Assembly (NCBI RefSeq): GCF_000687475.1
Contig: NC_057318.1
Span: 2,294,001-2,358,000, forward strand
Reading direction: 5' to 3'
DNA: 64,000 nucleotides
Origin: Ustilaginoidea virens
Taxonomy: Eukaryota > Ascomycota > Sordariomycetes > Hypocreales > Clavicipitaceae
The first letter of the stretch is position 1. Each line of letters starts with the position of its first letter. This document shows positions 1-64,000 of the stretch, one piece after another. The translations under genes and the position numbers were made by a program. The notes beneath the pieces were generated by a model. The model searched no databases. It was given only the letters and a program-made list of their open reading frames with translations, and was not told the DNA's origin.

Positions 1-677
1 CGATGTCGCGGCACGATGTCACGAGATCCTCACTATAGTTCTTCTTCGGGCCATGTGTTTGCTTGGAGATATGACCCGGGAGATCTCTGCAATAAACTTA
101 TCATTGTGCCTTAAAAAACGTATGGATCTCAAGGGAATTGCAGGGCTTATGACAAGGCGGCGAGGCGAGTTCGGGTAAGTCGTCTGCCTGCCGTATTCAC
201 ACGATTTCGCTTCAATAAATAGAACATTGCACGGAAAATACTATATATTTTTTTCAAAATACCCAAGGTAAGTTCTACTATTGTAGCTTCAACATCTAGG
301 TACCTATGTACCTACCTCTTACCTTGGGTTAGGAGCTGGTAGTTTACTCCGTACCAACCTGCTCGCAACTCACAAACACCAGACTAAAATAAATAAAAAC
401 CTCCTCCAATCCGCGGTCGGGGCCCACCCACTGTCTTTGCCCCGCCTTTTTGTGCGCACCTTGTTTTTGAAAATTGATCTGATTGCGGCACAGCGTCTTC
501 AGCCTACTTGACCACATGCACTAGGGCTTTCATTCCATCCTCTGGGCTTGCACATCCGTCAGGTCTCTCTGTTCGGAGCGTTGCAGCAGCAAAATCATAT
601 CCCCATCGGAAGTTCTTGCAACTTGGCTGTCTCGGGGCTGTTTTCTCTTCAAGTATGCCATACCTGGTCTAATTGCC
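1..677. other. Upstream region of the SRP72 gene
   Basis: No gene is supported here. The base composition is that of normal, unmutated gene-island DNA. A C/T-rich stretch at about 395-470 and the final 150 bases before the start codon at 678 probably include the promoter and 5' leader of SRP72. No TATA box is obvious. The one clear structure is a long inverted repeat at 261-329, listed separately. Confidence 0.5.
261..329. repeat. 12-bp perfect inverted repeat with AGGTACCT-type loop
   Basis: ACCCAAGGTAAG at 261-272 is the exact reverse complement of CTTACCTTGGGT at 318-329. The 45-base loop between them contains repeated AGGTACCTA/GTACCTACCT words. It could form a hairpin in DNA or RNA about 350 bases upstream of the SRP72 start. 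No function is assigned. Confidence 0.6.
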
Positions 678-2718
678 ATGCCTCAAGATCCTGCTACTCG
701 CCTGGCTGCTTTGCTACGGGCAGCCTCCATAGATGATCATGAAGAAATCCTCAGCGCAGCCAACATCGCCATCAGGGCCAACCCGAACAACGAAACGGCA
801 CATCACACAAGAGTTACTGCCTTGCTGAAATTGGATCGATTCGCCGAGGCTTTGCGAGCTATATCTGACGGGGACCTGAAGCTAGGAACATCTTGCGTCT
901 TGGAGAGGACATATGCCCTTTACAAGCTGGGAAAATTAGAAGAGGCTGCCAGCGTCCTTGGGTCCAGTGGACTTCTTAACCGAGGTCTGACTCACGTTGC
1001 TGCTCAGGTTGCCTATCGTGCAGAGAAATTCGATAAAGCTCAGTCGATTTACCACCAACTCATGGCTGGCGACGCTGCTGAGAATCATGATGTGAGGATC
1101 AATATCAAAGCCTCTCAAGCCCAAGCCGAATGGAAAACTCTATCTGGATCCAGTAACTTTGAGCCGGAAAAGATGCCAGATACCTTTGAGCTTTGCTACA
1201 ACGCTGCGTGCGCCAGTATTGCCAGAGCATCTCTGGGCACTGCTTCACGGCTTTTGCATCGAGCACTGGCTTTATGTGATGCTTCTGATGAGTTGACTAG
1301 GACAGAAAAAGAAGATGAGCGCAAGCCCATTCTAGCCCAACAGGCTTTCGTTTTGGCCAAGCTGGGACGGATGGATCGTGCTACAGAGACTTTGTCTTCA
1401 TTCGACTTGGATGCGTAAGCTTCAGAGCCATTCCCCTGCTCTTTTTCTTTCCCCTCTTTATCTCTGTCTTTTAAAATGCCATCTATACCTACTAATCCAT
1501 TCATGTCGCAAGAGCAGTGAGACAGATGATGATTTCAAACTCATTGTTCAGAATAATCGCCTGGCGCTCGAAGCTGAACCGAGAAATCCCTTTCTGTTGG
1601 AGCGTCAGATCACGTCATGGAGGATGACCTTACAAGACAAGGCAAAACTTTTCGACTTTCAGTTGAGAATTCTTGAGAGGAATTCTTCCATTGCTGACGT
1701 CGAGGCGCACAAAATTAATGGTGTCAGAAGTAGGACTCAGAGAGCTATCAAGCAAGCTCAGTTGCCCTCATCTGATTCTGAAATCAACAGCATATCTCTC
1801 ATAGGCACGGCGGCAGAAACGCAAGGCATGCAAAATAAAAGCCTCTTAGAATTCATGGCTGCCCTTCTCAAGAAACAGCCTTATGACACAGCTCTTGTTC
1901 TTACCATCATACAATACCACCTGGAGCACAAAAACCCTACCGCTGCTCTCCATACACTCGAGTCTTTCTTCTCTCTTCTCGAAAGACCCAACAAGGAGAA
2001 TTTGCACTTCGTCAGATTCAGTCCTGGCCTGGTTGCGCTAGCTGTATTCCTAAAAAATAGAAAGGGAAAACATACTTCAGCTAAGACGGAGCTCGCTAAT
2101 GCTGCAAAATTCTGGTGCAATCATCCCGCTGGCCCCGCTGCGTCGCTTTTGAAAGAGGCCGGGACGGAGTTGGTGTCATCTTTCAGTGAAGATGAGCTGG
2201 AGTGCGCCGGGGCTGCTTTCGCCAGACTTTATGATGACAATCCAACTTCGGCCATCCCCGCAGCCGGTTTAGTCGCTTCTTTGGCAGCTTCTGATGCTTC
2301 AGCAGTCGCAAAACACATTAAACAGTTTCCGTCTATCGAAAGCCTTGTCAACGGTATCGATGTCGAGAATCTCGTTGATATAGGCGTTGCAGCCCCCACT
2401 GGCTCTTCTTCCTCTAAAAAGAGGGTACCCCAGGACGATGTGACTGGTGATAATGCTGCTAAGAAGCGGAAGAGAAGAAGGTTGCCAAAGAACGTTGTGG
2501 AAGACAAAACGCCTGATCCGGAAAGATGGCTTCCCCTACGTGACAGATCAACCTACAGGCTAAAGGGGAAAAAGGGACGTAGGAAGGCTGCCGAGTCCAC
2601 ACAAGGTGGCGTTATCAAAGAGGAAGAAACCATAGGTCTTGTCGGAGGCGGAGACGTCAAAGTGGAGAGAGCAACTGCGTCAAGTTCAACCAAGAAGAAG
2701 AAGAAGTCTAAGAAATAA
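678..2718 (+). CDS. SRP72: Signal recognition particle subunit SRP72
   Basis: SRP72 is a cytosolic scaffold protein of the signal recognition particle. Together with SRP68 it binds SRP RNA during targeting of ribosomes to the ER. The model is join(678..1414, 1515..2718), giving 646 residues. The intron 1415-1514 starts GTAAGC and carries a TACTAAT branch site near 1488. The acceptor is a tandem AGAG, and only the second AG (1513-1514) keeps the frame. The N-terminal two thirds is helical and TPR-like, with a start resembling known fungal SRP72 (ALLRAASIDDHEEIL). The C-terminus has the family hallmark: a basic run (KKRKRRRLPKN), then PDPERWLP at about residues 579-586, then a Lys-rich tail. 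The length fits fungal SRP72. The next gene converges on it from the right. Confidence 0.93.
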
Positions 2719-3525
2719 ATGAAATTCTGTTTAAGAAGGATCTGCCGTCTATGCAGAGGTGTGGGGGGAAGTAAGGATATAAATGAACTGATCTCGGGTG
2801 CAAGACGTAAGCTCCCTCCGTTCACCAGTCAGAACTCTGGCAGAGGCTGAAGACTATCTACCTCGTAGTTTTAGATTCATATATACGTAATATTTGGTCT
2901 TGTCTCTTCTTCGAATCCTAATTCCCAATTCAGGAGCAGGCTGCCTATTCTATGGCATAAACCTAATTCAACACATCATGTTTCAATGCGTTTTGTTTAT
3001 GTATGGCTGGCTGGTGCATGCATACTCGGGAAAGTACGATTCCTAGCCAGGAGTTGCACTGGAACGAAAGCTCGTTTCATATGCGGTGCAACTGACCAAA
3101 AGTGCGGTTGCGAAGGACAACCTGCCATTGAATAGCACACTTCTCAAATCCGCTAGCGTTCGCAAACGTCCACCAGGCAAAAGGTCCTTGCCGCTCATAG
3201 CTTTTCCCGTCACAACTTACCCTACCACCCTTTTTATATCCGTTGCGTACCAACCAGGCATGTTATGGGCGAGAGAAATCTTCTCGAAACCAGACCATCG
3301 GCCATAACGCTTATGCATCGATTCAACGGGCCGTCCATGATTATCACCAGGGAGTCTTCCACTCTCTTATTTTCTCTCTGGCTTTCGATGTTCTTTCTTC
3401 ACATGAAAACTTCCACTCTCTTATTTTCTCTCTGGCTTTCGATGTTCTTTCTTCACATGAAAACTTCCACATACAAGTAGCAGTCCGAATTGCTGATCAG
3501 CTTTCTGTTAATTGAAAACCCTTTC
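2719..3525. other. Convergent intergenic region with both 3' ends
   Basis: These 807 bases lie between the stop codons of SRP72 (+) and the Sec7 gene (-), so they hold both 3' UTRs. No gene is supported. The short reading frames seen here come from an exact 54-bp tandem duplication at 3357-3464. Confidence 0.6.
3357..3470 (+). repeat. Exact 54-bp tandem duplication
   Basis: Bases 3357-3410 and 3411-3464 are identical. The first six bases of the unit (TTCCAC) recur at 3465-3470. The unit is pyrimidine-rich and lies within 170 bases of the stop codon of the Sec7 gene, probably in its 3' UTR. Perfect identity implies a recent duplication or a polymorphic minisatellite. Confidence 0.95.
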
Positions 3526-6500
3526 TTACGCCGTGACCGCCTGCGTCGGGTGGCTTGGGATCACATCATGCTCTTGTTCAGACTTTCCTTCCTCCTCAGC
3601 TAAATTGTCGTTTTCGCCCGGTTCATCTTCCCTTCTTCCTTCTGTTTCGTACGGCATCTCGTCGTCAGTAGAAGCCTTTCCAATACCAAACTTATCTTCC
3701 CTGTCGGTCCGGGGTTGGGAGGGCCGCTGTCCGTCGGATGAGCAAGAAGCGTCCTCACTATCAGGGCCTGAAGCAACTATCGGCCCCCCACGAGACGCAC
3801 TTTTCGCTCCTTGGAATCTCAGCTTATTTTTGTCGGGTTTTTTAAAGCTGTCCACGGTGGCAGTGCCTGCAATTGCCCCTGAACTTCTCCTGCTATTCGA
3901 ATTGTTGGATTCGAACGGTGTTTCAGGCGCAGCATGAAAGGCCTCGTCAAGCTCATCAACGAGCAAACGCGAGACAATCGGCTGTTCTACCTGAAGTGTT
4001 TGCTGCTGCTTGCGACACAGGATCTTCTCTTCTTGTGACAAGGTTTGCAGCTCCGTACCCAGGTTAATGACAGACGCCTTTTTGCCGTGAACCACAAAAC
4101 TTCCAGTACCCCGGGATAAGAATGTTTCACCAGTCGCACCATCCAAAGAATTCGAGGTTGATGCACTGGCATCTCTCCCTCTCTTGCTGCGATGGTGTGA
4201 AAGGTGTCCAGCGCTCTCCCTAAGAGTTCGCTGCAAACTTCGCCTAATCTTGTTTCTCTCTAGCTTGTCACGCTCTGCTGGAGGTCCATATTCAAGCATC
4301 TCAGCTGACGAAGACACCTTTGATTTATCGACTGAGCTCCGCCTTGATCTCCCTTCCCATAATCCGGCCTGTTTGAGGAAATCGCGTTCATCCGCATCCA
4401 CATCATCCTGGTTGTCTGATCTTCCTCCAGAAAAAGTCTTATCACCTTCTCGAGACGTGTTGCATTGTGAAGTAGAAGCCAGTATATGCGACACAAATGA
4501 CGGAGTGTTGCTTGATACAGAGCCATTTCGGGTATTGGTAGCATTCGACATCACACGCGCCGTCTCCATTGTTGAAGACTGCGGCAGCTGGGAAGCAGTC
4601 AGGACCGAGGGAGCCAGGTCTGGAGCAAGACCAACGAAGCTGGAAGCACGCGACAGTGAATCCTCTGTAGGTGTCTGCGGATTGAGATTGGGCACAGGTG
4701 CACTATCGGGCTTGCAATCTGTCTGACTGACCAAACGTCTTGGTGTTTGCGTCGATTCTTCGCTATCAAGATCTGGCTGCTTGATGGTTGAACAAATATC
4801 GTCATCTGCTAGGTCTTGGATGAGAATGTCTCGGTGACATTTTTCTCGCCAAATGTCCATGCGAGTCCACTTTAACTGCGCGGACAACCGAGCTGCAGCC
4901 AGCAATATGTGTTCTCTTGTTCTTGGCTGAATCGGTGCGAGTATCAGAAGATGTCTTGCATTCCTCAGCTGTTCCTCTAGCTGCTTTTGACTTTCTTCAA
5001 CCTTCTTGTCAGCTTCGCGAATCTTTTGTTGCATGCAATCCCGCCTTGCGGCTTGGATATCTTCCGCCATCTTATGGTCAATATACCCTCGGGCAATTGA
5101 TACGGGACCTGTAGGGGTTTGAATGAGGTGACTTGTATCTGCGCTTTCCAGTCGTCGTATGCCACGACGACCCTGGCCATCGTAGTTGGCCCCGACTACA
5201 CCGCGCATGCGAACGCCTGAAGTTCTGAAGGCGGCAGCATAGTTCAGTTTTGCCAGCCAGTCATTACGCTCTTCTTCGTTATCTGCCAAAAGAACCTCAT
5301 CCAGTCCTTCTTGTCGCACGTATACAAAAGCATTCTTGTGCTTCCTGTATGTACTGTCCACGAGAGCAACAGCAGCATGAGTAGACATCAAAGAATCGGG
5401 TTTGAATTCTTCCAAAGGTGGTTTGAAGATAACTGGTATCCCATCATGCCCACTCCTGAGATGATTCTCGTGTTGATGCATCAGATTTTTAACCCAACTT
5501 ATATTGCGGAAAAAGTACAACTGAGCGCCGGTCAGTATTGCGCCCCATTCCTGCCAAGGAGAGCGAGTCTTCCTCTTCTTGGCATCTTTCCGCCAAAGCA
5601 AGCCAACTTTGGTGACTTTGATGTCCACAATGCCCGGGTGGGCATCGTCGGGGTTTGAGGCAGTCTGCTCCGACATGAATGCATCTGGTCGCGATCTCGC
5701 TGAAACGATCTGTAAGACACCCGTCCTGAAAAAGGTGTTTTGTAAATCCTTCAAATTGAAGCATGGAGCAGTTCCTAGGTAGTTGTAATGGTCTTCTAAA
5801 TGCATGGCATCTTTCAAGTTCGGTCGCAAAGCATCCAAATTGCCGTCCAAGATAAGGGTGTATGGATCTATAGGCTCCCTCGTGGCTCTTTTAGCAGGGT
5901 CAGCAACATTCCCAGATATTATTGGTTTTCTCCCAGACTTTTTCGTCTGATTTCGTTCGCTTGCCAGATTCAAATCATCTTCTACATGAATGAACGGCGT
6001 GTAGGATATGTTATCGTAAAAACATTCAAGTATATCGTCAAATATACCCTCGCCTCGAGTGTTTTTCAAGTAATCGGACTTCTGCATCTTACGTTTGTTA
6101 TTCTTGTTGAAAACATCTGTATGAAGAATGAGTAGCGAGAACGCGATGAAATATGCTTGGTCTGGTGACGAATATATGCCTGGGTTGCATTCGTGGTACC
6201 TGTTGGCGAAGGCCTGTAAGCATCGATCGATTTGCTGCGTCTCTTTGGGAAGTTCAGCCTCCATGAGCAATTTCCTGATCGCCATGTCCATGGGATCCCC
6301 AAAGAAACTAAAGCTACGCATGTAGCTTCTAAGTACGGCAGCAGAGAAGGCGTCGGTGCCTCTTGCCAGAGCAGACGCCACGGCCCCACGACTCACCACA
6401 CCCTCTAATCTTGCGAGGTAGTTGGCAGGAGATTCGTCATCCTTCCGTTCCGGCAGAAGGGACGAGTCTCTTGGAAGCTGCAGGGAATTGCTCTTTGACC

Positions 6501-7743
6501 CAATCGAGCCAGGGGTGGCTGGTGTCAAGGTTCCTTGTCGGCTTAGCTCTGAATTTTGTCGGATGCGACCCAATCCGAATAAATCGCCTAAGCTTTTGCG
6601 TCCAGTAGATGTTGATGTTCGCGTAGTTGGGGGTGATAAGTGATCGTCTGTTGAATCCCTGCCTACAGAGCTCATTGTAGATGATCGACCCCGCAGGAAG
6701 CTGGCTCTTGTGGGCGATGAATGGCCGGATCGGCTCTCTGTTCCCTTCATAACACTTGATCCGGTCACAAAATCGTGACGCGCTTGACTATGTTCCTTGC
6801 CTTCGTTTCCTTTTCTGATGGTCGCACTTCGGGATGACGTTGGTCGTGAATCAGTTGTTAAAGCCAGGGACGCCAAAGATGAGTTTTTGGCGAATCCTGC
6901 ACTTTTCTGCGGTAGGTGGGAGAGAGCAAAAAAAGGCTGCGAAGGTTTCTTGTTCCTTCGCAACTTGAAGAACGGCGTGGTATTATGAGCTCGCTTCGGT
7001 GGCATGACCGGGCTCAACCCATAGATATGATCGGCGGAACTTGCATCAGATCGGGGTGACTCCGACTGCCGGTTGCTGTATGGGTGCAGAGACAGAGTAT
7101 TTATGACTGAAGCGGCCTGAAGTGATGGCCGACGTTGGGCAAATGTGTCCAGGGTCAGAGTTGGAGTGCTGCTACGCTCGCCATTCACGTCATGTGATTC
7201 TCCAAGGAGTCCAGAAGCACTATCGTGTTGACGCTCAGCCCCAAAAGCGTCTATGGGATGGCGGGTTTTGCGAGGAAGCGAGCTCACTTCAGGATCGGTA
7301 ACATCACTCGCAGAAAGTGTTGTGATAATGGCAGGAGCTGTGGATAAATCATTAATGCTGGTCTTGATTCAACAGAGAAAGGGCGATGTTATCAATGACA
7401 TACGTCGAGGAATGGGTGGGAGTGTTTCAGCCTGCTGCTTCAATCGCAGTGACAATTGGGAGTCGGATGCGTTGCGGTGTCGTAGCATAGAGAAACGTCG
7501 AGATGCATTCCGTTGTTGGGCATCTGTGACAGTGAGTTCTGGTATGAGACCGAACTGATCAGATTCGAGCGTTGCCTGGCGAGAAAGGTATATTGAGTCT
7601 TCAGATCCGGTGAGCTGGGGTATCGGCGGGAGAGAGGGCACAAGATCACGCTCATTGCTCGGTGGTTGCGAAATACTTAATAGTGTATGGCGTCGTATGT
7701 CCGTCTCACTGCCCATGTTGCCTCGCCGGCGAAGGAAAGGCAT
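3526..7743 (-). CDS. Sec7/PH-domain Arf guanine nucleotide exchange factor (Syt1-like)
   Basis: This protein should activate Arf-type GTPases in Golgi/endosomal traffic. The model is complement(join(3526..7337, 7404..7743)), giving 1383 residues. The intron 7338-7403 is 66 nt (donor GTATGT, acceptor CCACAG). It is a multiple of three and contains an in-frame TGA, so without it the frame breaks once. The start at 7743 has a good context (TCACC before ATG) and opens MPFLRRRG. The N-terminal ~410 residues are Ser/Thr/Pro-rich and disordered. The Sec7 domain is at ~415-560: LPKETQQIDR carries the catalytic glutamate finger (~479), and LHTDVFNKNNKRKM matches the second Sec7 motif. A PH domain follows at ~687-818, then a coiled-coil region at ~860-955, then a long acidic/Ser-rich tail. 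Family assignment is firm; orthology to yeast Syt1 is inferred from the Sec7-PH order. Confidence 0.9.
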
Positions 7744-8438
7744 GGTGACGGAGAAATTCGCATGATACCCGCTATGCTTGGCCGCTCTGGTCGGGTAATG
7801 TCGCCCAAGATGTCGAGAAGAGAGGCAGAACTGGGACAGAATTATCAAGGCATGTATTGGGGTTAAAATTAGAACCAACTGTCTTGTGGCAACTAAAGGT
7901 TTCCAAGTCGCAGATTTCATCAAATGCCAACTTGCGTGCCGGCACTTGAGTACGAAAGCGTCTCTGAGTGACAACAAAACTACTGTGGGTGTTTGGTGAA
8001 GTAACTTCTTCGCATCCGCGCAGCGGATGATTGATTCTGTTGTTGCATACAAGTCCAGGGGCTCTAGTTGGTAAGGGCGTTCGAAAGCCGTAGCAGATAG
8101 ATGCACTGATATCTTATCGCAGATATTAGTGTCCGTGCAGGACTCATTATAAGGGTTCTCATCCAATTACGTGCGCCTGGCGCACTCGAGTACGCCTTGC
8201 GAAATAAACGACTTATGAAATAAGTGGGGGAATAGTTTCCACTATTAATATTCCTTTAAAGGTGCTAAGGTGCAGCTCTTGTATTAGACCCACTTTTTGC
8301 TAAATACCTAGCAGGTACCTCCTTCTTACTAGACCGCAAAATATTAGGTATTAATATCCTTATAGCTAATAACTAACATCAAGAGGTATAATAACTACTA
8401 AATACAGCCTATTAATTAGGACATAATACCTATTTTCT
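7744..8438. other. Promoter side of the Sec7 gene and edge of the repeat block
   Basis: The first ~420 bases have ordinary composition and probably hold the promoter and 5' leader of the Sec7 gene. The frame stays open upstream to 8166, but that extension does not look like conserved protein. From about 8210 the sequence turns A+T-rich and TpA-rich, marking the start of RIP-affected DNA. No gene is supported. Confidence 0.5.
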
Positions 8439-8761
8439 ATAGCTAAGATAGTAAAAAAACTCTTCGCGATTTCGCCCGCACCTAGGTAGCGGCACGGAAC
8501 CGCCTCTAAAATCAATTCTAATAATCCTAATCGCTTCCTCTCGTCCGTTTACCCCCCTCGCCTATAATACATCGCGTCCAAAGAGTAGGCGCGGTAGGCG
8601 CGAACGAAGTAATAGATATTAACGGAGGGAATAAGGGCGGCATTATATACAGCCGCTATAACCCTACCACTACGATTGCGAATAGTATATAGTATAACTA
8701 GACCGAAACCGAGCCTACCTAGGAGCAGAAGCAACCTACTACTATTATAATTAAAGAATCG

Positions 8762-10030
8762 ATGAAAGAGCTCTAGGATTATATCCCCTTAGTAGTATTA
8801 AGACGAGTGCGAGAAATTATAAAAACTATGGCCGATGCGGCCCATAATAAGGCTACCTTAGACCCTATTAGTACCCTTACCGATATAATTTCGAAGACTA
8901 TCGAAAAAGCTATTAAATCAGCCCTCTAGGATATCTTAAAATAGGCGCCGGCTACCACCTAGGCAAATATCGCAGCATAAGATTACGCCGCTACTACTAT
9001 ACCACCCTAATATACTGTCGCTCCCCTTCTAGTCCCGCTATATATCTATAGGGAAATTTTAATCAAAGGCAATAGTATTAGCAAGGTCCTATGCAACTGA
9101 ATACCGGTCGAAATTATAAATACTATTAATAGAGCTACTACTAGGAATACCGTAGTCGCGGTATATAGGCTACGCAGCAGCAATACTATCGTTACCTTTA
9201 TAGAAGAAGCAGTAAAAAGTCTCATTACCGATATAACCTAGGTCTAACCCGCCTTCAGGCAGGAAGTAGAATTAAACTAATGCTTATTTAGTCTTATTAT
9301 TAAGAATTTCCCTACCAGCTATATAGCAAATATCGCAACTAAAGAAATCTACTAAAACCTTACTAAAGCGAACGGAAAAGGCTTTATTAGAGCCTCCCCC
9401 CGCCGCCTATATAGGACCGCCATACATACGCCCCTAATTATAGGCGTAAACTCTATTGACCTCGCTAATAAGCTCTATAAGTCTGGTATTATCTACTAGG
9501 TAAAGATATTTAAAGCTGAACCTTATAATAACGCCTTATACCCCAAATAGTACTATAACTGCTTTAAGTTTGGATATATTGCGGCCTATTATATAGTGGC
9601 CCTGCGGTACGGCCGATATGGCGTGGAAAGGCACCTAGAAGGGGAGTAGGCCTGCCTAATAGTCTCCTATAGATAAAGGGAGTTATACCTTAACTATAAA
9701 GGCCCATACCTAGTATGGTCCTGCCTCTATAGAACCTCGAATGAATAGTAGGAGTTAGCTAGGAATTCTTATACTAGCCGACCTAGGCTCTTTATAGCGC
9801 CTCTTATAATATCTGCAAATGCTACTCTTATTACGGAATAGAACCGATATAAAGTAGCTAGCGCTTTGCCCCTAAAGGAACTAATCGAGCGTATTATCTT
9901 AAGAGGATCCTCCCTATATAAATACAGCTGCCGCCCTAGCTAAAGGGGCTCTATCTCTAGAGGAATATTTAATGCTAGATTAAATTATACCCTTACTGCA
10001 TTTTTATAACCGGTCTTAATACTAAGATAG
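8762..10030 (+). pseudogene. LINE ORF1, gag-like zinc-knuckle protein (decayed)
   Basis: Reading from ATG 8762 the frame is consistent for about 420 codons and is interrupted only by TAA/TAG, as expected from RIP. Near 9548-9610 it contains a CCHC-type knuckle with RIP damage (YYNCFKFGYIAAYYI, cysteines and histidine partly turned to Tyr). A second degenerate knuckle follows (ALRYGRYGVERHLEGE). ORF1 proteins of this type bind element RNA. The N-terminal part has no feature I can name. Confidence 0.65.
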
Positions 10031-10079
10031 ATTAAGACCCTATTAGCCCTAGAGTCTGTACCTACTTTAGCCCCGACCT

Positions 10080-13000
10080 CTGCCTCTATTGTAACTACCG
10101 ATATACTACTATTATTAACCCCTATATACCTATCTGTATAATATTAGTCTTCTATTGGAATATATAGAAGAAAACCTCCTTTATACGAATAGCGCTTTAC
10201 TACTAAAGCGAACCTAATGTTATAGCGATCTAAAAACCCGCCGCGCCTAGCTATGCCCTATTAAGCCTAAGCCTTAGTAAATATATATTAGTAGCTTATA
10301 GCAGACGAGCGGCGATATATATCTATAAGCGGTACGGTCCTAATATATAGACTACTAAGAAAGGACCTAACTAGTATAAGGTCTGCCTCTTTAAAACCGA
10401 TATTTACTTTATCTATTCCCCGGGCTATAAATATAATTAGACTACCCCCCTTATAGACCTTATAAGGCTCCTACCCTAACCCTAAAGTATATTTATTAGG
10501 GATTTTAATATATACTATCCCTTATAGGATAGCCTAGATAGAACCTTACTTAATATTAATACCCTTTTCGACCTTATGATGCGGTAGAGACTCAGCCTAG
10601 CGACCCCCCGCGGCGAAATTATATAGCCAGCGCTAAATAAAAGAAATAGTACTATAGACCATACCTAGGTTATATAAGACCTTACTATTAAGTACCTCGG
10701 CAATATAAACCTCGCTAAGTCTGACTATATCCTATAGCTTATTTATATTAATACTAGCAACCTATAAGCCGCTAAAGCCTACCTAAAAAATAGCTAAAAA
10801 TCCCTCGACCGATATTTTACTTAGGTAGAAGCTAAAAACCGCCTTATGCCTGCCGCTACTACGGCCCTGCTTAGCTCTCCCGAAGAAATAGATATATATA
10901 CTAAATAGCTTACTTACTAACTCTAAGAAATTATAGATATTATAGCCCTAAAGAAAACCCCTAAAGCCCCCGCTATAGAACCGTAGTAGAATAACCATAT
11001 AAAAATAGCCGCTATCGCTACGAAGAAAGTATACTAGAAGTAGGCAGTATATTATACCCCTAAAAACTATAGGGCCGCCTAAGATATAAAAGCTATTTAA
11101 ACCTAGGTCGTATAAAAAGAGCGATAATGCTCTTAGAGAGAGGCATTAAAGAAAGCTATAGTATAGAATATAGACTTTTAGTCCTTAGAACGATAGGCTA
11201 GACTATATAGTAGCCTCCCTCCTAAGTCTAAGGAGATCCTACTACTCTAATATACTAGCCCTAGCCACCCTTTAGTAACTATATATAGCGAAAAAGTATA
11301 GGTCCTCACTTAATATTTCTTCCCCTAGTCCTATACAATATTTAAAGATATACTAGACCTAACCTTCCCCTAACTTACTAATATAGAGTTCCCGCTATAT
11401 AAGAGATTTATATATAAAAAGGTCCGCACCACCCTTTATTATATAGCCAGCTAAAAGGCCCCTAGACTAAACGGGCTACCTATAGGATTCCTTAAGGCAT
11501 ATAGCCCCCCCTTAATTACAGCTCTTACCTACCTTTTTAATAAGTCTTACTATATTAGGCATTACCTGGCTTAATTCTAAGAGGCCCGTATAATCGTACT
11601 AAGAAAGCTAGGAAAAAAACCAAAAGAATACTCTAAAGCAAGAGGCTAAAAACCGATATCCTTATTTAATTTAACCGGTAAAGTCCTAGAAGCTATAGTA
11701 GCGTGCTAGCTTACTGCTATCCTTAAGGAGGGCAACCTATTCCCAGACCTTTAAATAGGAAATAGAGCTAATTATTTTATAAATATAGCCCTTAATACTC
11801 TTATAGAAATAATTCGTATAGTGTAGCACTATAGCAGGATCGCCTTACTTCTCTAGCTTAATATATCTACAGCCTTTAATATAGTAAACTATATTCGATT
11901 TACCTATCTACTCTTAGAAAAGGGATTACTACTATAGATTATAGTATAAATTTACAGCTTTACCGACTCTTATATAATATAAATTCACTTTAAAGGCAAA
12001 TTAACTAATAACCTACTTATTACTATTAGGGTCCTATAAAGGTCCCCCCTCTCCCTTATTTTCTTCCTAGTCTATATTATACTACTCTACGAGAGGCTTA
12101 AAGAAATAGCCTTTACTATTACCCTAAGGTTCGCAGATAATACTAATATTATAGTATATAGGAGGAGTATAAGGGAGACCTAGACCCTATTTAAAAAGGC
12201 ATAAATAATTTATAAAGAGTGGTCTAAATAAGCCAGGCTTAATTTTAACCTAAAGAAGAGTAAGCTTATCTATTTTATATATGCCTATAAGGCAGATAAG
12301 ATGCCGGTCCGATTTAAGACTATAATAATTCAGCTAAAATAGTACGCCTATTTCCTAGGGGTTAAAATCTACTAAAAACTTTAGTAGCATAAATACCGCG
12401 CAAAAATAGCTAAAAAGCTCGAGCAGTAGCGACTCGCCCTTATAGCAATAGCGGCCTCTATATAGGGATATTAATATAGGGAGGCCTAATTAGTCTATAT
12501 ATAGGTTATTCGCACTACTATCGCCTTCGGCGCGGGAGTTTAGTATACCCCTACCGCCCCTAATAGGGTGGCGAAAAGTATTGTAAAATTATTAACTATA
12601 GAATAATTATCTTACTTTTAAACTGTTATTAGGGCCTTTAAGGCTATACCGATAGATATCCTCGAGATTAAGGCAGCTATACTACCTATCGACTTATACT
12701 TAAATTATATCTGCTAGCGATTCTTAGAAAAGATAGTAAAGACCGGGATAGCTAAGCGAATTAACCGCGCCTCTACTATAGTAGCAGTAATACTCTAACG
12801 CTATCGGCGGAGCGATTATAAAGAACCCTAGATATATATCCCGTTCCTAGAATTCGACCTATAGTAGCTAATAGCTAAGGAATACTTAGTAAAAGAGTAG
12901 CTTATTAGGTAATCTAAATATTAAGCCGCTATAAGAGCGAGATAGCAGCAGTACGGGCCTATAGCGGTAGAGAGGGCCTTAGACTTTTAATCTATAGCTA

Positions 13001-13400
13001 TAATAATTTAGCTTTATAATAGCCTCTTTAAATATAAATCGGCCGTATTTACCTAGCTTTATATAAAAAAGATCGGATTAAACTCTTTTCTCTATTAGCG
13101 CTAAGTCCCTATTATGCCCTCGCCTCTCTACCGATATAGGGAGGCCCCTAAAGACTATTATTACCTAATCCTCTTTTGCCTAAAATACAGATGATAGCGC
13201 TAATAGCTATACGGGACCGGCCTAAGCCTCTTTTAAGACTGCTAAGGGATCTCTATTGCCTTTAATAAGCTAAGCCTCGCCTGCCGATTTATATATTAGA
13301 TTTTTAGCCTCGACTATTTTAACTAGTTCTAGCTTGCTTAGTTGCTCTAGCGATTTGCCTCTATAGAGGCATTAGGCCAACCCTAACCGCCCGATACCGC
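10080..13400 (+). pseudogene. LINE ORF2: AP-like endonuclease and reverse transcriptase (decayed)
   Basis: The endonuclease motif IRDFNIYYPL near 10495 corresponds to the usual GDFN-HHP motif of APE-type endonucleases. Reverse transcriptase blocks follow: KPISLFNLTGKVLEAIVA near 11650, and the active-site block at 12130-12141. That block now reads FADN, the second catalytic Asp having become Asn by G-to-A change. The C-terminal part continues to about 13400. TAG/TAA codons are frequent. No RNase H could be recognised with confidence. The homologous block in other copies here still reads FADD (31301-31312, 63921-63932). Confidence 0.75.
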
Positions 13401-13499
13401 CCCTAATATCTAATAATAATATCCCGATGCAAGAGAGAGGAGATATAGTAGGCAGATAAATGCGATTAATTTTTAGCTACTCTAAAGCTATAATATTAA

Positions 13500-14230
13500 T
13501 ATTAGAGCCCCCCTCCCCCCCCCCTCCCCCTCCCCCGCCGGCCCCTATAGTAGCCCCCCCTCCCTTTCCCCCCTCTCCCCCTCCCTTTTTATTGCCCTCT
13601 TTTACCCCTAAGAGACAAGTAGCTCTAATACGGCCTAAATACCTTTTAATACTTCTATTTTACGCTCCTTAAGGTCTAATGCCTTTTAGGTTATCTTAGG
13701 AGCAATACTCCCCCCTATTACTACTACCGCTACTATTACCTTCCCCCTGCTATAGGCAGTCGACGCCTACTGCGCCCTTAACTAGAGGGTGTGGTAGTTA
13801 TCGACCTATCTATATTAGCATCTATCCTATATAGTCCCTGCATTTTATACGTACCTCCCCCCTTATGGCTAATACCTTTTAGGCACCTAGGAGGGCGTAA
13901 ATAGACTTCCGGTTTTTAGGAGTCTATTTAAAGGGTCGGCAGGTCTTCCCTGCCATAGTATACGCGAAATATACTACCCCGGGCCCTATATGGCATTATA
14001 CCGTATTACTATCGGTCGAATGCTAATTAGATTAAGGTTTAGTCGGTCGGGTCCTACCTTATTAAGAGTAGTAATAATATTCGGGGTCTTCGGCTTATAT
14101 TAGGTAAGGGTTATAGGGCTAGCCTTATAGCTTGCCGGGCTAGTAATAATAGGTTAGTAACGCTAGTATAGCGGGAGCGGGTAGTACCTACCCCCTTGTC
14201 TAAAGATACCGACTTTTTTGGTATACTACT
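13500..14230 (-). pseudogene. Antisense reading frame in the LINE 3' region (unknown protein)
   Basis: On the strand opposite to the reverse transcriptase, a long frame is broken only by TAA/TAG. It aligns in predicted protein with the frame at 47050-47817 in the second LINE copy. Shared words include VDNY and LDLKERK. In the LDLKERK stretch the differences between copies fall at third codon positions (CTA/CTT, CGG/CGT) apart from one RIP-type change. The C-terminal end is Gly-rich here (the poly-G face of the 13508-13585 tract) and Lys/Gly-rich in the other copy. Function is unknown. Confidence 0.4.
13508..13585. repeat. Poly-C/poly-G tract
   Basis: A run of C blocks separated by single T/G bases, giving long G runs on the minus strand with potential for G-quadruplex formation. 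The proline-rich frame on the plus strand here is an artefact of this tract. It coincides with the end of the antisense frame. Confidence 0.8.
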
Positions 14231-14340
14231 GCTATTATTATTATTGCTATTGCTATAGCTATTGCTGCTGCTGCTATTGCTACTACTAATGCTGTTGCTG
14301 CTGCTATTGCCGATGCTAATGCTACTGCTATTATTACCGC
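14227..14340. repeat. GCT/ATT trinucleotide-rich tract
   Basis: An imperfect run of GCT, ATT and ACT triplets. On the minus strand, in the frame that leads into the antisense ORF, it reads as an Asn/Ser-rich stretch. The second LINE copy has an equivalent tract at about 47820-47895, just before ATG 47817 (minus). Confidence 0.7.
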
Positions 14341-15061
14341 CCTACCGTACGGGTTAGCATTATCCCTATAGTGCTAGAGAATAGGGCTTAAGGGGATTAT
14401 ATATAGAAAAATAACGGCTATATAGAAAGGAAGAAAAAGGGATTAAAAAGTCGGGGGGCACCTACACCTTTATATTTTCGCCCGATTAGAGGCCCCTATG
14501 CCCTCTTTTTATACTTAGCTTACTCTAACCCCCGACCCGATACTGCTTGCCTTCTATTAAGCACCCCCCCTATAGCCGATTTGCCGCCGATATAGCCCTA
14601 ATAATAGAAAATTCCCTTACTTTTACTTTAATGCCCCTATATGATACGCACGCTATATAGCCGGCGCGCATGCGGCATAGCCGGCGCTGCCCCGCTCGTA
14701 TAACCTCTATTTTACTTTCGATTTATAGCGTACTAACCCGGGACTACCCCTCCCCTATAGATACTAGACCTACCTTTTTCCGGACCTACTTTTTCTGGAT
14801 CGCTTTCGCATTCTTTTTAGTACTACTGCTAGGTACGATTTTAAGTGATAGCGTACCTACCTTCCCTATATGCCGGAAACCCGTCGGCCCCCCCGGGGGC
14901 CCGACTCCCTAGTCGTTATAATTATACTAGTAGGAAGGGTTTTCCCCCCGGACCTTGGGTTTTTCCCTTCCGGATTATTTGCCGGAGTACTAGATAGGCA
15001 ATTCTAGCTTAGAATAGCCCCCTAGAGTAATTTAATAATAATAATAATAGCTAAGATAGTA

Positions 15062-15402
15062 GAAATCGCCTTATAGCACGTTATATCTTACCGGTAGTGA
15101 GATATAGCGCTTTATAATTTTAAATATTGTAGGTACTTCTACTATTATATTATTTTATCGTCTGCTATTGTATCCTTTAATGTACGGCTTTCTATTAGCT
15201 TAAACCCTAGTTTGGTATAAAAACTGCACTTTAGCATCTTTAAAGGGATCTGATACCTATTAAAGGGTACGTTATAAATTATGGAATTTTATAGTTATTT
15301 TTATAGTAGACTGTAAGTAGTTTTAAATAAACTTATTATAATACAGATCTTCGTCTTATAGGCTATACCGCCTTAATATTTAAAATATATTACTTTAAAG
15401 AT
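15062..15402. other. Decayed spacer between LINE copies
   Basis: A+T-rich, TpA-rich sequence without a recognisable element or gene. It is presumably older host or transposon DNA that received both flanking LINE insertions. Confidence 0.4.
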
Positions 15403-16722
15403 ACTATATATATATGTATTACTCTAGCTAAGCTATCTAGGGGGGGATAGGTCCCCGTCTAGCCTAATGCTAGTATTTTTATATCTAATCTATATAGGAA
15501 ACCCGAGTGCCGGGAGGAAAACCTATATACCGTCCTTAATCGGTAATATCTCTTCGAATTCGAAGGGGATTTACTATATATTACAAAGAGGTATCCTATC
15601 GCATAAAACTAGGTCTAGCGGCAGGGCTAGGAAAGTATAGATAGTAAGAGCGCTTTAATAGGCGCGGTAGTTTGCATTAGTAGTTATTAGTTATTAGTCA
15701 TTAGTTAGGCTCTGGGATGGGTGTGATTCGGATCTAGCGTAAGTAGTATTATTGGGTAGGGGCGGTAGCGGTAACATCAGTATCGGGTAGGCAGCGGTAT
15801 TACGGTAAGTTGCGCATTATATTATTATTGATTTTATCTGATATGGGTTAGGGCAGCTAGCGGACGGTCAAGTGATCTAATGCGGGTATATAGCGGTATA
15901 AAGTCTCCCTTACTTGCCCTACCTTTCTTTTCCTCTTCCTTTTTTATTCCATATTAAAAATTTCTAATAATTTTCCTTTACTCCCTTATATGCAGTTCCG
16001 CCTCGATTGCGCTACTATAGCTTTTATATGCCCTTTATTATTTAAGATGCCGACCGTTCTAGAATTAGGTCTTAGTCTAGCCTGAAAATGGCTCTATCGT
16101 CCCTATATACGCCGCGGTGCCAATATAGCCGCTTATTGCTATGACTAATAAGGTAAGAGGTTCTCTTTAATTATTATCTGTCTTTTGCTAATAGTAGGTA
16201 GGACTTAGGGGTGCTTACTTCGCTTATACTTTAAAGTAGAAGCCTTATTATATTATAACTGCCGAATCGCATTATAATCGATACAGTTCTAAGTTAATTA
16301 AGGTAAAGCTAGCGTATAATACTATAAATTGCGAATTAGTAGAGAGTATACTTATATTGCAAAAGGCCTTCTCTTGCGGGCAGGAAGTAAGTATAGTAGC
16401 TTACTAATATCTTTTAATTTTATAGCTAACCTTAGTAGGTAGATAAAGATAAGTACTATAAGGTCTAATAGACTGCGTATTAGTCTATTGCGCTAGCTAC
16501 CTTAGTTTCCCGAAAGGGCTAAGACGATTTTGCCTTTATAATGCGAATATCGGTGCTTATAGTCTTAATTATACTTTTAGCCGATTTCTTTAGTTTTATT
16601 AAGAAAGGGGTTTTAGCCTTAGAGCGCGCTTATAGCGGGGGGCCCTAGCCCCTCTTTTTATTTAAGGAGCCTTAGCCTCTTACTATTATTAGTAATATTA
16701 CTATAAGCGATAAAAGCTCTAT

Positions 16723-17458
16723 TGTTAAAATCCTATAGTAGCCTACTAGGCTGCTGGCCTAATGCCCTACTGGCTTACTGACCTTCTAGTCCTTATACCG
16801 CCTCTTGGACTTATGGTAGTATTACCTTAGGCCTTTGCCTTTTACCTTAAGGATTTTCAGTGGATTATTTACTGTATATCAAGTAAGGTAGGCCTTGCTA
16901 AAAAGGTGTGGCATTGCTAAATTAGCGTGGTGGGCCTACTAGTGTGGTGGCGGCCTACTAGTATGGTGGCTAGTCCACTAGTGTGGTGGGTAGTCACTAG
17001 CGTGGTGGCTAGTTACTAGTGTGGTGACTAGTTACTAGTGCGGTGGTTAGGGTGGTTGGAAAGGCTGGATATAGTGGGGCTGCTGACGTATTATATACGT
17101 GGCAAAGCGAGCATTACGGGGAGCTTTCTTACTGGCTACCTTGGATGCCTGGCCCCACCCCTCCTTCGTGTATATATAGGATAGCTTTTCCCCTTCTTTC
17201 TAGATAGTAGAAGGGTAGCACAATCGAGTCTATTAATGCACTATATGCCTCTTAACTTCTTACCTTCCCTGCGTTTTCTGGTTATCTTATATTTGCCTTG
17301 CCTTTACACTTGCCTTGCTTTATAGCACTTGTATAGTCTTAGGACTTGGTGAAAAATCTAGTATTATACTAAGATTAGTTCACAGGTCGCAGACAGTCTT
17401 GTGCCATCTAGCTAGCTAGTAAGGCTCTGCTTTTATAGTGACCTTAAGAATTGCAATA
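16723..17458 (+). repeat. Copia 5' LTR (736 bp)
   Basis: Begins TGTTAAAATCC and ends TTGCAATA. It matches 21304-22039 with only a few substitutions. It contains a ~20-bp minisatellite at about 16918-17060. The LTR should carry the promoter and polyadenylation signals of the element. Confidence 0.92.
16918..17060 (+). repeat. ~20-bp minisatellite inside the Copia LTR
   Basis: About seven imperfect units of the type ACTAGTGTGGTGGCTAGTC. The same array occurs in the 3' LTR. In the other Copia copy the array has about two more units, which accounts for its 775-bp LTRs. Confidence 0.8.
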
Positions 17459-17473
17459 GGTTATGAGCCCGGG
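17459..17473 (+). other. Copia primer-binding site (internal initiator tRNA-Met type)
   Basis: GGTTATGAGCCCGGG directly follows the 5' LTR. Its first part is complementary to the anticodon stem-loop of initiator tRNA-Met (which contains GGGCTCATAACC), not to the tRNA 3' end. Drosophila Copia uses the same kind of half-tRNA primer. In the other copy the equivalent site at 43809-43823 has G-to-A/C-to-T changes. Confidence 0.75.
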
Positions 17474-17880
17474 TTTTACTTCTTTGTTTTTACCCTACCT
17501 CTTTTGTGTTCACCCCTTGGTCTCTCTTGCTTATTAGTACTACTAATATAGCTATCCTTTAGTATCCTTGGCTTACCCTTATCACCTTTGGCTTACCCTT
17601 TGTTACCTACGGCATTACCCTGCGGCAATCAACGGCGTACCCCTACGGCAACTTACGGCGTAACCTCACGGCATTTTTAGCGTAACCTTACGTTATTTTC
17701 GGAGTAACCTACGGCACCTACGGATTTTATAATATGATATCTATCACACTATACCACTGTATAACATCTTTACACCTAGTGCACGACACCTACTGCACTA
17801 TACGGCACCTGTTATACTCTTCCACTTATAGCACTTTTGGTACGGCACTTACGGCACCTTTTATATTACGGCACCTATAG

Positions 17881-17928
17881 CACCTACGGCACCTACGGCA
17901 CCTACGGCACCTACGGCACTTACGGCAC
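17881..17928 (+). repeat. 9-bp tandem repeat in the Copia leader
   Basis: CACCTACGG is repeated about five times (one unit CACTTACGG) in the untranslated leader between primer-binding site and gag. Dispersed ACGGCAC words continue on both sides (17590-17950). The small Thr/Tyr/Gly frame seen here is a by-product of the repeat. Confidence 0.85.
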
Positions 17929-18182
17929 CTTTATATTACGGCACCACATAAGCACCTTATATACTAACGCTATATTCTGGACTTGCACAACGCCTACGGC
18001 ATCTGTGCTTTTATACTGAGACCTACCGCTATATTCTGCGGTTACCTTTTATAGTAGGCTACTAGCCACTATATTTACTAGCTGTCCAGCTAGTTACTCG
18101 ACTATTTTGCCAGCTATTTAGCTGGTTATTCATCTGTTCCTATAGCTATTGGCACCATTTTTAACGACTTTTAACCACTATA

Positions 18183-21182
18183 ATGGCACAGTCTAGGCCT
18201 TCCACTTATAAGGCCACTTTGGATTCCAACTCTAAAGCTGATCTTACTGCACGACTACAGCTAGATATAGACTATATAAAGTCCCAGATGAATACCCTAA
18301 CTACCCTTATACAAGGCTTAGTTAGTAGGCAAAATAGTAACGTTCCTACTATTACAATTAGTAAGGAACTAGTAGAGGCTACTAGCCCTACTATCTCCGG
18401 TCCTACTAATATGAACAGTAAGGACCCTGTAGAGGCTACTAGCCCTACTATCTAACCTTCTGCTATTACGACTAGCAAGGACCCTATAGAGGCTACTAGC
18501 CCTACTATCCAACCTTCTGCTATTGTAACTGGTAAGGAACCTGTAGAGGCTACTAGCCCTACTACCAACTCTCCCGCTATTACGACTAGCGAAGAGCCCG
18601 CTATTACGACTAGCGAAAATCCCGTAGTGGCTACTAGCCCTACTCCTGCCCCTATAGCTGCTGATACAGAATATCAGAAGCTATTACAGTTAGCCGGCAT
18701 TTGGCATGTACGGCTAGGGCATATAGGTATTCAGCTACTTAAAAAGACCTGTGCTAATACCCCTGGTCTTCCTAACCTTAATAAGGTTAAAGATGCTGAT
18801 TTTCGCTGCCTAGCTTGTATTCAAGCTAAGAAGGTTAGAAAACCTTCTAAGGATGCGATACCTAATCCAGCTAAATGCCTGGATATTATAGAAGGTGATA
18901 CTTTTGCTATATCACCTATGCCATATAATAAACGACCTGTTGCCCTTATATTAGTGGATAGAAAATCCCGATTCCGTTGGCTTTACTTACTGCCTAATAG
19001 GGAAGGCACTGTTGTTTTTAAAGCATTACAGAGCTTTATACAGAGCCTACAGGTCAGATATGGTAAAACGCCTGTTGAATTCCACTATGATGGTGGAAAT
19101 GAAATCAACAAAATGCTTAGTGATTGGCTTGTCGAACAGGGTATAACTTTTAATACATCTTGCCCCTATATTCACGAACAAAACGGCCTAGCTAAGCGGT
19201 CCATTAGGGTTATAGCTGATAGGCTACATGCTACTATGGCCTATTCAAGGCTACCATCTAACCTCTGGTCTGCTGTAATTACTGGCGTTGTTATGCTAGT
19301 AAATATAACAGCTGTTACTAACAGACCTTCTAGCCCCTATTAGGAGCTACTAAAGGATTACGACCAGATAACACCGGAGCACTACCCTGACCTTATTAAC
19401 CTTAGGGCTATTGGAGCAGCTATTGAAGTGCTTATACCACACGAAAAGCGTGTAAAAAGCCGCAAATTAGCGCCCCGTACCGAGCCTGGTAGGCTCCTTG
19501 CCACTCTAGGTAATAATACTTACCTAGTCTACCTTCTAAATAAGAAGGTTGTTACTAAAACAACCTTTATTACCTTTATCCATCAAAATGAAGGTATAGG
19601 CCCTATTTCTAGTGGCCTAGAAGGAGACTTTCACAAAGGGCAAAATACAGGTTCAGAGGGGGTATTTAGCAGTAAAGAACCTGCTATTTTACTGGATGAC
19701 CTAGAAAGCATTCCTGACCCTACTAACTCTGCTAACCTTACTAGCATTACTAGCACTAATGCTATACCGGATGACCTAGAAAGTATGCCGGACCCTACTA
19801 ATTTTACTAGTATTACTAATGCTACCCCGGATGATATTACTAATACTAATGCCACCGTGGATTACCTTCCTAAGTCAGAAGACTTTATAGGCGCCTTTTT
19901 AAATAGCGAACTTTCTAAGACTATTTATATGGATATTCCTAATGGATTCCTTGAATTTACAGAAAGTTTACTAACTAATAGCAAGCTTTAGTCTAATATA
20001 CAGCGCCAACGGCTACTAACTTTGCTTAAAGAAGCTGTATTTAACCCTTCTATTAAGCAAGCTATCTTACTAAAGAAGGCCTTATACGGGCTAAAATAAG
20101 CACCCCGCAAATGGCAACACCGGCTAAAAGACCTGATTTCTAGTGAAGATTTTTTACCTTTAGCTTTTGATGCTGCCGTCTTTTATAATAAGCAAACCAG
20201 CACCTTTATCGTCACCTATGTTGACGATTGCCTATTAGTTGGTCCAAATATAACTTATATTAACCAGCTAAAAAGGAAATTCTATAAGGTCTATGCTATA
20301 GAAGACCGCGGTCCGGCTTCCTTCTTCCTAGGCGTACAGATTATACGAAATAGGAAGGAAGGTCTATTATGGCTATACCAAGCCCAATTTATAGCAGAGG
20401 TCCTAGCTAAATTCGGTCTACAGGATACTAAACCTCAGCTAATTCCACTTCAACCAGGGATTCTAAATGAATCTAGTGGAAAAGACCTTAGCCCTATTGA
20501 TCAGAGCCTTTATCAGAGCCTTACTGGCATTATAATGTGGCTTATGATGATGACTAGGCCCGACCTAGCATTTCCTACCCAATACCTCTCCCGGTTTATG
20601 TCTAAGGCAACTAATGTACATCTAAATGCTGCGAAAGGCAGCTTTAGCTACCTTAAAGGCACTGAGAACCTAGCTATTTGCTTTAGTACTACTAAAAGCA
20701 ATTAACAGCCTATTATAACCGCTTATTCTGATAGCGACTTTGCTGGCTGTAAAGAAACCTCTAAATCCACTAGAGGCTTCTTGACTACTATTAATAGTGG
20801 TCCTATTAGCTGGCGTTCTAAGCGAGCCTCTTTAGTAGTGCTATCTACTTTAGAAGCTGAATCTGATGCATTACTTAAGACTATCCGTAAGGTACAGTGG
20901 CTTTCTAACCTTTATAAAGAGCTGGAAATTGATATTTTACGCCCTATACCGCTATATTGCGATAACCAGGGCTCCATTTCGAATTCTAACGACCCTAATC
21001 AGCACGCTCGCACTAAGCATACGCTATTAAAATTCCGGTATATTAGGGAGCAAGCCCAGCTGGGCTTAGTTAAAATTACCTATTTACCTACTAATAGTAT
21101 GCCTGCTGACGGTCTTACGAAGCCACTGCCGGGCCCTAAATTTACTAGGTTCCGCGAGTTACTAGGTCTTAGGGCCTACTAA
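18183..21182 (+). pseudogene. Copia gag-pol remnant: gag N-terminus, integrase, RT, RNase H
   Basis: The gag start (MAQSRPSTYKATL) runs into a repeat-coded Pro/Thr/Ser linker (18355-18650), skipping the rest of gag and protease. The integrase follows from about 18685: HHCC zinc site (WHVRLGH ... CLACIQAKK), catalytic Asp in EGDTF and HYDGGNE. The expected Glu near 19195 is Lys (NGLAKRS). The RT active site YVDD at 20217-20228 is intact. RNase H (AYSDSDFAG) and the Copia C-terminal block (ARTKHTLLKFRYIRE, ADGLTKPL) end at stop 21180-21182. Internal stops are TAA/TAG at former CAA/CAG plus frame breaks. The 5' part of RT is deleted: the junction near 19875 joins PKSE to DFIGAF. Confidence 0.88.
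18355..18650 (+). repeat. In-frame ~57-60-bp minisatellite in the Copia polyprotein
   Basis: Roughly five imperfect units, each coding a version of SKEPVEATSPTI. The units keep the gag-pol frame apart from one RIP-type stop. A related, more degraded array is at about 41150-41340 on the minus strand in the other Copia copy. It acts as a linker between gag/protease and integrase, and marks one endpoint of the deletion in this copy. Confidence 0.8.
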
Positions 21183-21294
21183 CTTATACTAACTTACTTT
21201 TACTAAGGTTTTTCTTATGTTTTTCCTTAGCATTTTTTACTGCATTTTCTTTCCCTATCCTTTATACGATTAGCTTGCTACTACAGTAGCTAAT

Positions 21295-21303
21295 CAGAGG
21301 GGG
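21295..21303 (+). other. Copia polypurine tract
   Basis: The purine run AGAGGGGG lies immediately before the 3' LTR (TGTTAAAATCC at 21304), in the position expected for the plus-strand primer. The other copy has the complement (CCCCCT) at 37895-37901. Confidence 0.8.
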
Positions 21304-22039
21304 TGTTAAAATCCTATAGTAGCCTACTAGGCTGCTAGCCTAATGCCCTACTGGCTTACTGACCTTCTAGTCCTTATACCGCCTCTTGGACTTATGGTAG
21401 TATTACCTTAGGCCTTTGCCTTTTACCTTAAGGATTTTCAGTGGATTATTTACTGTATATCAAGTAAGGTAGGCCTTGCTAAAAAGGTGTGGCATTGCTA
21501 AATTAGCGTGGTGGGCCTACTAGTGTGGTGGCGGCCTACTAGTGTGGTGGCTAGTCCACTAGTGTGGTGGGTAGTCACTAGCGTGGTGGCTAGTTACTAG
21601 TGTGGTGACTAGTTACTAGTGCGGTGGTTAGGGTGGTTGGAAAGGCTGGATATAGTGGGGCTGCTGACGTATTATATACGTGGCAAAGCGAGCATTACGG
21701 GGAGCTTTCTTACTGGCTACCTTAGATGCCTGGCCCCACCCCTCCTTCGTGTATATATAAGATAGCTTTTCCCCTTCTTTCTAGATAGTAGAAGGGTAGC
21801 ACAATCGAGTCTGTTAATGCACTATATGCCTCTTAACTTCTTACCTTCCCTGCGTTTTCTAGTTATCTTATATTTGCCTTGCCTTTACACTTGCCTTGCT
21901 TTATAGCACTTGTATAGTCTTAGGACTTGGTGAAAAATCTAGTATTATACTAAGATTAGTTCATAGGTCGCAGACAGTCTTGTGCCATCTAGCTAGCTAG
22001 TAAGGCTCTGCTTTTATAGTGACCTTGAGAATTGCAATA
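21304..22039 (+). repeat. Copia 3' LTR (736 bp)
   Basis: Matches 16723-17458 in length and, with few substitutions, in sequence. It ends TTGCAATA followed by the TCTAT target duplication. Confidence 0.92.
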
Positions 22040-22716
22040 TCTATTAGTTCTATTATTATTTTTTTAGATATTAATAATGAGCCTACTCTTAGGCTAGCTA
22101 CTAGGGAGGAACCGCCTTATAGTAAAGGGGTCTCGCCGACTTAATTAGAGACTCTTATAATACCCTCTTTTAGTAAGTTATAGTAAACGGTTGCGTTTTT
22201 AAAGTTTATAAAATCCTAAGCAGAGTCGCAGTTAATAGCTTTTGCCTCTAGAGTGCTATTTATGCCACTATTAAAGCCCCTCCTGCCTACTATATAATCG
22301 GCGCCGCTTAAGTAAGCTAAATTAGTAGTTCTATTGCTATTATCCCCTCGTTTTTAAGCTAATACCCCTACCCCTTCCCCCTTTAAAAGGAAGAGGGAGG
22401 GGTTAAAGGCAGTAAAGCTACTTATAAAGGGGATATTAGGTTTATCTATTAGGGTTAAACGAAAGACTTATTTAAAGTCTATAATATCTTTTTCCTTAGG
22501 GGAGAAAGGGAAAGGTAAGGGGAAAGCAAAAATAGCCCTTAATAATAGTTATAGTAATAGTAGGTAATATAAAGTAAATAGAGGACTAGAGAGTTAGAGG
22601 TACTAAAAATACTAGGGGTCTAAGGCTATTAACTATATAGGTAGACTATATAGAAAGAATATATTTTCCTTATCTAAAAAGTTAGTCGTATCTTTATTTA
22701 TAATCGTCTATATATA

Positions 22717-24114
22717 CAGTAGGTGTTCATTAATGCACGAATAACCCCACATTAATACCATCACTATATTATCGCGGAAGAATTCAAATAGCCACAATTT
22801 AGGTAGTAATGCATTAATTCTAATAAAACAAGATATGGCAAATAGCCCTGCTTTTCGCGATCAATATTTGGTATACCAACCACGTGCGCGAATTACAGCG
22901 TATAAGCGCCGTGGCATTGACTTAATTAGTCTCGTAATCAAGGCCTATAGTATTACTACCCACGCTTTTTTAATACATTCGGTCAATTCAGTCTTATACG
23001 CCTTATTCTTTTTAAGATTAGATAAATAAGGGTTAGCAGTTACTAATTCCTATTTTAAAGCTTTTTATATATACTTAATAGGGTTTAAATCAAGCGAATA
23101 TATAGGCCATTCAATCCGGATAATTGTATGCTTAGAAAGCCAATGAGCTGTATTAGCGTAAATGTGAATTTTCGCGTTATCTTGCTGGAAAAGCCTTATG
23201 CCGTCAAAAATAGGTAAAAGACCTTTAGATAAAGCCTTCTAATAGCTTCGCGCTATAAATCCATTTCTTACAGACTGTTTATCGCGTTCTATAATAATAA
23301 TAGGGCTTCGGCTAGTGCGATAAATAGCCCTCTAAGCCATAATAGATAATGGTGACTTAATATAGCAAGTAAGGTTAATAAGACCCTTATTAAATCGTTC
23401 GTAAGGCTTCTGGAATACTTATATTGGTATATTTAGTACTTGGTTGGCTATAGAAGTCTCATTAGAAAAGATAACCTAAGTAAGGTACTATACTAGTAAA
23501 TAGCTATTAGAAGGGGCTATTTTTAATCATATTTACCTCCATTAATTCTTCAACTCTTAGTAACTAATAACGTGCAAAATGAAGCCTATTTGCTGCTATT
23601 TTTTTTAATAGTAGTATTCTTTTTATAGCTTTCTATTTGCATTGCTAAGTGCCTTGAAGGCATTATCGGATAGTCGAACAATTTATTCGGCCACCTATAG
23701 CGCCAATTAGGGCACTATATATAATACTGCGGTTCCTTTTAATAAGAAGAACAATATAGCGTTTTTCGGCCTCTGTAAGCTTTAGTGGCCGGCCAGAATG
23801 AGGCTTATTTTCTAATGTTGCATCTTCTTTCTAGCATTTAAATATCCTATATGTGGTTGATGGCAATGTGTTAAATGCGGCAGCTACTGCGCGGTGGGTT
23901 TTACCTTGCGATAATTCGGCCATAATAGCAGCTTTTTATACTGGCGAGAATTTATGATTCCTTTGACGAATTCCGGATATTTCCGTACTAAATATACGAT
24001 TTCCGGGCATTATTGTGGTATATTATGGGCGTTGTAATATAAAGGGTAAAATTGGTTGAAGCGTGAAGATTACGCGCTACGCGATTTTATTCGTGCATTA
24101 TTGGAACCCCACTA
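22717..24114 (-). mobile_element. Tc1/mariner-type DNA transposon (~1.4 kb)
   Basis: The TA target duplication is at 22715-22716 and 24115-24116, inside (TA)n sequence. The terminal inverted repeats are about 28 bp with 22 matches; the inner TAATGCACGAATAA is identical at both ends. One transposase gene lies on the minus strand. Much CpA/TpG is retained and stops are few, so it has seen less RIP than its surroundings and probably arrived late. Confidence 0.9.
22861..24010 (-). pseudogene. Tc1/mariner (DD34E-type) transposase, inactivated
   Basis: Starts at ATG 24010 (MPGNRIFST) and ends at TGA 22861-22863 after the family-typical end SMPRRLYAVIRARGWYTKY. The N-terminal half holds the helix-turn-helix region and a GRP hinge (HSGRPLKLT). 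The second catalytic Asp is in FQQDNAKIH (about 23185). The third position, 35 residues on in SLDLNPIKYI, is Lys instead of Glu. One CpA-to-TpA change on the plus strand (CTCA to CTTA) explains this. There are several TAA/TAG codons, and the total length is not a multiple of three, so there is also a frameshift. The first Asp was not located with certainty. Confidence 0.85.
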
Positions 24115-25157
24115 TATATATATAAGGCAGATAAGACTAAAGTATAGCTTAAGACTATAATAATCTAGCCGAAATAGTATACTAAATTCTTAAGAGTCGA
24201 AATCTACTATAAACTAAAATAGAGGGAATACTATATTAAGATTGTAAAAAAACTTAAGCGGTAATAATTTACGCTTATAGTAATAGCGGCCTTAACCTAA
24301 GGCTGCTAATATCGGAAAACACGCTTGGTCTATATATAGGTTATTTAGACCTCTATTGCCTTTAGCATAAGGGTATAATATACCCCTACCGCCTTTAAAG
24401 GGGTAGCGAAAAGTATTATAAAATCCTTAGCTATAGAATAATCAGCCTGTCTCTATATAATTACTAGGGCCTTTAAGGCTATACCGCTAAATACCCTCGA
24501 GACTAAGGCAGCTATACCCCTAATTAACCTCTATTTTAACTATATCTATTAGCGGTTCCTTAAAAGAATAAATAAGATAGACATAACTAATAGTATTAAC
24601 TGTATATTAATAGCGGTAGTGGTAATACTTTAATGCCGATAAAGGAAGGGCTATTAAAAACCCCTAGCCTATATACCGTTCCTTAATCTTAACTTTAGCT
24701 AGCTTCTAGCTAAAAAGCGATTAGTAAAAGACTAATATAATTAATAGTAAAGCAATTAGGCAGTAGTAAGGGCGAGATACCCTTAGTATAAGACCCTAGT
24801 AGCCGAAAGGGCACTAGATTTCTAATCTATAGTGAAAATAACTTAATTATACGAAGGCCTATAAAAGTATAAATCAGTAATACTTACCTAATTTTATATA
24901 AAAAAGATCGGCTTTAACTCCTTCCTCTACCTCTAATAAATTCCCTTAGTGATATTACCTTTTGCCGCTATAGGGAAGGCCTAGAAAACCTTTATTATAT
25001 TATCCTCTCCTGCCTAAAGTACTATAGATAAAGGCGTATACTCTTTAGGTCTAATCCTAGCCTTAGCCTACTTTATAATTGATATAGTATATCTATCGCA
25101 CTCGATAAACTATACTTTATATAGACGATCGCCTATTAGATACTTAATATTAACTAA

Positions 25158-25409
25158 TATCACGGGCTCGGGCTACGTCCGCGCCACAATATGGCTAGGA
25201 CTCGGGCTGCGCCCGTGCTTAGCCTAGGCAGGGTCAGATGGGTTAACGGCACGGGGTCACAGAACCACACCAGGACCCCGACCTGTACCACATAGGGATA
25301 AATAGGCATTTAAGAGGCCCCTATTCGGGTTCTCTCTCTTTTCTCCTTAGTCTATTTAATATATTCATTCGACGTCTATTCGCAGTAGCCCTAGGGCTAG
25401 TCCTTTATA
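25158..25409 (+). repeat. Gypsy 5' LTR (252 bp)
   Basis: Starts TATCACGGGCTCGGG (ancestral TG probably turned to TA) and ends AGTCCTTTATA. It pairs with 46659-46910, with many C/T and G/A differences between them. Confidence 0.9.
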
Positions 25410-25463
25410 TTTAAATAGACTCTCTCAGCCTTACTATTATAACCTCACATTATAAAGCCAATA

Positions 25464-26690
25464 ATGCAGGCTATATAAGATATTAAGATAAGTACACCTA
25501 GAGAAATGGGTCCAGATAACCTAAGACTATAATGCCCCCAACGTAATATATATACCTAAATAGAGCAACTTACAATAGGATTATAACAAATAGAGGCGCA
25601 AATGCAGACTAACGCGCAGTATCTTGCTGCCGTTGCCGCCTCGCTATAGACCCTTCTCGCAAACTAGTTAAATAGCTCTTAAAACGCTATCTAATTAGCC
25701 CTAATCGTATAGCAGAATAACCCCCTCCCTACTGCTTAAAATACCTAGCTAAAGCGTAAGCCGATCCCAATAGGGGACCCCTTTAATAGTAAAAAGGCTA
25801 TATTTATAGCCTAGCAGACCTTTATATAATATAAGCTTGAGATCGATAGGGATTTTATTAGAGACGAGAAGACCTAATAGATATTTATCTTTTAGAACTT
25901 ATTATCTATAGTCTAATTATAGGTCGCGGCCTTCTTTAAGAATAGTATAGCTTATAATTATAATATAATAAAGTTCTTTAAATACCTCTAATGCCTCTTT
26001 AAGGACCTATACCGATAGGATCGCATTATTACTAAGCTTAAGTACTCCTTATGCTAAGGCCTAAAGGAACCTTTTGCCGCTTTCTTTATATATTTTAAGG
26101 AAAAACTAATGCTTACTAGTAGTTTTAGTTAGCCTAAGGAAGTTAAGCTAGAATACCTCCGATCAGCGCTTAATGCTTATATAGCTAATAAGATTATTAG
26201 CTTTAGGGTCTCCTATTATAATTACTATTCGGCGGTAGACTACTATTAATAAATTACTATTGATATCGAGATTAACCTAACTATTAATTACTAATCGGGC
26301 TTAGCCCGTTCCTAATTAACCTACACCTAGGATTCTAAAAGCGATATATAAATATTAGGCATTAATAAGTTAGACTTAAAGGGTAATTAATATACATCTA
26401 AGGCAATATAAGTCTCTAAAAAATAATATAAAGATTATAGAAAAAAAGGTCTCTATCTTTAGTATAGCTCTCCTAAGCATTAGATATTTATATATTACCT
26501 ATTGCCGGCAATCCGACCTAATATAACTAAAGTAGCCTTACTTAACTTATAAATCGTAAAAGTCGAGAGTAATAATAAAGACTAAAAAAAAGTATAGCCT
26601 TTAAACTTAATTTTATTAGAGGGCTTAAGATATATATATAGACCCTAGCTCGATTATAGAAAGAATTAAAAGAAATTATAGAATAAATAG
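25464..26690 (+). pseudogene. Gypsy gag (decayed)
   Basis: From ATG 25464 a frame of about 400 codons is broken only by RIP-type TAA/TAG. It includes a Gln-rich N-terminus and a capsid-like helical region. A degraded CCHC knuckle is near 26453-26495 (YSSPKHQIFIYY, cysteines turned to Tyr/Ser). Gag should form the virus-like particle of the element. Confidence 0.65.
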
Positions 26691-28080
26691 ATAAATACCC
26701 CTTTTTAATACTAATTTTATATAAATCCTATACCCTTATTAATACCTTAATCGACTTAGGATATAACTATTATAACACTATAAGCGAAAAGATAGTATAA
26801 TAGTTAGGCCTCTAATTTATCCGCCTGCTATAATATAAGGAAATCGGAATGGCAGTAGATATTTAGAGCTATTTAGGAGAATATAAGGTAATATATTCTT
26901 CTATTACCTATATCGTTTATATAGCAATCGATATCGATAGATAGCTATCTATAATTATACTTTATATTATCTCGGGCTTTACCTATAATATTATCTTTAG
27001 GATACTTTAGATAGAGTACTATAATATTATACTATAGGTAAAGTAGCACTAATTAAAGATCGGATCGATAGGTAGCCTTATTATTAAGGAATCAATAAAA
27101 AGGCAATAGGGTCTAACTATAATAAATATCCTTAGCTTAGTCTTCTATAATATATTAAAATAAGCGAAACGCTCTAAGGACCGATCGATTTCCTTTATTG
27201 CAATAAGCTTATAGGAGATAATATATATCCTCTATATTATACTACTACCTTATTAAGACTTTGCCTTTTAATTATAGGAGCTATAGATACTCCTAATAGA
27301 ATTATAGGAATTTGCCGACCTTTTTAATAAAGAGAAGGCTTTTAGTCTCCTCCTATACTAGAGTATATTAGACTATTATATCTAACTTAAGAAGACTATA
27401 AATAGGAATTAGCTAGACTTACCTTAGGGCCTATTATATAATATACTATAAGACTAATTACTTAAGGTTTAGAGATAAGTAATTAACCTAATAGATAAAG
27501 GATAAATCTAAGCAAGTTTCTTATTAATAGCAGTACTAATTTTATTAGCTAGAAAAGGGAATAGTAAGTAGTACTTTTGCATCAATTATTAGGCCCTTAA
27601 TAAAGTTATAGTCTAAGATTAATACCCCCTTCCCTTAATTAAAGAGACCTTACGATCCCTATCTTAGGCGAAATAGTTTACTAAAGTTAATATATGTATA
27701 ACGTTCTATAAGATATATATTGCAGAAGGCGATAAATACTTAACTATATTCTGCATATAATTCGGACTATTTAAATAGCTTATTATACTATTTAGCCTAA
27801 CTAGGGCCCCTACGACCTTTTAAAGATATATTATTAAGGCCTTAGGGAATATACTAAGAGACTTTATAACTGCCTATTTTAATAATATCTTAATTTATAT
27901 TAGGGGATTAAAAGCAGATTATATAGGGTATATTAAAGAAGTCCTTTAACGATTGCAAAAGGCTAGCCTAAATTTAGATCTTAATAAATACGATTTTATA
28001 GTAAAAAAGGTCTAGTACTTAGGATATATCGTAATAGCTAAAAAGGAAATCTATTTAGACCCTAAAAAGATTAAAGCTAT
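26691..28080 (+). pseudogene. Gypsy protease and reverse transcriptase, 5' part (decayed)
   Basis: A protease-like motif is near 26750 (LIDLGYNYYN, the usual DSG triad now damaged). The RT palm follows from about 27440, including the motif around 27660-27850. The active site at 27875-27886 reads YFNN instead of YFDD, two G-to-A changes. The frame is cut at 28080 by the LINE insertion and continues at 34951 after the duplicated GATTAAAGCTAT. Confidence 0.75.
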
Positions 28081-28726
28081 ATATATATATATATATTACA
28101 CTAGCTAAGCTATCTAGGGGGGGGGATAAGCCCCCATTTAGCCTAGTGCTAGTACCTCTATGCCTAATCTATATAGGAAACCCGAGTGCCGGGAGGAAAA
28201 CCTATATACTGTCTGTGGTTGATGGTATCCCTTCGGAATCGAAGGGGGTTTACTATACATTACGAAGAGGTGTCCTGTCGCATGAGACTAGGTCTGGCGG
28301 TAGGGCTGGGAAAGTGTAGATGGTAGGCGCGCCTCGATAGGCGTAGTGATTTGCCTTAGTAGTCATTAGTTATTAGTTATTAGGTATTGGTTAGGCTCTA
28401 GGGTAGGTATAAATTAGAACCGATGTAGTTAATGTTATTAGGTATGGGAGGCGGCAGTAACGTTAGTATTAGGTGGGCGGTGGTATCGCGGTGAGTCGCG
28501 CGTTTTATTATTGTTAGCTTCATCTGATGTAGGTTAGGGCAGCTAGTAGATGGTCGAGTGATCTAGTATAGGCATATAGTAGTATAAAGTCTCCCTTACC
28601 TGCCCTACCTTTTTAATTCCTTTCCTCTTCCCTTTTTATTCCTTATTAAAAATTGCTAAGAATTTTCCTTTACTTCTCCGCCTTAATTGCATTATAGTAG
28701 TTTTTATGTATCTTTTATTCTTCGAT

Positions 28727-29990
28727 ATGCCTACCGTTCTGGAGTTAGGTCTTAGCCTAGCTCGAAAATAGCTGTATCGTCCCTGCGTATACTGCGGTAT
28801 AGATATGGCCGCTTATTATTATAATTAATAAGGTGAGAGGTTCTCTTTGATTATTATCTGTCTTTTTCTAATAGTAGGTAGGGCTCGGGGGTGTTTATTT
28901 CGCTTATACTTTAAAGCAGAAGCCTTATTATATCCTAGTGCGTAATACTATAAACCGCAAACCGGTAGAGAGTATGCTTATATTACAGAAGGCCTATGCT
29001 TGCGAGTAGGAAGTAAGTATATCAGTTTGCCGGTATCCCTTAACTTTATGGTTGACTTTAGTAAGTAGATAAAGATGATTACTATAAGGCCTAATAGGCT
29101 GTATATTAGTCTATTGCGCTAGTTACTTTAGTGCCTCGAAAGGGTTAAAACGACTCTACTATTATAATACGAATAATAGTGCCTATAGTCCTAATCTCGC
29201 TATTAGCTAACTTCTTTAGGCTTATTAAGAGAGGGGTTTTGGCTTTAGAGTATACTTATAGCGGCGAGCCCTAGCCTCTCTCGTTAGTTAAAGGAACTTA
29301 GCCTCCTACTACTATTGCCGGCGATAAAAGCCCTGCTAATTCCATTATTATATTAGATATCGATAATAAGCCTACTCCCGGGCCTACTGCTATAGAGGAA
29401 CCACCTTATAGCGAGGGGGTCTCGCTAATATAATCTAAGACTCTTATAATGCTATCTTCTAGTAAATTGCAGTAAGCGGTTGCGTTTTTAAAGTTTATAA
29501 AGTCCTAAGCGGAGTCTTAGCTAATAGCATCTGCCTCCGGAGCGCTAGCTATACCGCTATTAAAGCCTCCCCTATCTATTATTTAGTCGGTATAGCCTAA
29601 GCAAGCTAAATTAGTAGTTCTATCGCTATTTTCTCTTTATCCCTATACTAATACCCCTACCCCTTCTCCTTTTAAGAGGAAAAGGGAAGGGTTAAAGATA
29701 ATAGAATCGCTTATAAAGGGAATACTAGGTCTAGCCGCTAGGGTTAAACGAAAGATATATTTAAGATTTATAGTCTTTTTTTCCCTAAGGGGGAAAAGGA
29801 AAGGAAAAGGGAAAGCAAAAGTAGCCCCTAATAATAGCTATAGTGATAGAGAGGGTGGTATAGAGTGAGTAAGGGTCTAAGGGGTTAAAGATATTAGGAA
29901 GATTAAGGGTCCAAATCTATCGACTATATAGGTAGTTTATATAAAAAGGACATTCTTTCCCTATCTATATAGTTAGTTATATCTTTATCT
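28727..29990 (+). pseudogene. Antisense ORF of the LINE 3' region (unknown protein)
   Basis: Starts at ATG 28727 (MPTVLELGLSLARK) and contains the segment PCVYCG with two cysteines. It changes frame near 29175 (next part PIVLISLLANFFRLIKRGV) and ends in a basic tail rich in GK/RK before (TA)n at 30000. Interruptions are TAA/TAG only. The same two-part layout occurs in the copies at 16047, 58855 and 61343. No domain recognised. Confidence 0.4.
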
Positions 29991-29999
29991 ATAATTATC

Positions 30000-32900
30000 T
30001 ATATATATATATATAGTCTAGGGTTAGGGTGTAATCGTATCGGGTTACTATTGGAGCTAAAGTTTGCATAAGCGGTAAGTGCGATAGTTAGGGTGAATTA
30101 TTCAAGCCGGTAGGTATTAAGGACCTATTTAATAACCTATTTAGCTAAGTCTTTATTTTCAAGTATTTAGGTAATACTACACTTATCTAGTATAGGGCGG
30201 TCTTAAATGCAGAGGGGAGGGTTTCTAAAATAGTTATTATACTCTAGGATTATATATTCAATATTTTCTATATTAGGACTGCATTAGCAATACGGGTGGT
30301 AGATAGATAGGACCTTTATCTTATATAGGAACTTATTGAGGCCTATTTTTTCTGTTCTAAATTAGGTGAAAAGGGAGGACTTATATTTATAGAGGTTTTT
30401 ATAGAGATCTAGCATCTTCTTTGCAGAGGTAAAGTTAGGGGCATATTTAGCAGTAGGGCGGTTCTTTAGCGGGTATTATATTTAGGCGAGTTATTACTTC
30501 GATTGCTATCTTTTTATCTATTTAAAAGCTAGGGAGTAAGCGGGGGATAGTTTATTATCTTTGAGTAGAATCGAATCTTTAAGGGCTATATAATTTAGTA
30601 TTTTATTCTCAATCGGTCGCCCTCATCTATAGGTAGGTTTTTATTATAGCTAAGTCTAGATAATAGTATATACATTAGAGATAAGATTAGCTATACTACT
30701 TTCTTAGGTTCTAGTGAGGAATTATTATTAGGCTAGGTTAAGGTAGAGGTCGAGTAGGGGGACTACTACTTTAGTTTCTATAATTATATTAGGTATTATT
30801 CGGTAGGCTCCTATGACTATATAGAGGCACTTCGACTATTTAGCGGCTAGACTGTATATAATGCCTTTTACTATTTCTCCTAGCTTAGTAGGAATATACT
30901 AGATTCCGGCGCTAAAGGCGATTATAATTCTAATAACCTATATGTATAGTAGTCAGGCTTCGCAGAACTAATATCCCTATATAGAGGCTGCTAGAGCGAT
31001 AAGGGCAAGCTTCTGCCTTTCTAGCTTCTTTACTATTTAGGCCCTATAGTCGGTCTAGCTGAGTTTGCGGTTAATCTCTACTCTAAGGAATTGGGCGTAT
31101 TATATAGGCTGGATAGTCGTGTTGCCGAATTATATTATTATAGTATTTGGTCGGTACTATTTAGTAAAGTATATTAGCTCGCTCTTTACTAGGTTGAATT
31201 TTAGTCTAGCCTCTGCCGACTATTTTTTATAGATCTTGTATACTTTCGAGAGGGTTGCGACTATATCTTATATTGTTTTACTGTATGCGATTATATTAGT
31301 ATCGTCTGCGAATCCTAGGGTTAGCGAGTTATCTACTATTTTAAGTCTGCAGTATAGGGGTGCGATATAGAAAAGGAAAAGGATTAGGGAGATTAGGAAG
31401 CCTTAGGGCACTCTTACTGTAATTAGGAATCTTTAGGTAGGTTAGCCTTCGAAGAAGATTTTAGCTAAATATAATATAGTAAAGCCTTAGACCTAGGCTG
31501 CTATCTATTAGGGGGCGCTATTTTAGAGGAGGAGGTATATAAATCTGGTATAGTTAATAGTATCAAATGCCATAGAGATATCTAATTATAGTAGCGATAT
31601 TATTCCTTTATGCTGCTAGGTGGCCTTAACTGCTTCTACTAGGGTATATAGCACTATATCTATTAATCTGTTTGCTCTATTGCCTATTTATATATCTAGT
31701 AGTAATTTCTATTCTTCTGCGATTATTATTAGTCTTTTTGCTACTATAGCTTTAAGGACTTTACTAAGGAGGTTTAAGAGGGATATTAGGCGCTAAGCTC
31801 CTGCTCTTTAGTATTCTTTAGGTGTTTTACTAGGTTTTCTTAATATTACGACTTTAACTTCCTAGAACTATATTAGGTAATAACTAATTCTATATATAGC
31901 GTTGAGGAGTATTATTAGGGCTTTAAGAACCGGTTCTCTATAGGCTTTAAGGAATCCTACTAGTATACTATTAGGGCTTAGTGCTTTCTAGCTAACTATA
32001 TATTGGAGGGCATTATAAATATCTATATTAGAGAATTCGTCTTTAGGGGCGAATATTGTATTAATAAGGCAGGGGAATCGCGGGTTTAGGATATCATTAA
32101 GGGTAGCTATTAATATTAAGAAGAATCTTTTTGCTAATACTTCTGCTTTAAAGGAATATATTTTTGCTTCCTATATTTAGGCTTTTTCGCCTTAGAAAAG
32201 TATAAGGATTTCTCTTAATTCTAAGGGGAGTCCGCTCTATATCTAGGCCTATTTCTCTAGGGACTATAAGTCTATATTTTTCGTTATAGCCTTATTAATG
32301 GCTTCTCTCTATATCTAGCGTTTTTCCTATTAGATAACCTTAGTTTGGTTTATCTCTACTCTTTATGCTATTAACTAGTTAAGGCTAGTATAGTCTTTTT
32401 TCTAATTCCTTATAGCCTTACGGGCCGCTATTATAGCCGATTATACTTCCTAGGTCTACTATAGGGCCCTTTTTAGCGGTTTAATTCCTCTTTTAGGTAT
32501 AGCAATATTAGCGATAGCCTGCAGTTAGGTCGTAAGCTATTAGGCGAAAGTATCGATCTCTATAGGGGACTAGGGTGGGTACGAGGCGTATAGGATAGCT
32601 ATCCTGACTTTAGCTTTAGCTTAAGCGAGGATTTTATTAAGTTTCTTTTATTAGTATATTAGTAGTAATTTGCGAAATTCGTTTAGTCCTATTTCTACCT
32701 AAATTATCTAAAGGATATAATTAGATCTAGTGATATCTGCCGCCCCTATAAACTCTATATTAAGGTCTCCTATGCTTTATGTATGGTCGATAGTACTATT
32801 ACGTTTGCCTAGGGCTTATCTAGTTATCTCTCCCTATAGTATTATAAGGGTTAGCTTCTATTTTAATGCGAGTTCGAGGAGGGTATTATAGCCTAGGGAG

Positions 32901-34800
32901 GTTCTATAAGAGCGGTCCTATATAGGGTAGTAGATATTAAAGTCACTAGTAAAGATACTATAGGGGCGAGGGGTGGTTTAGGCGAATTCCTAGAGGGGGG
33001 TAGACTAATTTAGGGAAAGGATTAGGGAGTAAATAAAATAGATATTAGTATTTTAGAGTATAATATAGCACTAGTCTAGACCTAAGTCTATTGCCTAAGA
33101 GCTAGGAGTATATCTTTTATAGATATAGATCGCTATATATCTGCCGTAGGCGGCTACTTAGTATCTACTGAGGCTGGAGTATAGGGGGAGTCTATTTAGG
33201 GCTGCAAATTCCTAAAGGGTAATAATATCTAGTTCGGATTCGTAATTAAAGGCAAGGTGCGCTAGTAGTAATTTCTTTTATATATTCTAGTATAGTACCT
33301 CTATTATTAGTATTAGGGCTAGGGGGTTAGGGCTTTTAGTATATTAATAGCAGTAGGCTCGGATAAATTAGGTTAGAAGAATGCAGCGATATTGCTACTA
33401 CTATTAGTCCTCTTAGGGGTAATAAAGCTTTTTTTGCATAGTCTACCGATTTATTTTCTTAAGGAGTCCTCCTTTAGGGAGTTATTAGCAAGGCATTTAC
33501 GGCCTTTATCCTTTAGGATAAGGGGGGGAGGTATCGATAAGGTACTAGTAGTTACGAACTATATTAGTCTAGTGCTATAAGCCTATCTTGCGATATCCTA
33601 TTGCCTATTCGCTATAGGGTAGAGTCGAGACTAGGCTAGATAGGGTCCCTAGTAGTTAAGGCAGTACTCTCTTTTATTGCTAATAATACTAGGGCAATCT
33701 TTATCTCTATTAGGGTGTCTCTCCGCGCTGCACTATCTGCATCGAGGGGTCTCTATATAATAATTTATAATATATCCGAATTTAAAGTATTAGTAGTACT
33801 ATTTTAGGTAGATAGTTTCGTCGTATAGTTTAGCCTTAAAGATTTCTACTTGGTAAATAACTCTAGTCTTATAGAGTCGGTTTACTACTTCTATATTAGT
33901 TACTCTAATAATTAGGGGGGCTCTCGTTATTTCTTTATGGGGTTTCTTTATAGCGACTCTACTAATACTAAGGCTATTAGCTTAGGTTAGGTTCAATTTA
34001 ATATCTTTAATAGGGATATTCTTAGAGAATTAGGTGGGGAATCCTTTAATAATAATACTAAAGGTGCGGATATTCGGTATAACTTTTATACTAAATACGA
34101 GGGGGATCTAGGTGGTTTCTATAGTAAAATAGGATGCAGCTTCTGCGAAGGTAACGATTATATCTCCGCTATAAAATCGGCGGGTAGCAATAGCATTAAT
34201 ACCTCTAGTAGTAGTATTTACTGCTTTTATAATCTTAATGGGGGTTCTCTATCATAGGTTCTTAGTAATACTATCTCCTTTAATTATTATTTTACGGTGG
34301 ATTCTCGGCGGTATAAGTAAGATAGTCGGTCTAAGTAGTATAGTTATTAGTATGCCTTTAGTAGCGATACTAGCCTAGGTCGTTCTAGAGGGGGTCTTTA
34401 AGGCAAAAGCTTTATTTATAATGCTCTCTACTACTTTTTCTAGATTATTAATTATAATAAGGTTCGAGTTTAGGTTTAGGGTAGGATTAGTTCGGTTAAT
34501 GCGTTTAATACTATCGACTAGGCTAGTAATAGCATTCTATACATTTCCTAGTATAGCTGCCGGGATATAGTCTGCGATCTTTTGGTAATACTATTTAAGC
34601 AATTCGGTTTCTTCTCGGGTTCCTACTTTAGTTTATGCGATATTACTGCTGATTTGTCTGTAATTATCGTTAGTGATGGTGATACGGTGGTTATAGTAGC
34701 TTGACTCGAGTCCACCCCTATTTCCTCCGTTTAAGTCTATAATTTCCGCCGCCTCGACCGCGCCTTCCTCCTAGTGCTGATGCACTATCGGCGGACGGGG
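30000..34800 (-). pseudogene. LINE ORF1 and ORF2 (endonuclease/RT), decayed
   Basis: The reverse complement shows an endonuclease motif SDFNIYYP near 32930-32960, matching the endonuclease of the first LINE. It also shows an intact RT active site FADD at 31301-31312 (context LGFADDTNIIAYS). The ORF1 part lies between about 33600 and 34800. Stops are mostly TAA/TAG. The exact ends of the two frames cannot be fixed because of RIP damage. Confidence 0.65.
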
Positions 34801-34950
34801 TAAAATAAGGTGAGGGATTAATTTATCAACTTTTTGACTGTTTTAGGGGTGTATTCGCGCCGGTACCGAGGTGCGGGCGAAATCGCGAAAAGTTTTTTTT
34901 TTTTTTTTTTAATCGTGCCTTGATTTTAATCGTGCCTTGATTAAAGCTAT

Positions 34951-37119
34951 TTAGAACTAAGAAGTATTTATAAAATTAAAAGGCATTTATAGTTTCCTCG
35001 GTTTTACTAACTTTTATTGCGATTTTATCTTAGATTTCTCCCGCTTTATCGACCCTTTAATTAGATTAATAAAAAAAGAGGTCCTATTCTAATAATTAGA
35101 TAAAGAAGAGGCGGTATTTTAAGCATTTAAGTAGTATTTTATCTCGTCCCTAGTTTTCGCTTAATAAAACCCTAATAAAGAGATAGTCCTTAAGGCAAAT
35201 AGTTTTAATACGGCCCTTAGTAGCTATCTATCGTAAATTAGGTCGGATAGTATATTCTACCCTATTATATATTATTCCGCCCGCTTATTAGATATAGAAT
35301 AGAACTATACTATATATAATAAGGAACTCTTTACTATTATTTTTTGCCTTAAGGTATAGTTAGTAGAACTCTACTTAATAGCCTCCCCCTTTACTATCCT
35401 TACCAACTATAAGAACCTAAAGTACTTTACCTAACTATAAGAAATATCTAAGCGATAAGCCTAATAGGCTAAAACTTTAATACTCTTTAACTTCTATTTT
35501 CGGTATAGGCTAGGGTTATAAGCCTAATACCTTAATATACTTTCTTAATAGAAATAAAAAGTAGATAGGATAAAGCTATAAATCGGCTAAATCCTAAAAC
35601 TATTATCTATTTTAATACTTAATATAGATAGGATAGAAGGCATTAGGATCCTAACTTTAGATCTAAAGGTTACCCTACCTTATAGCCTATATATCTTCGC
35701 CGATATTTACCTTTAGGCTCTTTAGGACTAAACGGTATCTAAAGATAATATATATTAGGCATAATAGATAGTAGTAGCAAATAGAGAGCAATAATTCCCT
35801 ATAGAGGTAGCAATATAAGAATAAATTGCTAATTATACCTTAAATGCATATAGTATACTATTTTACTAGGGGTAGGTATAGCTCCTATCGTTCGAGCCTT
35901 TAATTATAATAATAATTTAATAGTATTATAACTCGCCTATAGCGGGCCACCTAGGGAAAAATACTATCTTCCAATTGCTATAATAGGATTATTATTTTGA
36001 TAATATATTATCTAAGGTAGTAAAGTTCATTTGGAACTATTACTACTATAGGGCATATAAAAGCCGCTAGCTAAAATAGGGTCTGCTATAGCTTTTACTA
36101 ATTTTAGACTATTTTTAATCGCAAATATTAGTAGACTTTATAATAGACTTCCCTGCCTATAACTCCTCTAACCTATATTTCCTTATAGTAATTACCGACT
36201 GCTTATCGAAGTATATTTAGCTAGAGGCGATATACTCTATAATAGCCAAAGAGTATATAGAATAATTCTAATAATACTAATAGCACTTTTATAGATTCCC
36301 TAATAAGATTATTAGCGATAGAGGATCGGATTAAATAAGATAATTCTAAACTATACTTTATAAGGCAATTAAGACTAAATAACTCTTTTTGATTATATAC
36401 TACCCCTAAACTAATAGCAGTACAGAATAAATAAACTAAAAGGTCTAGGCCGTCCTCTATATTATAATATCTTTTAACTAGTACGACTAGCCTAAATACC
36501 TTACGGTATACTAACTCGCCCTAAATAACCGGATATTATTAGTAATAGGGTTTAGCCTGAACTAGCTCTTTAATAGGTTCGATATACTAACTATTATACC
36601 GGCCTTAGAAATAATATTAAGCTTAAAAATACTAAAAGGGCGGGTAGTACTCTTCCTAGCTAATCTCCAAAAGAGAGGGGAGTTAGCCTAAACTATTATC
36701 GCATTTGCATAATATTGATAATAAGACGCAATAAACTATTTATATTACTTAGTAAAGCGTTTCTAGGTCGGAGATTATATATAGTTTAGCCTAAAGAATA
36801 TTAAAATAAACCGCCCTTATAAAAAGCTTGACTAGATTTCTACTAAATATACCGTTATTGCTATCCTATCCCTACTTACTATCCGGCTTAATATCCCTAA
36901 AAGTATTTATTTAGTTTTTTATATCGACCTTATCGAATAGGCTATTTCTAATCTACTCCTAATGCAAACTATAACTAATACTAAGCTAAAGCCCTTATTT
37001 ATCCTCTTATAAGACTCTAATCAACTATATAAGGAATATAAAGTTAAGGCGATACTAGTAGCGAAAAACGCTTAGGGTTAAGGCAGGAATTACAATATAC
37101 TAATTAAATAGACAGGGTA
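34951..37119 (+). pseudogene. Gypsy RT end, RNase H and integrase (decayed)
   Basis: Continues the RT frame after the LINE. RNase H is at about 35150-35500 (ANSFNTALSS, YNKELFTIIF, NYKNLKYFT, degraded). Integrase runs from about 35925: the zinc site has lost cysteines, but the histidine part reads YNSPIAGHLGKNTI. Then come DFIIDFPAY, the second acidic site IISDRG and the third NSSTEQINQ, so the three catalytic residues appear kept. The frame passes into the chromodomain and is cut at 37119 by Copia. Confidence 0.75.
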
Positions 37120-37894
37120 TATTGCAATTCTCAAGGTCACTATAAAAGCAGAGCCTTACTAGCTAGCTAGATGGCATAAGACTGTCTGCGACCTGTGAAC
37201 TAATCTTAGTATAAATACTAGATTTTTCACCAAGTCCTAAGACTATACAAGTGCTATAAAGCAGGGCAAGTGTAAAGGCAAGGCAAATATAAGATAACCA
37301 GAAACGCAGGGAAGGTGGAAGTTAAGAGGCATATAGTGCATTAACAGACTCGATTGTGCTGCCCTTCTATTATCTAGAAAGAAGGGGGAAAGCTATCCTA
37401 TATATACACGAAGGAGGGGTGGGCCCAGGCATCCAAGGTAGCCAGTAAGAAAGCTCCCCGTAATGCTCGCTATGCCACGTATATGATACGTCAGCAAACC
37501 CACTATATCCGGCCTTTCCAACCACCCTAACCACCGCACTAGTAACTAGCTATTACGCTAGTAGACTAACCACCACGCTAGTATACTAGCCACCACACTA
37601 GTGGACTAGCCACCACGCTAGTGACTAACCACTATACTAGTAGACTAGCCACCACACTAGTAGGCCGCCACCACGCTAATAGGCTACCACGCTAATTTAG
37701 TAATGCCACACCTTTTTAACAAGGCCTACCTTACTTGATATATAGTAAATAATCCACTGAAAATCCTTAAGGTAAAAGGCAAAGGCCTAAGGTAAGACTA
37801 CCATAAGTCCAAGAGGCGGTATAAAGGCTAGAAGGTTAGTAGACTAGTAGGGCATTAGGCCAGCAGCCTAGTAGGCTACTATAGGATTTTAACA
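37120..37894 (-). repeat. Copia 3' LTR (775 bp; left side)
   Basis: The complement starts TGTTAAAATCC at 37894 and ends TTGCAATA at 37120. It pairs with 43824-44598. It contains an expanded ~20-bp array (37520-37690). Confidence 0.9.
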
Positions 37895-38014
37895 CCCCCT
37901 CTAATTAGCTACTGTAATAGCAAGCTAATCGTCGTATAAAGAATAGGAAAAGAAAATGCAATAAAAGTGCTAAGGAAAAACATAAAAAAAACCTTAGTAA
38001 AAGTTAGTATAAGT

Positions 38015-41000
38015 TAGCAGGCCCTAAGACCTAGTAACTCGCGGAACCTAGTAAATTTAGGGCCCGGCAGTGGCTTAGTAAGACCATTAGCAGGCATACT
38101 ATTAGTAGGTAAGTAGGTAATTTTAACCAAGCCTAGCTAGGCTTGCTCCCTAATATACTAGAATTTTAATAGCGTATGCTTAGTGCGAGCGTACTGATTA
38201 GGATTATTAGAATTCGAAATAGAGCCTTAATTATCGCAGTATAATAGTATAAGGAGTAGAATATCGATTTCCAGCTCCTTATAAAGGTTAGAAAGCTACT
38301 AGACCTTACGGATAGTCTTAAGTAATACATCGGATTCAGCTTCTAAAGTAGATAGTACTACTAAAGAGGCTCGCTTAGAACGCCAGCTAATAGGACTACT
38401 ATTAATAGTAGTAAGAAAGCCTCTAGTAGATTTAGAGGTTTCTTTATAGCTAGCAAAATCGCTATCAGAATAAGCGGTTATAATAGGCTGTTGGTTGCTT
38501 TTAGTAGTACTAAAGCAAATAGCTAGGTTCCTAGTGCCTTTAAGGTAGCTAAAGCTGCCTTTCGCAGCATTTAGATGTATATTAGTTGCCTTAGATATAA
38601 ACCAAGAGAGGTATTGCGTAGGAAATACTAGGTCGGGCCTAGTCATTATTATAAGCTATATTATAGTGCTAGTAAGGCTCTAATAAAGGCTCTAATTAGT
38701 AGGGCTAAGGTCTTTTCTACTAGATTTATTTAGAATCCTTAGTTGAAGTGGAATTAACTGAGGTTTAGTATCCTATAAGCCGAATTTAGCTAAAACCTCT
38801 ACTATAAATTAGGCTTGGTGTAGCTATAATAAACCTTCCTTCCTATTTCGTATAATTTATATGCCTAAGAAAAAGGAAGCCGGACTGCGGTTTTCTATAG
38901 CATAGACCTTATGAAATTTCCTTTTTAGCTAGTTAATATAAGTTATATTTAGACCAACTAATAGGCAATCGTTAATATAAGTGACGATAAAGGTGCTGGT
39001 TTGCTTATTATAAAAGATAGTAGCATTAGATGCTAAAGGTAAGAAGCCTTTACTAGAAATTAGGTCTTTTAGCTAATATTGCTATTCGCGGGGTGCTTAT
39101 TTTAGCCCGTATAAGGCCTTCTTTAGTAAAATAGCTTGCTTAATAGAGAGATTAAAGCCGGCTTCTTTAAGTAAAGTTAGTAGCCGTTGCTATTGAATAT
39201 CAGATTAAAGCTTGCTATCGCTATTAGTTAGTAGTAAGCTCTCTGTAAATTTAAGAAATCCATCAGGAATATCCATTTAAATGGTCTTAGAAAGTTCGCT
39301 ATTTAGGAAGGCGCCTATAAAGTCGATCTGCTCTATTTCCCAGTTATTACTAGCATATAAAGCTAATATAACCCTCTAGGTAGATAGGATAGAAGTAGAA
39401 GCATAGGTATACTAAAAGTGCTTTCCTTCGATTTGCATAAAACCCTTAATAACCAATCTAGCCTTATATTTTATAGGCTGATTATTAGCATCCTTTTTAA
39501 CCCAAAAAACAGGCCTATTGCATATAATTTTCCTATCAATAGGAACGCTAGACTTAGGAATAAATTGGAAGACTTTAGTATCTAATAACTGCTCAAATTC
39601 CTTAAATAATGCCTTTATCTAAAGGTCTTTTTTAGGGCTTTGTAGCATATCCTTCCAGCTATTAGGCGTACTATTAGGGGCCTTTTTAGCTAGCTTACGC
39701 TTAGCTGTATAGTAGGAATCCTATATTAAGTGATATAAATTATAATTAGGGAATAAGTCGGTAGGGCTGGTAGGGTTAGTAGGGCTGGCAGGTATAGTAG
39801 AGCCAGCAAGGCCAGCAGGGCCAGTAGGGCCAGTAAGGTCGGCAGGAGTAAGGCTAGTAAGGATATCTATAAGGTCATCCTTTGCAGTAGCCGGGGACTA
39901 TAGCATAGTACCTTCTAACTTAGGAAGATAATCTATGGTGGCATTAGTGTTAGTAATATCACCCGGGGTAGCATTAATAATGCTAGTAAAATTAGTAGGG
40001 TCCGGCATGTTTTCTAGGTTATCCGGTATAACATTAGTATTAGTAATATTAGTAAGGTTAGTAGGGTCCGGTATGCTTTCTAGGTCATCTAATAAAATAG
40101 CAGGTTCTCTGCTAAATACCCCCTCTAAACCTGTATTTTGCCCTCTATAAAAGTCTCCTTCTAGGCCATTAGAAATAGGGCCTATACCTTTATTTTAATA
40201 AATAAAGGTAATAAAAGTTGTTTTAGTAATAACCTTCTTCTTTAGAAGGTAGACTAAGTAAGTATTATTACCTAGAGTGGTAAAAAGCCTATTAGGCTCG
40301 GTATGGGGCGCTAATTTTCTACTTTTTACATGCTTTTCGTATAGTATAAGCACTTCAATAGCTGCTCTAATAGCCCTAAGGTTTATAAGGTCAGGGTAGT
40401 GCTCCGGTGTTATCTGGTTATAATCCTTTAATAGCTCCTAATAGGGGCTAAAAGGTCTGTTAGTAACAGCTATTATATTTACTAGCATAACAACGCCAGT
40501 AATTACAGCAGACCAGAGGTTAGATGGTAGCCTTAACCAGGCTATAGTAGCACGTAGTCTATCAGCTATAATCCTAATGGAGCGCTCAGCTAGGCCGTTT
40601 TATTCGTGAATATAGGGGCAAGATATATTAAAAGCTATGCCCTATTCAATAAGCCAATCACTAAGCATTTTGTTAATTTCATTTCCACTATTATAGTGGA
40701 ATTCAATAGGCGTTTTGCTATATCTGACCTGTAGGCTCTATATAAAGCTCTGTAATGCTTTAAATATAATAGTGCCTTCCCTATTAGGCAGTAAGTAAAG
40801 CCAGCGGAATCGGGATTTTCTATCTACTAATATAAGGGCAACAGGTCGTTTATTATATAGCATAGGTGATATAGCAAAAGTATTACCTTCTATAATATCT
40901 AGGCATTTAGCTAGATTAGGTATCGCATCTTTAGAAGGTCTTCTAACCTTCTTAGCCTGTATACAGGCTAGGCAGCGAAAATCGGCATTTTTAACCTTAT

Positions 41001-43045
41001 TAAGGTTAGGAAGACCAGGGGTATTAGCACAAGTCTTTTTAAGTAGCTGAATACCTATATGCCCTAGCCGTACATGCCAAATGCCGGCTAACTGTAATAG
41101 CTTCTGGTATTCTATATCAGTAGCTATAGGGGCAGGAGTAGGGCTAATAGCTACTACGGGATTTTTTCGCTAGTTGTAATAGCGGGATTTTCGCTAGTCG
41201 TAATAGCAGGCTCTTCACTAGTCATAATAGCGGGAGAGTTAGTAATAGGGCTAGTAGCCTCTATAGGTTCCTTACTAGTCGCAGTAGTAGGAACGGGGGT
41301 AATAGTAGTATCCTCAGGATTACTATAATCAGCAGGGTTAATAGGGCTAGGGACCTCTACTATTATACTATTAGTAGTATAATGGCTATATGGTTGATAT
41401 AGCAGTAGTGTATCTATTCCTTTCTATGGAAGGAAAAAGCCGTGTTTTTTAAAGTTAAAAATGCCGATGCATTTACAGCTTACTGACTAAAGCTGATTTT
41501 TAATTAATACCCCTTTAGCGGCATAGTGCTTTACACCGCTAATAATATTAATATCCAAGGTAGGAATATATAGGGCATTTTTAAGCTCTATAATACCCCA
41601 TTTCGTAGGATTAATGCCCTATAGCATAGTAAATCGTACTATGCCCCAACCAGTAGGGGAAATAGGGCCGCCACTAGTAGTAATTACAGGCTTATCATTC
41701 TTCTCAAAATAGTGAAAAATAGTGAAATGCTTCTTATCATTAACAATATAACAAGTGGAACCTATATCGTAAAGGAGGGCATCTTTCGGGGTCCTACCGC
41801 CTAATTTAGCATTATAGCTTATATTAGTGGATATAGTGGAAGAAGAAGAATAGGATATATTAGTATCCTAGGTATTATAGTTGCCTATAATAAAGGCCTT
41901 AACATCTTGCTGTTTGCTGCTATTATTAGAGTCTTGTTTCTTCTTCTGTCGCTGCTTCTTTTTCCTATTATTAGTAGAATTATTCTTACTATTATTAGTA
42001 GTAGAAGCGGCATTAGTAGACCCTTTATTTTTAGAGTCCTTAGAAGCCTTAAGCTATTTAGGGTTATTATTAGCAGCCACCTTATTAGACCCTTTAAAAC
42101 GCTATTCTTCTAGTAGGTCAACTATAAAATACTAGAGGTTAAATTTGCTGCTATTAATAATACCCTGGGCGCTATATGCCCTAATCATAGAGCGTTAGCG
42201 TTCTATCTAGTGGGTAAATACCCCCTCTACAGCCCAAAGATACTAATTAACTTAGTCGAAAGAGTCGATCTTAGAACCTAGAATTCTAAGGCGAGAAATA
42301 TAGCTATTAAATTCGCTATTAAAAGCCTCTAAAGTGCCTTTATAACCGGTAAATATAAGGGTGTGAAAGGTAGGGTATAAGTATGCCCGCTGTACTTCTG
42401 GTGAGTGGCAATACTGGGCCACTAATAAAAGGTAAGCTTCCTCTAGGTTATTATACTAATCTATAGCCTCTATAGCTTCTTCACTATAGCTATTCTTTAG
42501 CATTAGTAGTAAAAGTGCTTGCTCAGACTTATTAAAGTGCCTTGCTATAAAGGGGTCGTTGACAAAATTAGCTATTTTAAAGGCCCTAAGTTGTATTATA
42601 AGGGCCTGCTTCTATTAGTCGAAATTATAGGAGCTTTTTAGCTTTTGGGACTCTTTAAAGCGGTTAGCAGTTTTAGCTAATTCCTTAATAGCCCTATTAC
42701 TAATTTAGTTATTGATAGTTATTAGTGGCGTTGTATAAATAGGCTCTTTACCCTTATATTTTATAAGGGTAGAAAGTTAGTCGATTTCCATAATGTTAGC
42801 TTCACTATTATTATCTTTAGTGGTAGTCTTAATGGAAGGTCTAGCTTTAGTGGCTTTAGTAGGCTTCTTATTAGTAGCCTAGGTAGCCTAGGTGTTATTA
42901 TTTTGCCTACTAATTAGGCCCTATATAAGGTCAGTTAGTATATTCATCTGGGATTTTATATCGTCTATATCTAGCTATAGCTGTGCATTAGTATCAACTT
43001 CAGTATCGGATTTAGGGACCTTATAGGATTCTGACTCTGCTATAG
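38015..43045 (-). pseudogene. Copia gag-pol (full-length order, decayed)
   Basis: The gag start near 43045 has lost its ATG (now ATA). The gag middle is at 42900-41800. The protease motif LYDIGSTCYIVND is at about 41740-41780. A linker array lies at 41150-41340. Integrase spans about 41100-40400, with EGNTF and HYNSGNE (both Asp now Asn) but NGLAERS retaining Glu. RT runs from about 39750, with active site YIND (~38980). RNase H (AYSDSDFAS) leads to the stop at 38015-38017. Its damage pattern complements that of the short copy. Confidence 0.85.
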
Positions 43046-43808
43046 TGGGCAAAAAGGGTTTAAAAATCCATTAAAAAATAGTACCAATAGTTATAATAAT
43101 AGAGGAATAATTAGTAGAAAAATAACTAGCTAAATAGCTAGCAAAATAGTCGAGTAACTAGTAAAATAGCTAGTAAAATAGTCGAATAACTAGTCGGATT
43201 GCCAGTATATATAGTGGCTAGTAGCCTACTATAAAAATAGCCGCAGATTATAGCGGCCGGTCTCAGTATAAAAGCATAGATACCGTAGGCGTTATGCAAG
43301 TCCGTATTATAGCGTTGGTATTTAAGATGCTTATATAGTGCCGTAATATAAAGGTGCCGTAAGTGCTGTAGGTGCCGTGGGTGCTATAGGTGCCGTAATA
43401 TAAAAGGTGCCGTAAATACCATACCAAAAGTGCTATAAGTAGGAGAGTATAATAGGTGCCGTATAGTGCAGTAGGTGTCGTGCACTAGAGGCAAAAGTGT
43501 TATACAGTGGTATAGTGTAGTAAATATCACACTATAAAATCCGTAGGTGCCGTAGGTTACGCCGAAAGTAACGTAAGGTTACGCTAAAAGTGCCGTAAGG
43601 TTACGCCATAAGTTGCCATTAGGTACGCCATTAATTGCCGCAGGGTAATACCGTAGGTAATAAGGGTAAGCCAAAGGTAATAATAGGTAAGCCGAAGTTA
43701 ATAAGGGTAAGCCGAAGATACCAAAGGATAGCTATATTAGTAGTACTAATAAGCAAAAGAGACTAAAGGGTGAATATAAAAAAGTAGGGTTAAAACAAAG
43801 AAGTAAAA

Positions 43809-43823
43809 CCCAGGCTTATAACC
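43809..43823 (-). other. Copia primer-binding site (RIP-altered)
   Basis: Next to the 5' LTR of this minus-strand element. The complement reads GGTTATAAGCCTGGG, against GGTTATGAGCCCGGG in the other copy: two transitions in the part matching the initiator tRNA-Met anticodon arm and its flank. Confidence 0.7.
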
Positions 43824-44598
43824 TATTGCAATTCTTAAGGTCACTATAAAAGCAGAGTCTTATTAGCTAGCTAGATGGCATAAGACTGTCTGCGACTTGT
43901 GAACTAATCTTAGTATAAATACTAGATTTTTCACCAAGTCCTAAGACTATACAAATGCTATAAAGCAGGGCAAGTATAAAGGCAAGGCAAATATAAGATA
44001 ACTAGAAACGCAGGGAAGGTGGAAGTTAAGAGGCATATAGTGCATTAACAGACTCGATTGTGCTGCCCTTCTACTATTTAGAAAGAAGGGGGAAAGCTAT
44101 CCTATATATACACGAAGGAGGGGTAGGCCTAGGCATCCAAGGTAGCTAGTAAGAAAGCTCCCCGTAATGCTCGCTATGCTACGTATATAATACGTCAGCA
44201 AACCCACTATATCCGGCCTTTCCAACCACCCTAACCACCGCACTAGTAACTAGCCATTACGCTAGTAGACTAACCACCACGCTAGTATACTAGCCACCAC
44301 ACTAGTAGACTAGCCACCACGCTAGTGACTAACCACCACACTAGTAGACTAGCCACCACAGTAGTAGGCCGCCACCACGCTAATGGGCTACCACGCTAAT
44401 TTAGCAATGCCACACCTTTTTAACAAGGCCTACCTTACTTGATATACAGTAAATAATCCACTGAAAATCCTTAAGGTAAAAGGCAAAGGCCTAAGGTAAG
44501 ACTACCATAAGTCCAAGAGGCGGTATAAAGGCCAGAAGGTTAGTAGACCAGTAGGGCATTAGGCCAGCAGCCTAGTAGGCTACTATAGGATTTTAACA
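43824..44598 (-). repeat. Copia 5' LTR (775 bp; right side)
   Basis: Same length as 37120-37894. It is followed on the right by the GGGTA target duplication. Confidence 0.9.
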
Positions 44599-44680
44599 GG
44601 GTATAATATACCTATATAAGAACCCCTAAAAAACTTTAAAGATTTAGCAGCACAAAAGACATTTAAAATTAAATAGGGTG

Positions 44681-46650
44681 ATATTCGTATATATAATAAG
44701 CCTGCCTAGCTATCGAAATAAGGTCTATCCGACTTATAAATAACGCCTAAATGCCTACTTACAAAAAAAAAAAATTCTAAATACCCTTTAAATCAAAAAA
44801 AAAAAAATAATTATAATATTGGCGCTAATATGCCCCTCCCTTAGGTTAGTACTATCTATCCCCCTCTCCGGCTCTATAGCTATATTATTCGCCCCTATAT
44901 AGGCCCTCCTTAGTATTATATAGGTCGGTATACTCTAGCGGCAGCTATAGCTGCTATAAATAGCCCCTAGGATAATACCCCTAGGGGTTTAGACGCGCAT
45001 ATAGCGAATAGTTTAAGCGTAAATAATTGCCTATCCGCCTATAATAGGATAGTATCCCGGGAGATATACTATAGGGCAAATAAAGAGGGGGCTATAATAA
45101 GGCCCGAACCGAATACTATAGGGTATATAGCGGGGGATAGGGCGGTAGCGGCTAAGACTACTACGATAGCAGCTAAAACTACTGCAGTAGCAGCTAAGAC
45201 TACTACAATAGCGGCTATAATAGCGGTATTAGCGGCGGCAGCTAATATAAAAATAGCTATAGATACTGCATATAAGCTTCTAAATAAGCCTATACTTCCT
45301 GCCTATATATAGGCAGCGCCTTAAAGTAGTATAATAATATAGGGCGAGCTGGCAGGGGTTTTAGATAAGGATATATAAGGGCCGCTAAAAACCGCTTTAT
45401 ATAGGAATAATACTCCTAGGCTTCTCTTTAGGTATCCTATATTATGCTTAATATAGGAGCTAGATTGATAATCGACCCGGCCTATCGGTAGGAGGGAGTT
45501 ATAGCCTAAAAGATACCAGCCGATACCTCCCTAGCAGCACTATAAGACTTGAAGGTAAAACGTAAAATATAGGGGGTTATTTAGTCGGTAGCTATAATAT
45601 AATACTATTAGTTATTAAAAGCTTAAAAAGAAGGCGAAAGGATAGCAGCCTAGGCTTTAGTCGTTACTATCGTAGGTTATATATACTTAATAATAGCTAT
45701 CCTATCCTTATAGGCTTTCACTTATACTTAGTAGATCTATTAGAGCCTTAAATTCCCAGCTAGCTTAAAGTCTAACTATATATATAAGCTATATATACTC
45801 TAGCAGTAGGTGTATACCTTACTTTTACCCCTTTGCTTGCAAATAGGGAAAACTTTAGTCGATTATATTTTCTTATTATACTACTCGCAGAAGAACTCTT
45901 TATTATAGGCGTATTTATACTCCTTATTGGATAAATTACCCTTAAGTAGGTAATCGCCCGCAGTATATTATGGTTTTAGCCTAGTCTCTAATAAGTTAGG
46001 ATATATAGAAGATAGTCTGCTCGTAGGTCGTAGGATCTCTATAATATTAGGATCCATAGGGGTATTAATACTACCTATAGTAGGACCGCTACTAAGATTC
46101 GAATCGGATATAATCAGGTCTTAATATAGTTAATCGAGAGAATTTATAAAGTTAGATCGGGTTAGAATTAATATATAGGCTTACGAAAACGGGAATAGAG
46201 TATAGTCTTATCGACGATTAGCTCTAACGTTTAAACCCTAGGCAAAAGATAATACTTATAAATTATAATGCCGATAATAATTATAGTGGCTATAGGAAGG
46301 AAGAGGGAAGAAAAAGAGGTAGGAAGAATAGGCGTAAAGGGAAAAATACCCTTGTCTAAGGGGATCTCTTACTAATAGCTAGCAGAAAATTTTTTATAAT
46401 ACTTCTAATTGCTATAGGCGGTTTTTAGCTAGTAATGCGATGCCAGACTTCTACATATTTCCACTATATTATACCTAGGTTGACCATTCTATGAATCCTC
46501 CAATTGCATAAGCCGAGCCCGATACCTATATAGATATATACCGCTCCTACAACTTGAGGGTATTGCGATAAAAATCCCGGCGACCTTATTAGTCTCCGCA
46601 GAGGAAGGAGGGATTATAGGATATAATTAATCTGATTGCGATATAGAGGA
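44681..46650 (+). other. Gypsy 3' region after the chromodomain, possible extra coding sequence
   Basis: About 2 kb between the chromodomain and the polypurine tract GGGGGG (46651-46656). Longer than usual for this element type. A plus-strand frame includes a triple 21-bp repeat (45148-45210, AAKTTTI/AAKTTAV/AAKTTTI) and stays open over several hundred codons apart from TAA/TAG. No known domain was recognised. It may be an accessory frame or a long UTR. Confidence 0.4.
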
Positions 46651-46658
46651 GGGGGGTA

Positions 46659-46910
46659 TATTACAGGCTCGGGCTATACCCATGCTACAATATAGCTAGG
46701 ACTCGGGCTGTGCCTGTGCCTAGCTTAGGCAGGGTCAGATGGGTTAATAGCACGGGGTCATAAGACCACGCTAAGACCCCGACCCGTACTATATAGGGAT
46801 AAATAGGCATTCGAGAAGCCCCTATTTAGGTCCTCTCTCTTTCCTCCTTAGTCTATTTAATATATTCATTCGACGCCTATTCGCAGTAGCCTTAGGGCCA
46901 GTCCTTTACA
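46659..46910 (+). repeat. Gypsy 3' LTR (252 bp)
   Basis: Starts TATTACAGGCTCGGG after a GGGGGG polypurine tract and ends AGTCCTTTACA before the ACTAA duplication. Confidence 0.9.
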
Positions 46911-47049
46911 ACTAACTTAATTAATTTTAGCTTATTTAATCCCTTTAGTATAGTATAGCTAAAGGCGCTATTAAATACCCCTACGTAGCCCCTATATAAT
47001 ACTTATAGTAATCCTATAGTAGGAATAAGAAGCATTAGGAATAAGTAAA

Positions 47050-47817
47050 TCTCTTAGGCCTTATAGGCTAAAATTAGTTAATAGTTATTATATTAGTAAT
47101 AAAGGTTTTCTCCTCTTTTTCCCCTTTTTTGCTTTTTTTACTGCCTTTTCCCCCTTTATTTTTATCTTGCCCCCCCTCTAAAGCCTCTTTCCCCTCCCTT
47201 TAGGCTAAAAGCACTTATAGCGATATAGCGATATCCTCTTATATATAAGCTTAGTGCTCTAAAGTTAGCATTTTCCGCTCCTTTAGGTCTAATATCTTTT
47301 AGATTGCCTTAGGAAAGCTAAAGCCCCCTACTGCTATTACTACTACTACTATTACCCGACTATACCCCTAAGAGGCAGATACTTATTTAGCCTTCTACCA
47401 AAAGGCCTTATAGTTATCTACTTAAAAGATAATTAGCCGGCGACCTATACTATATATAAATTAGAAATATACTTTTACCCCCCTAGCTAGTATCTTTTAT
47501 ACGTTAAGGAGCTCTTATATTAAGATCCGGTTCTCTAGGGTCCGCTTAAGCGGCACATAAGTCTTACCTATAAAGGCATAAGGGTAATACGCTATATTAG
47601 TCCCTATATATATTAGTATCGCCTGAGAGTAGGTATAACCCGGCCTATACCTTATTGGCTCAAGTACTAATAATTAGGATCCTCCGATCGCATAAGGTAT
47701 AGCCTATAAGGCTATATATACAGCTCTTCTAGCTATTATATAAGGGTTAGCTGCGGCCCTATCGCGCGTAAGATTCGTACTTACCCCCTTATCTAATATA
47801 GCTAAGCGTTTAGGCAT
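47050..47817 (-). pseudogene. Antisense ORF of the second LINE copy (unknown protein)
   Basis: The best-preserved antisense frame. From ATG 47817 (MPKRLAILDKGVSTNL) it runs about 250 codons with only TAA/TAG interruptions. The frame is also open upstream through an Asn/Ser-rich stretch. Features: a central region with VDNYKAFWQKAKQ, a Val-rich segment, KAIQKILDLKERKMLTLEHQ (probably helical), and a strongly basic GGKGSKKSKKGEKE tail. It aligns with 13500-14230 of the first LINE, with silent changes. Not recognised as a known family; a distant relation to a nucleic-acid-binding protein is only a guess. Confidence 0.45.
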
Positions 47818-48589
47818 TTTATCGCTATTATTATTATTGTTACTATTATTATTGCTATTACTATTGCTGCTATTGCTTCTATTGCTGCTGCTACTGTTCT
47901 GTTATAGGGGTTAGTATCGGCCCTATACTGCGATAGAGGGGTCATTACATACCTTAAAATTAGCGCTATAGAGGAAAAGAAGAAAAGAAGAAAAGGCATT
48001 AAGTCGGGGGGTATTACTAACCTATATACTAATATAGTGCCTAAGGCCGCTTACTTTAACCCTTAGAATTAGCTTACTTCCTCTTCCGACCTAAAGACTA
48101 ATATATACTAAGAAGCGCTTAGGCTACTATAGATATGCGCCTAGCGAGAATATGCCTATCGCAAGTGTATTACTGGCCCTACCCCTCTGACTTTACCCTC
48201 CCTTTACTTTTTGCCCGATAAGACTACCGACTTAGACCCGATACTCTAAGACTTCTCGCTTATACTCTTCTTATATAATACCGCTAGATATAGTCTTAAG
48301 CAGTTATATACCCTACTCTTTTACGCACTAAATACCCGCCGCCCCTGCTATAGGGCGATATAAAATAGAAATTAAGAATGCCACAAGGGTTTTCCTCCTA
48401 GCTATTAGGTTCTTCTTTTCTGAATCATCCTAATAGAAGTACTAGATAGGTTATTTAGCTCTAAATAGCCTCTAGCGTAATTTAATAATAATAATAATAG
48501 TAAGTATAGTAACTAACGCTTATTTAATTCTAGGATAGTAAGAGAAATTAAAAGTAAAGGCACTGCAACGCTATACGAAAAATCACGGC

Positions 48590-49990
48590 TTATAATATAG
48601 GGCTATAATGATGACGAAAAACAACTAATATTAACCCAGTCCCCTATAATTTAACGGGCTAGTTAACGTTTATTAATATCTATAGCTCTATCATTATAAT
48701 GCTCTTATAGCTTATTCTTATGGATAAGGGATATCATTTAAGCATCTACCACTCTTAACCGGTTAATTATTGCGAAATTACCTAAGCAAATAGCTCACCA
48801 GTATTTTAATAATACTATTATGGAAGTGGTAAAGCCACTATATAGTATAGCTGAGGCAAGCATACATTAATGGACAATTTATTTCCGGCACCATCGCGAT
48901 AAATTAAGCATAATTATGTTAATATACAATCCGTATTTATTAATATCTGACAATAATGAAGATAATAATACCATAGATAATACTATAGATAATACCATAC
49001 CTTTTAGTATAGTAGGAATGCAAATAGATGATATCCTTGGCCTTAGTAATATATATTTTTTCGACCGCGAAGATATAGAGCTCATTAAGGCAGAATTTAA
49101 CGTAAAGCCTAAGATGAAATTATCACTTACAATGCCCCTACTATTTAACGGTTGCAAGCTAAGTATTGATGCCGATAATAGAATCATGACACTATCCCAG
49201 AAAGACCAGAGTAAAAATATTGCCTTTATCGACAAAAATACGCTTATAGCACAACAAACTTATATTAAATAACGTGCTCGTAGCGCCTATATTGCAACTG
49301 TTTGCTAACTTGTAGCATCTTATAACCTATCCGTTGCAACATAATAGCAACAGCCTGATTCTGATGATATTGCCAGACTAAATAAACGCCTTAAATGACA
49401 GCTAGAAAATCAGGACCGTGGCTTACAATATATTAATTTCGACCTTATTACAGCTAAAATCTTTATATTTGTGGATGGATCCTTTGCCAATAATAAAGAT
49501 TTAAGCTCCCAGATAGGATATATGGTTATTATTGGCAACGAAAAAGATAACCCTATGGAAAACGCTTTTACGCTAACTGGCAATATTATAATATATAGCT
49601 CTACTAAAAGCAAGCGTGTAACACGCAGTGCACTTGCCTCTGAGCTATATAGTATGGTACAAGGAGTCAACATCGCATACAAATATAATTACCACAAAGC
49701 TAGGATTATCAAGAATTCCTACGGTTGTGTGCATAGATTCTTTTTTACTATACGAATGTCTTATTAAGCTAGGCACCATAAAGGAAAAGAGACTAATAAT
49801 AAATATTATGGCCTTGTGATAGTCATATGAGCATCGAGAGATTTATAAGATCCGTTAAATTAACGGGAATGATAACCTTGCCAATATTATAACTAAGGAA
49901 ATGCCCAATAAAGCCTTTAAGACCTTCGTCGACTGAAATAAGGCTGTTATACGTATTAAATGGTGGGTAAAGAGGCTAGTTAATATCTGA
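48590..49990 (+). pseudogene. Fragment of a different Copia-like polymerase (RT C-terminus and RNase H)
   Basis: The segment VVKPLYSIAEASIH near 48830 and FSIVGMQIDDILGLS near 49010 belong to a fungal Ty1/Copia-type RT. After LTQKDQ-like sequence it reads ARSAYIATVC. The RNase H follows from 49465: VDGSFANNKDLSSQIGYMV and SSTKSKRVTRSALASELY. The end includes a TKEMPNKAFKTFVD block near 49890. Frame breaks and some TAA/TGA stops occur, but CpA/TpG are largely preserved. No LTRs or gag were found: it is a truncated relic of a family not otherwise present here. Confidence 0.75.
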
Positions 49991-50987
49991 CCGATTTTAG
50001 GAAGTATTAATAATATTATGTGTGGCAAGTGGGTAGATTTCCTTATGTTCAATATTGTGTATACTATACCTTTTTCCCTCTTTATTTAGTTACGATATTT
50101 AATATACCGGCTTTTATACGGTATAAGACTATATAAGCCAGCCGCGCGGCGCGATAGCGTTATTGGCAGCATAACCTTCCGAGACTGCGCCGCACTTTCT
50201 TTTCTATATATGCGCTTTATATCCTAGCAATTCCGATGTTTGCTTTTATAAAAAGAGAAGCTGCCAGTATCGGAATCGCTGTCGCAAGGTGCCCAATTGG
50301 GCATATTGCGACGGATATGCCGCGCAACCGCTGCGCAAGATGTGGCCAATGCCCGGTAGGGCACGCGGGCAGCCCGAACCGACCACGCCGGTGCATATGA
50401 CCACGGCACACGCACAAAAAGGCCATATCGTGTAATTCCTCTTTTGCTTCCTTTTCCTACTTTTTTAGATAGTCATAAGTAAAGCAATAGAATCCGTTGC
50501 TTTATAACCACCCGGTACATCATACCACGCGCGCGACTCTACGTACAACTGGGTACCCCTTGATGTGACACCAACAACTAAAAAATTGCTAATTACATCC
50601 TGGTAGTAACACTAGGAAGTATATAGGGGGCTTTAACTGGTCTTATTATAATAAAATATTAGTATATTATAATTTCTTCTAATATTTAGTAACGGGTTAA
50701 AGCTGCAATATATTGCATAAAAACATAGCTAATATTTTTATAGTAGTGGGGTCGTCGGCAGACGCAGCCGTTAAACTGCATTTACCCAGTTTTCTTTTTC
50801 CTAGTTTTTTTATTTTTCCCCTAAAGAAGACCCCTTTACAATCTTCAACGCGCTTCCAGCTGATTGTTCATTACCAGTTAATGCTGCTTGACCTGATCTA
50901 CTGGGAGCCTTTTGTTCATTGTACCAACTCCTCCTATCGTGTGTTTTCGTCGCCATTTTCTTTCGTCCCCGAAATCAGACGTACAAG
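49991..50987. other. Gene-free spacer with a GC-rich patch, then the CLU1 upstream region
   Basis: Bases 49991-50130 are A+T-rich relic. Bases 50135-50425 are unusually GC-rich with several inverted repeats (see 50281-50312). From 50700 the sequence has gene-island composition and includes pyrimidine-rich stretches (50780-50960) that probably belong to the promoter and leader of CLU1. No gene supported. Confidence 0.45.
50281..50312. repeat. 32-bp near-perfect palindrome in a GC-rich patch
   Basis: GTCGCAAGGTGCCCAA is followed directly by TTGGGCATATTGCGAC, a palindrome with two mismatched positions. A shorter one, TGCCCGGTAGGGCA, follows at 50350-50363. On the plus strand one frame across the patch reads two CPxGH-like words (RCPIGHIATD and QCPVGHAG), but it is too short to call a gene. 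Confidence 0.7.
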
Positions 50988-53900
50988 ATGGCCCCCGATG
51001 CTACAAGCGATTGCTCAGGTATCCAATCTTGTCACAGTCACGGATGGATCGTAGCATACTGATTATCCCATACTCATTTAGAATTTTGCAATCAGGGTGG
51101 TAACACCACGCACCCTTACCCCGAAGAAGCATCGGGAGACGGCGAGAATGGTACCGACTGTAAGGCGACCTCCCAGCTTAGCTACCACTTGAAATCTCAC
51201 CTGTGACTAATGACTTGATTAGCTCTGATTAGCTTGGTTATAACTTTACCTGACCCTGAAGCCAAAAAGCTGCAAATAATGGTGAGTCGTTATAATTTAG
51301 CACACCAGTACATTGAGTAACACTTCCGAACTAGGTGTCTTCTCAGGAGCAAATCCATGAAGTTCGCCAGTCAATTATCGACCTCCCCGCGGCATTTCGG
51401 TTTACCTGCTTTCACCTCGAGTATCGGAGGCAAAAAATTAATGATTTCATCTCAATCGCCGATATTCCCGACCTAGACCCCGAACCAGAGTTCCTGCTAG
51501 TAGAAGACCCATACACAGAAAAGGAAGCTCGTATTCACCTTGTGAGAATTCGCGAGCTTATTGGGGCTGCCGGAGATCGTGCGGAAACATGTCAAGGTGT
51601 ACTTCCCGGCCTGTCGCTGTTTGAAAGTGTCTCTCGGCAAGCTCACACTTGCCAAGACGCCCCTCTGGAGTCAGCATCCCCATTGAAGGACTACGACTTT
51701 CAATCGGAGCCTTCGCTTTGGAATCTCCTTCCAGACGCATTGCCGCCCCCCCCCAAGACCGTCAAATCAGTCGGTCTGTCATCATGGAATCCACCGCCCT
51801 GCCACTTGAGACAGCGTGGCCACCTTCTCTACGTCCTCGTAATTACGAATGAAGGGGAGCAGTTTCAAATCACCTCCCACGTGTCTGGCTTCTTTGTGAA
51901 CAGGTCTTCGAACACCAAGTTTGACCCATTCCCTCGACCTGCCGCAAAAGGGCTCTCAGCTCATTCCCTGCTCGAGCTTATGTCGCTCATCTCGCCTTCC
52001 TTTGAGGAATCCTTCCACCAGCTACAAGAGTACAACAATTCGAGAGATCCTCTTTCGACTTTTCAAATAACCAACGCAATTCCATCAGCCCCATGGACAG
52101 TGCCATCTCCGTCTTCAAGTTTGTGTGCTCACGTTCCTGATCCTACTCGTCCTCAGGAGACCTATCTATTCGCTGGTATTGAGAATACCGACACCTTGCG
52201 GGATTGGAATGAGGAACTTCAGTCAGCAAAGGAGCTTCCCAAAGACACTGTGCAGGATAGAGTGTTCCGCGAAAGATTGATCTCCAAGCTCTTCGCTGAT
52301 TACAATGATGCAGCAACCAAGGGCGCCGTGATGGTCGCCCGGGGAGAGATAGCACCGTTAAATCCTACTGAGTGTAGAGACGCCCAAATATTCGTGTATA
52401 ACAACATTTTCTTTTCTTTTGGTGCGGATGGCGTGGGGACATTTACTTCTGAAGGCGGTGACGAAGCTGCCAGGGTAGCGACTGGCAAAGATGTTGCTGG
52501 TGTAAGGCTTGTCAATCAACTCGACATTGACGGTTTGTTCGCACCCGCCACCGTCGTCGTCGACTATCTTGGAAAGCGAATTGTCGGTCAGAGCATAGTT
52601 CCTGGCATCTTCAAGCAGCGTGAACCAGGACAGAATCAAATTGACTATGGTGCGGTCGATGGCAAGGACATCGTAACAGCAGATGAGCGCTTCGTCTCAA
52701 CGTTTGCCCAGCTATCGAAGGCGCTCAAGGTGAAGAAGCATCCCGTTTGGGATAAAGACGGAAAGAGATTCAACTTGGAAGCCAGTATTGAAACAAAGGG
52801 ATTGATGGGAACTGATGGACGAAAATATGTTCTAGATCTCTACCGGATTACTCCATACGACATCTATTGGCTCGAGCTAACAAAGTCTGCAAACGGAAAT
52901 GAAGGTTACCCGCATAGAATGACGGTACTGCGGCCCGAGTTAGTCGATTCGTTCGCTCGGTACAAGTTGAAGCAATGGGTCGATAAGGAGTTGTCCTGCC
53001 GCAGCCGCGCACAATCAAAGTCAGACCAGCCTGCACATGATGATGAAACAAAGAGGGCCTCAAACGAAACCCTGGACACCTCACTTGATCTCTCTGGTTT
53101 CAGCTTCTCTCTGAATCCTGATGCGTTCAGCGGCCAAACACCCCAGAATGCCGAGGAGAAGAAGGAGCTGCAGGAGGATGAGGAAGAGGTTCGAAACGCA
53201 GGGAAGTACCTGCGACAACAGGTCATTCCCCAGCTTCTCCGTGAACTCTCTAGTTCTGAGATCAGTTTCCCTATGGATGGTCAGTCGTTGAGTCGCTTGC
53301 TGCACAAAAGAGGTATCAACATGCGCTACTTGGGCGTCGTAGCTTCTAGTTCTACAGAAAGTAGACTCCGCTGCCTCAAAGACATCTGCATCTTGGACAT
53401 GATAGCACGCGCTTTCAAGCATGTCGCATCATCCTACCTGCGAACCCTGCCGGTTCCATTAACCTCCGCTTGCCTTTCCCACCTCCTGAACTGCCTGCTT
53501 GGTTATGACTTGAATTCTACACCTGTAGTTGACATTGACCCATCACTGCGCTTGATGTACTCCGACAGTGACCTTTCTTTTGAGTCAGCCACTCCTGGCA
53601 GTCTCCGCATGGTTGTTGAGGAGCAAGTCTTGATGCGCTTCAGATATAATTTGGCGCCGAACTGGTTCCAGATTGTTGGCAAAGTGCAGCTCCTCCGAGA
53701 AATTAGCTTGAAACTCGGCATACAGGTCCAAGCCAAGGACTACCATTTTGAGCCGAACAAGAGTATGCATAATGAAAGAATCAGTCAGTCTCTGCCGAAA
53801 ATCGCTGGTGTTCAGCAGGATGGAGAGTCAAAAGACAAGAAGAAGAAGAAGAAGGCCCGCGAAAGCTCTCCTATTTCCTCCACGTCCTTTGAAGAGAATC

Positions 53901-54901
53901 TTACATTCACAGCTGATGACGTGGTCGACGTTGTGCCGGTTGTAAAACACTCTGCACCACGCAGTGCCTTGGCAGAGGAGGCTCTTGAGGCCGGTCGCCT
54001 GTCAATTATTCAAAAGCAGATAAAGCTTGGGCAGGAGCTCCTTCTTGAGTCGCTTTCTCTTCATGAACAAATTTATGGCATTTTACATCCTGAAGTCGCG
54101 AGGGTGTACAACAGCTTATCGATGTTGTATTATCAACTTGATGACAAAGACGCGGCTGTTGAGTTGGCCAGGAAGGCCATTGTAGTTGCTGAAAGAACTG
54201 TTGGTGTTGATTCCGCCGAAACCCTTCTGAACTATCTCAACTTAAGTCTGTTCTTACACCAAACTGGGCAGAGTAGAGCGGCACTGGTATACTCCAAACA
54301 TGCATTGATGCTCTGGAAGATCATTTACGGGCCAGGACATCCTGACTCCATTACTACCCTCAACAACGCGGCTGTCATGCTGCAACATCTCAAGCAATAC
54401 CACGAGTCAAGACTTTGGTTCGAGGAATCGCTCAACGTATGCGAGTCAGCTTTCGGTAAACAATCCATCAATTCTGCAACCTTGTTGTTCCAGCTTGCAC
54501 AAGCCCTCGCACTGGACCATGACTCAAAGGGGGCCGTCAATAAAATGCGTGAATCATACAACATCTTCCTCAACGAACTTGGACCGGATGACAAGAACAC
54601 CAAGGAAGCTGAGGGTTGGCTGGAGCAGTTAACTCAGAACGCTGTTTCCATTGCAAAGCACGCAAAAGATATGCAAACACGTCGTATTCGGTCAGGCATT
54701 CGTTTTCCTGCAACTGCCACTCCTGCACAACAGCAGACTGTGCCGCATCCTGAGCGAATTGCGCCCCCATCACATGTTGACTCGCGAAGCATCGATGAGT
54801 TGCTTAAGTTCATTGAAGGTGGCGACCATAAGTCAAACACTGTGAAGAAACGACCTGGGCGAGGAAATCCAAAACGCAGAGGTCAAGCAACAGTTGCATA
54901 A
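50988..54901 (+). CDS. CLU1: Clustered mitochondria protein CLU1/TIF31
   Basis: CLU proteins are cytosolic, keep mitochondria evenly distributed, and bind mRNAs/ribosomes; the yeast protein is also known as the eIF3-associated Tif31. The model is join(50988..51018, 51082..51159, 51223..51281, 51335..54901), 1244 residues; all phases agree. The upstream small exons add a short acidic N-terminus and LVITLPDPEAKKLQIMV before SSQEQIHEVRQSI, as expected for CLU_N. ATG 50988 has the better context; an alternative is ATG 50998 with acceptor 51095. The CLU domain is at about 366-584. An eIF3-p135-like region is at about 675-723. A Lys run (~890-900) precedes TPRs at about 955-1145. The tail is basic. 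Length and order match fungal CLU. It converges on the forkhead gene. Confidence 0.93.
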
Positions 54902-55552
54902 GCCATTTTCCCAAAGATCGCTGGATCAGTCGGCAAAGATAGGCATAGGATGGGGACTCCGCTGAGAATCGAAATACATGCAAGTCGCTTCCGGATTTAA
55001 TTTCAAATATAACATCACTAAGCAGCACAAGTCTAGCGGAACAGTATATAACATAGATCGGGCTGAAAAGCCATGCAAACAAGTGTAGATAAAATACACT
55101 GTTTTGAATTGGATTTGGTGGATGGCGTGACTACCAGTGTTATCATAAAGTCAGGTAGCAGAAACCATCTTCCTGCTTGGATCTCAATAAGGACATCTTG
55201 GCTCATTTCATCAAAAACCTGTCTTTTCCCTTTCCAATCGTTTTATGTAATCTTGTACAATACCGACTAGGGCGGTAATGAACGGAAGCCACATATGTTG
55301 GGCATACGAGCATCATTTTGACGTGACTAACAATTGGGACGGGAAAAGAAAAGTGCCCTAGTGAAAGTATTCTTTAGACTACTTAGGTACTGAGTAGGCA
55401 AGACGAAGGGAGCCGGTCGTTCCTATTAGGAGTGTTGGAATCTTGTTCTTTGTTTGATATAGGTCGAAAAAACAACAGCGTCTCCGGAACGATGTGTCGT
55501 GGTGATGAGGGGTTCCACGGTGAAATAAGCCATTTCTCTTGCTTTTCTCGGA
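54902..55552. other. Convergent intergenic region between CLU1 and the forkhead gene
   Basis: About 650 bases with the 3' UTRs of both genes. No further gene is supported; the frames seen here are short and unlike known proteins. Confidence 0.6.
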
Positions 55553-57688
55553 TTACGATTGTCGCTGCATGGCGTTTGCAACAGACAATCCCCTGCCAAC
55601 AGGGGCATGATAGGAGCCGATACTCTGAAACCCTCTGGAGCAGCAACTCGTTAGCTCGGATAGATGAAAAGGAGCATACGCTATATGGAGAAAAGTGGCA
55701 AAGGCGGGAAAAGGAGAGCTCTTACCTCGTTAAATCGAATCCCTGGTTTTCATCGGCCTCTCTAGGAGCCACGCCTTGTTCAAACTTGTTCGCAATTACT
55801 GGTTTCTTTGGTTTCGAAGGACTACTTGGTGGCGATTTGCTCGCCCGCGGAGGACTACTGCTCTGGGGCGGGATGCCACCAGCAAGCTTGGAAGGGCTGA
55901 GTTCGTACATTGCGGAGGGTCGCAACGGGGTGCTACTGATGTCGGCATATTTCCAGAAAGGCGCTGGTGAGCTTGTGGGCATGTGCTGGCTTGGTCGTTG
56001 GGCTGTGCTGGGTGGCGCAAGCTTTGGGTGAATTCTGGGTGGAGCTGGCGTTACCAACGACGCACTTTCATCCTGTAAATACGATAACGTGAGTGTGGGG
56101 GATTGAGGGTTTAGACTGGAAAACGAGGAATCAGGAATACTGCGATTAGACTTTCGGTGGCGAGGGAGAGGACTGCCGTCAACAGTTGAAGTGGCGTTGC
56201 GGCCTCCTGGCGGCTCTGAACGCTGTTGCGGTGTTGAATGGGTGGCCGTGACGGATAAGGGATTCGGTGGTGATACAACAGGAGACACCAAGCGTCTCCT
56301 CGCCGATATCTGCTGTCGTGTTGCCATGTCTCTGGCTCCTTGCGTAATGTAGTTTAGTTGGTTGGGCGATGATGGCGCGGATGAGCCTCGATGTCCTCCG
56401 CGGCCGATTTTGAATGCGTTCTTCACCATCTCCTCCATCGCCTCAGGGACAATTTGCCACTTCATCCCCTTTCCAGGTTCGTCCGTTGATCTAGCGACCT
56501 TGTCAAATGACTTGTTAAGGGAAAGGTTATGCCGGATGGAGTTCTACCATGGATTAGGAAGTAACGGATTAGCGCGCGCTGATCTGTGGCAGCCAACTTG
56601 CCATTTGCATGATGTCTGTATCTCCTGATTCTACTCACCTGCCAACCAGCAGCTTGCTGATGCCTGTAATATGAATAGCTGTCCGTTATGAAGGTGTAGA
56701 TGCCATTCAGGTTCAGCCTTTCGTCTGGCGCATTCAAGATAGCCTGAGTAATCATCTGGGCGTAGCTGTACTGCGGTTTGATGTGCTGGTTATCATCCTG
56801 GCTCAAGTCAACACCATGTGCCCCAATCATCACTGCTGGCGTCGCAACAGCGGGAGACTTAGCGCTTGATGCTCCTCTGCTCTGGACTGGTGGCGGAGTT
56901 CCTGGCCCCTTGTATTCAGCAGACGCTGGGGTAATGGGTGGCTGTCGGCGTGATATAGGAGCCTGCACTGCCTCCGGAGTCAAACCGCAGCGCTGGAGAA
57001 AGGCCGCGTTTACGTGCAATGGGGAAATCTCGGAAGGCAGCACGAACATCATTTCAACGTTGCCAATCTCAATCACTTCACCAGAGACTAACCGATGCGA
57101 AGCCCTGGACTTAAGAGGTCGTCCGTCTATTTTGGCGCCGTTGCGACCTTTGATTTCAAGGATCCACTCCTCGTCCTTAGAGTCAAAGCATATGGATGCG
57201 TGATCTCGTGAAACCATCTTGCTTGGACCTAGGTCGATGTGAACATGAGCCCCAAAATCGGCCTGATCGTCTCCATGAGATACTTCGGAGCCACGTCCGA
57301 TATTCACAGCAAGTTTTGTTATGTAGAATGTCCAGTCTTGGGCTGCAACTTTGGCATATGCCTTGACACCATCACGGTTAGCCTCGTGAATCGCATTGGC
57401 GTGATCCTTGCTAGCTTGAACTACTCGGCTCTTCAGTTGCTGAGTAACCTGGGAGACAACTTGATCATCATTGCTTCCACGAAGGTCATCATGATCGTGT
57501 GTCCGGGAGGTTGATGTTAACGAAGAGAAATGACTGCAATCGGCCGGATCTGATGACCGTGTCCTTCTGCGACGCTTGGCAGGGCGGCTGGGGGAAGGCT
57601 CCTCCAAGTCGACGAGGTGGAGGTCGTCTTTATCTCTACGCGCGTCGCGCCGACCGCGCCGGGCTCTTCTGGCTGATGAAGGCATCAT
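55553..57688 (-). CDS. FHA-forkhead transcription factor (Fkh1/Fkh2-like)
   Basis: A nuclear DNA-binding regulator; yeast relatives control G2/M genes. The model is complement(join(55553..55634, 55726..56543, 56639..57688)), 649 residues. Intron 1 (56544-56638) has donor GTGAGT after GWQ and acceptor GGTAG before NSIRHNL. Intron 2 (55635-55725) has donor GTAAGA, branch GCTAACG and acceptor CTCCAG; it adds a 27-residue end instead of an early TAA. The start is MMPSSARR at 57688 (second ATG 57685 also possible). The FHA domain is at ~118-218 (NIGRGSE, SRDHASI, NGAKIDG). The forkhead domain is at ~304-390 (KPQYSYAQMITQAIL, then NSIRHNLSLNKSFDKV). The C-terminal part is Ser/Pro-rich with SPPR/SPSK sites suited to CDK phosphorylation (inference). 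Confidence 0.93.
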
Positions 57689-58205
57689 TTGCACAAAATA
57701 TTGCCGACTCGATAGGAACTCGGGCAGACTGACATTAAGTAGGCGAAGAGAGCAGGATAGATGCCGTACCCACTGCCGAACGAGGGAGTCGAGAGTGAGA
57801 GAATGATTCGAGAAGCAAGAAAAAGACAAAAGCAATATAATGCAGTGACCTTGAAAGTTAAAAAGGTGTGCTACTATTTAAAAGACATGTACAACTTCAA
57901 AGGCGAACGGCTTTCTCATTAGGCTCTGATCCAATTAAGGCGCACTAGTAAGCCGCCGTACGCTTTTCATTATAATAATTTATAAATTAGGTAGGAATAA
58001 GAACTTATACTATTAATATCCTTATTATTAGCGTTATTTTATATCTATAATAAGGCTTTTTTAATTTATATTATTTTTAGTGCTTTAGTTTAACATTTAA
58101 AAAAAAGTAAAAGGCAAGGAGTTTTTACATAAAAGTAAAAAAAGAAAATTAATTTATTTCGTATATTAACCTAAAGACTTTAATACGCTATATAAAGAGT
58201 TCGAA
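57689..58205. other. Upstream of the forkhead gene and entry into the right repeat block
   Basis: To about 57930 this is ordinary sequence and probably promoter/5' leader. From about 57960 it becomes A+T- and TpA-rich, typical of RIP-affected DNA, with no recognisable element until the LINE 3' end at about 58206. Confidence 0.5.
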
Positions 58206-60674
58206 GTTATATATATATATTACTCTAGCTAAGCTATCTAGGGGGGGATGGGTCCCTATTTAGCCTAATACTAGTACCTCTATACTTAATCTATATAGGA
58301 AACCCGAGTGCCGGGAGGAAAACCTATATACTATCCTACTATCCTTAATCGGTAGTATCCCTTCGAATTCAAAGGGGATTTATTATATATTGCGAGGAGG
58401 TATCCTATCGCGCAAGACTAGGTCTAGTGGCAGGGCTAGGAAAGTATAGGTAGTAGGAATGCCTCGATAGGCGCGGTAATACATATTAATAGATATGAGG
58501 TTAGCTCTAGGGTGGGTATACATTAGATTCGGCGTAGGTAGTATTATTAGGTAGATATAGTAATAGTAAATAGTAATATTAATATCAGGTGGGCAGCGGT
58601 AATATAGTGAGTTATATGTTTTATTATTATTAACTTCATCTAATATAAGTTAAGGCAATTAGCGGACGGTCGAGTGATCTAATATAGGCATATAGCGGTA
58701 TAAAGTCTCCTTTACCTGCCTTACCTTTTTATTTTTTTTCCTCCTCCCTTTTTACTCTTTATTAAAAGTTATTAAAAATTTTCCTTTACTCCCTTATATA
58801 TAACTCTGCCTCAATTACGCTACTATAGCTTTTATATACCCTTTATTCTTTAAGATATTAAATATTCTAGAGTTAGGTCCTAGTTTAGCCTAAAAATAGC
58901 CGTATCGTCCCTATATATACCGCGGTGCCAATATAGCCGCTTATTATTATAACTAATAGGATAAGAGGTTCTCTTTAATTATTATCTGTCTTTTGCTAAT
59001 AGTAGGTAGGGCTTAGGGGTGCCTATTTCGCTTATACTTTAAAGTAGAAGCCTTATTATATTCTCGAATATAATGCCACAAACTATAAACCAGTAGAAAG
59101 TATATTAGTATTATAAAAGGCCTTTACTTGCAATTAGGAAATAAATATAGCAGCTTATTAGTATCTCTTAACTTTACAGCTAACTTTAGTAGGTACATAA
59201 AGATAAGTACTATAAGGTCTAATAAGCCGTATATCGGTCTATTGCGTTAGCTAATTTAGTTCCCTAAAAAAGCTAAATAATTCCGCCTTTATAATATAAA
59301 TATTAGTACCTATAGTCCTAATTATACTTCCGGCTGATTTCTTTAGATTTATTAAAAAAAGAGTTTTAGCTTTAGAATAAGCCTATAATAAGGGGCCCTT
59401 ACCTCTCTCTATATTTAAAAAACCTTAGCCTCCTACTACTACTAGTAATATTACTACTAGCAATAGAAGCTTTATTAGTTCTATTATTATTATCGATAAT
59501 AAGCTTACTTTTAGGCCGGCTATTAAGAGGGAACCGCCTTATAGCGAAAGGGTCTTGCTAATCTAATTAGAGAATCCTATATTGCCTTCTTTTAGTAAAT
59601 TATAGTAAATAGTTGCATTTTTAAAGTTTATAGAATCCTAAGCGGAATTATAGCTAATAGCTTCTGCCTCTATGGCGCTATCTATACTGCTATTATTAAA
59701 GCTCTTTCCGCCTATTATACTATTGCCGCTTAAGTAAGCTAAGCTAATAGTTCTATTGCTATTTTCCCTTTACCTTTAGGCTAATATCCCTACCTTTTTC
59801 CCTTTTAAGCAAAAAAAAGAAAAGCTAAAAGCAATAGAGCTATCTATAAAAGAGATACTAGGTCTATATACTAAGGTTAAATAAAAGACTCGTTTAATTA
59901 TAATATCCTTTTCTTTAGGGGTAAAAAAAAAGGAAAAAAGAAAGCAAAAGTAGCTCCTAATAATAATTATAATAATAATAAGGGTAGTATAAAGTAAGTA
60001 AAGAACTAGAGAGTTAAAGATACTAAAAATACTAAAGGTCTAAAGCCGTTAATAATATAGGTAGCTTATATAGAAAGGATATATTTTCCCTATCTAAAAG
60101 GTTAATCGTATTTTTATTTATAATTATCTATATATATATATGTATTTTAAGGTTAAGGTGCAATTATATTAAATTATTACTAGAGCTAAAGTCTATATAG
60201 GCAGTAAGTATAATAACTAGGGTGAATTATTCAAGCCGGTAGGTATTAAAGACCTATTTAATAACCTATTTAGCCGAGTTTTTATTTTTAAATACTTAGA
60301 TAATATTATACTTATTTAGTATAAAGCGGTCTTAGATATAAAAGGGAAAGTTTCTAAAATAATTATTATACTCTAGGATTATATATTTAATATTTTTTAT
60401 ATTAGGTCTGCATTAATAGTACGGGTAATAAATAGATAAGACCTTTATTTTATATAGGAACTTATTAAGGCCTATTTTTTTTATTTTAAATTAGGTAAAA
60501 AAAGAGGATTAATATTTATAAAGGTTTTTATAAAGGTTTAGTATCTTCTTTATAGAAGTAAAATCAGGGGTATATTTAGTAGTAAAGCGGTTTCTTAATA
60601 GGTATTATATTTAGATAAATCGCTATTTAGATTATTATCTTTTTATCCATTTAAGAGCTAGAGTATATATAGGA
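58206..60674 (-). mobile_element. LINE copy interrupted or truncated near 60672
   Basis: (TA)n at about 58207, the 41-bp motif at 58291-58331, and the 3' region with antisense frame (about 58855-60110, start codon lost). A (TA)n run near 60130 and the beginning of the ORF2 3' end follow. The match to the nested LINE copy (up to about 30520) stops where the next LINE begins at 60675. It may continue beyond the window on the far side of that copy. Confidence 0.7.
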
Positions 60675-63600
60675 AATATATATATATATATATATTATAC
60701 TAGCTAAGCTATCTAGGGGGGGATGAGTCCCCATCTAGCCTAATGCTAGTATCTCTATGCCTCATCTATATAGGAAACCCGAGTGCCGGGAGGAAAACCT
60801 ATATACTATCCTTACTCGGTAGTATTCCTTTAAATTTGAAAGGGATTTACTATATATTACGATAAGATGTCCTATCGCGTAAGACTAGGTCTGGCAGCAG
60901 GGCTAGGAAAGTGTGGATAGTAGGAGCGCCTCGATAGGCGCGGTGGCTTGCGTTAGTAGTCATTGGTTATTAGTTATTAGTCCTTGGTCTTTAGTCTGGC
61001 TCTAGGGTGGGTATGAATCGGATCCAGCGCGGGTAGTATTATTAGGTAGGGGTGGTAATAGTAATATTAATATCGGGTAGGCGGTAGTAACGCGGTAAGT
61101 CGCGCGTTTTATTATTATTAATTTCGTCTAGTATAGGTTAGGGCAGCTAGCGGACGGTCGAGTGATCTAGTACGGGTATATAGCAGTATAAAGTCTCACT
61201 TATCTGCCCTACCTTTTTGTTTCCTCTCCTCTTCCCTTTTTATTCCTTATTAAAAATTACTAAGAATTTTCCTTTATTCCTCTATATGCAGCTCCGCCTC
61301 TATTGCACTACTATAGTTCTTATGCACCTTTTATTCTTCGAGATGCCTACCGTTCTAGAGTTAGGTCCTAGCCTAGCTCAAAAATAGCTATATCGTCCCT
61401 ATGTATACTGCGGTGCTAATATAGCCGCTTATTATTATAATCAATAGGATAAAAGGTTTTCTTTAATTATTATCTGCCTTTTTGCTAATAGTGGGTAAGA
61501 CTTAGAGGTGCCTATTTCGCTTATACTTCGAAGCGGAAGCCTTATTATATCCTAATGTGTAATACTACGAACCGTAAACCGGTAGAGAGTATGCTTACAT
61601 TATAAAAGGTTTATACTTACGAGTAGGAAGTAAGTATATTAGTTTGCTAGTATCTTTTAACTTTATAATTAACTTTAGTAGGTAGATAAAGACGAGTACT
61701 ATAAGGCCTAATAGGCTATATACCGGTCTATTACGCTAATTACCTTAGTTCCCCAAAAGGGCTAAAACGATTCTACTATTATAATACGAATAATAATGCC
61801 TATAATCTTAATCTTACTTCCAGCCGATTTCTTTAGACTTATTAAAAGGGGGGTTTTAGCTTTAGAGCGCGCTTATAGCGGTAAGCCCTAGCCTCTTTTA
61901 TCGGTTAAAGAGCTTTAGCCTCTTACTACTATTACTAGCGATAGGAGCCCTATTAATTCTATTATTATTCTATTAGATATCAATAACGAGCCTATTTTTA
62001 GTCTAACTACTATAGGGGAACCGCTTTATAGTAAGGGGATCTCGCTAACCTAGTCTAAGACTCCTATAATGCCGTCTTCTAATGAATTATAGTAAGTAGT
62101 TGCATTTTTAAAGTTTATAAAGTCCTAAGTAGAATTGCAGTTAATAGTTTTTACTTCTAAAGTGCTATCTATACTATTATTAAAGCCTCCCTTATCTACT
62201 ACTTAATCGGCGCTGCCTAAATAAGCTAAATTAGTAATTCTATTATTATCTTTCTTTTGTCTTTAGGCTAATACCCTTACCCCTTCCCCCTTTAAAAGGA
62301 AAAAAAAAAGGTTAAAAGCGGCAGAATCGCCTATAAAAAGAATACTAGGTCTACCTACTAGGGTTAATTAGAAGATATATTTAAGATCTATAGTATCCCT
62401 TTCCCTAAAGGGGAAAGGGAAAAGAAAAGGGAAAATAAAGATAGCCCCTAATAATAATTATAGTAATAAAAAGGGTAATATAGAGTAAATAGGAAGCTAG
62501 AGAGTTAAAGGTACTAAGAATACTATAGGTTTAGGGCCGTTAACTATATAGGTAGCTTATATAGAAAGGATATATATTCCCTATCTAAGAGGTTAATTAT
62601 ATCTTTATCTATAATTATTTATATATATATATGCATTCTAGGGTTGGGGTGTAATTATATTAGGTTGCTATTAGAGCTAAAGTCTATATAGGCGGTAAAG
62701 GCGATAGCTAAGGTGAACTATTTAAGCCTATAGGTATTAAGGACCTATTTAATAACTTATTTAGCCAAGTCTTTATTTTTAAATGCTTAGGTAATACTAC
62801 GCTTATCTAATATAAGGCGGTTTTAGATATAAAGGGGAGGGTTTTTAAGATAGTTACTATACTTTAGGATTATATATTTAATACTTTCTATATTAAGTCC
62901 GTATTAATAATATAAATAATAGATAGATAGGACCTTTATTTTATATAGGAACTTATTAAGGCTTATTTTTTTTATTCTAAATTAGGTAAAGAGGGAGGAT
63001 TTATATTTATAGAGGTTTTTATAAAGGTTTAGTATCTTTTTTATAAAAGTAAAATCGGGAGTGTATTTAATAGTAAGGCGGTTTTTTAGTAGGTATTATA
63101 CTTAAGTAAGTTGCTATTTAGATTATTATTTCTTTATCTATTTAAAGGCTAAAGTATAAGTAGGGGATAGTTTATTATCTTAAAGTAAAATCGAGTCTTT
63201 AAGGGCTATATAGTTTAGTATTCTATTTTCGGTCGGTCGCCTTTATCTATAAGTAGGTCTTTATTATAATTGAGCCTAGATAATAGTATATATATTAGAG
63301 ATAAGGTCGGCTATACTACTTTCTTAAGTTCTAATGAGAAATTATTATTAAGCCTAATTAAGGTAGAGATCAAGTGGGGGGATTACTACTTTAGTTTCTA
63401 CGATTATATTAGGTATTGCTTAGTAGGCTCTTATAACTATATAGAGGCACTTTAACTATTTAGCGGTTAGGCTATATATAATGCCTTTTGCTACCTCTCC
63501 TAGTTTGGTAGGAGTATATTAGATTCTAGCTCTAAAGGCGATTATAGTTCTAGTGACTTATATATATAGTAGTCGCGCTTTGCGGAATTAGTAACCCTAT

Positions 63601-64000
63601 ATAGAGGTCGCTAGAGCGATAAGGGCGAGCTTCTGCCTTTCTAGTTTCTTTACTATTCATGCCCTATAGTTAGACCAGCTAAATTTATAGTTAATTTCTA
63701 CTTTAAAGAATCGGGCATATTATATAGGCTGGATAATTGTATTACTAAGTTGTATTATTAAGGTATCCGGTCGGTATTATTTAGTAAAATATATTAGCTT
63801 ACTTTTTGCTAGGTTGAATTTTAGTCTGGCTTCTACTGACTACTTTTTGTAGATCTTTTATACTTTCGAGAGGGTTATAATTATATCCTACATTATTTTA
63901 CTATATGCGATTATATTAATATCGTCTGCAAATCCTAGGGTTAGCAAATTATTTACTACTTTAAGTCTATAGTATAGGGGTACAATATAGAAGAGGAAAA
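60675..64000 (-). mobile_element. LINE copy running off the window
   Basis: (TA)n tail at about 60676, 41-bp motif at 60766-60806, antisense frame at 61343-62610, (TA)n near 62620. The ORF2 part on the minus strand runs to the window end, with an intact RT active site FADD at 63921-63932. It probably inserted into the preceding LINE copy. Confidence 0.75.
61343..62610 (+). pseudogene. Antisense ORF of the right-end LINE copy
   Basis: Starts at ATG 61343 (MPTVLELGPSLAQK). The first part runs to about 61795 with motifs such as FRLYFEAEALLYP and PQFPKRAKTILLLQYE (Gln where RIP left TAG/TAA). It then continues in another frame (LPADFFRLIKRGVLALERAY) to a basic SPFKRKKKR segment and a GKGKRKGK tail. 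The whole is antisense to the RT. Same layout as the copy at 28727. Function unknown. Confidence 0.4.

Follow-up and report, generated by a model that had tools for sequence, protein, structure and literature searches.

A predicted antisense gene in two LINE families

The 64-kb stretch of Ustilaginoidea virens DNA analysed here (the window) corresponds to C3:2294001-2358000 of a genome scanned over 37.16 Mb on 8 contigs. It contains copies of two LINE families, each of which holds a predicted gene on the strand opposite to the polymerase (Table 1). The frame placed at 47050-47817 (minus strand) by the initial annotation starts with an ATG exactly at 47817; the last position of the gene is 47074. 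The plus-strand positions given for the second family (16047, 28727, 58855, and 61343) proved to be those of start codons, of which the one at 58855 is no longer ATG.

With window positions 46800-48000 as the query, at least 43 matches were obtained (the best 40 of 785 candidates scored). The family-1 loci compared have a common 3′ end at approximately 48499 with a (TAA)n tail, which is a simple-repeat tail as expected for a LINE. Most of the LINE copies examined are AT-rich and have strong RIP indices. L040 (C3:1949600-1959000) is a near full-length family-1 relic that escaped RIP, with RIPped sequence alongside; the element spans 776-7122 of the reverse strand of this locus (L40rc) at a GC content of 0.58-0.63 and, being un-RIPped, is readable without repair. 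Its ORF1 possesses zinc-knuckle-like cysteines and gave zero matches in Pfam, while ORF2 matches PF14529 (1.1e-11), PF03372 (6.2e-8), and RVT_1 (9.5e-35), corresponding to the APE-type endonuclease and reverse transcriptase of a LINE. The antisense gene runs from 6452 down to 5691 of L40rc, and its stop codon (5691-5693) and that of ORF2 (5692-5694) lie within a single CTAG common to both. In both families, as initially annotated, the LINE was confirmed to run opposite to the gene, by the common (TAA)n end and by ORF2 (endonuclease and RVT_1) on the other strand. Because ORF2 of the family-2 copy 28071-34899 matched up to 30077 and the antisense frame reaches approximately 29.87-29.93 kb, the tail-to-tail order is found in this copy as well. 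Judged by eye among the matches listed, 9 of the 14 RVT_1 matches of both family types have a reversed gene match 1.1-1.9 kb downstream; the remaining 5 have none at the corresponding place among the matches listed.

The LINE copy at 46910-48499 is probably not truncated at its 5′ end, since its 5′ part appears to lie at 24115-25156 with an LTR-type insertion between the two parts. Direct repeats of 251 bp (25157-25407 and 46658-46908) with a 5-bp duplication, ACTAA, flank 21.7 kb of nested elements on both sides within a family-1 LINE copy. A copia-type LTR retrotransposon (16723-22040; rve, RVT_2), the LTRs of which are 98.9% identical, lies within a family-2 exon 3, and stretches related to it occur at 37119-44598. 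The window also encodes a 1188-aa CLU protein that is 100% identical to UV8b_03744 of U. virens, the fungus that causes rice false smut. At L010 (1-4078), two family-1 3′ ends are inverted tail-to-tail with approximately 0.5 kb between them.

Table 1. LINE copies and predicted antisense genes in the window
Feature	Positions	Strand	Basis or remark
Likely 5′ part of LINE copy 46910-48499	24115..25158	+	LTR-type insertion separates both parts
3′ part of family-1 LINE copy (ORF2 end, antisense gene, 3′ UTR, (TAA)n tail)	46910..48499	+	common 3′ end; RIP indices 1.69/0.46
Exon 1, 33 nt, ATG at 47817	47785..47817	-	family-1 gene model
Intron A, 52 nt, GTAAGT...TAG	47733..47784	-	family-1 gene model
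Exon 2, 82 nt, first half of Cys motif	47651..47732	-	family-1 gene model
Intron B, 47 nt; place matches intron 1 of families 2 and 3	47604..47650	-	cross-family comparison
Exon 3, 131 nt, with Cx2Cx6C as the second part of the Cys motif (in this copy Tyr appears for Cys)	47473..47603	-	
Intron C, 51 nt, acceptor TAA in this copy	47422..47472	-	family-1 gene model
Exon 4 (VDNYKA... LDLKERK... tail), stop adjoins ORF2 end	47074..47421	-	family-1 gene model
Second family-1-type LINE copy, diverged	8498..15061	+	LINE comparison
Antisense gene of LINE 8498-15061, exons 1-3 and introns	13806..14224	-	lengths counted by hand
Exon 4 of second family-1-type copy (VDNYHTL... LDLKERK...)	13500..13805	-	end approximate
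Family-2 LINE copy	28071..34899	-	ORF2 matched up to 30077
Family-2 exon 1, 106 nt	28727..28832	+	gene model
Family-2 intron 1, 49 nt	28833..28881	+	gene model
Family-2 exon 2, 131 nt, Cx2Cx6C	28882..29012	+	gene model
Family-2 intron 2, 52 nt, with donor GTAAGT and, in this copy, acceptor TAA	29013..29064	+	gene model
Family-2 exon 3 up to Lys/Gly-rich tail; candidate stops include 29866, 29878, 29929	29065..29931	+	end approximate
Family-2 gene in LINE copy 15395-22716; copia-type insertion 16723-22040 cuts exon 3	16047..16722	+	
Family-2 gene, start into exon 3; lacks its start codon and two donors, exon-3 frame broken	58855..59476	+	
Family-2 gene, intron 1 61449-61498, intron 2 61630-61681	61343..62550	+	end approximate

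Splicing and codon-level constraint in family 1

In the family-1 gene model, four exons are separated by three introns, which are 47-57 nt long and bear GT...CTGAC...AG signals. In L040, the introns are 52, 47, and 57 nt long, with the donors GTGAGT, GTATAG, and GTGCGT, CTGAC branch-like sites, and the ends TAG, CAG, and TAG, respectively. Their removal leaves 201 residues (MPKRSATLDKG / PGELRAWPCGPC... / GTGAACYPCALAGKTC... / VDDYKAL...) with two in-frame stops, while the un-RIPped fragment L065 has no stops across exons 1-3, the only part in which it is open; no complete copy without stops was found. Thus, an open antisense frame does emerge after splicing, apart from the two stops of L040, and this examination, as well as that of codon-position bias, was performed on un-RIPped natural copies instead of a RIP-corrected consensus. 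Upstream of the ATG, L040 has a 26-nt pyrimidine run and a leader rich in CAA/CAG, which are compatible with a predicted fungal promoter but suggestive only. CCAAT-box counts gave four ATTGG upstream in L072, one CCAAT in L040, and none in the counted L073 stretch.

The family-1 alignment consisted of 47 rows, 40 of which span 90% or more of the gene. Exons 1 and 2 are 33 and 82 nt long in all 40 copies and exon 3 is 131 nt long in 37, while intron C measures 56-57 nt in 38 copies and 51 nt in the window copy and one other. The lengths of introns A (52 nt) and B (47 nt) are not multiples of three, yet the spliced length remains in frame in 32 of the 40 copies, including one (L042) without part of exon 4. 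In the gene at 13806-14224, exons 1 (14224-14192) and 2 (14139-14058) again have 33 and 82 nt, exon 3 ends at approximately 13855, and intron C extends to 13806. For introns A, B, and C, the donor GT is retained in 39, 35, and 30 of the 40 copies (the third count by eye) and the acceptor AG in 38, 34, and 37; because RIP could account for most of the losses, these counts do not constitute a test of selection.

A first model, in which codons 1-115 formed one exon and intron C was the sole intron, was rejected since codons 12-70 are constrained in another frame (0.15, 0.16, and 0.11 in three pairs by a segment-wise test), which revealed introns A and B. The figures from that model (34/20/12 transversions, dN/dS 0.24, and hhalign P 2.1e-5) are superseded by the corrected splice model. 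The antisense feature is not the single long frame with RIP-derived stops described initially, but a spliced gene. Of the five stops of the L040 read-through frame, one coincides with the intron C acceptor, one falls within intron B, one arises where exon 2 is read out of frame, and the last two are exonic. The near restriction of stops to TAA and TAG, previously taken as a clue for the frame, is no evidence, because RIP removes TpG in all frames and the absence of TGA is therefore uninformative.

RIP produces transitions only, and transversions common to copies are accordingly not products of RIP. Transversions present in at least two family-1 copies were counted, and the exons showed 7, 8, and 40 at codon positions 1, 2, and 3, respectively (202 sites each; chi-square p 4.5e-9, with sites taken as independent). 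The same count gave 6, 5, and 5 in the introns (51-53 sites each) and was flat in the LINE 3′ UTR (22/221, 24/220, and 26/220). As a control, ORF2 exhibited the expected bias at 2350-4040 (43/24/86 of 258 at positions 1/2/3) and 44/28/127 at 4041-5100; the control fails in the last 590 bp (5101-5690; 1/8/7), where few changes are in common. Since the splice model was partly derived from the tested alignment, the transversion test is not independent of it, and the independent support for the model is that from families 2 and 3.

Comparison of un-RIPped copies across exons 1-3 gave a dN/dS of 0.10 for each of the pairs L040-L066 and L065-L066. For L040-L065, 47 of 61.8 synonymous sites were changed versus 15 of 184.2 others, with dS saturated. 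Differences at positions 1/2/3 amounted to 8/10/44, 15/11/39, and 11/10/34 in the un-RIPped pairs (82 sites each). The remaining frames gave 0.89-3.17, except for the sense frame with the common wobble column (0.24-0.31), and sense-strand coding was rejected because no sense frame was lowest in any of the three pairs. Substitution patterns with strong codon-position bias were thus found, and, as judged from them, the predicted family-1 gene was under strong purifying selection before RIP. Un-RIPped relics of this kind make codon-level tests possible in families ruined by RIP; besides those of L040 and L072, un-RIPped loci are situated at C4:2976500-2981500 and C2:420500-424500.

Related genes in families 2 and 3 and the predicted protein

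A search with the family-2 gene gave at least 79 matches from 82 candidates. Its exon 1 has 106 nt, exon 2 has 131 nt (185 nt in w16 and L073), and exon 3 extends over several hundred nt; the introns are 49-50 and 52 nt. The frame is kept across exons 1 and 2 in all eight copies having both (L071, L068, L070, L069, L067, w60, w16, and w58); w28 is the L067 locus, and L072 and L073 are without exon 1. The exon-3 frame is lost in w16 and w58. Within exon 3, the un-RIPped L072 and the mildly RIPped L071 gave a dN/dS of 0.26, compared with 0.52-1.41 for the five other frames; among four further pairs, the gene frame was lowest in one (L072-L068, 0.32 versus at least 0.42) and not in the other three. 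The NCBI protein UV8b_04403 (173 aa), located at L072 (C3:5528500-5532000), is an exon-3 fragment of the family-2 gene.

In contrast to family 1, families 2 and 3 are read straight through the site of intron A; in family 3 (L073 and L074), TLELGPGATRPWPC is read across it, with one residue different in L073. Family 3 possesses an intron before the second Cys pair with GTGAGG or GTAAGG, CTGAC, and TAG (L073 and L074). The upstream stretch of each of two L073 genes is 69-71% identical to the family-2 LINE end (E 1e-11 to 4e-19), and no ORF2 match was found in the 4-kb L073 locus. As judged from sequence, family 3 is probably part of a related LINE.

The family-3 gene has 19 matches up to E 10 across the genome. 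Four of its exon-1 matches lie less than 8 kb from TTAGGG-bearing chromosome ends (C7:2902, C7:2410136, C1:7665, and C1:7459191), and every one of these is oriented toward the telomere. Should these subterminal matches lie within LINEs, the 3′ ends of the latter would be on the centromere side, as is the case for telomere-targeting LINEs. Internal TTAGGG tracts are present approximately 4.1 kb from the left ends of three chromosomes (C1:4131-4229, C2:4085-4138, and C3:4113-4183), as if an element had joined to the telomere there.

The predicted proteins of the three families share the motif C-x2-C-x9/10-C-x9-C-x2-C-x6-C, some cysteines of which are read as Tyr in family 2, a change that RIP makes. 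With hhalign, families 1 and 2 could be aligned across 135 columns (P 4.1e-10; reversed control P 0.32); their homology covers most of the shorter protein, and two intron positions are common to both, one in phase 1 ahead of the second Cys pair and one in phase 0 at E|VD. A Lys-rich tail is not a general feature, contrary to the initial annotation, since the tail of L040 is acidic. None of the proteins (0/7, 0/6, and 0/2) gave a Pfam match up to E 10, and the PF00172 (Zn2Cys6) profile likewise gave no match up to E 10, with most matches above approximately 0.1 filtered in both cases. In the PDB nothing significant was obtained, the best E-value being 0.062 for a ribosomal protein. A protein search with the first, unspliced query yielded no match at E <= 0.01 in the 7991 candidates that were scored. 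A profile search, in which the profile included an early, partly wrong family-1 exon model, retrieved one match only, the U. virens fragment UV8b_04403 (the 7994 candidates with the most words in common were scored).

The spacing of the Zn2Cys6 cluster is Cx2Cx6C-x5-12-Cx2Cx6-8C. The LINE gene resembles it in its six aligned cysteines and in the second half, Cx2Cx6C, in all three families, whereas the aligned motif (Cx2Cx9-10C-x9-Cx2Cx6C) differs in its first half, which has Cx2Cx9-10C instead of Cx2Cx6C; the alternative Cx2Cx6C reading of the first half occurs only in family-3 L074. Uncharacterised fungal proteins with similar Cys spacing exist, but none emerged from the searches made here. 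The motif suggests that the predicted protein binds metal, and its tails are charged. The likeliest reading, with about even odds, is that it binds nucleic acids and serves the element as an accessory or regulatory factor; the regulatory protein envisaged in the initial annotation is an inference.

A proposed accessory gene and its alternatives

At the level of sequence, the predicted gene structure, the homology between families, and strong purifying selection before RIP are established. The initial proposal of a conserved protein-coding frame antisense to a LINE polymerase is supported by dN/dS, codon-position bias, and the spliced frame, and is extended by the introns, the six-Cys motif, the homology between subfamilies, and the tail-to-tail order with ORF2. 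Very probably, at least two U. virens LINE families carry in their 3′ region a conserved, antisense protein-coding gene. It occupies the strand opposite ORF1/ORF2, tail to tail with ORF2, and contains two or three short predicted spliceosomal introns. Host transcription may start at a promoter within the terminal ~650 bp of the LINE (3′ UTR) and be followed by splicing. In the LINE RNA, the introns would be reversed and thus invisible to the spliceosome; they could therefore survive retrotransposition unspliced and return in each new copy. The product, with a six-Cys zinc-cluster-like N-terminus and a charged tail, may play a nucleic-acid-binding accessory or regulatory role for the element. 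RIP later damaged most of the examined copies. A tentative extension, for which the chances appear to be about one in three, is that this intron-bearing zinc-cluster-like regulator, of a cellular type, constitutes a lasting antisense third gene that passes through RNA-mediated transposition thanks to its reversed orientation and that controls element expression or shields the element from host silencing, with family 3 as a branch settled near telomeres.

It is improbable that the selected product is an antisense RNA that mediates self-regulation via dsRNA or interference, without any protein. Being antisense to the 3′ region of the LINE, the gene would give a transcript able to pair with the LINE RNA, and regulation of this type is discussed for retrotransposons (PMC7264820); however, an RNA function does not predict that 40 of 55 shared transversions fall at third positions, a dN/dS of ~0.1, or cysteines common to different families. 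RNA and protein functions may nevertheless coexist. A captured host gene carried as a passenger, with no role for the LINE, is a shade less probable still. The fungal-type splice signals of the introns resemble those of a cellular gene, and both the captured gene and the second cistron driven from the 3′ end that were suggested initially are compatible with the anatomy, but a mere passenger would not account for an equivalent placement in two LINE families that can no longer be aligned there at the DNA level, nor for the constraint within each of them. No separate host copy was found among the best 150 candidates scored for family 1, all of which were LINE copies. Although RIP creates TAA/TAG and removes TGA in all frames and further frames are fairly open in GC-rich L040, it is scarcely credible that base composition and RIP opened the frame without any gene, and a chance or RIP frame was rejected: provided that the alignments are correct, the frame-keeping exon lengths, the matching introns, the codon-position bias, and the cross-family protein homology all argue to the contrary.

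If the accessory-gene interpretation is correct, non-LTR retrotransposons can hold an accessory gene on the opposite strand, as retroviruses and some LTR elements do, and the reversed orientation carries introns through the RNA stage. Annotation may overlook such genes, as UV8b_04403 is listed as an uncharacterised protein.

Primate LINE-1 ORF0 is reportedly an antisense frame in a LINE, as is the U. virens gene. In contrast, ORF0 is located in the 5′ UTR, whereas the U. virens gene lies 3′ of ORF2 and is spliced. HBZ of HTLV-1 is said to be an antisense regulatory gene encoding a bZIP protein of a retrovirus, and it is spliced. Its expression from the 3′ end of the element resembles that proposed here for the U. 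virens gene; on the other hand, it is retroviral and encodes a bZIP protein, and it is compared with the LINE gene by layout. An antisense promoter is mentioned in PMC7264820. No spliced 3′-antisense gene in a LINE was found in the open-licence literature searched, and the parts consulted of the U. virens genome paper count LINEs and do not mention such a gene (PMC13233505). For Penelope elements of bdelloid rotifers, intron retention is ascribed to an antisense template (PMC3846280); unlike the present case, these examples concern host genes that terminal repeats enclose, or else an intron within an ORF of the element itself. The aORF-3R, which are antisense additional ORFs located between pol and the 3′ LTR, such as maize Grande gene23, RIRE2, Retand, and Boty brtn in Botrytis, are described in PMC7264820, according to which Grande gene23 is transcribed from a promoter of its own and encodes a nuclear protein. 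As described there, aORF-3R are, like the LINE gene, extra antisense genes 3′ of the polymerase that are present in most copies without a clear homologue, and Boty brtn is likened to the LINE gene by description, not by sequence. The LINE gene is likewise antisense, located 3′ of the polymerase gene, present in many copies, and conserved, but its carrier is a LINE and not an LTR retrotransposon, and it possesses two or three conserved introns and a six-Cys motif.
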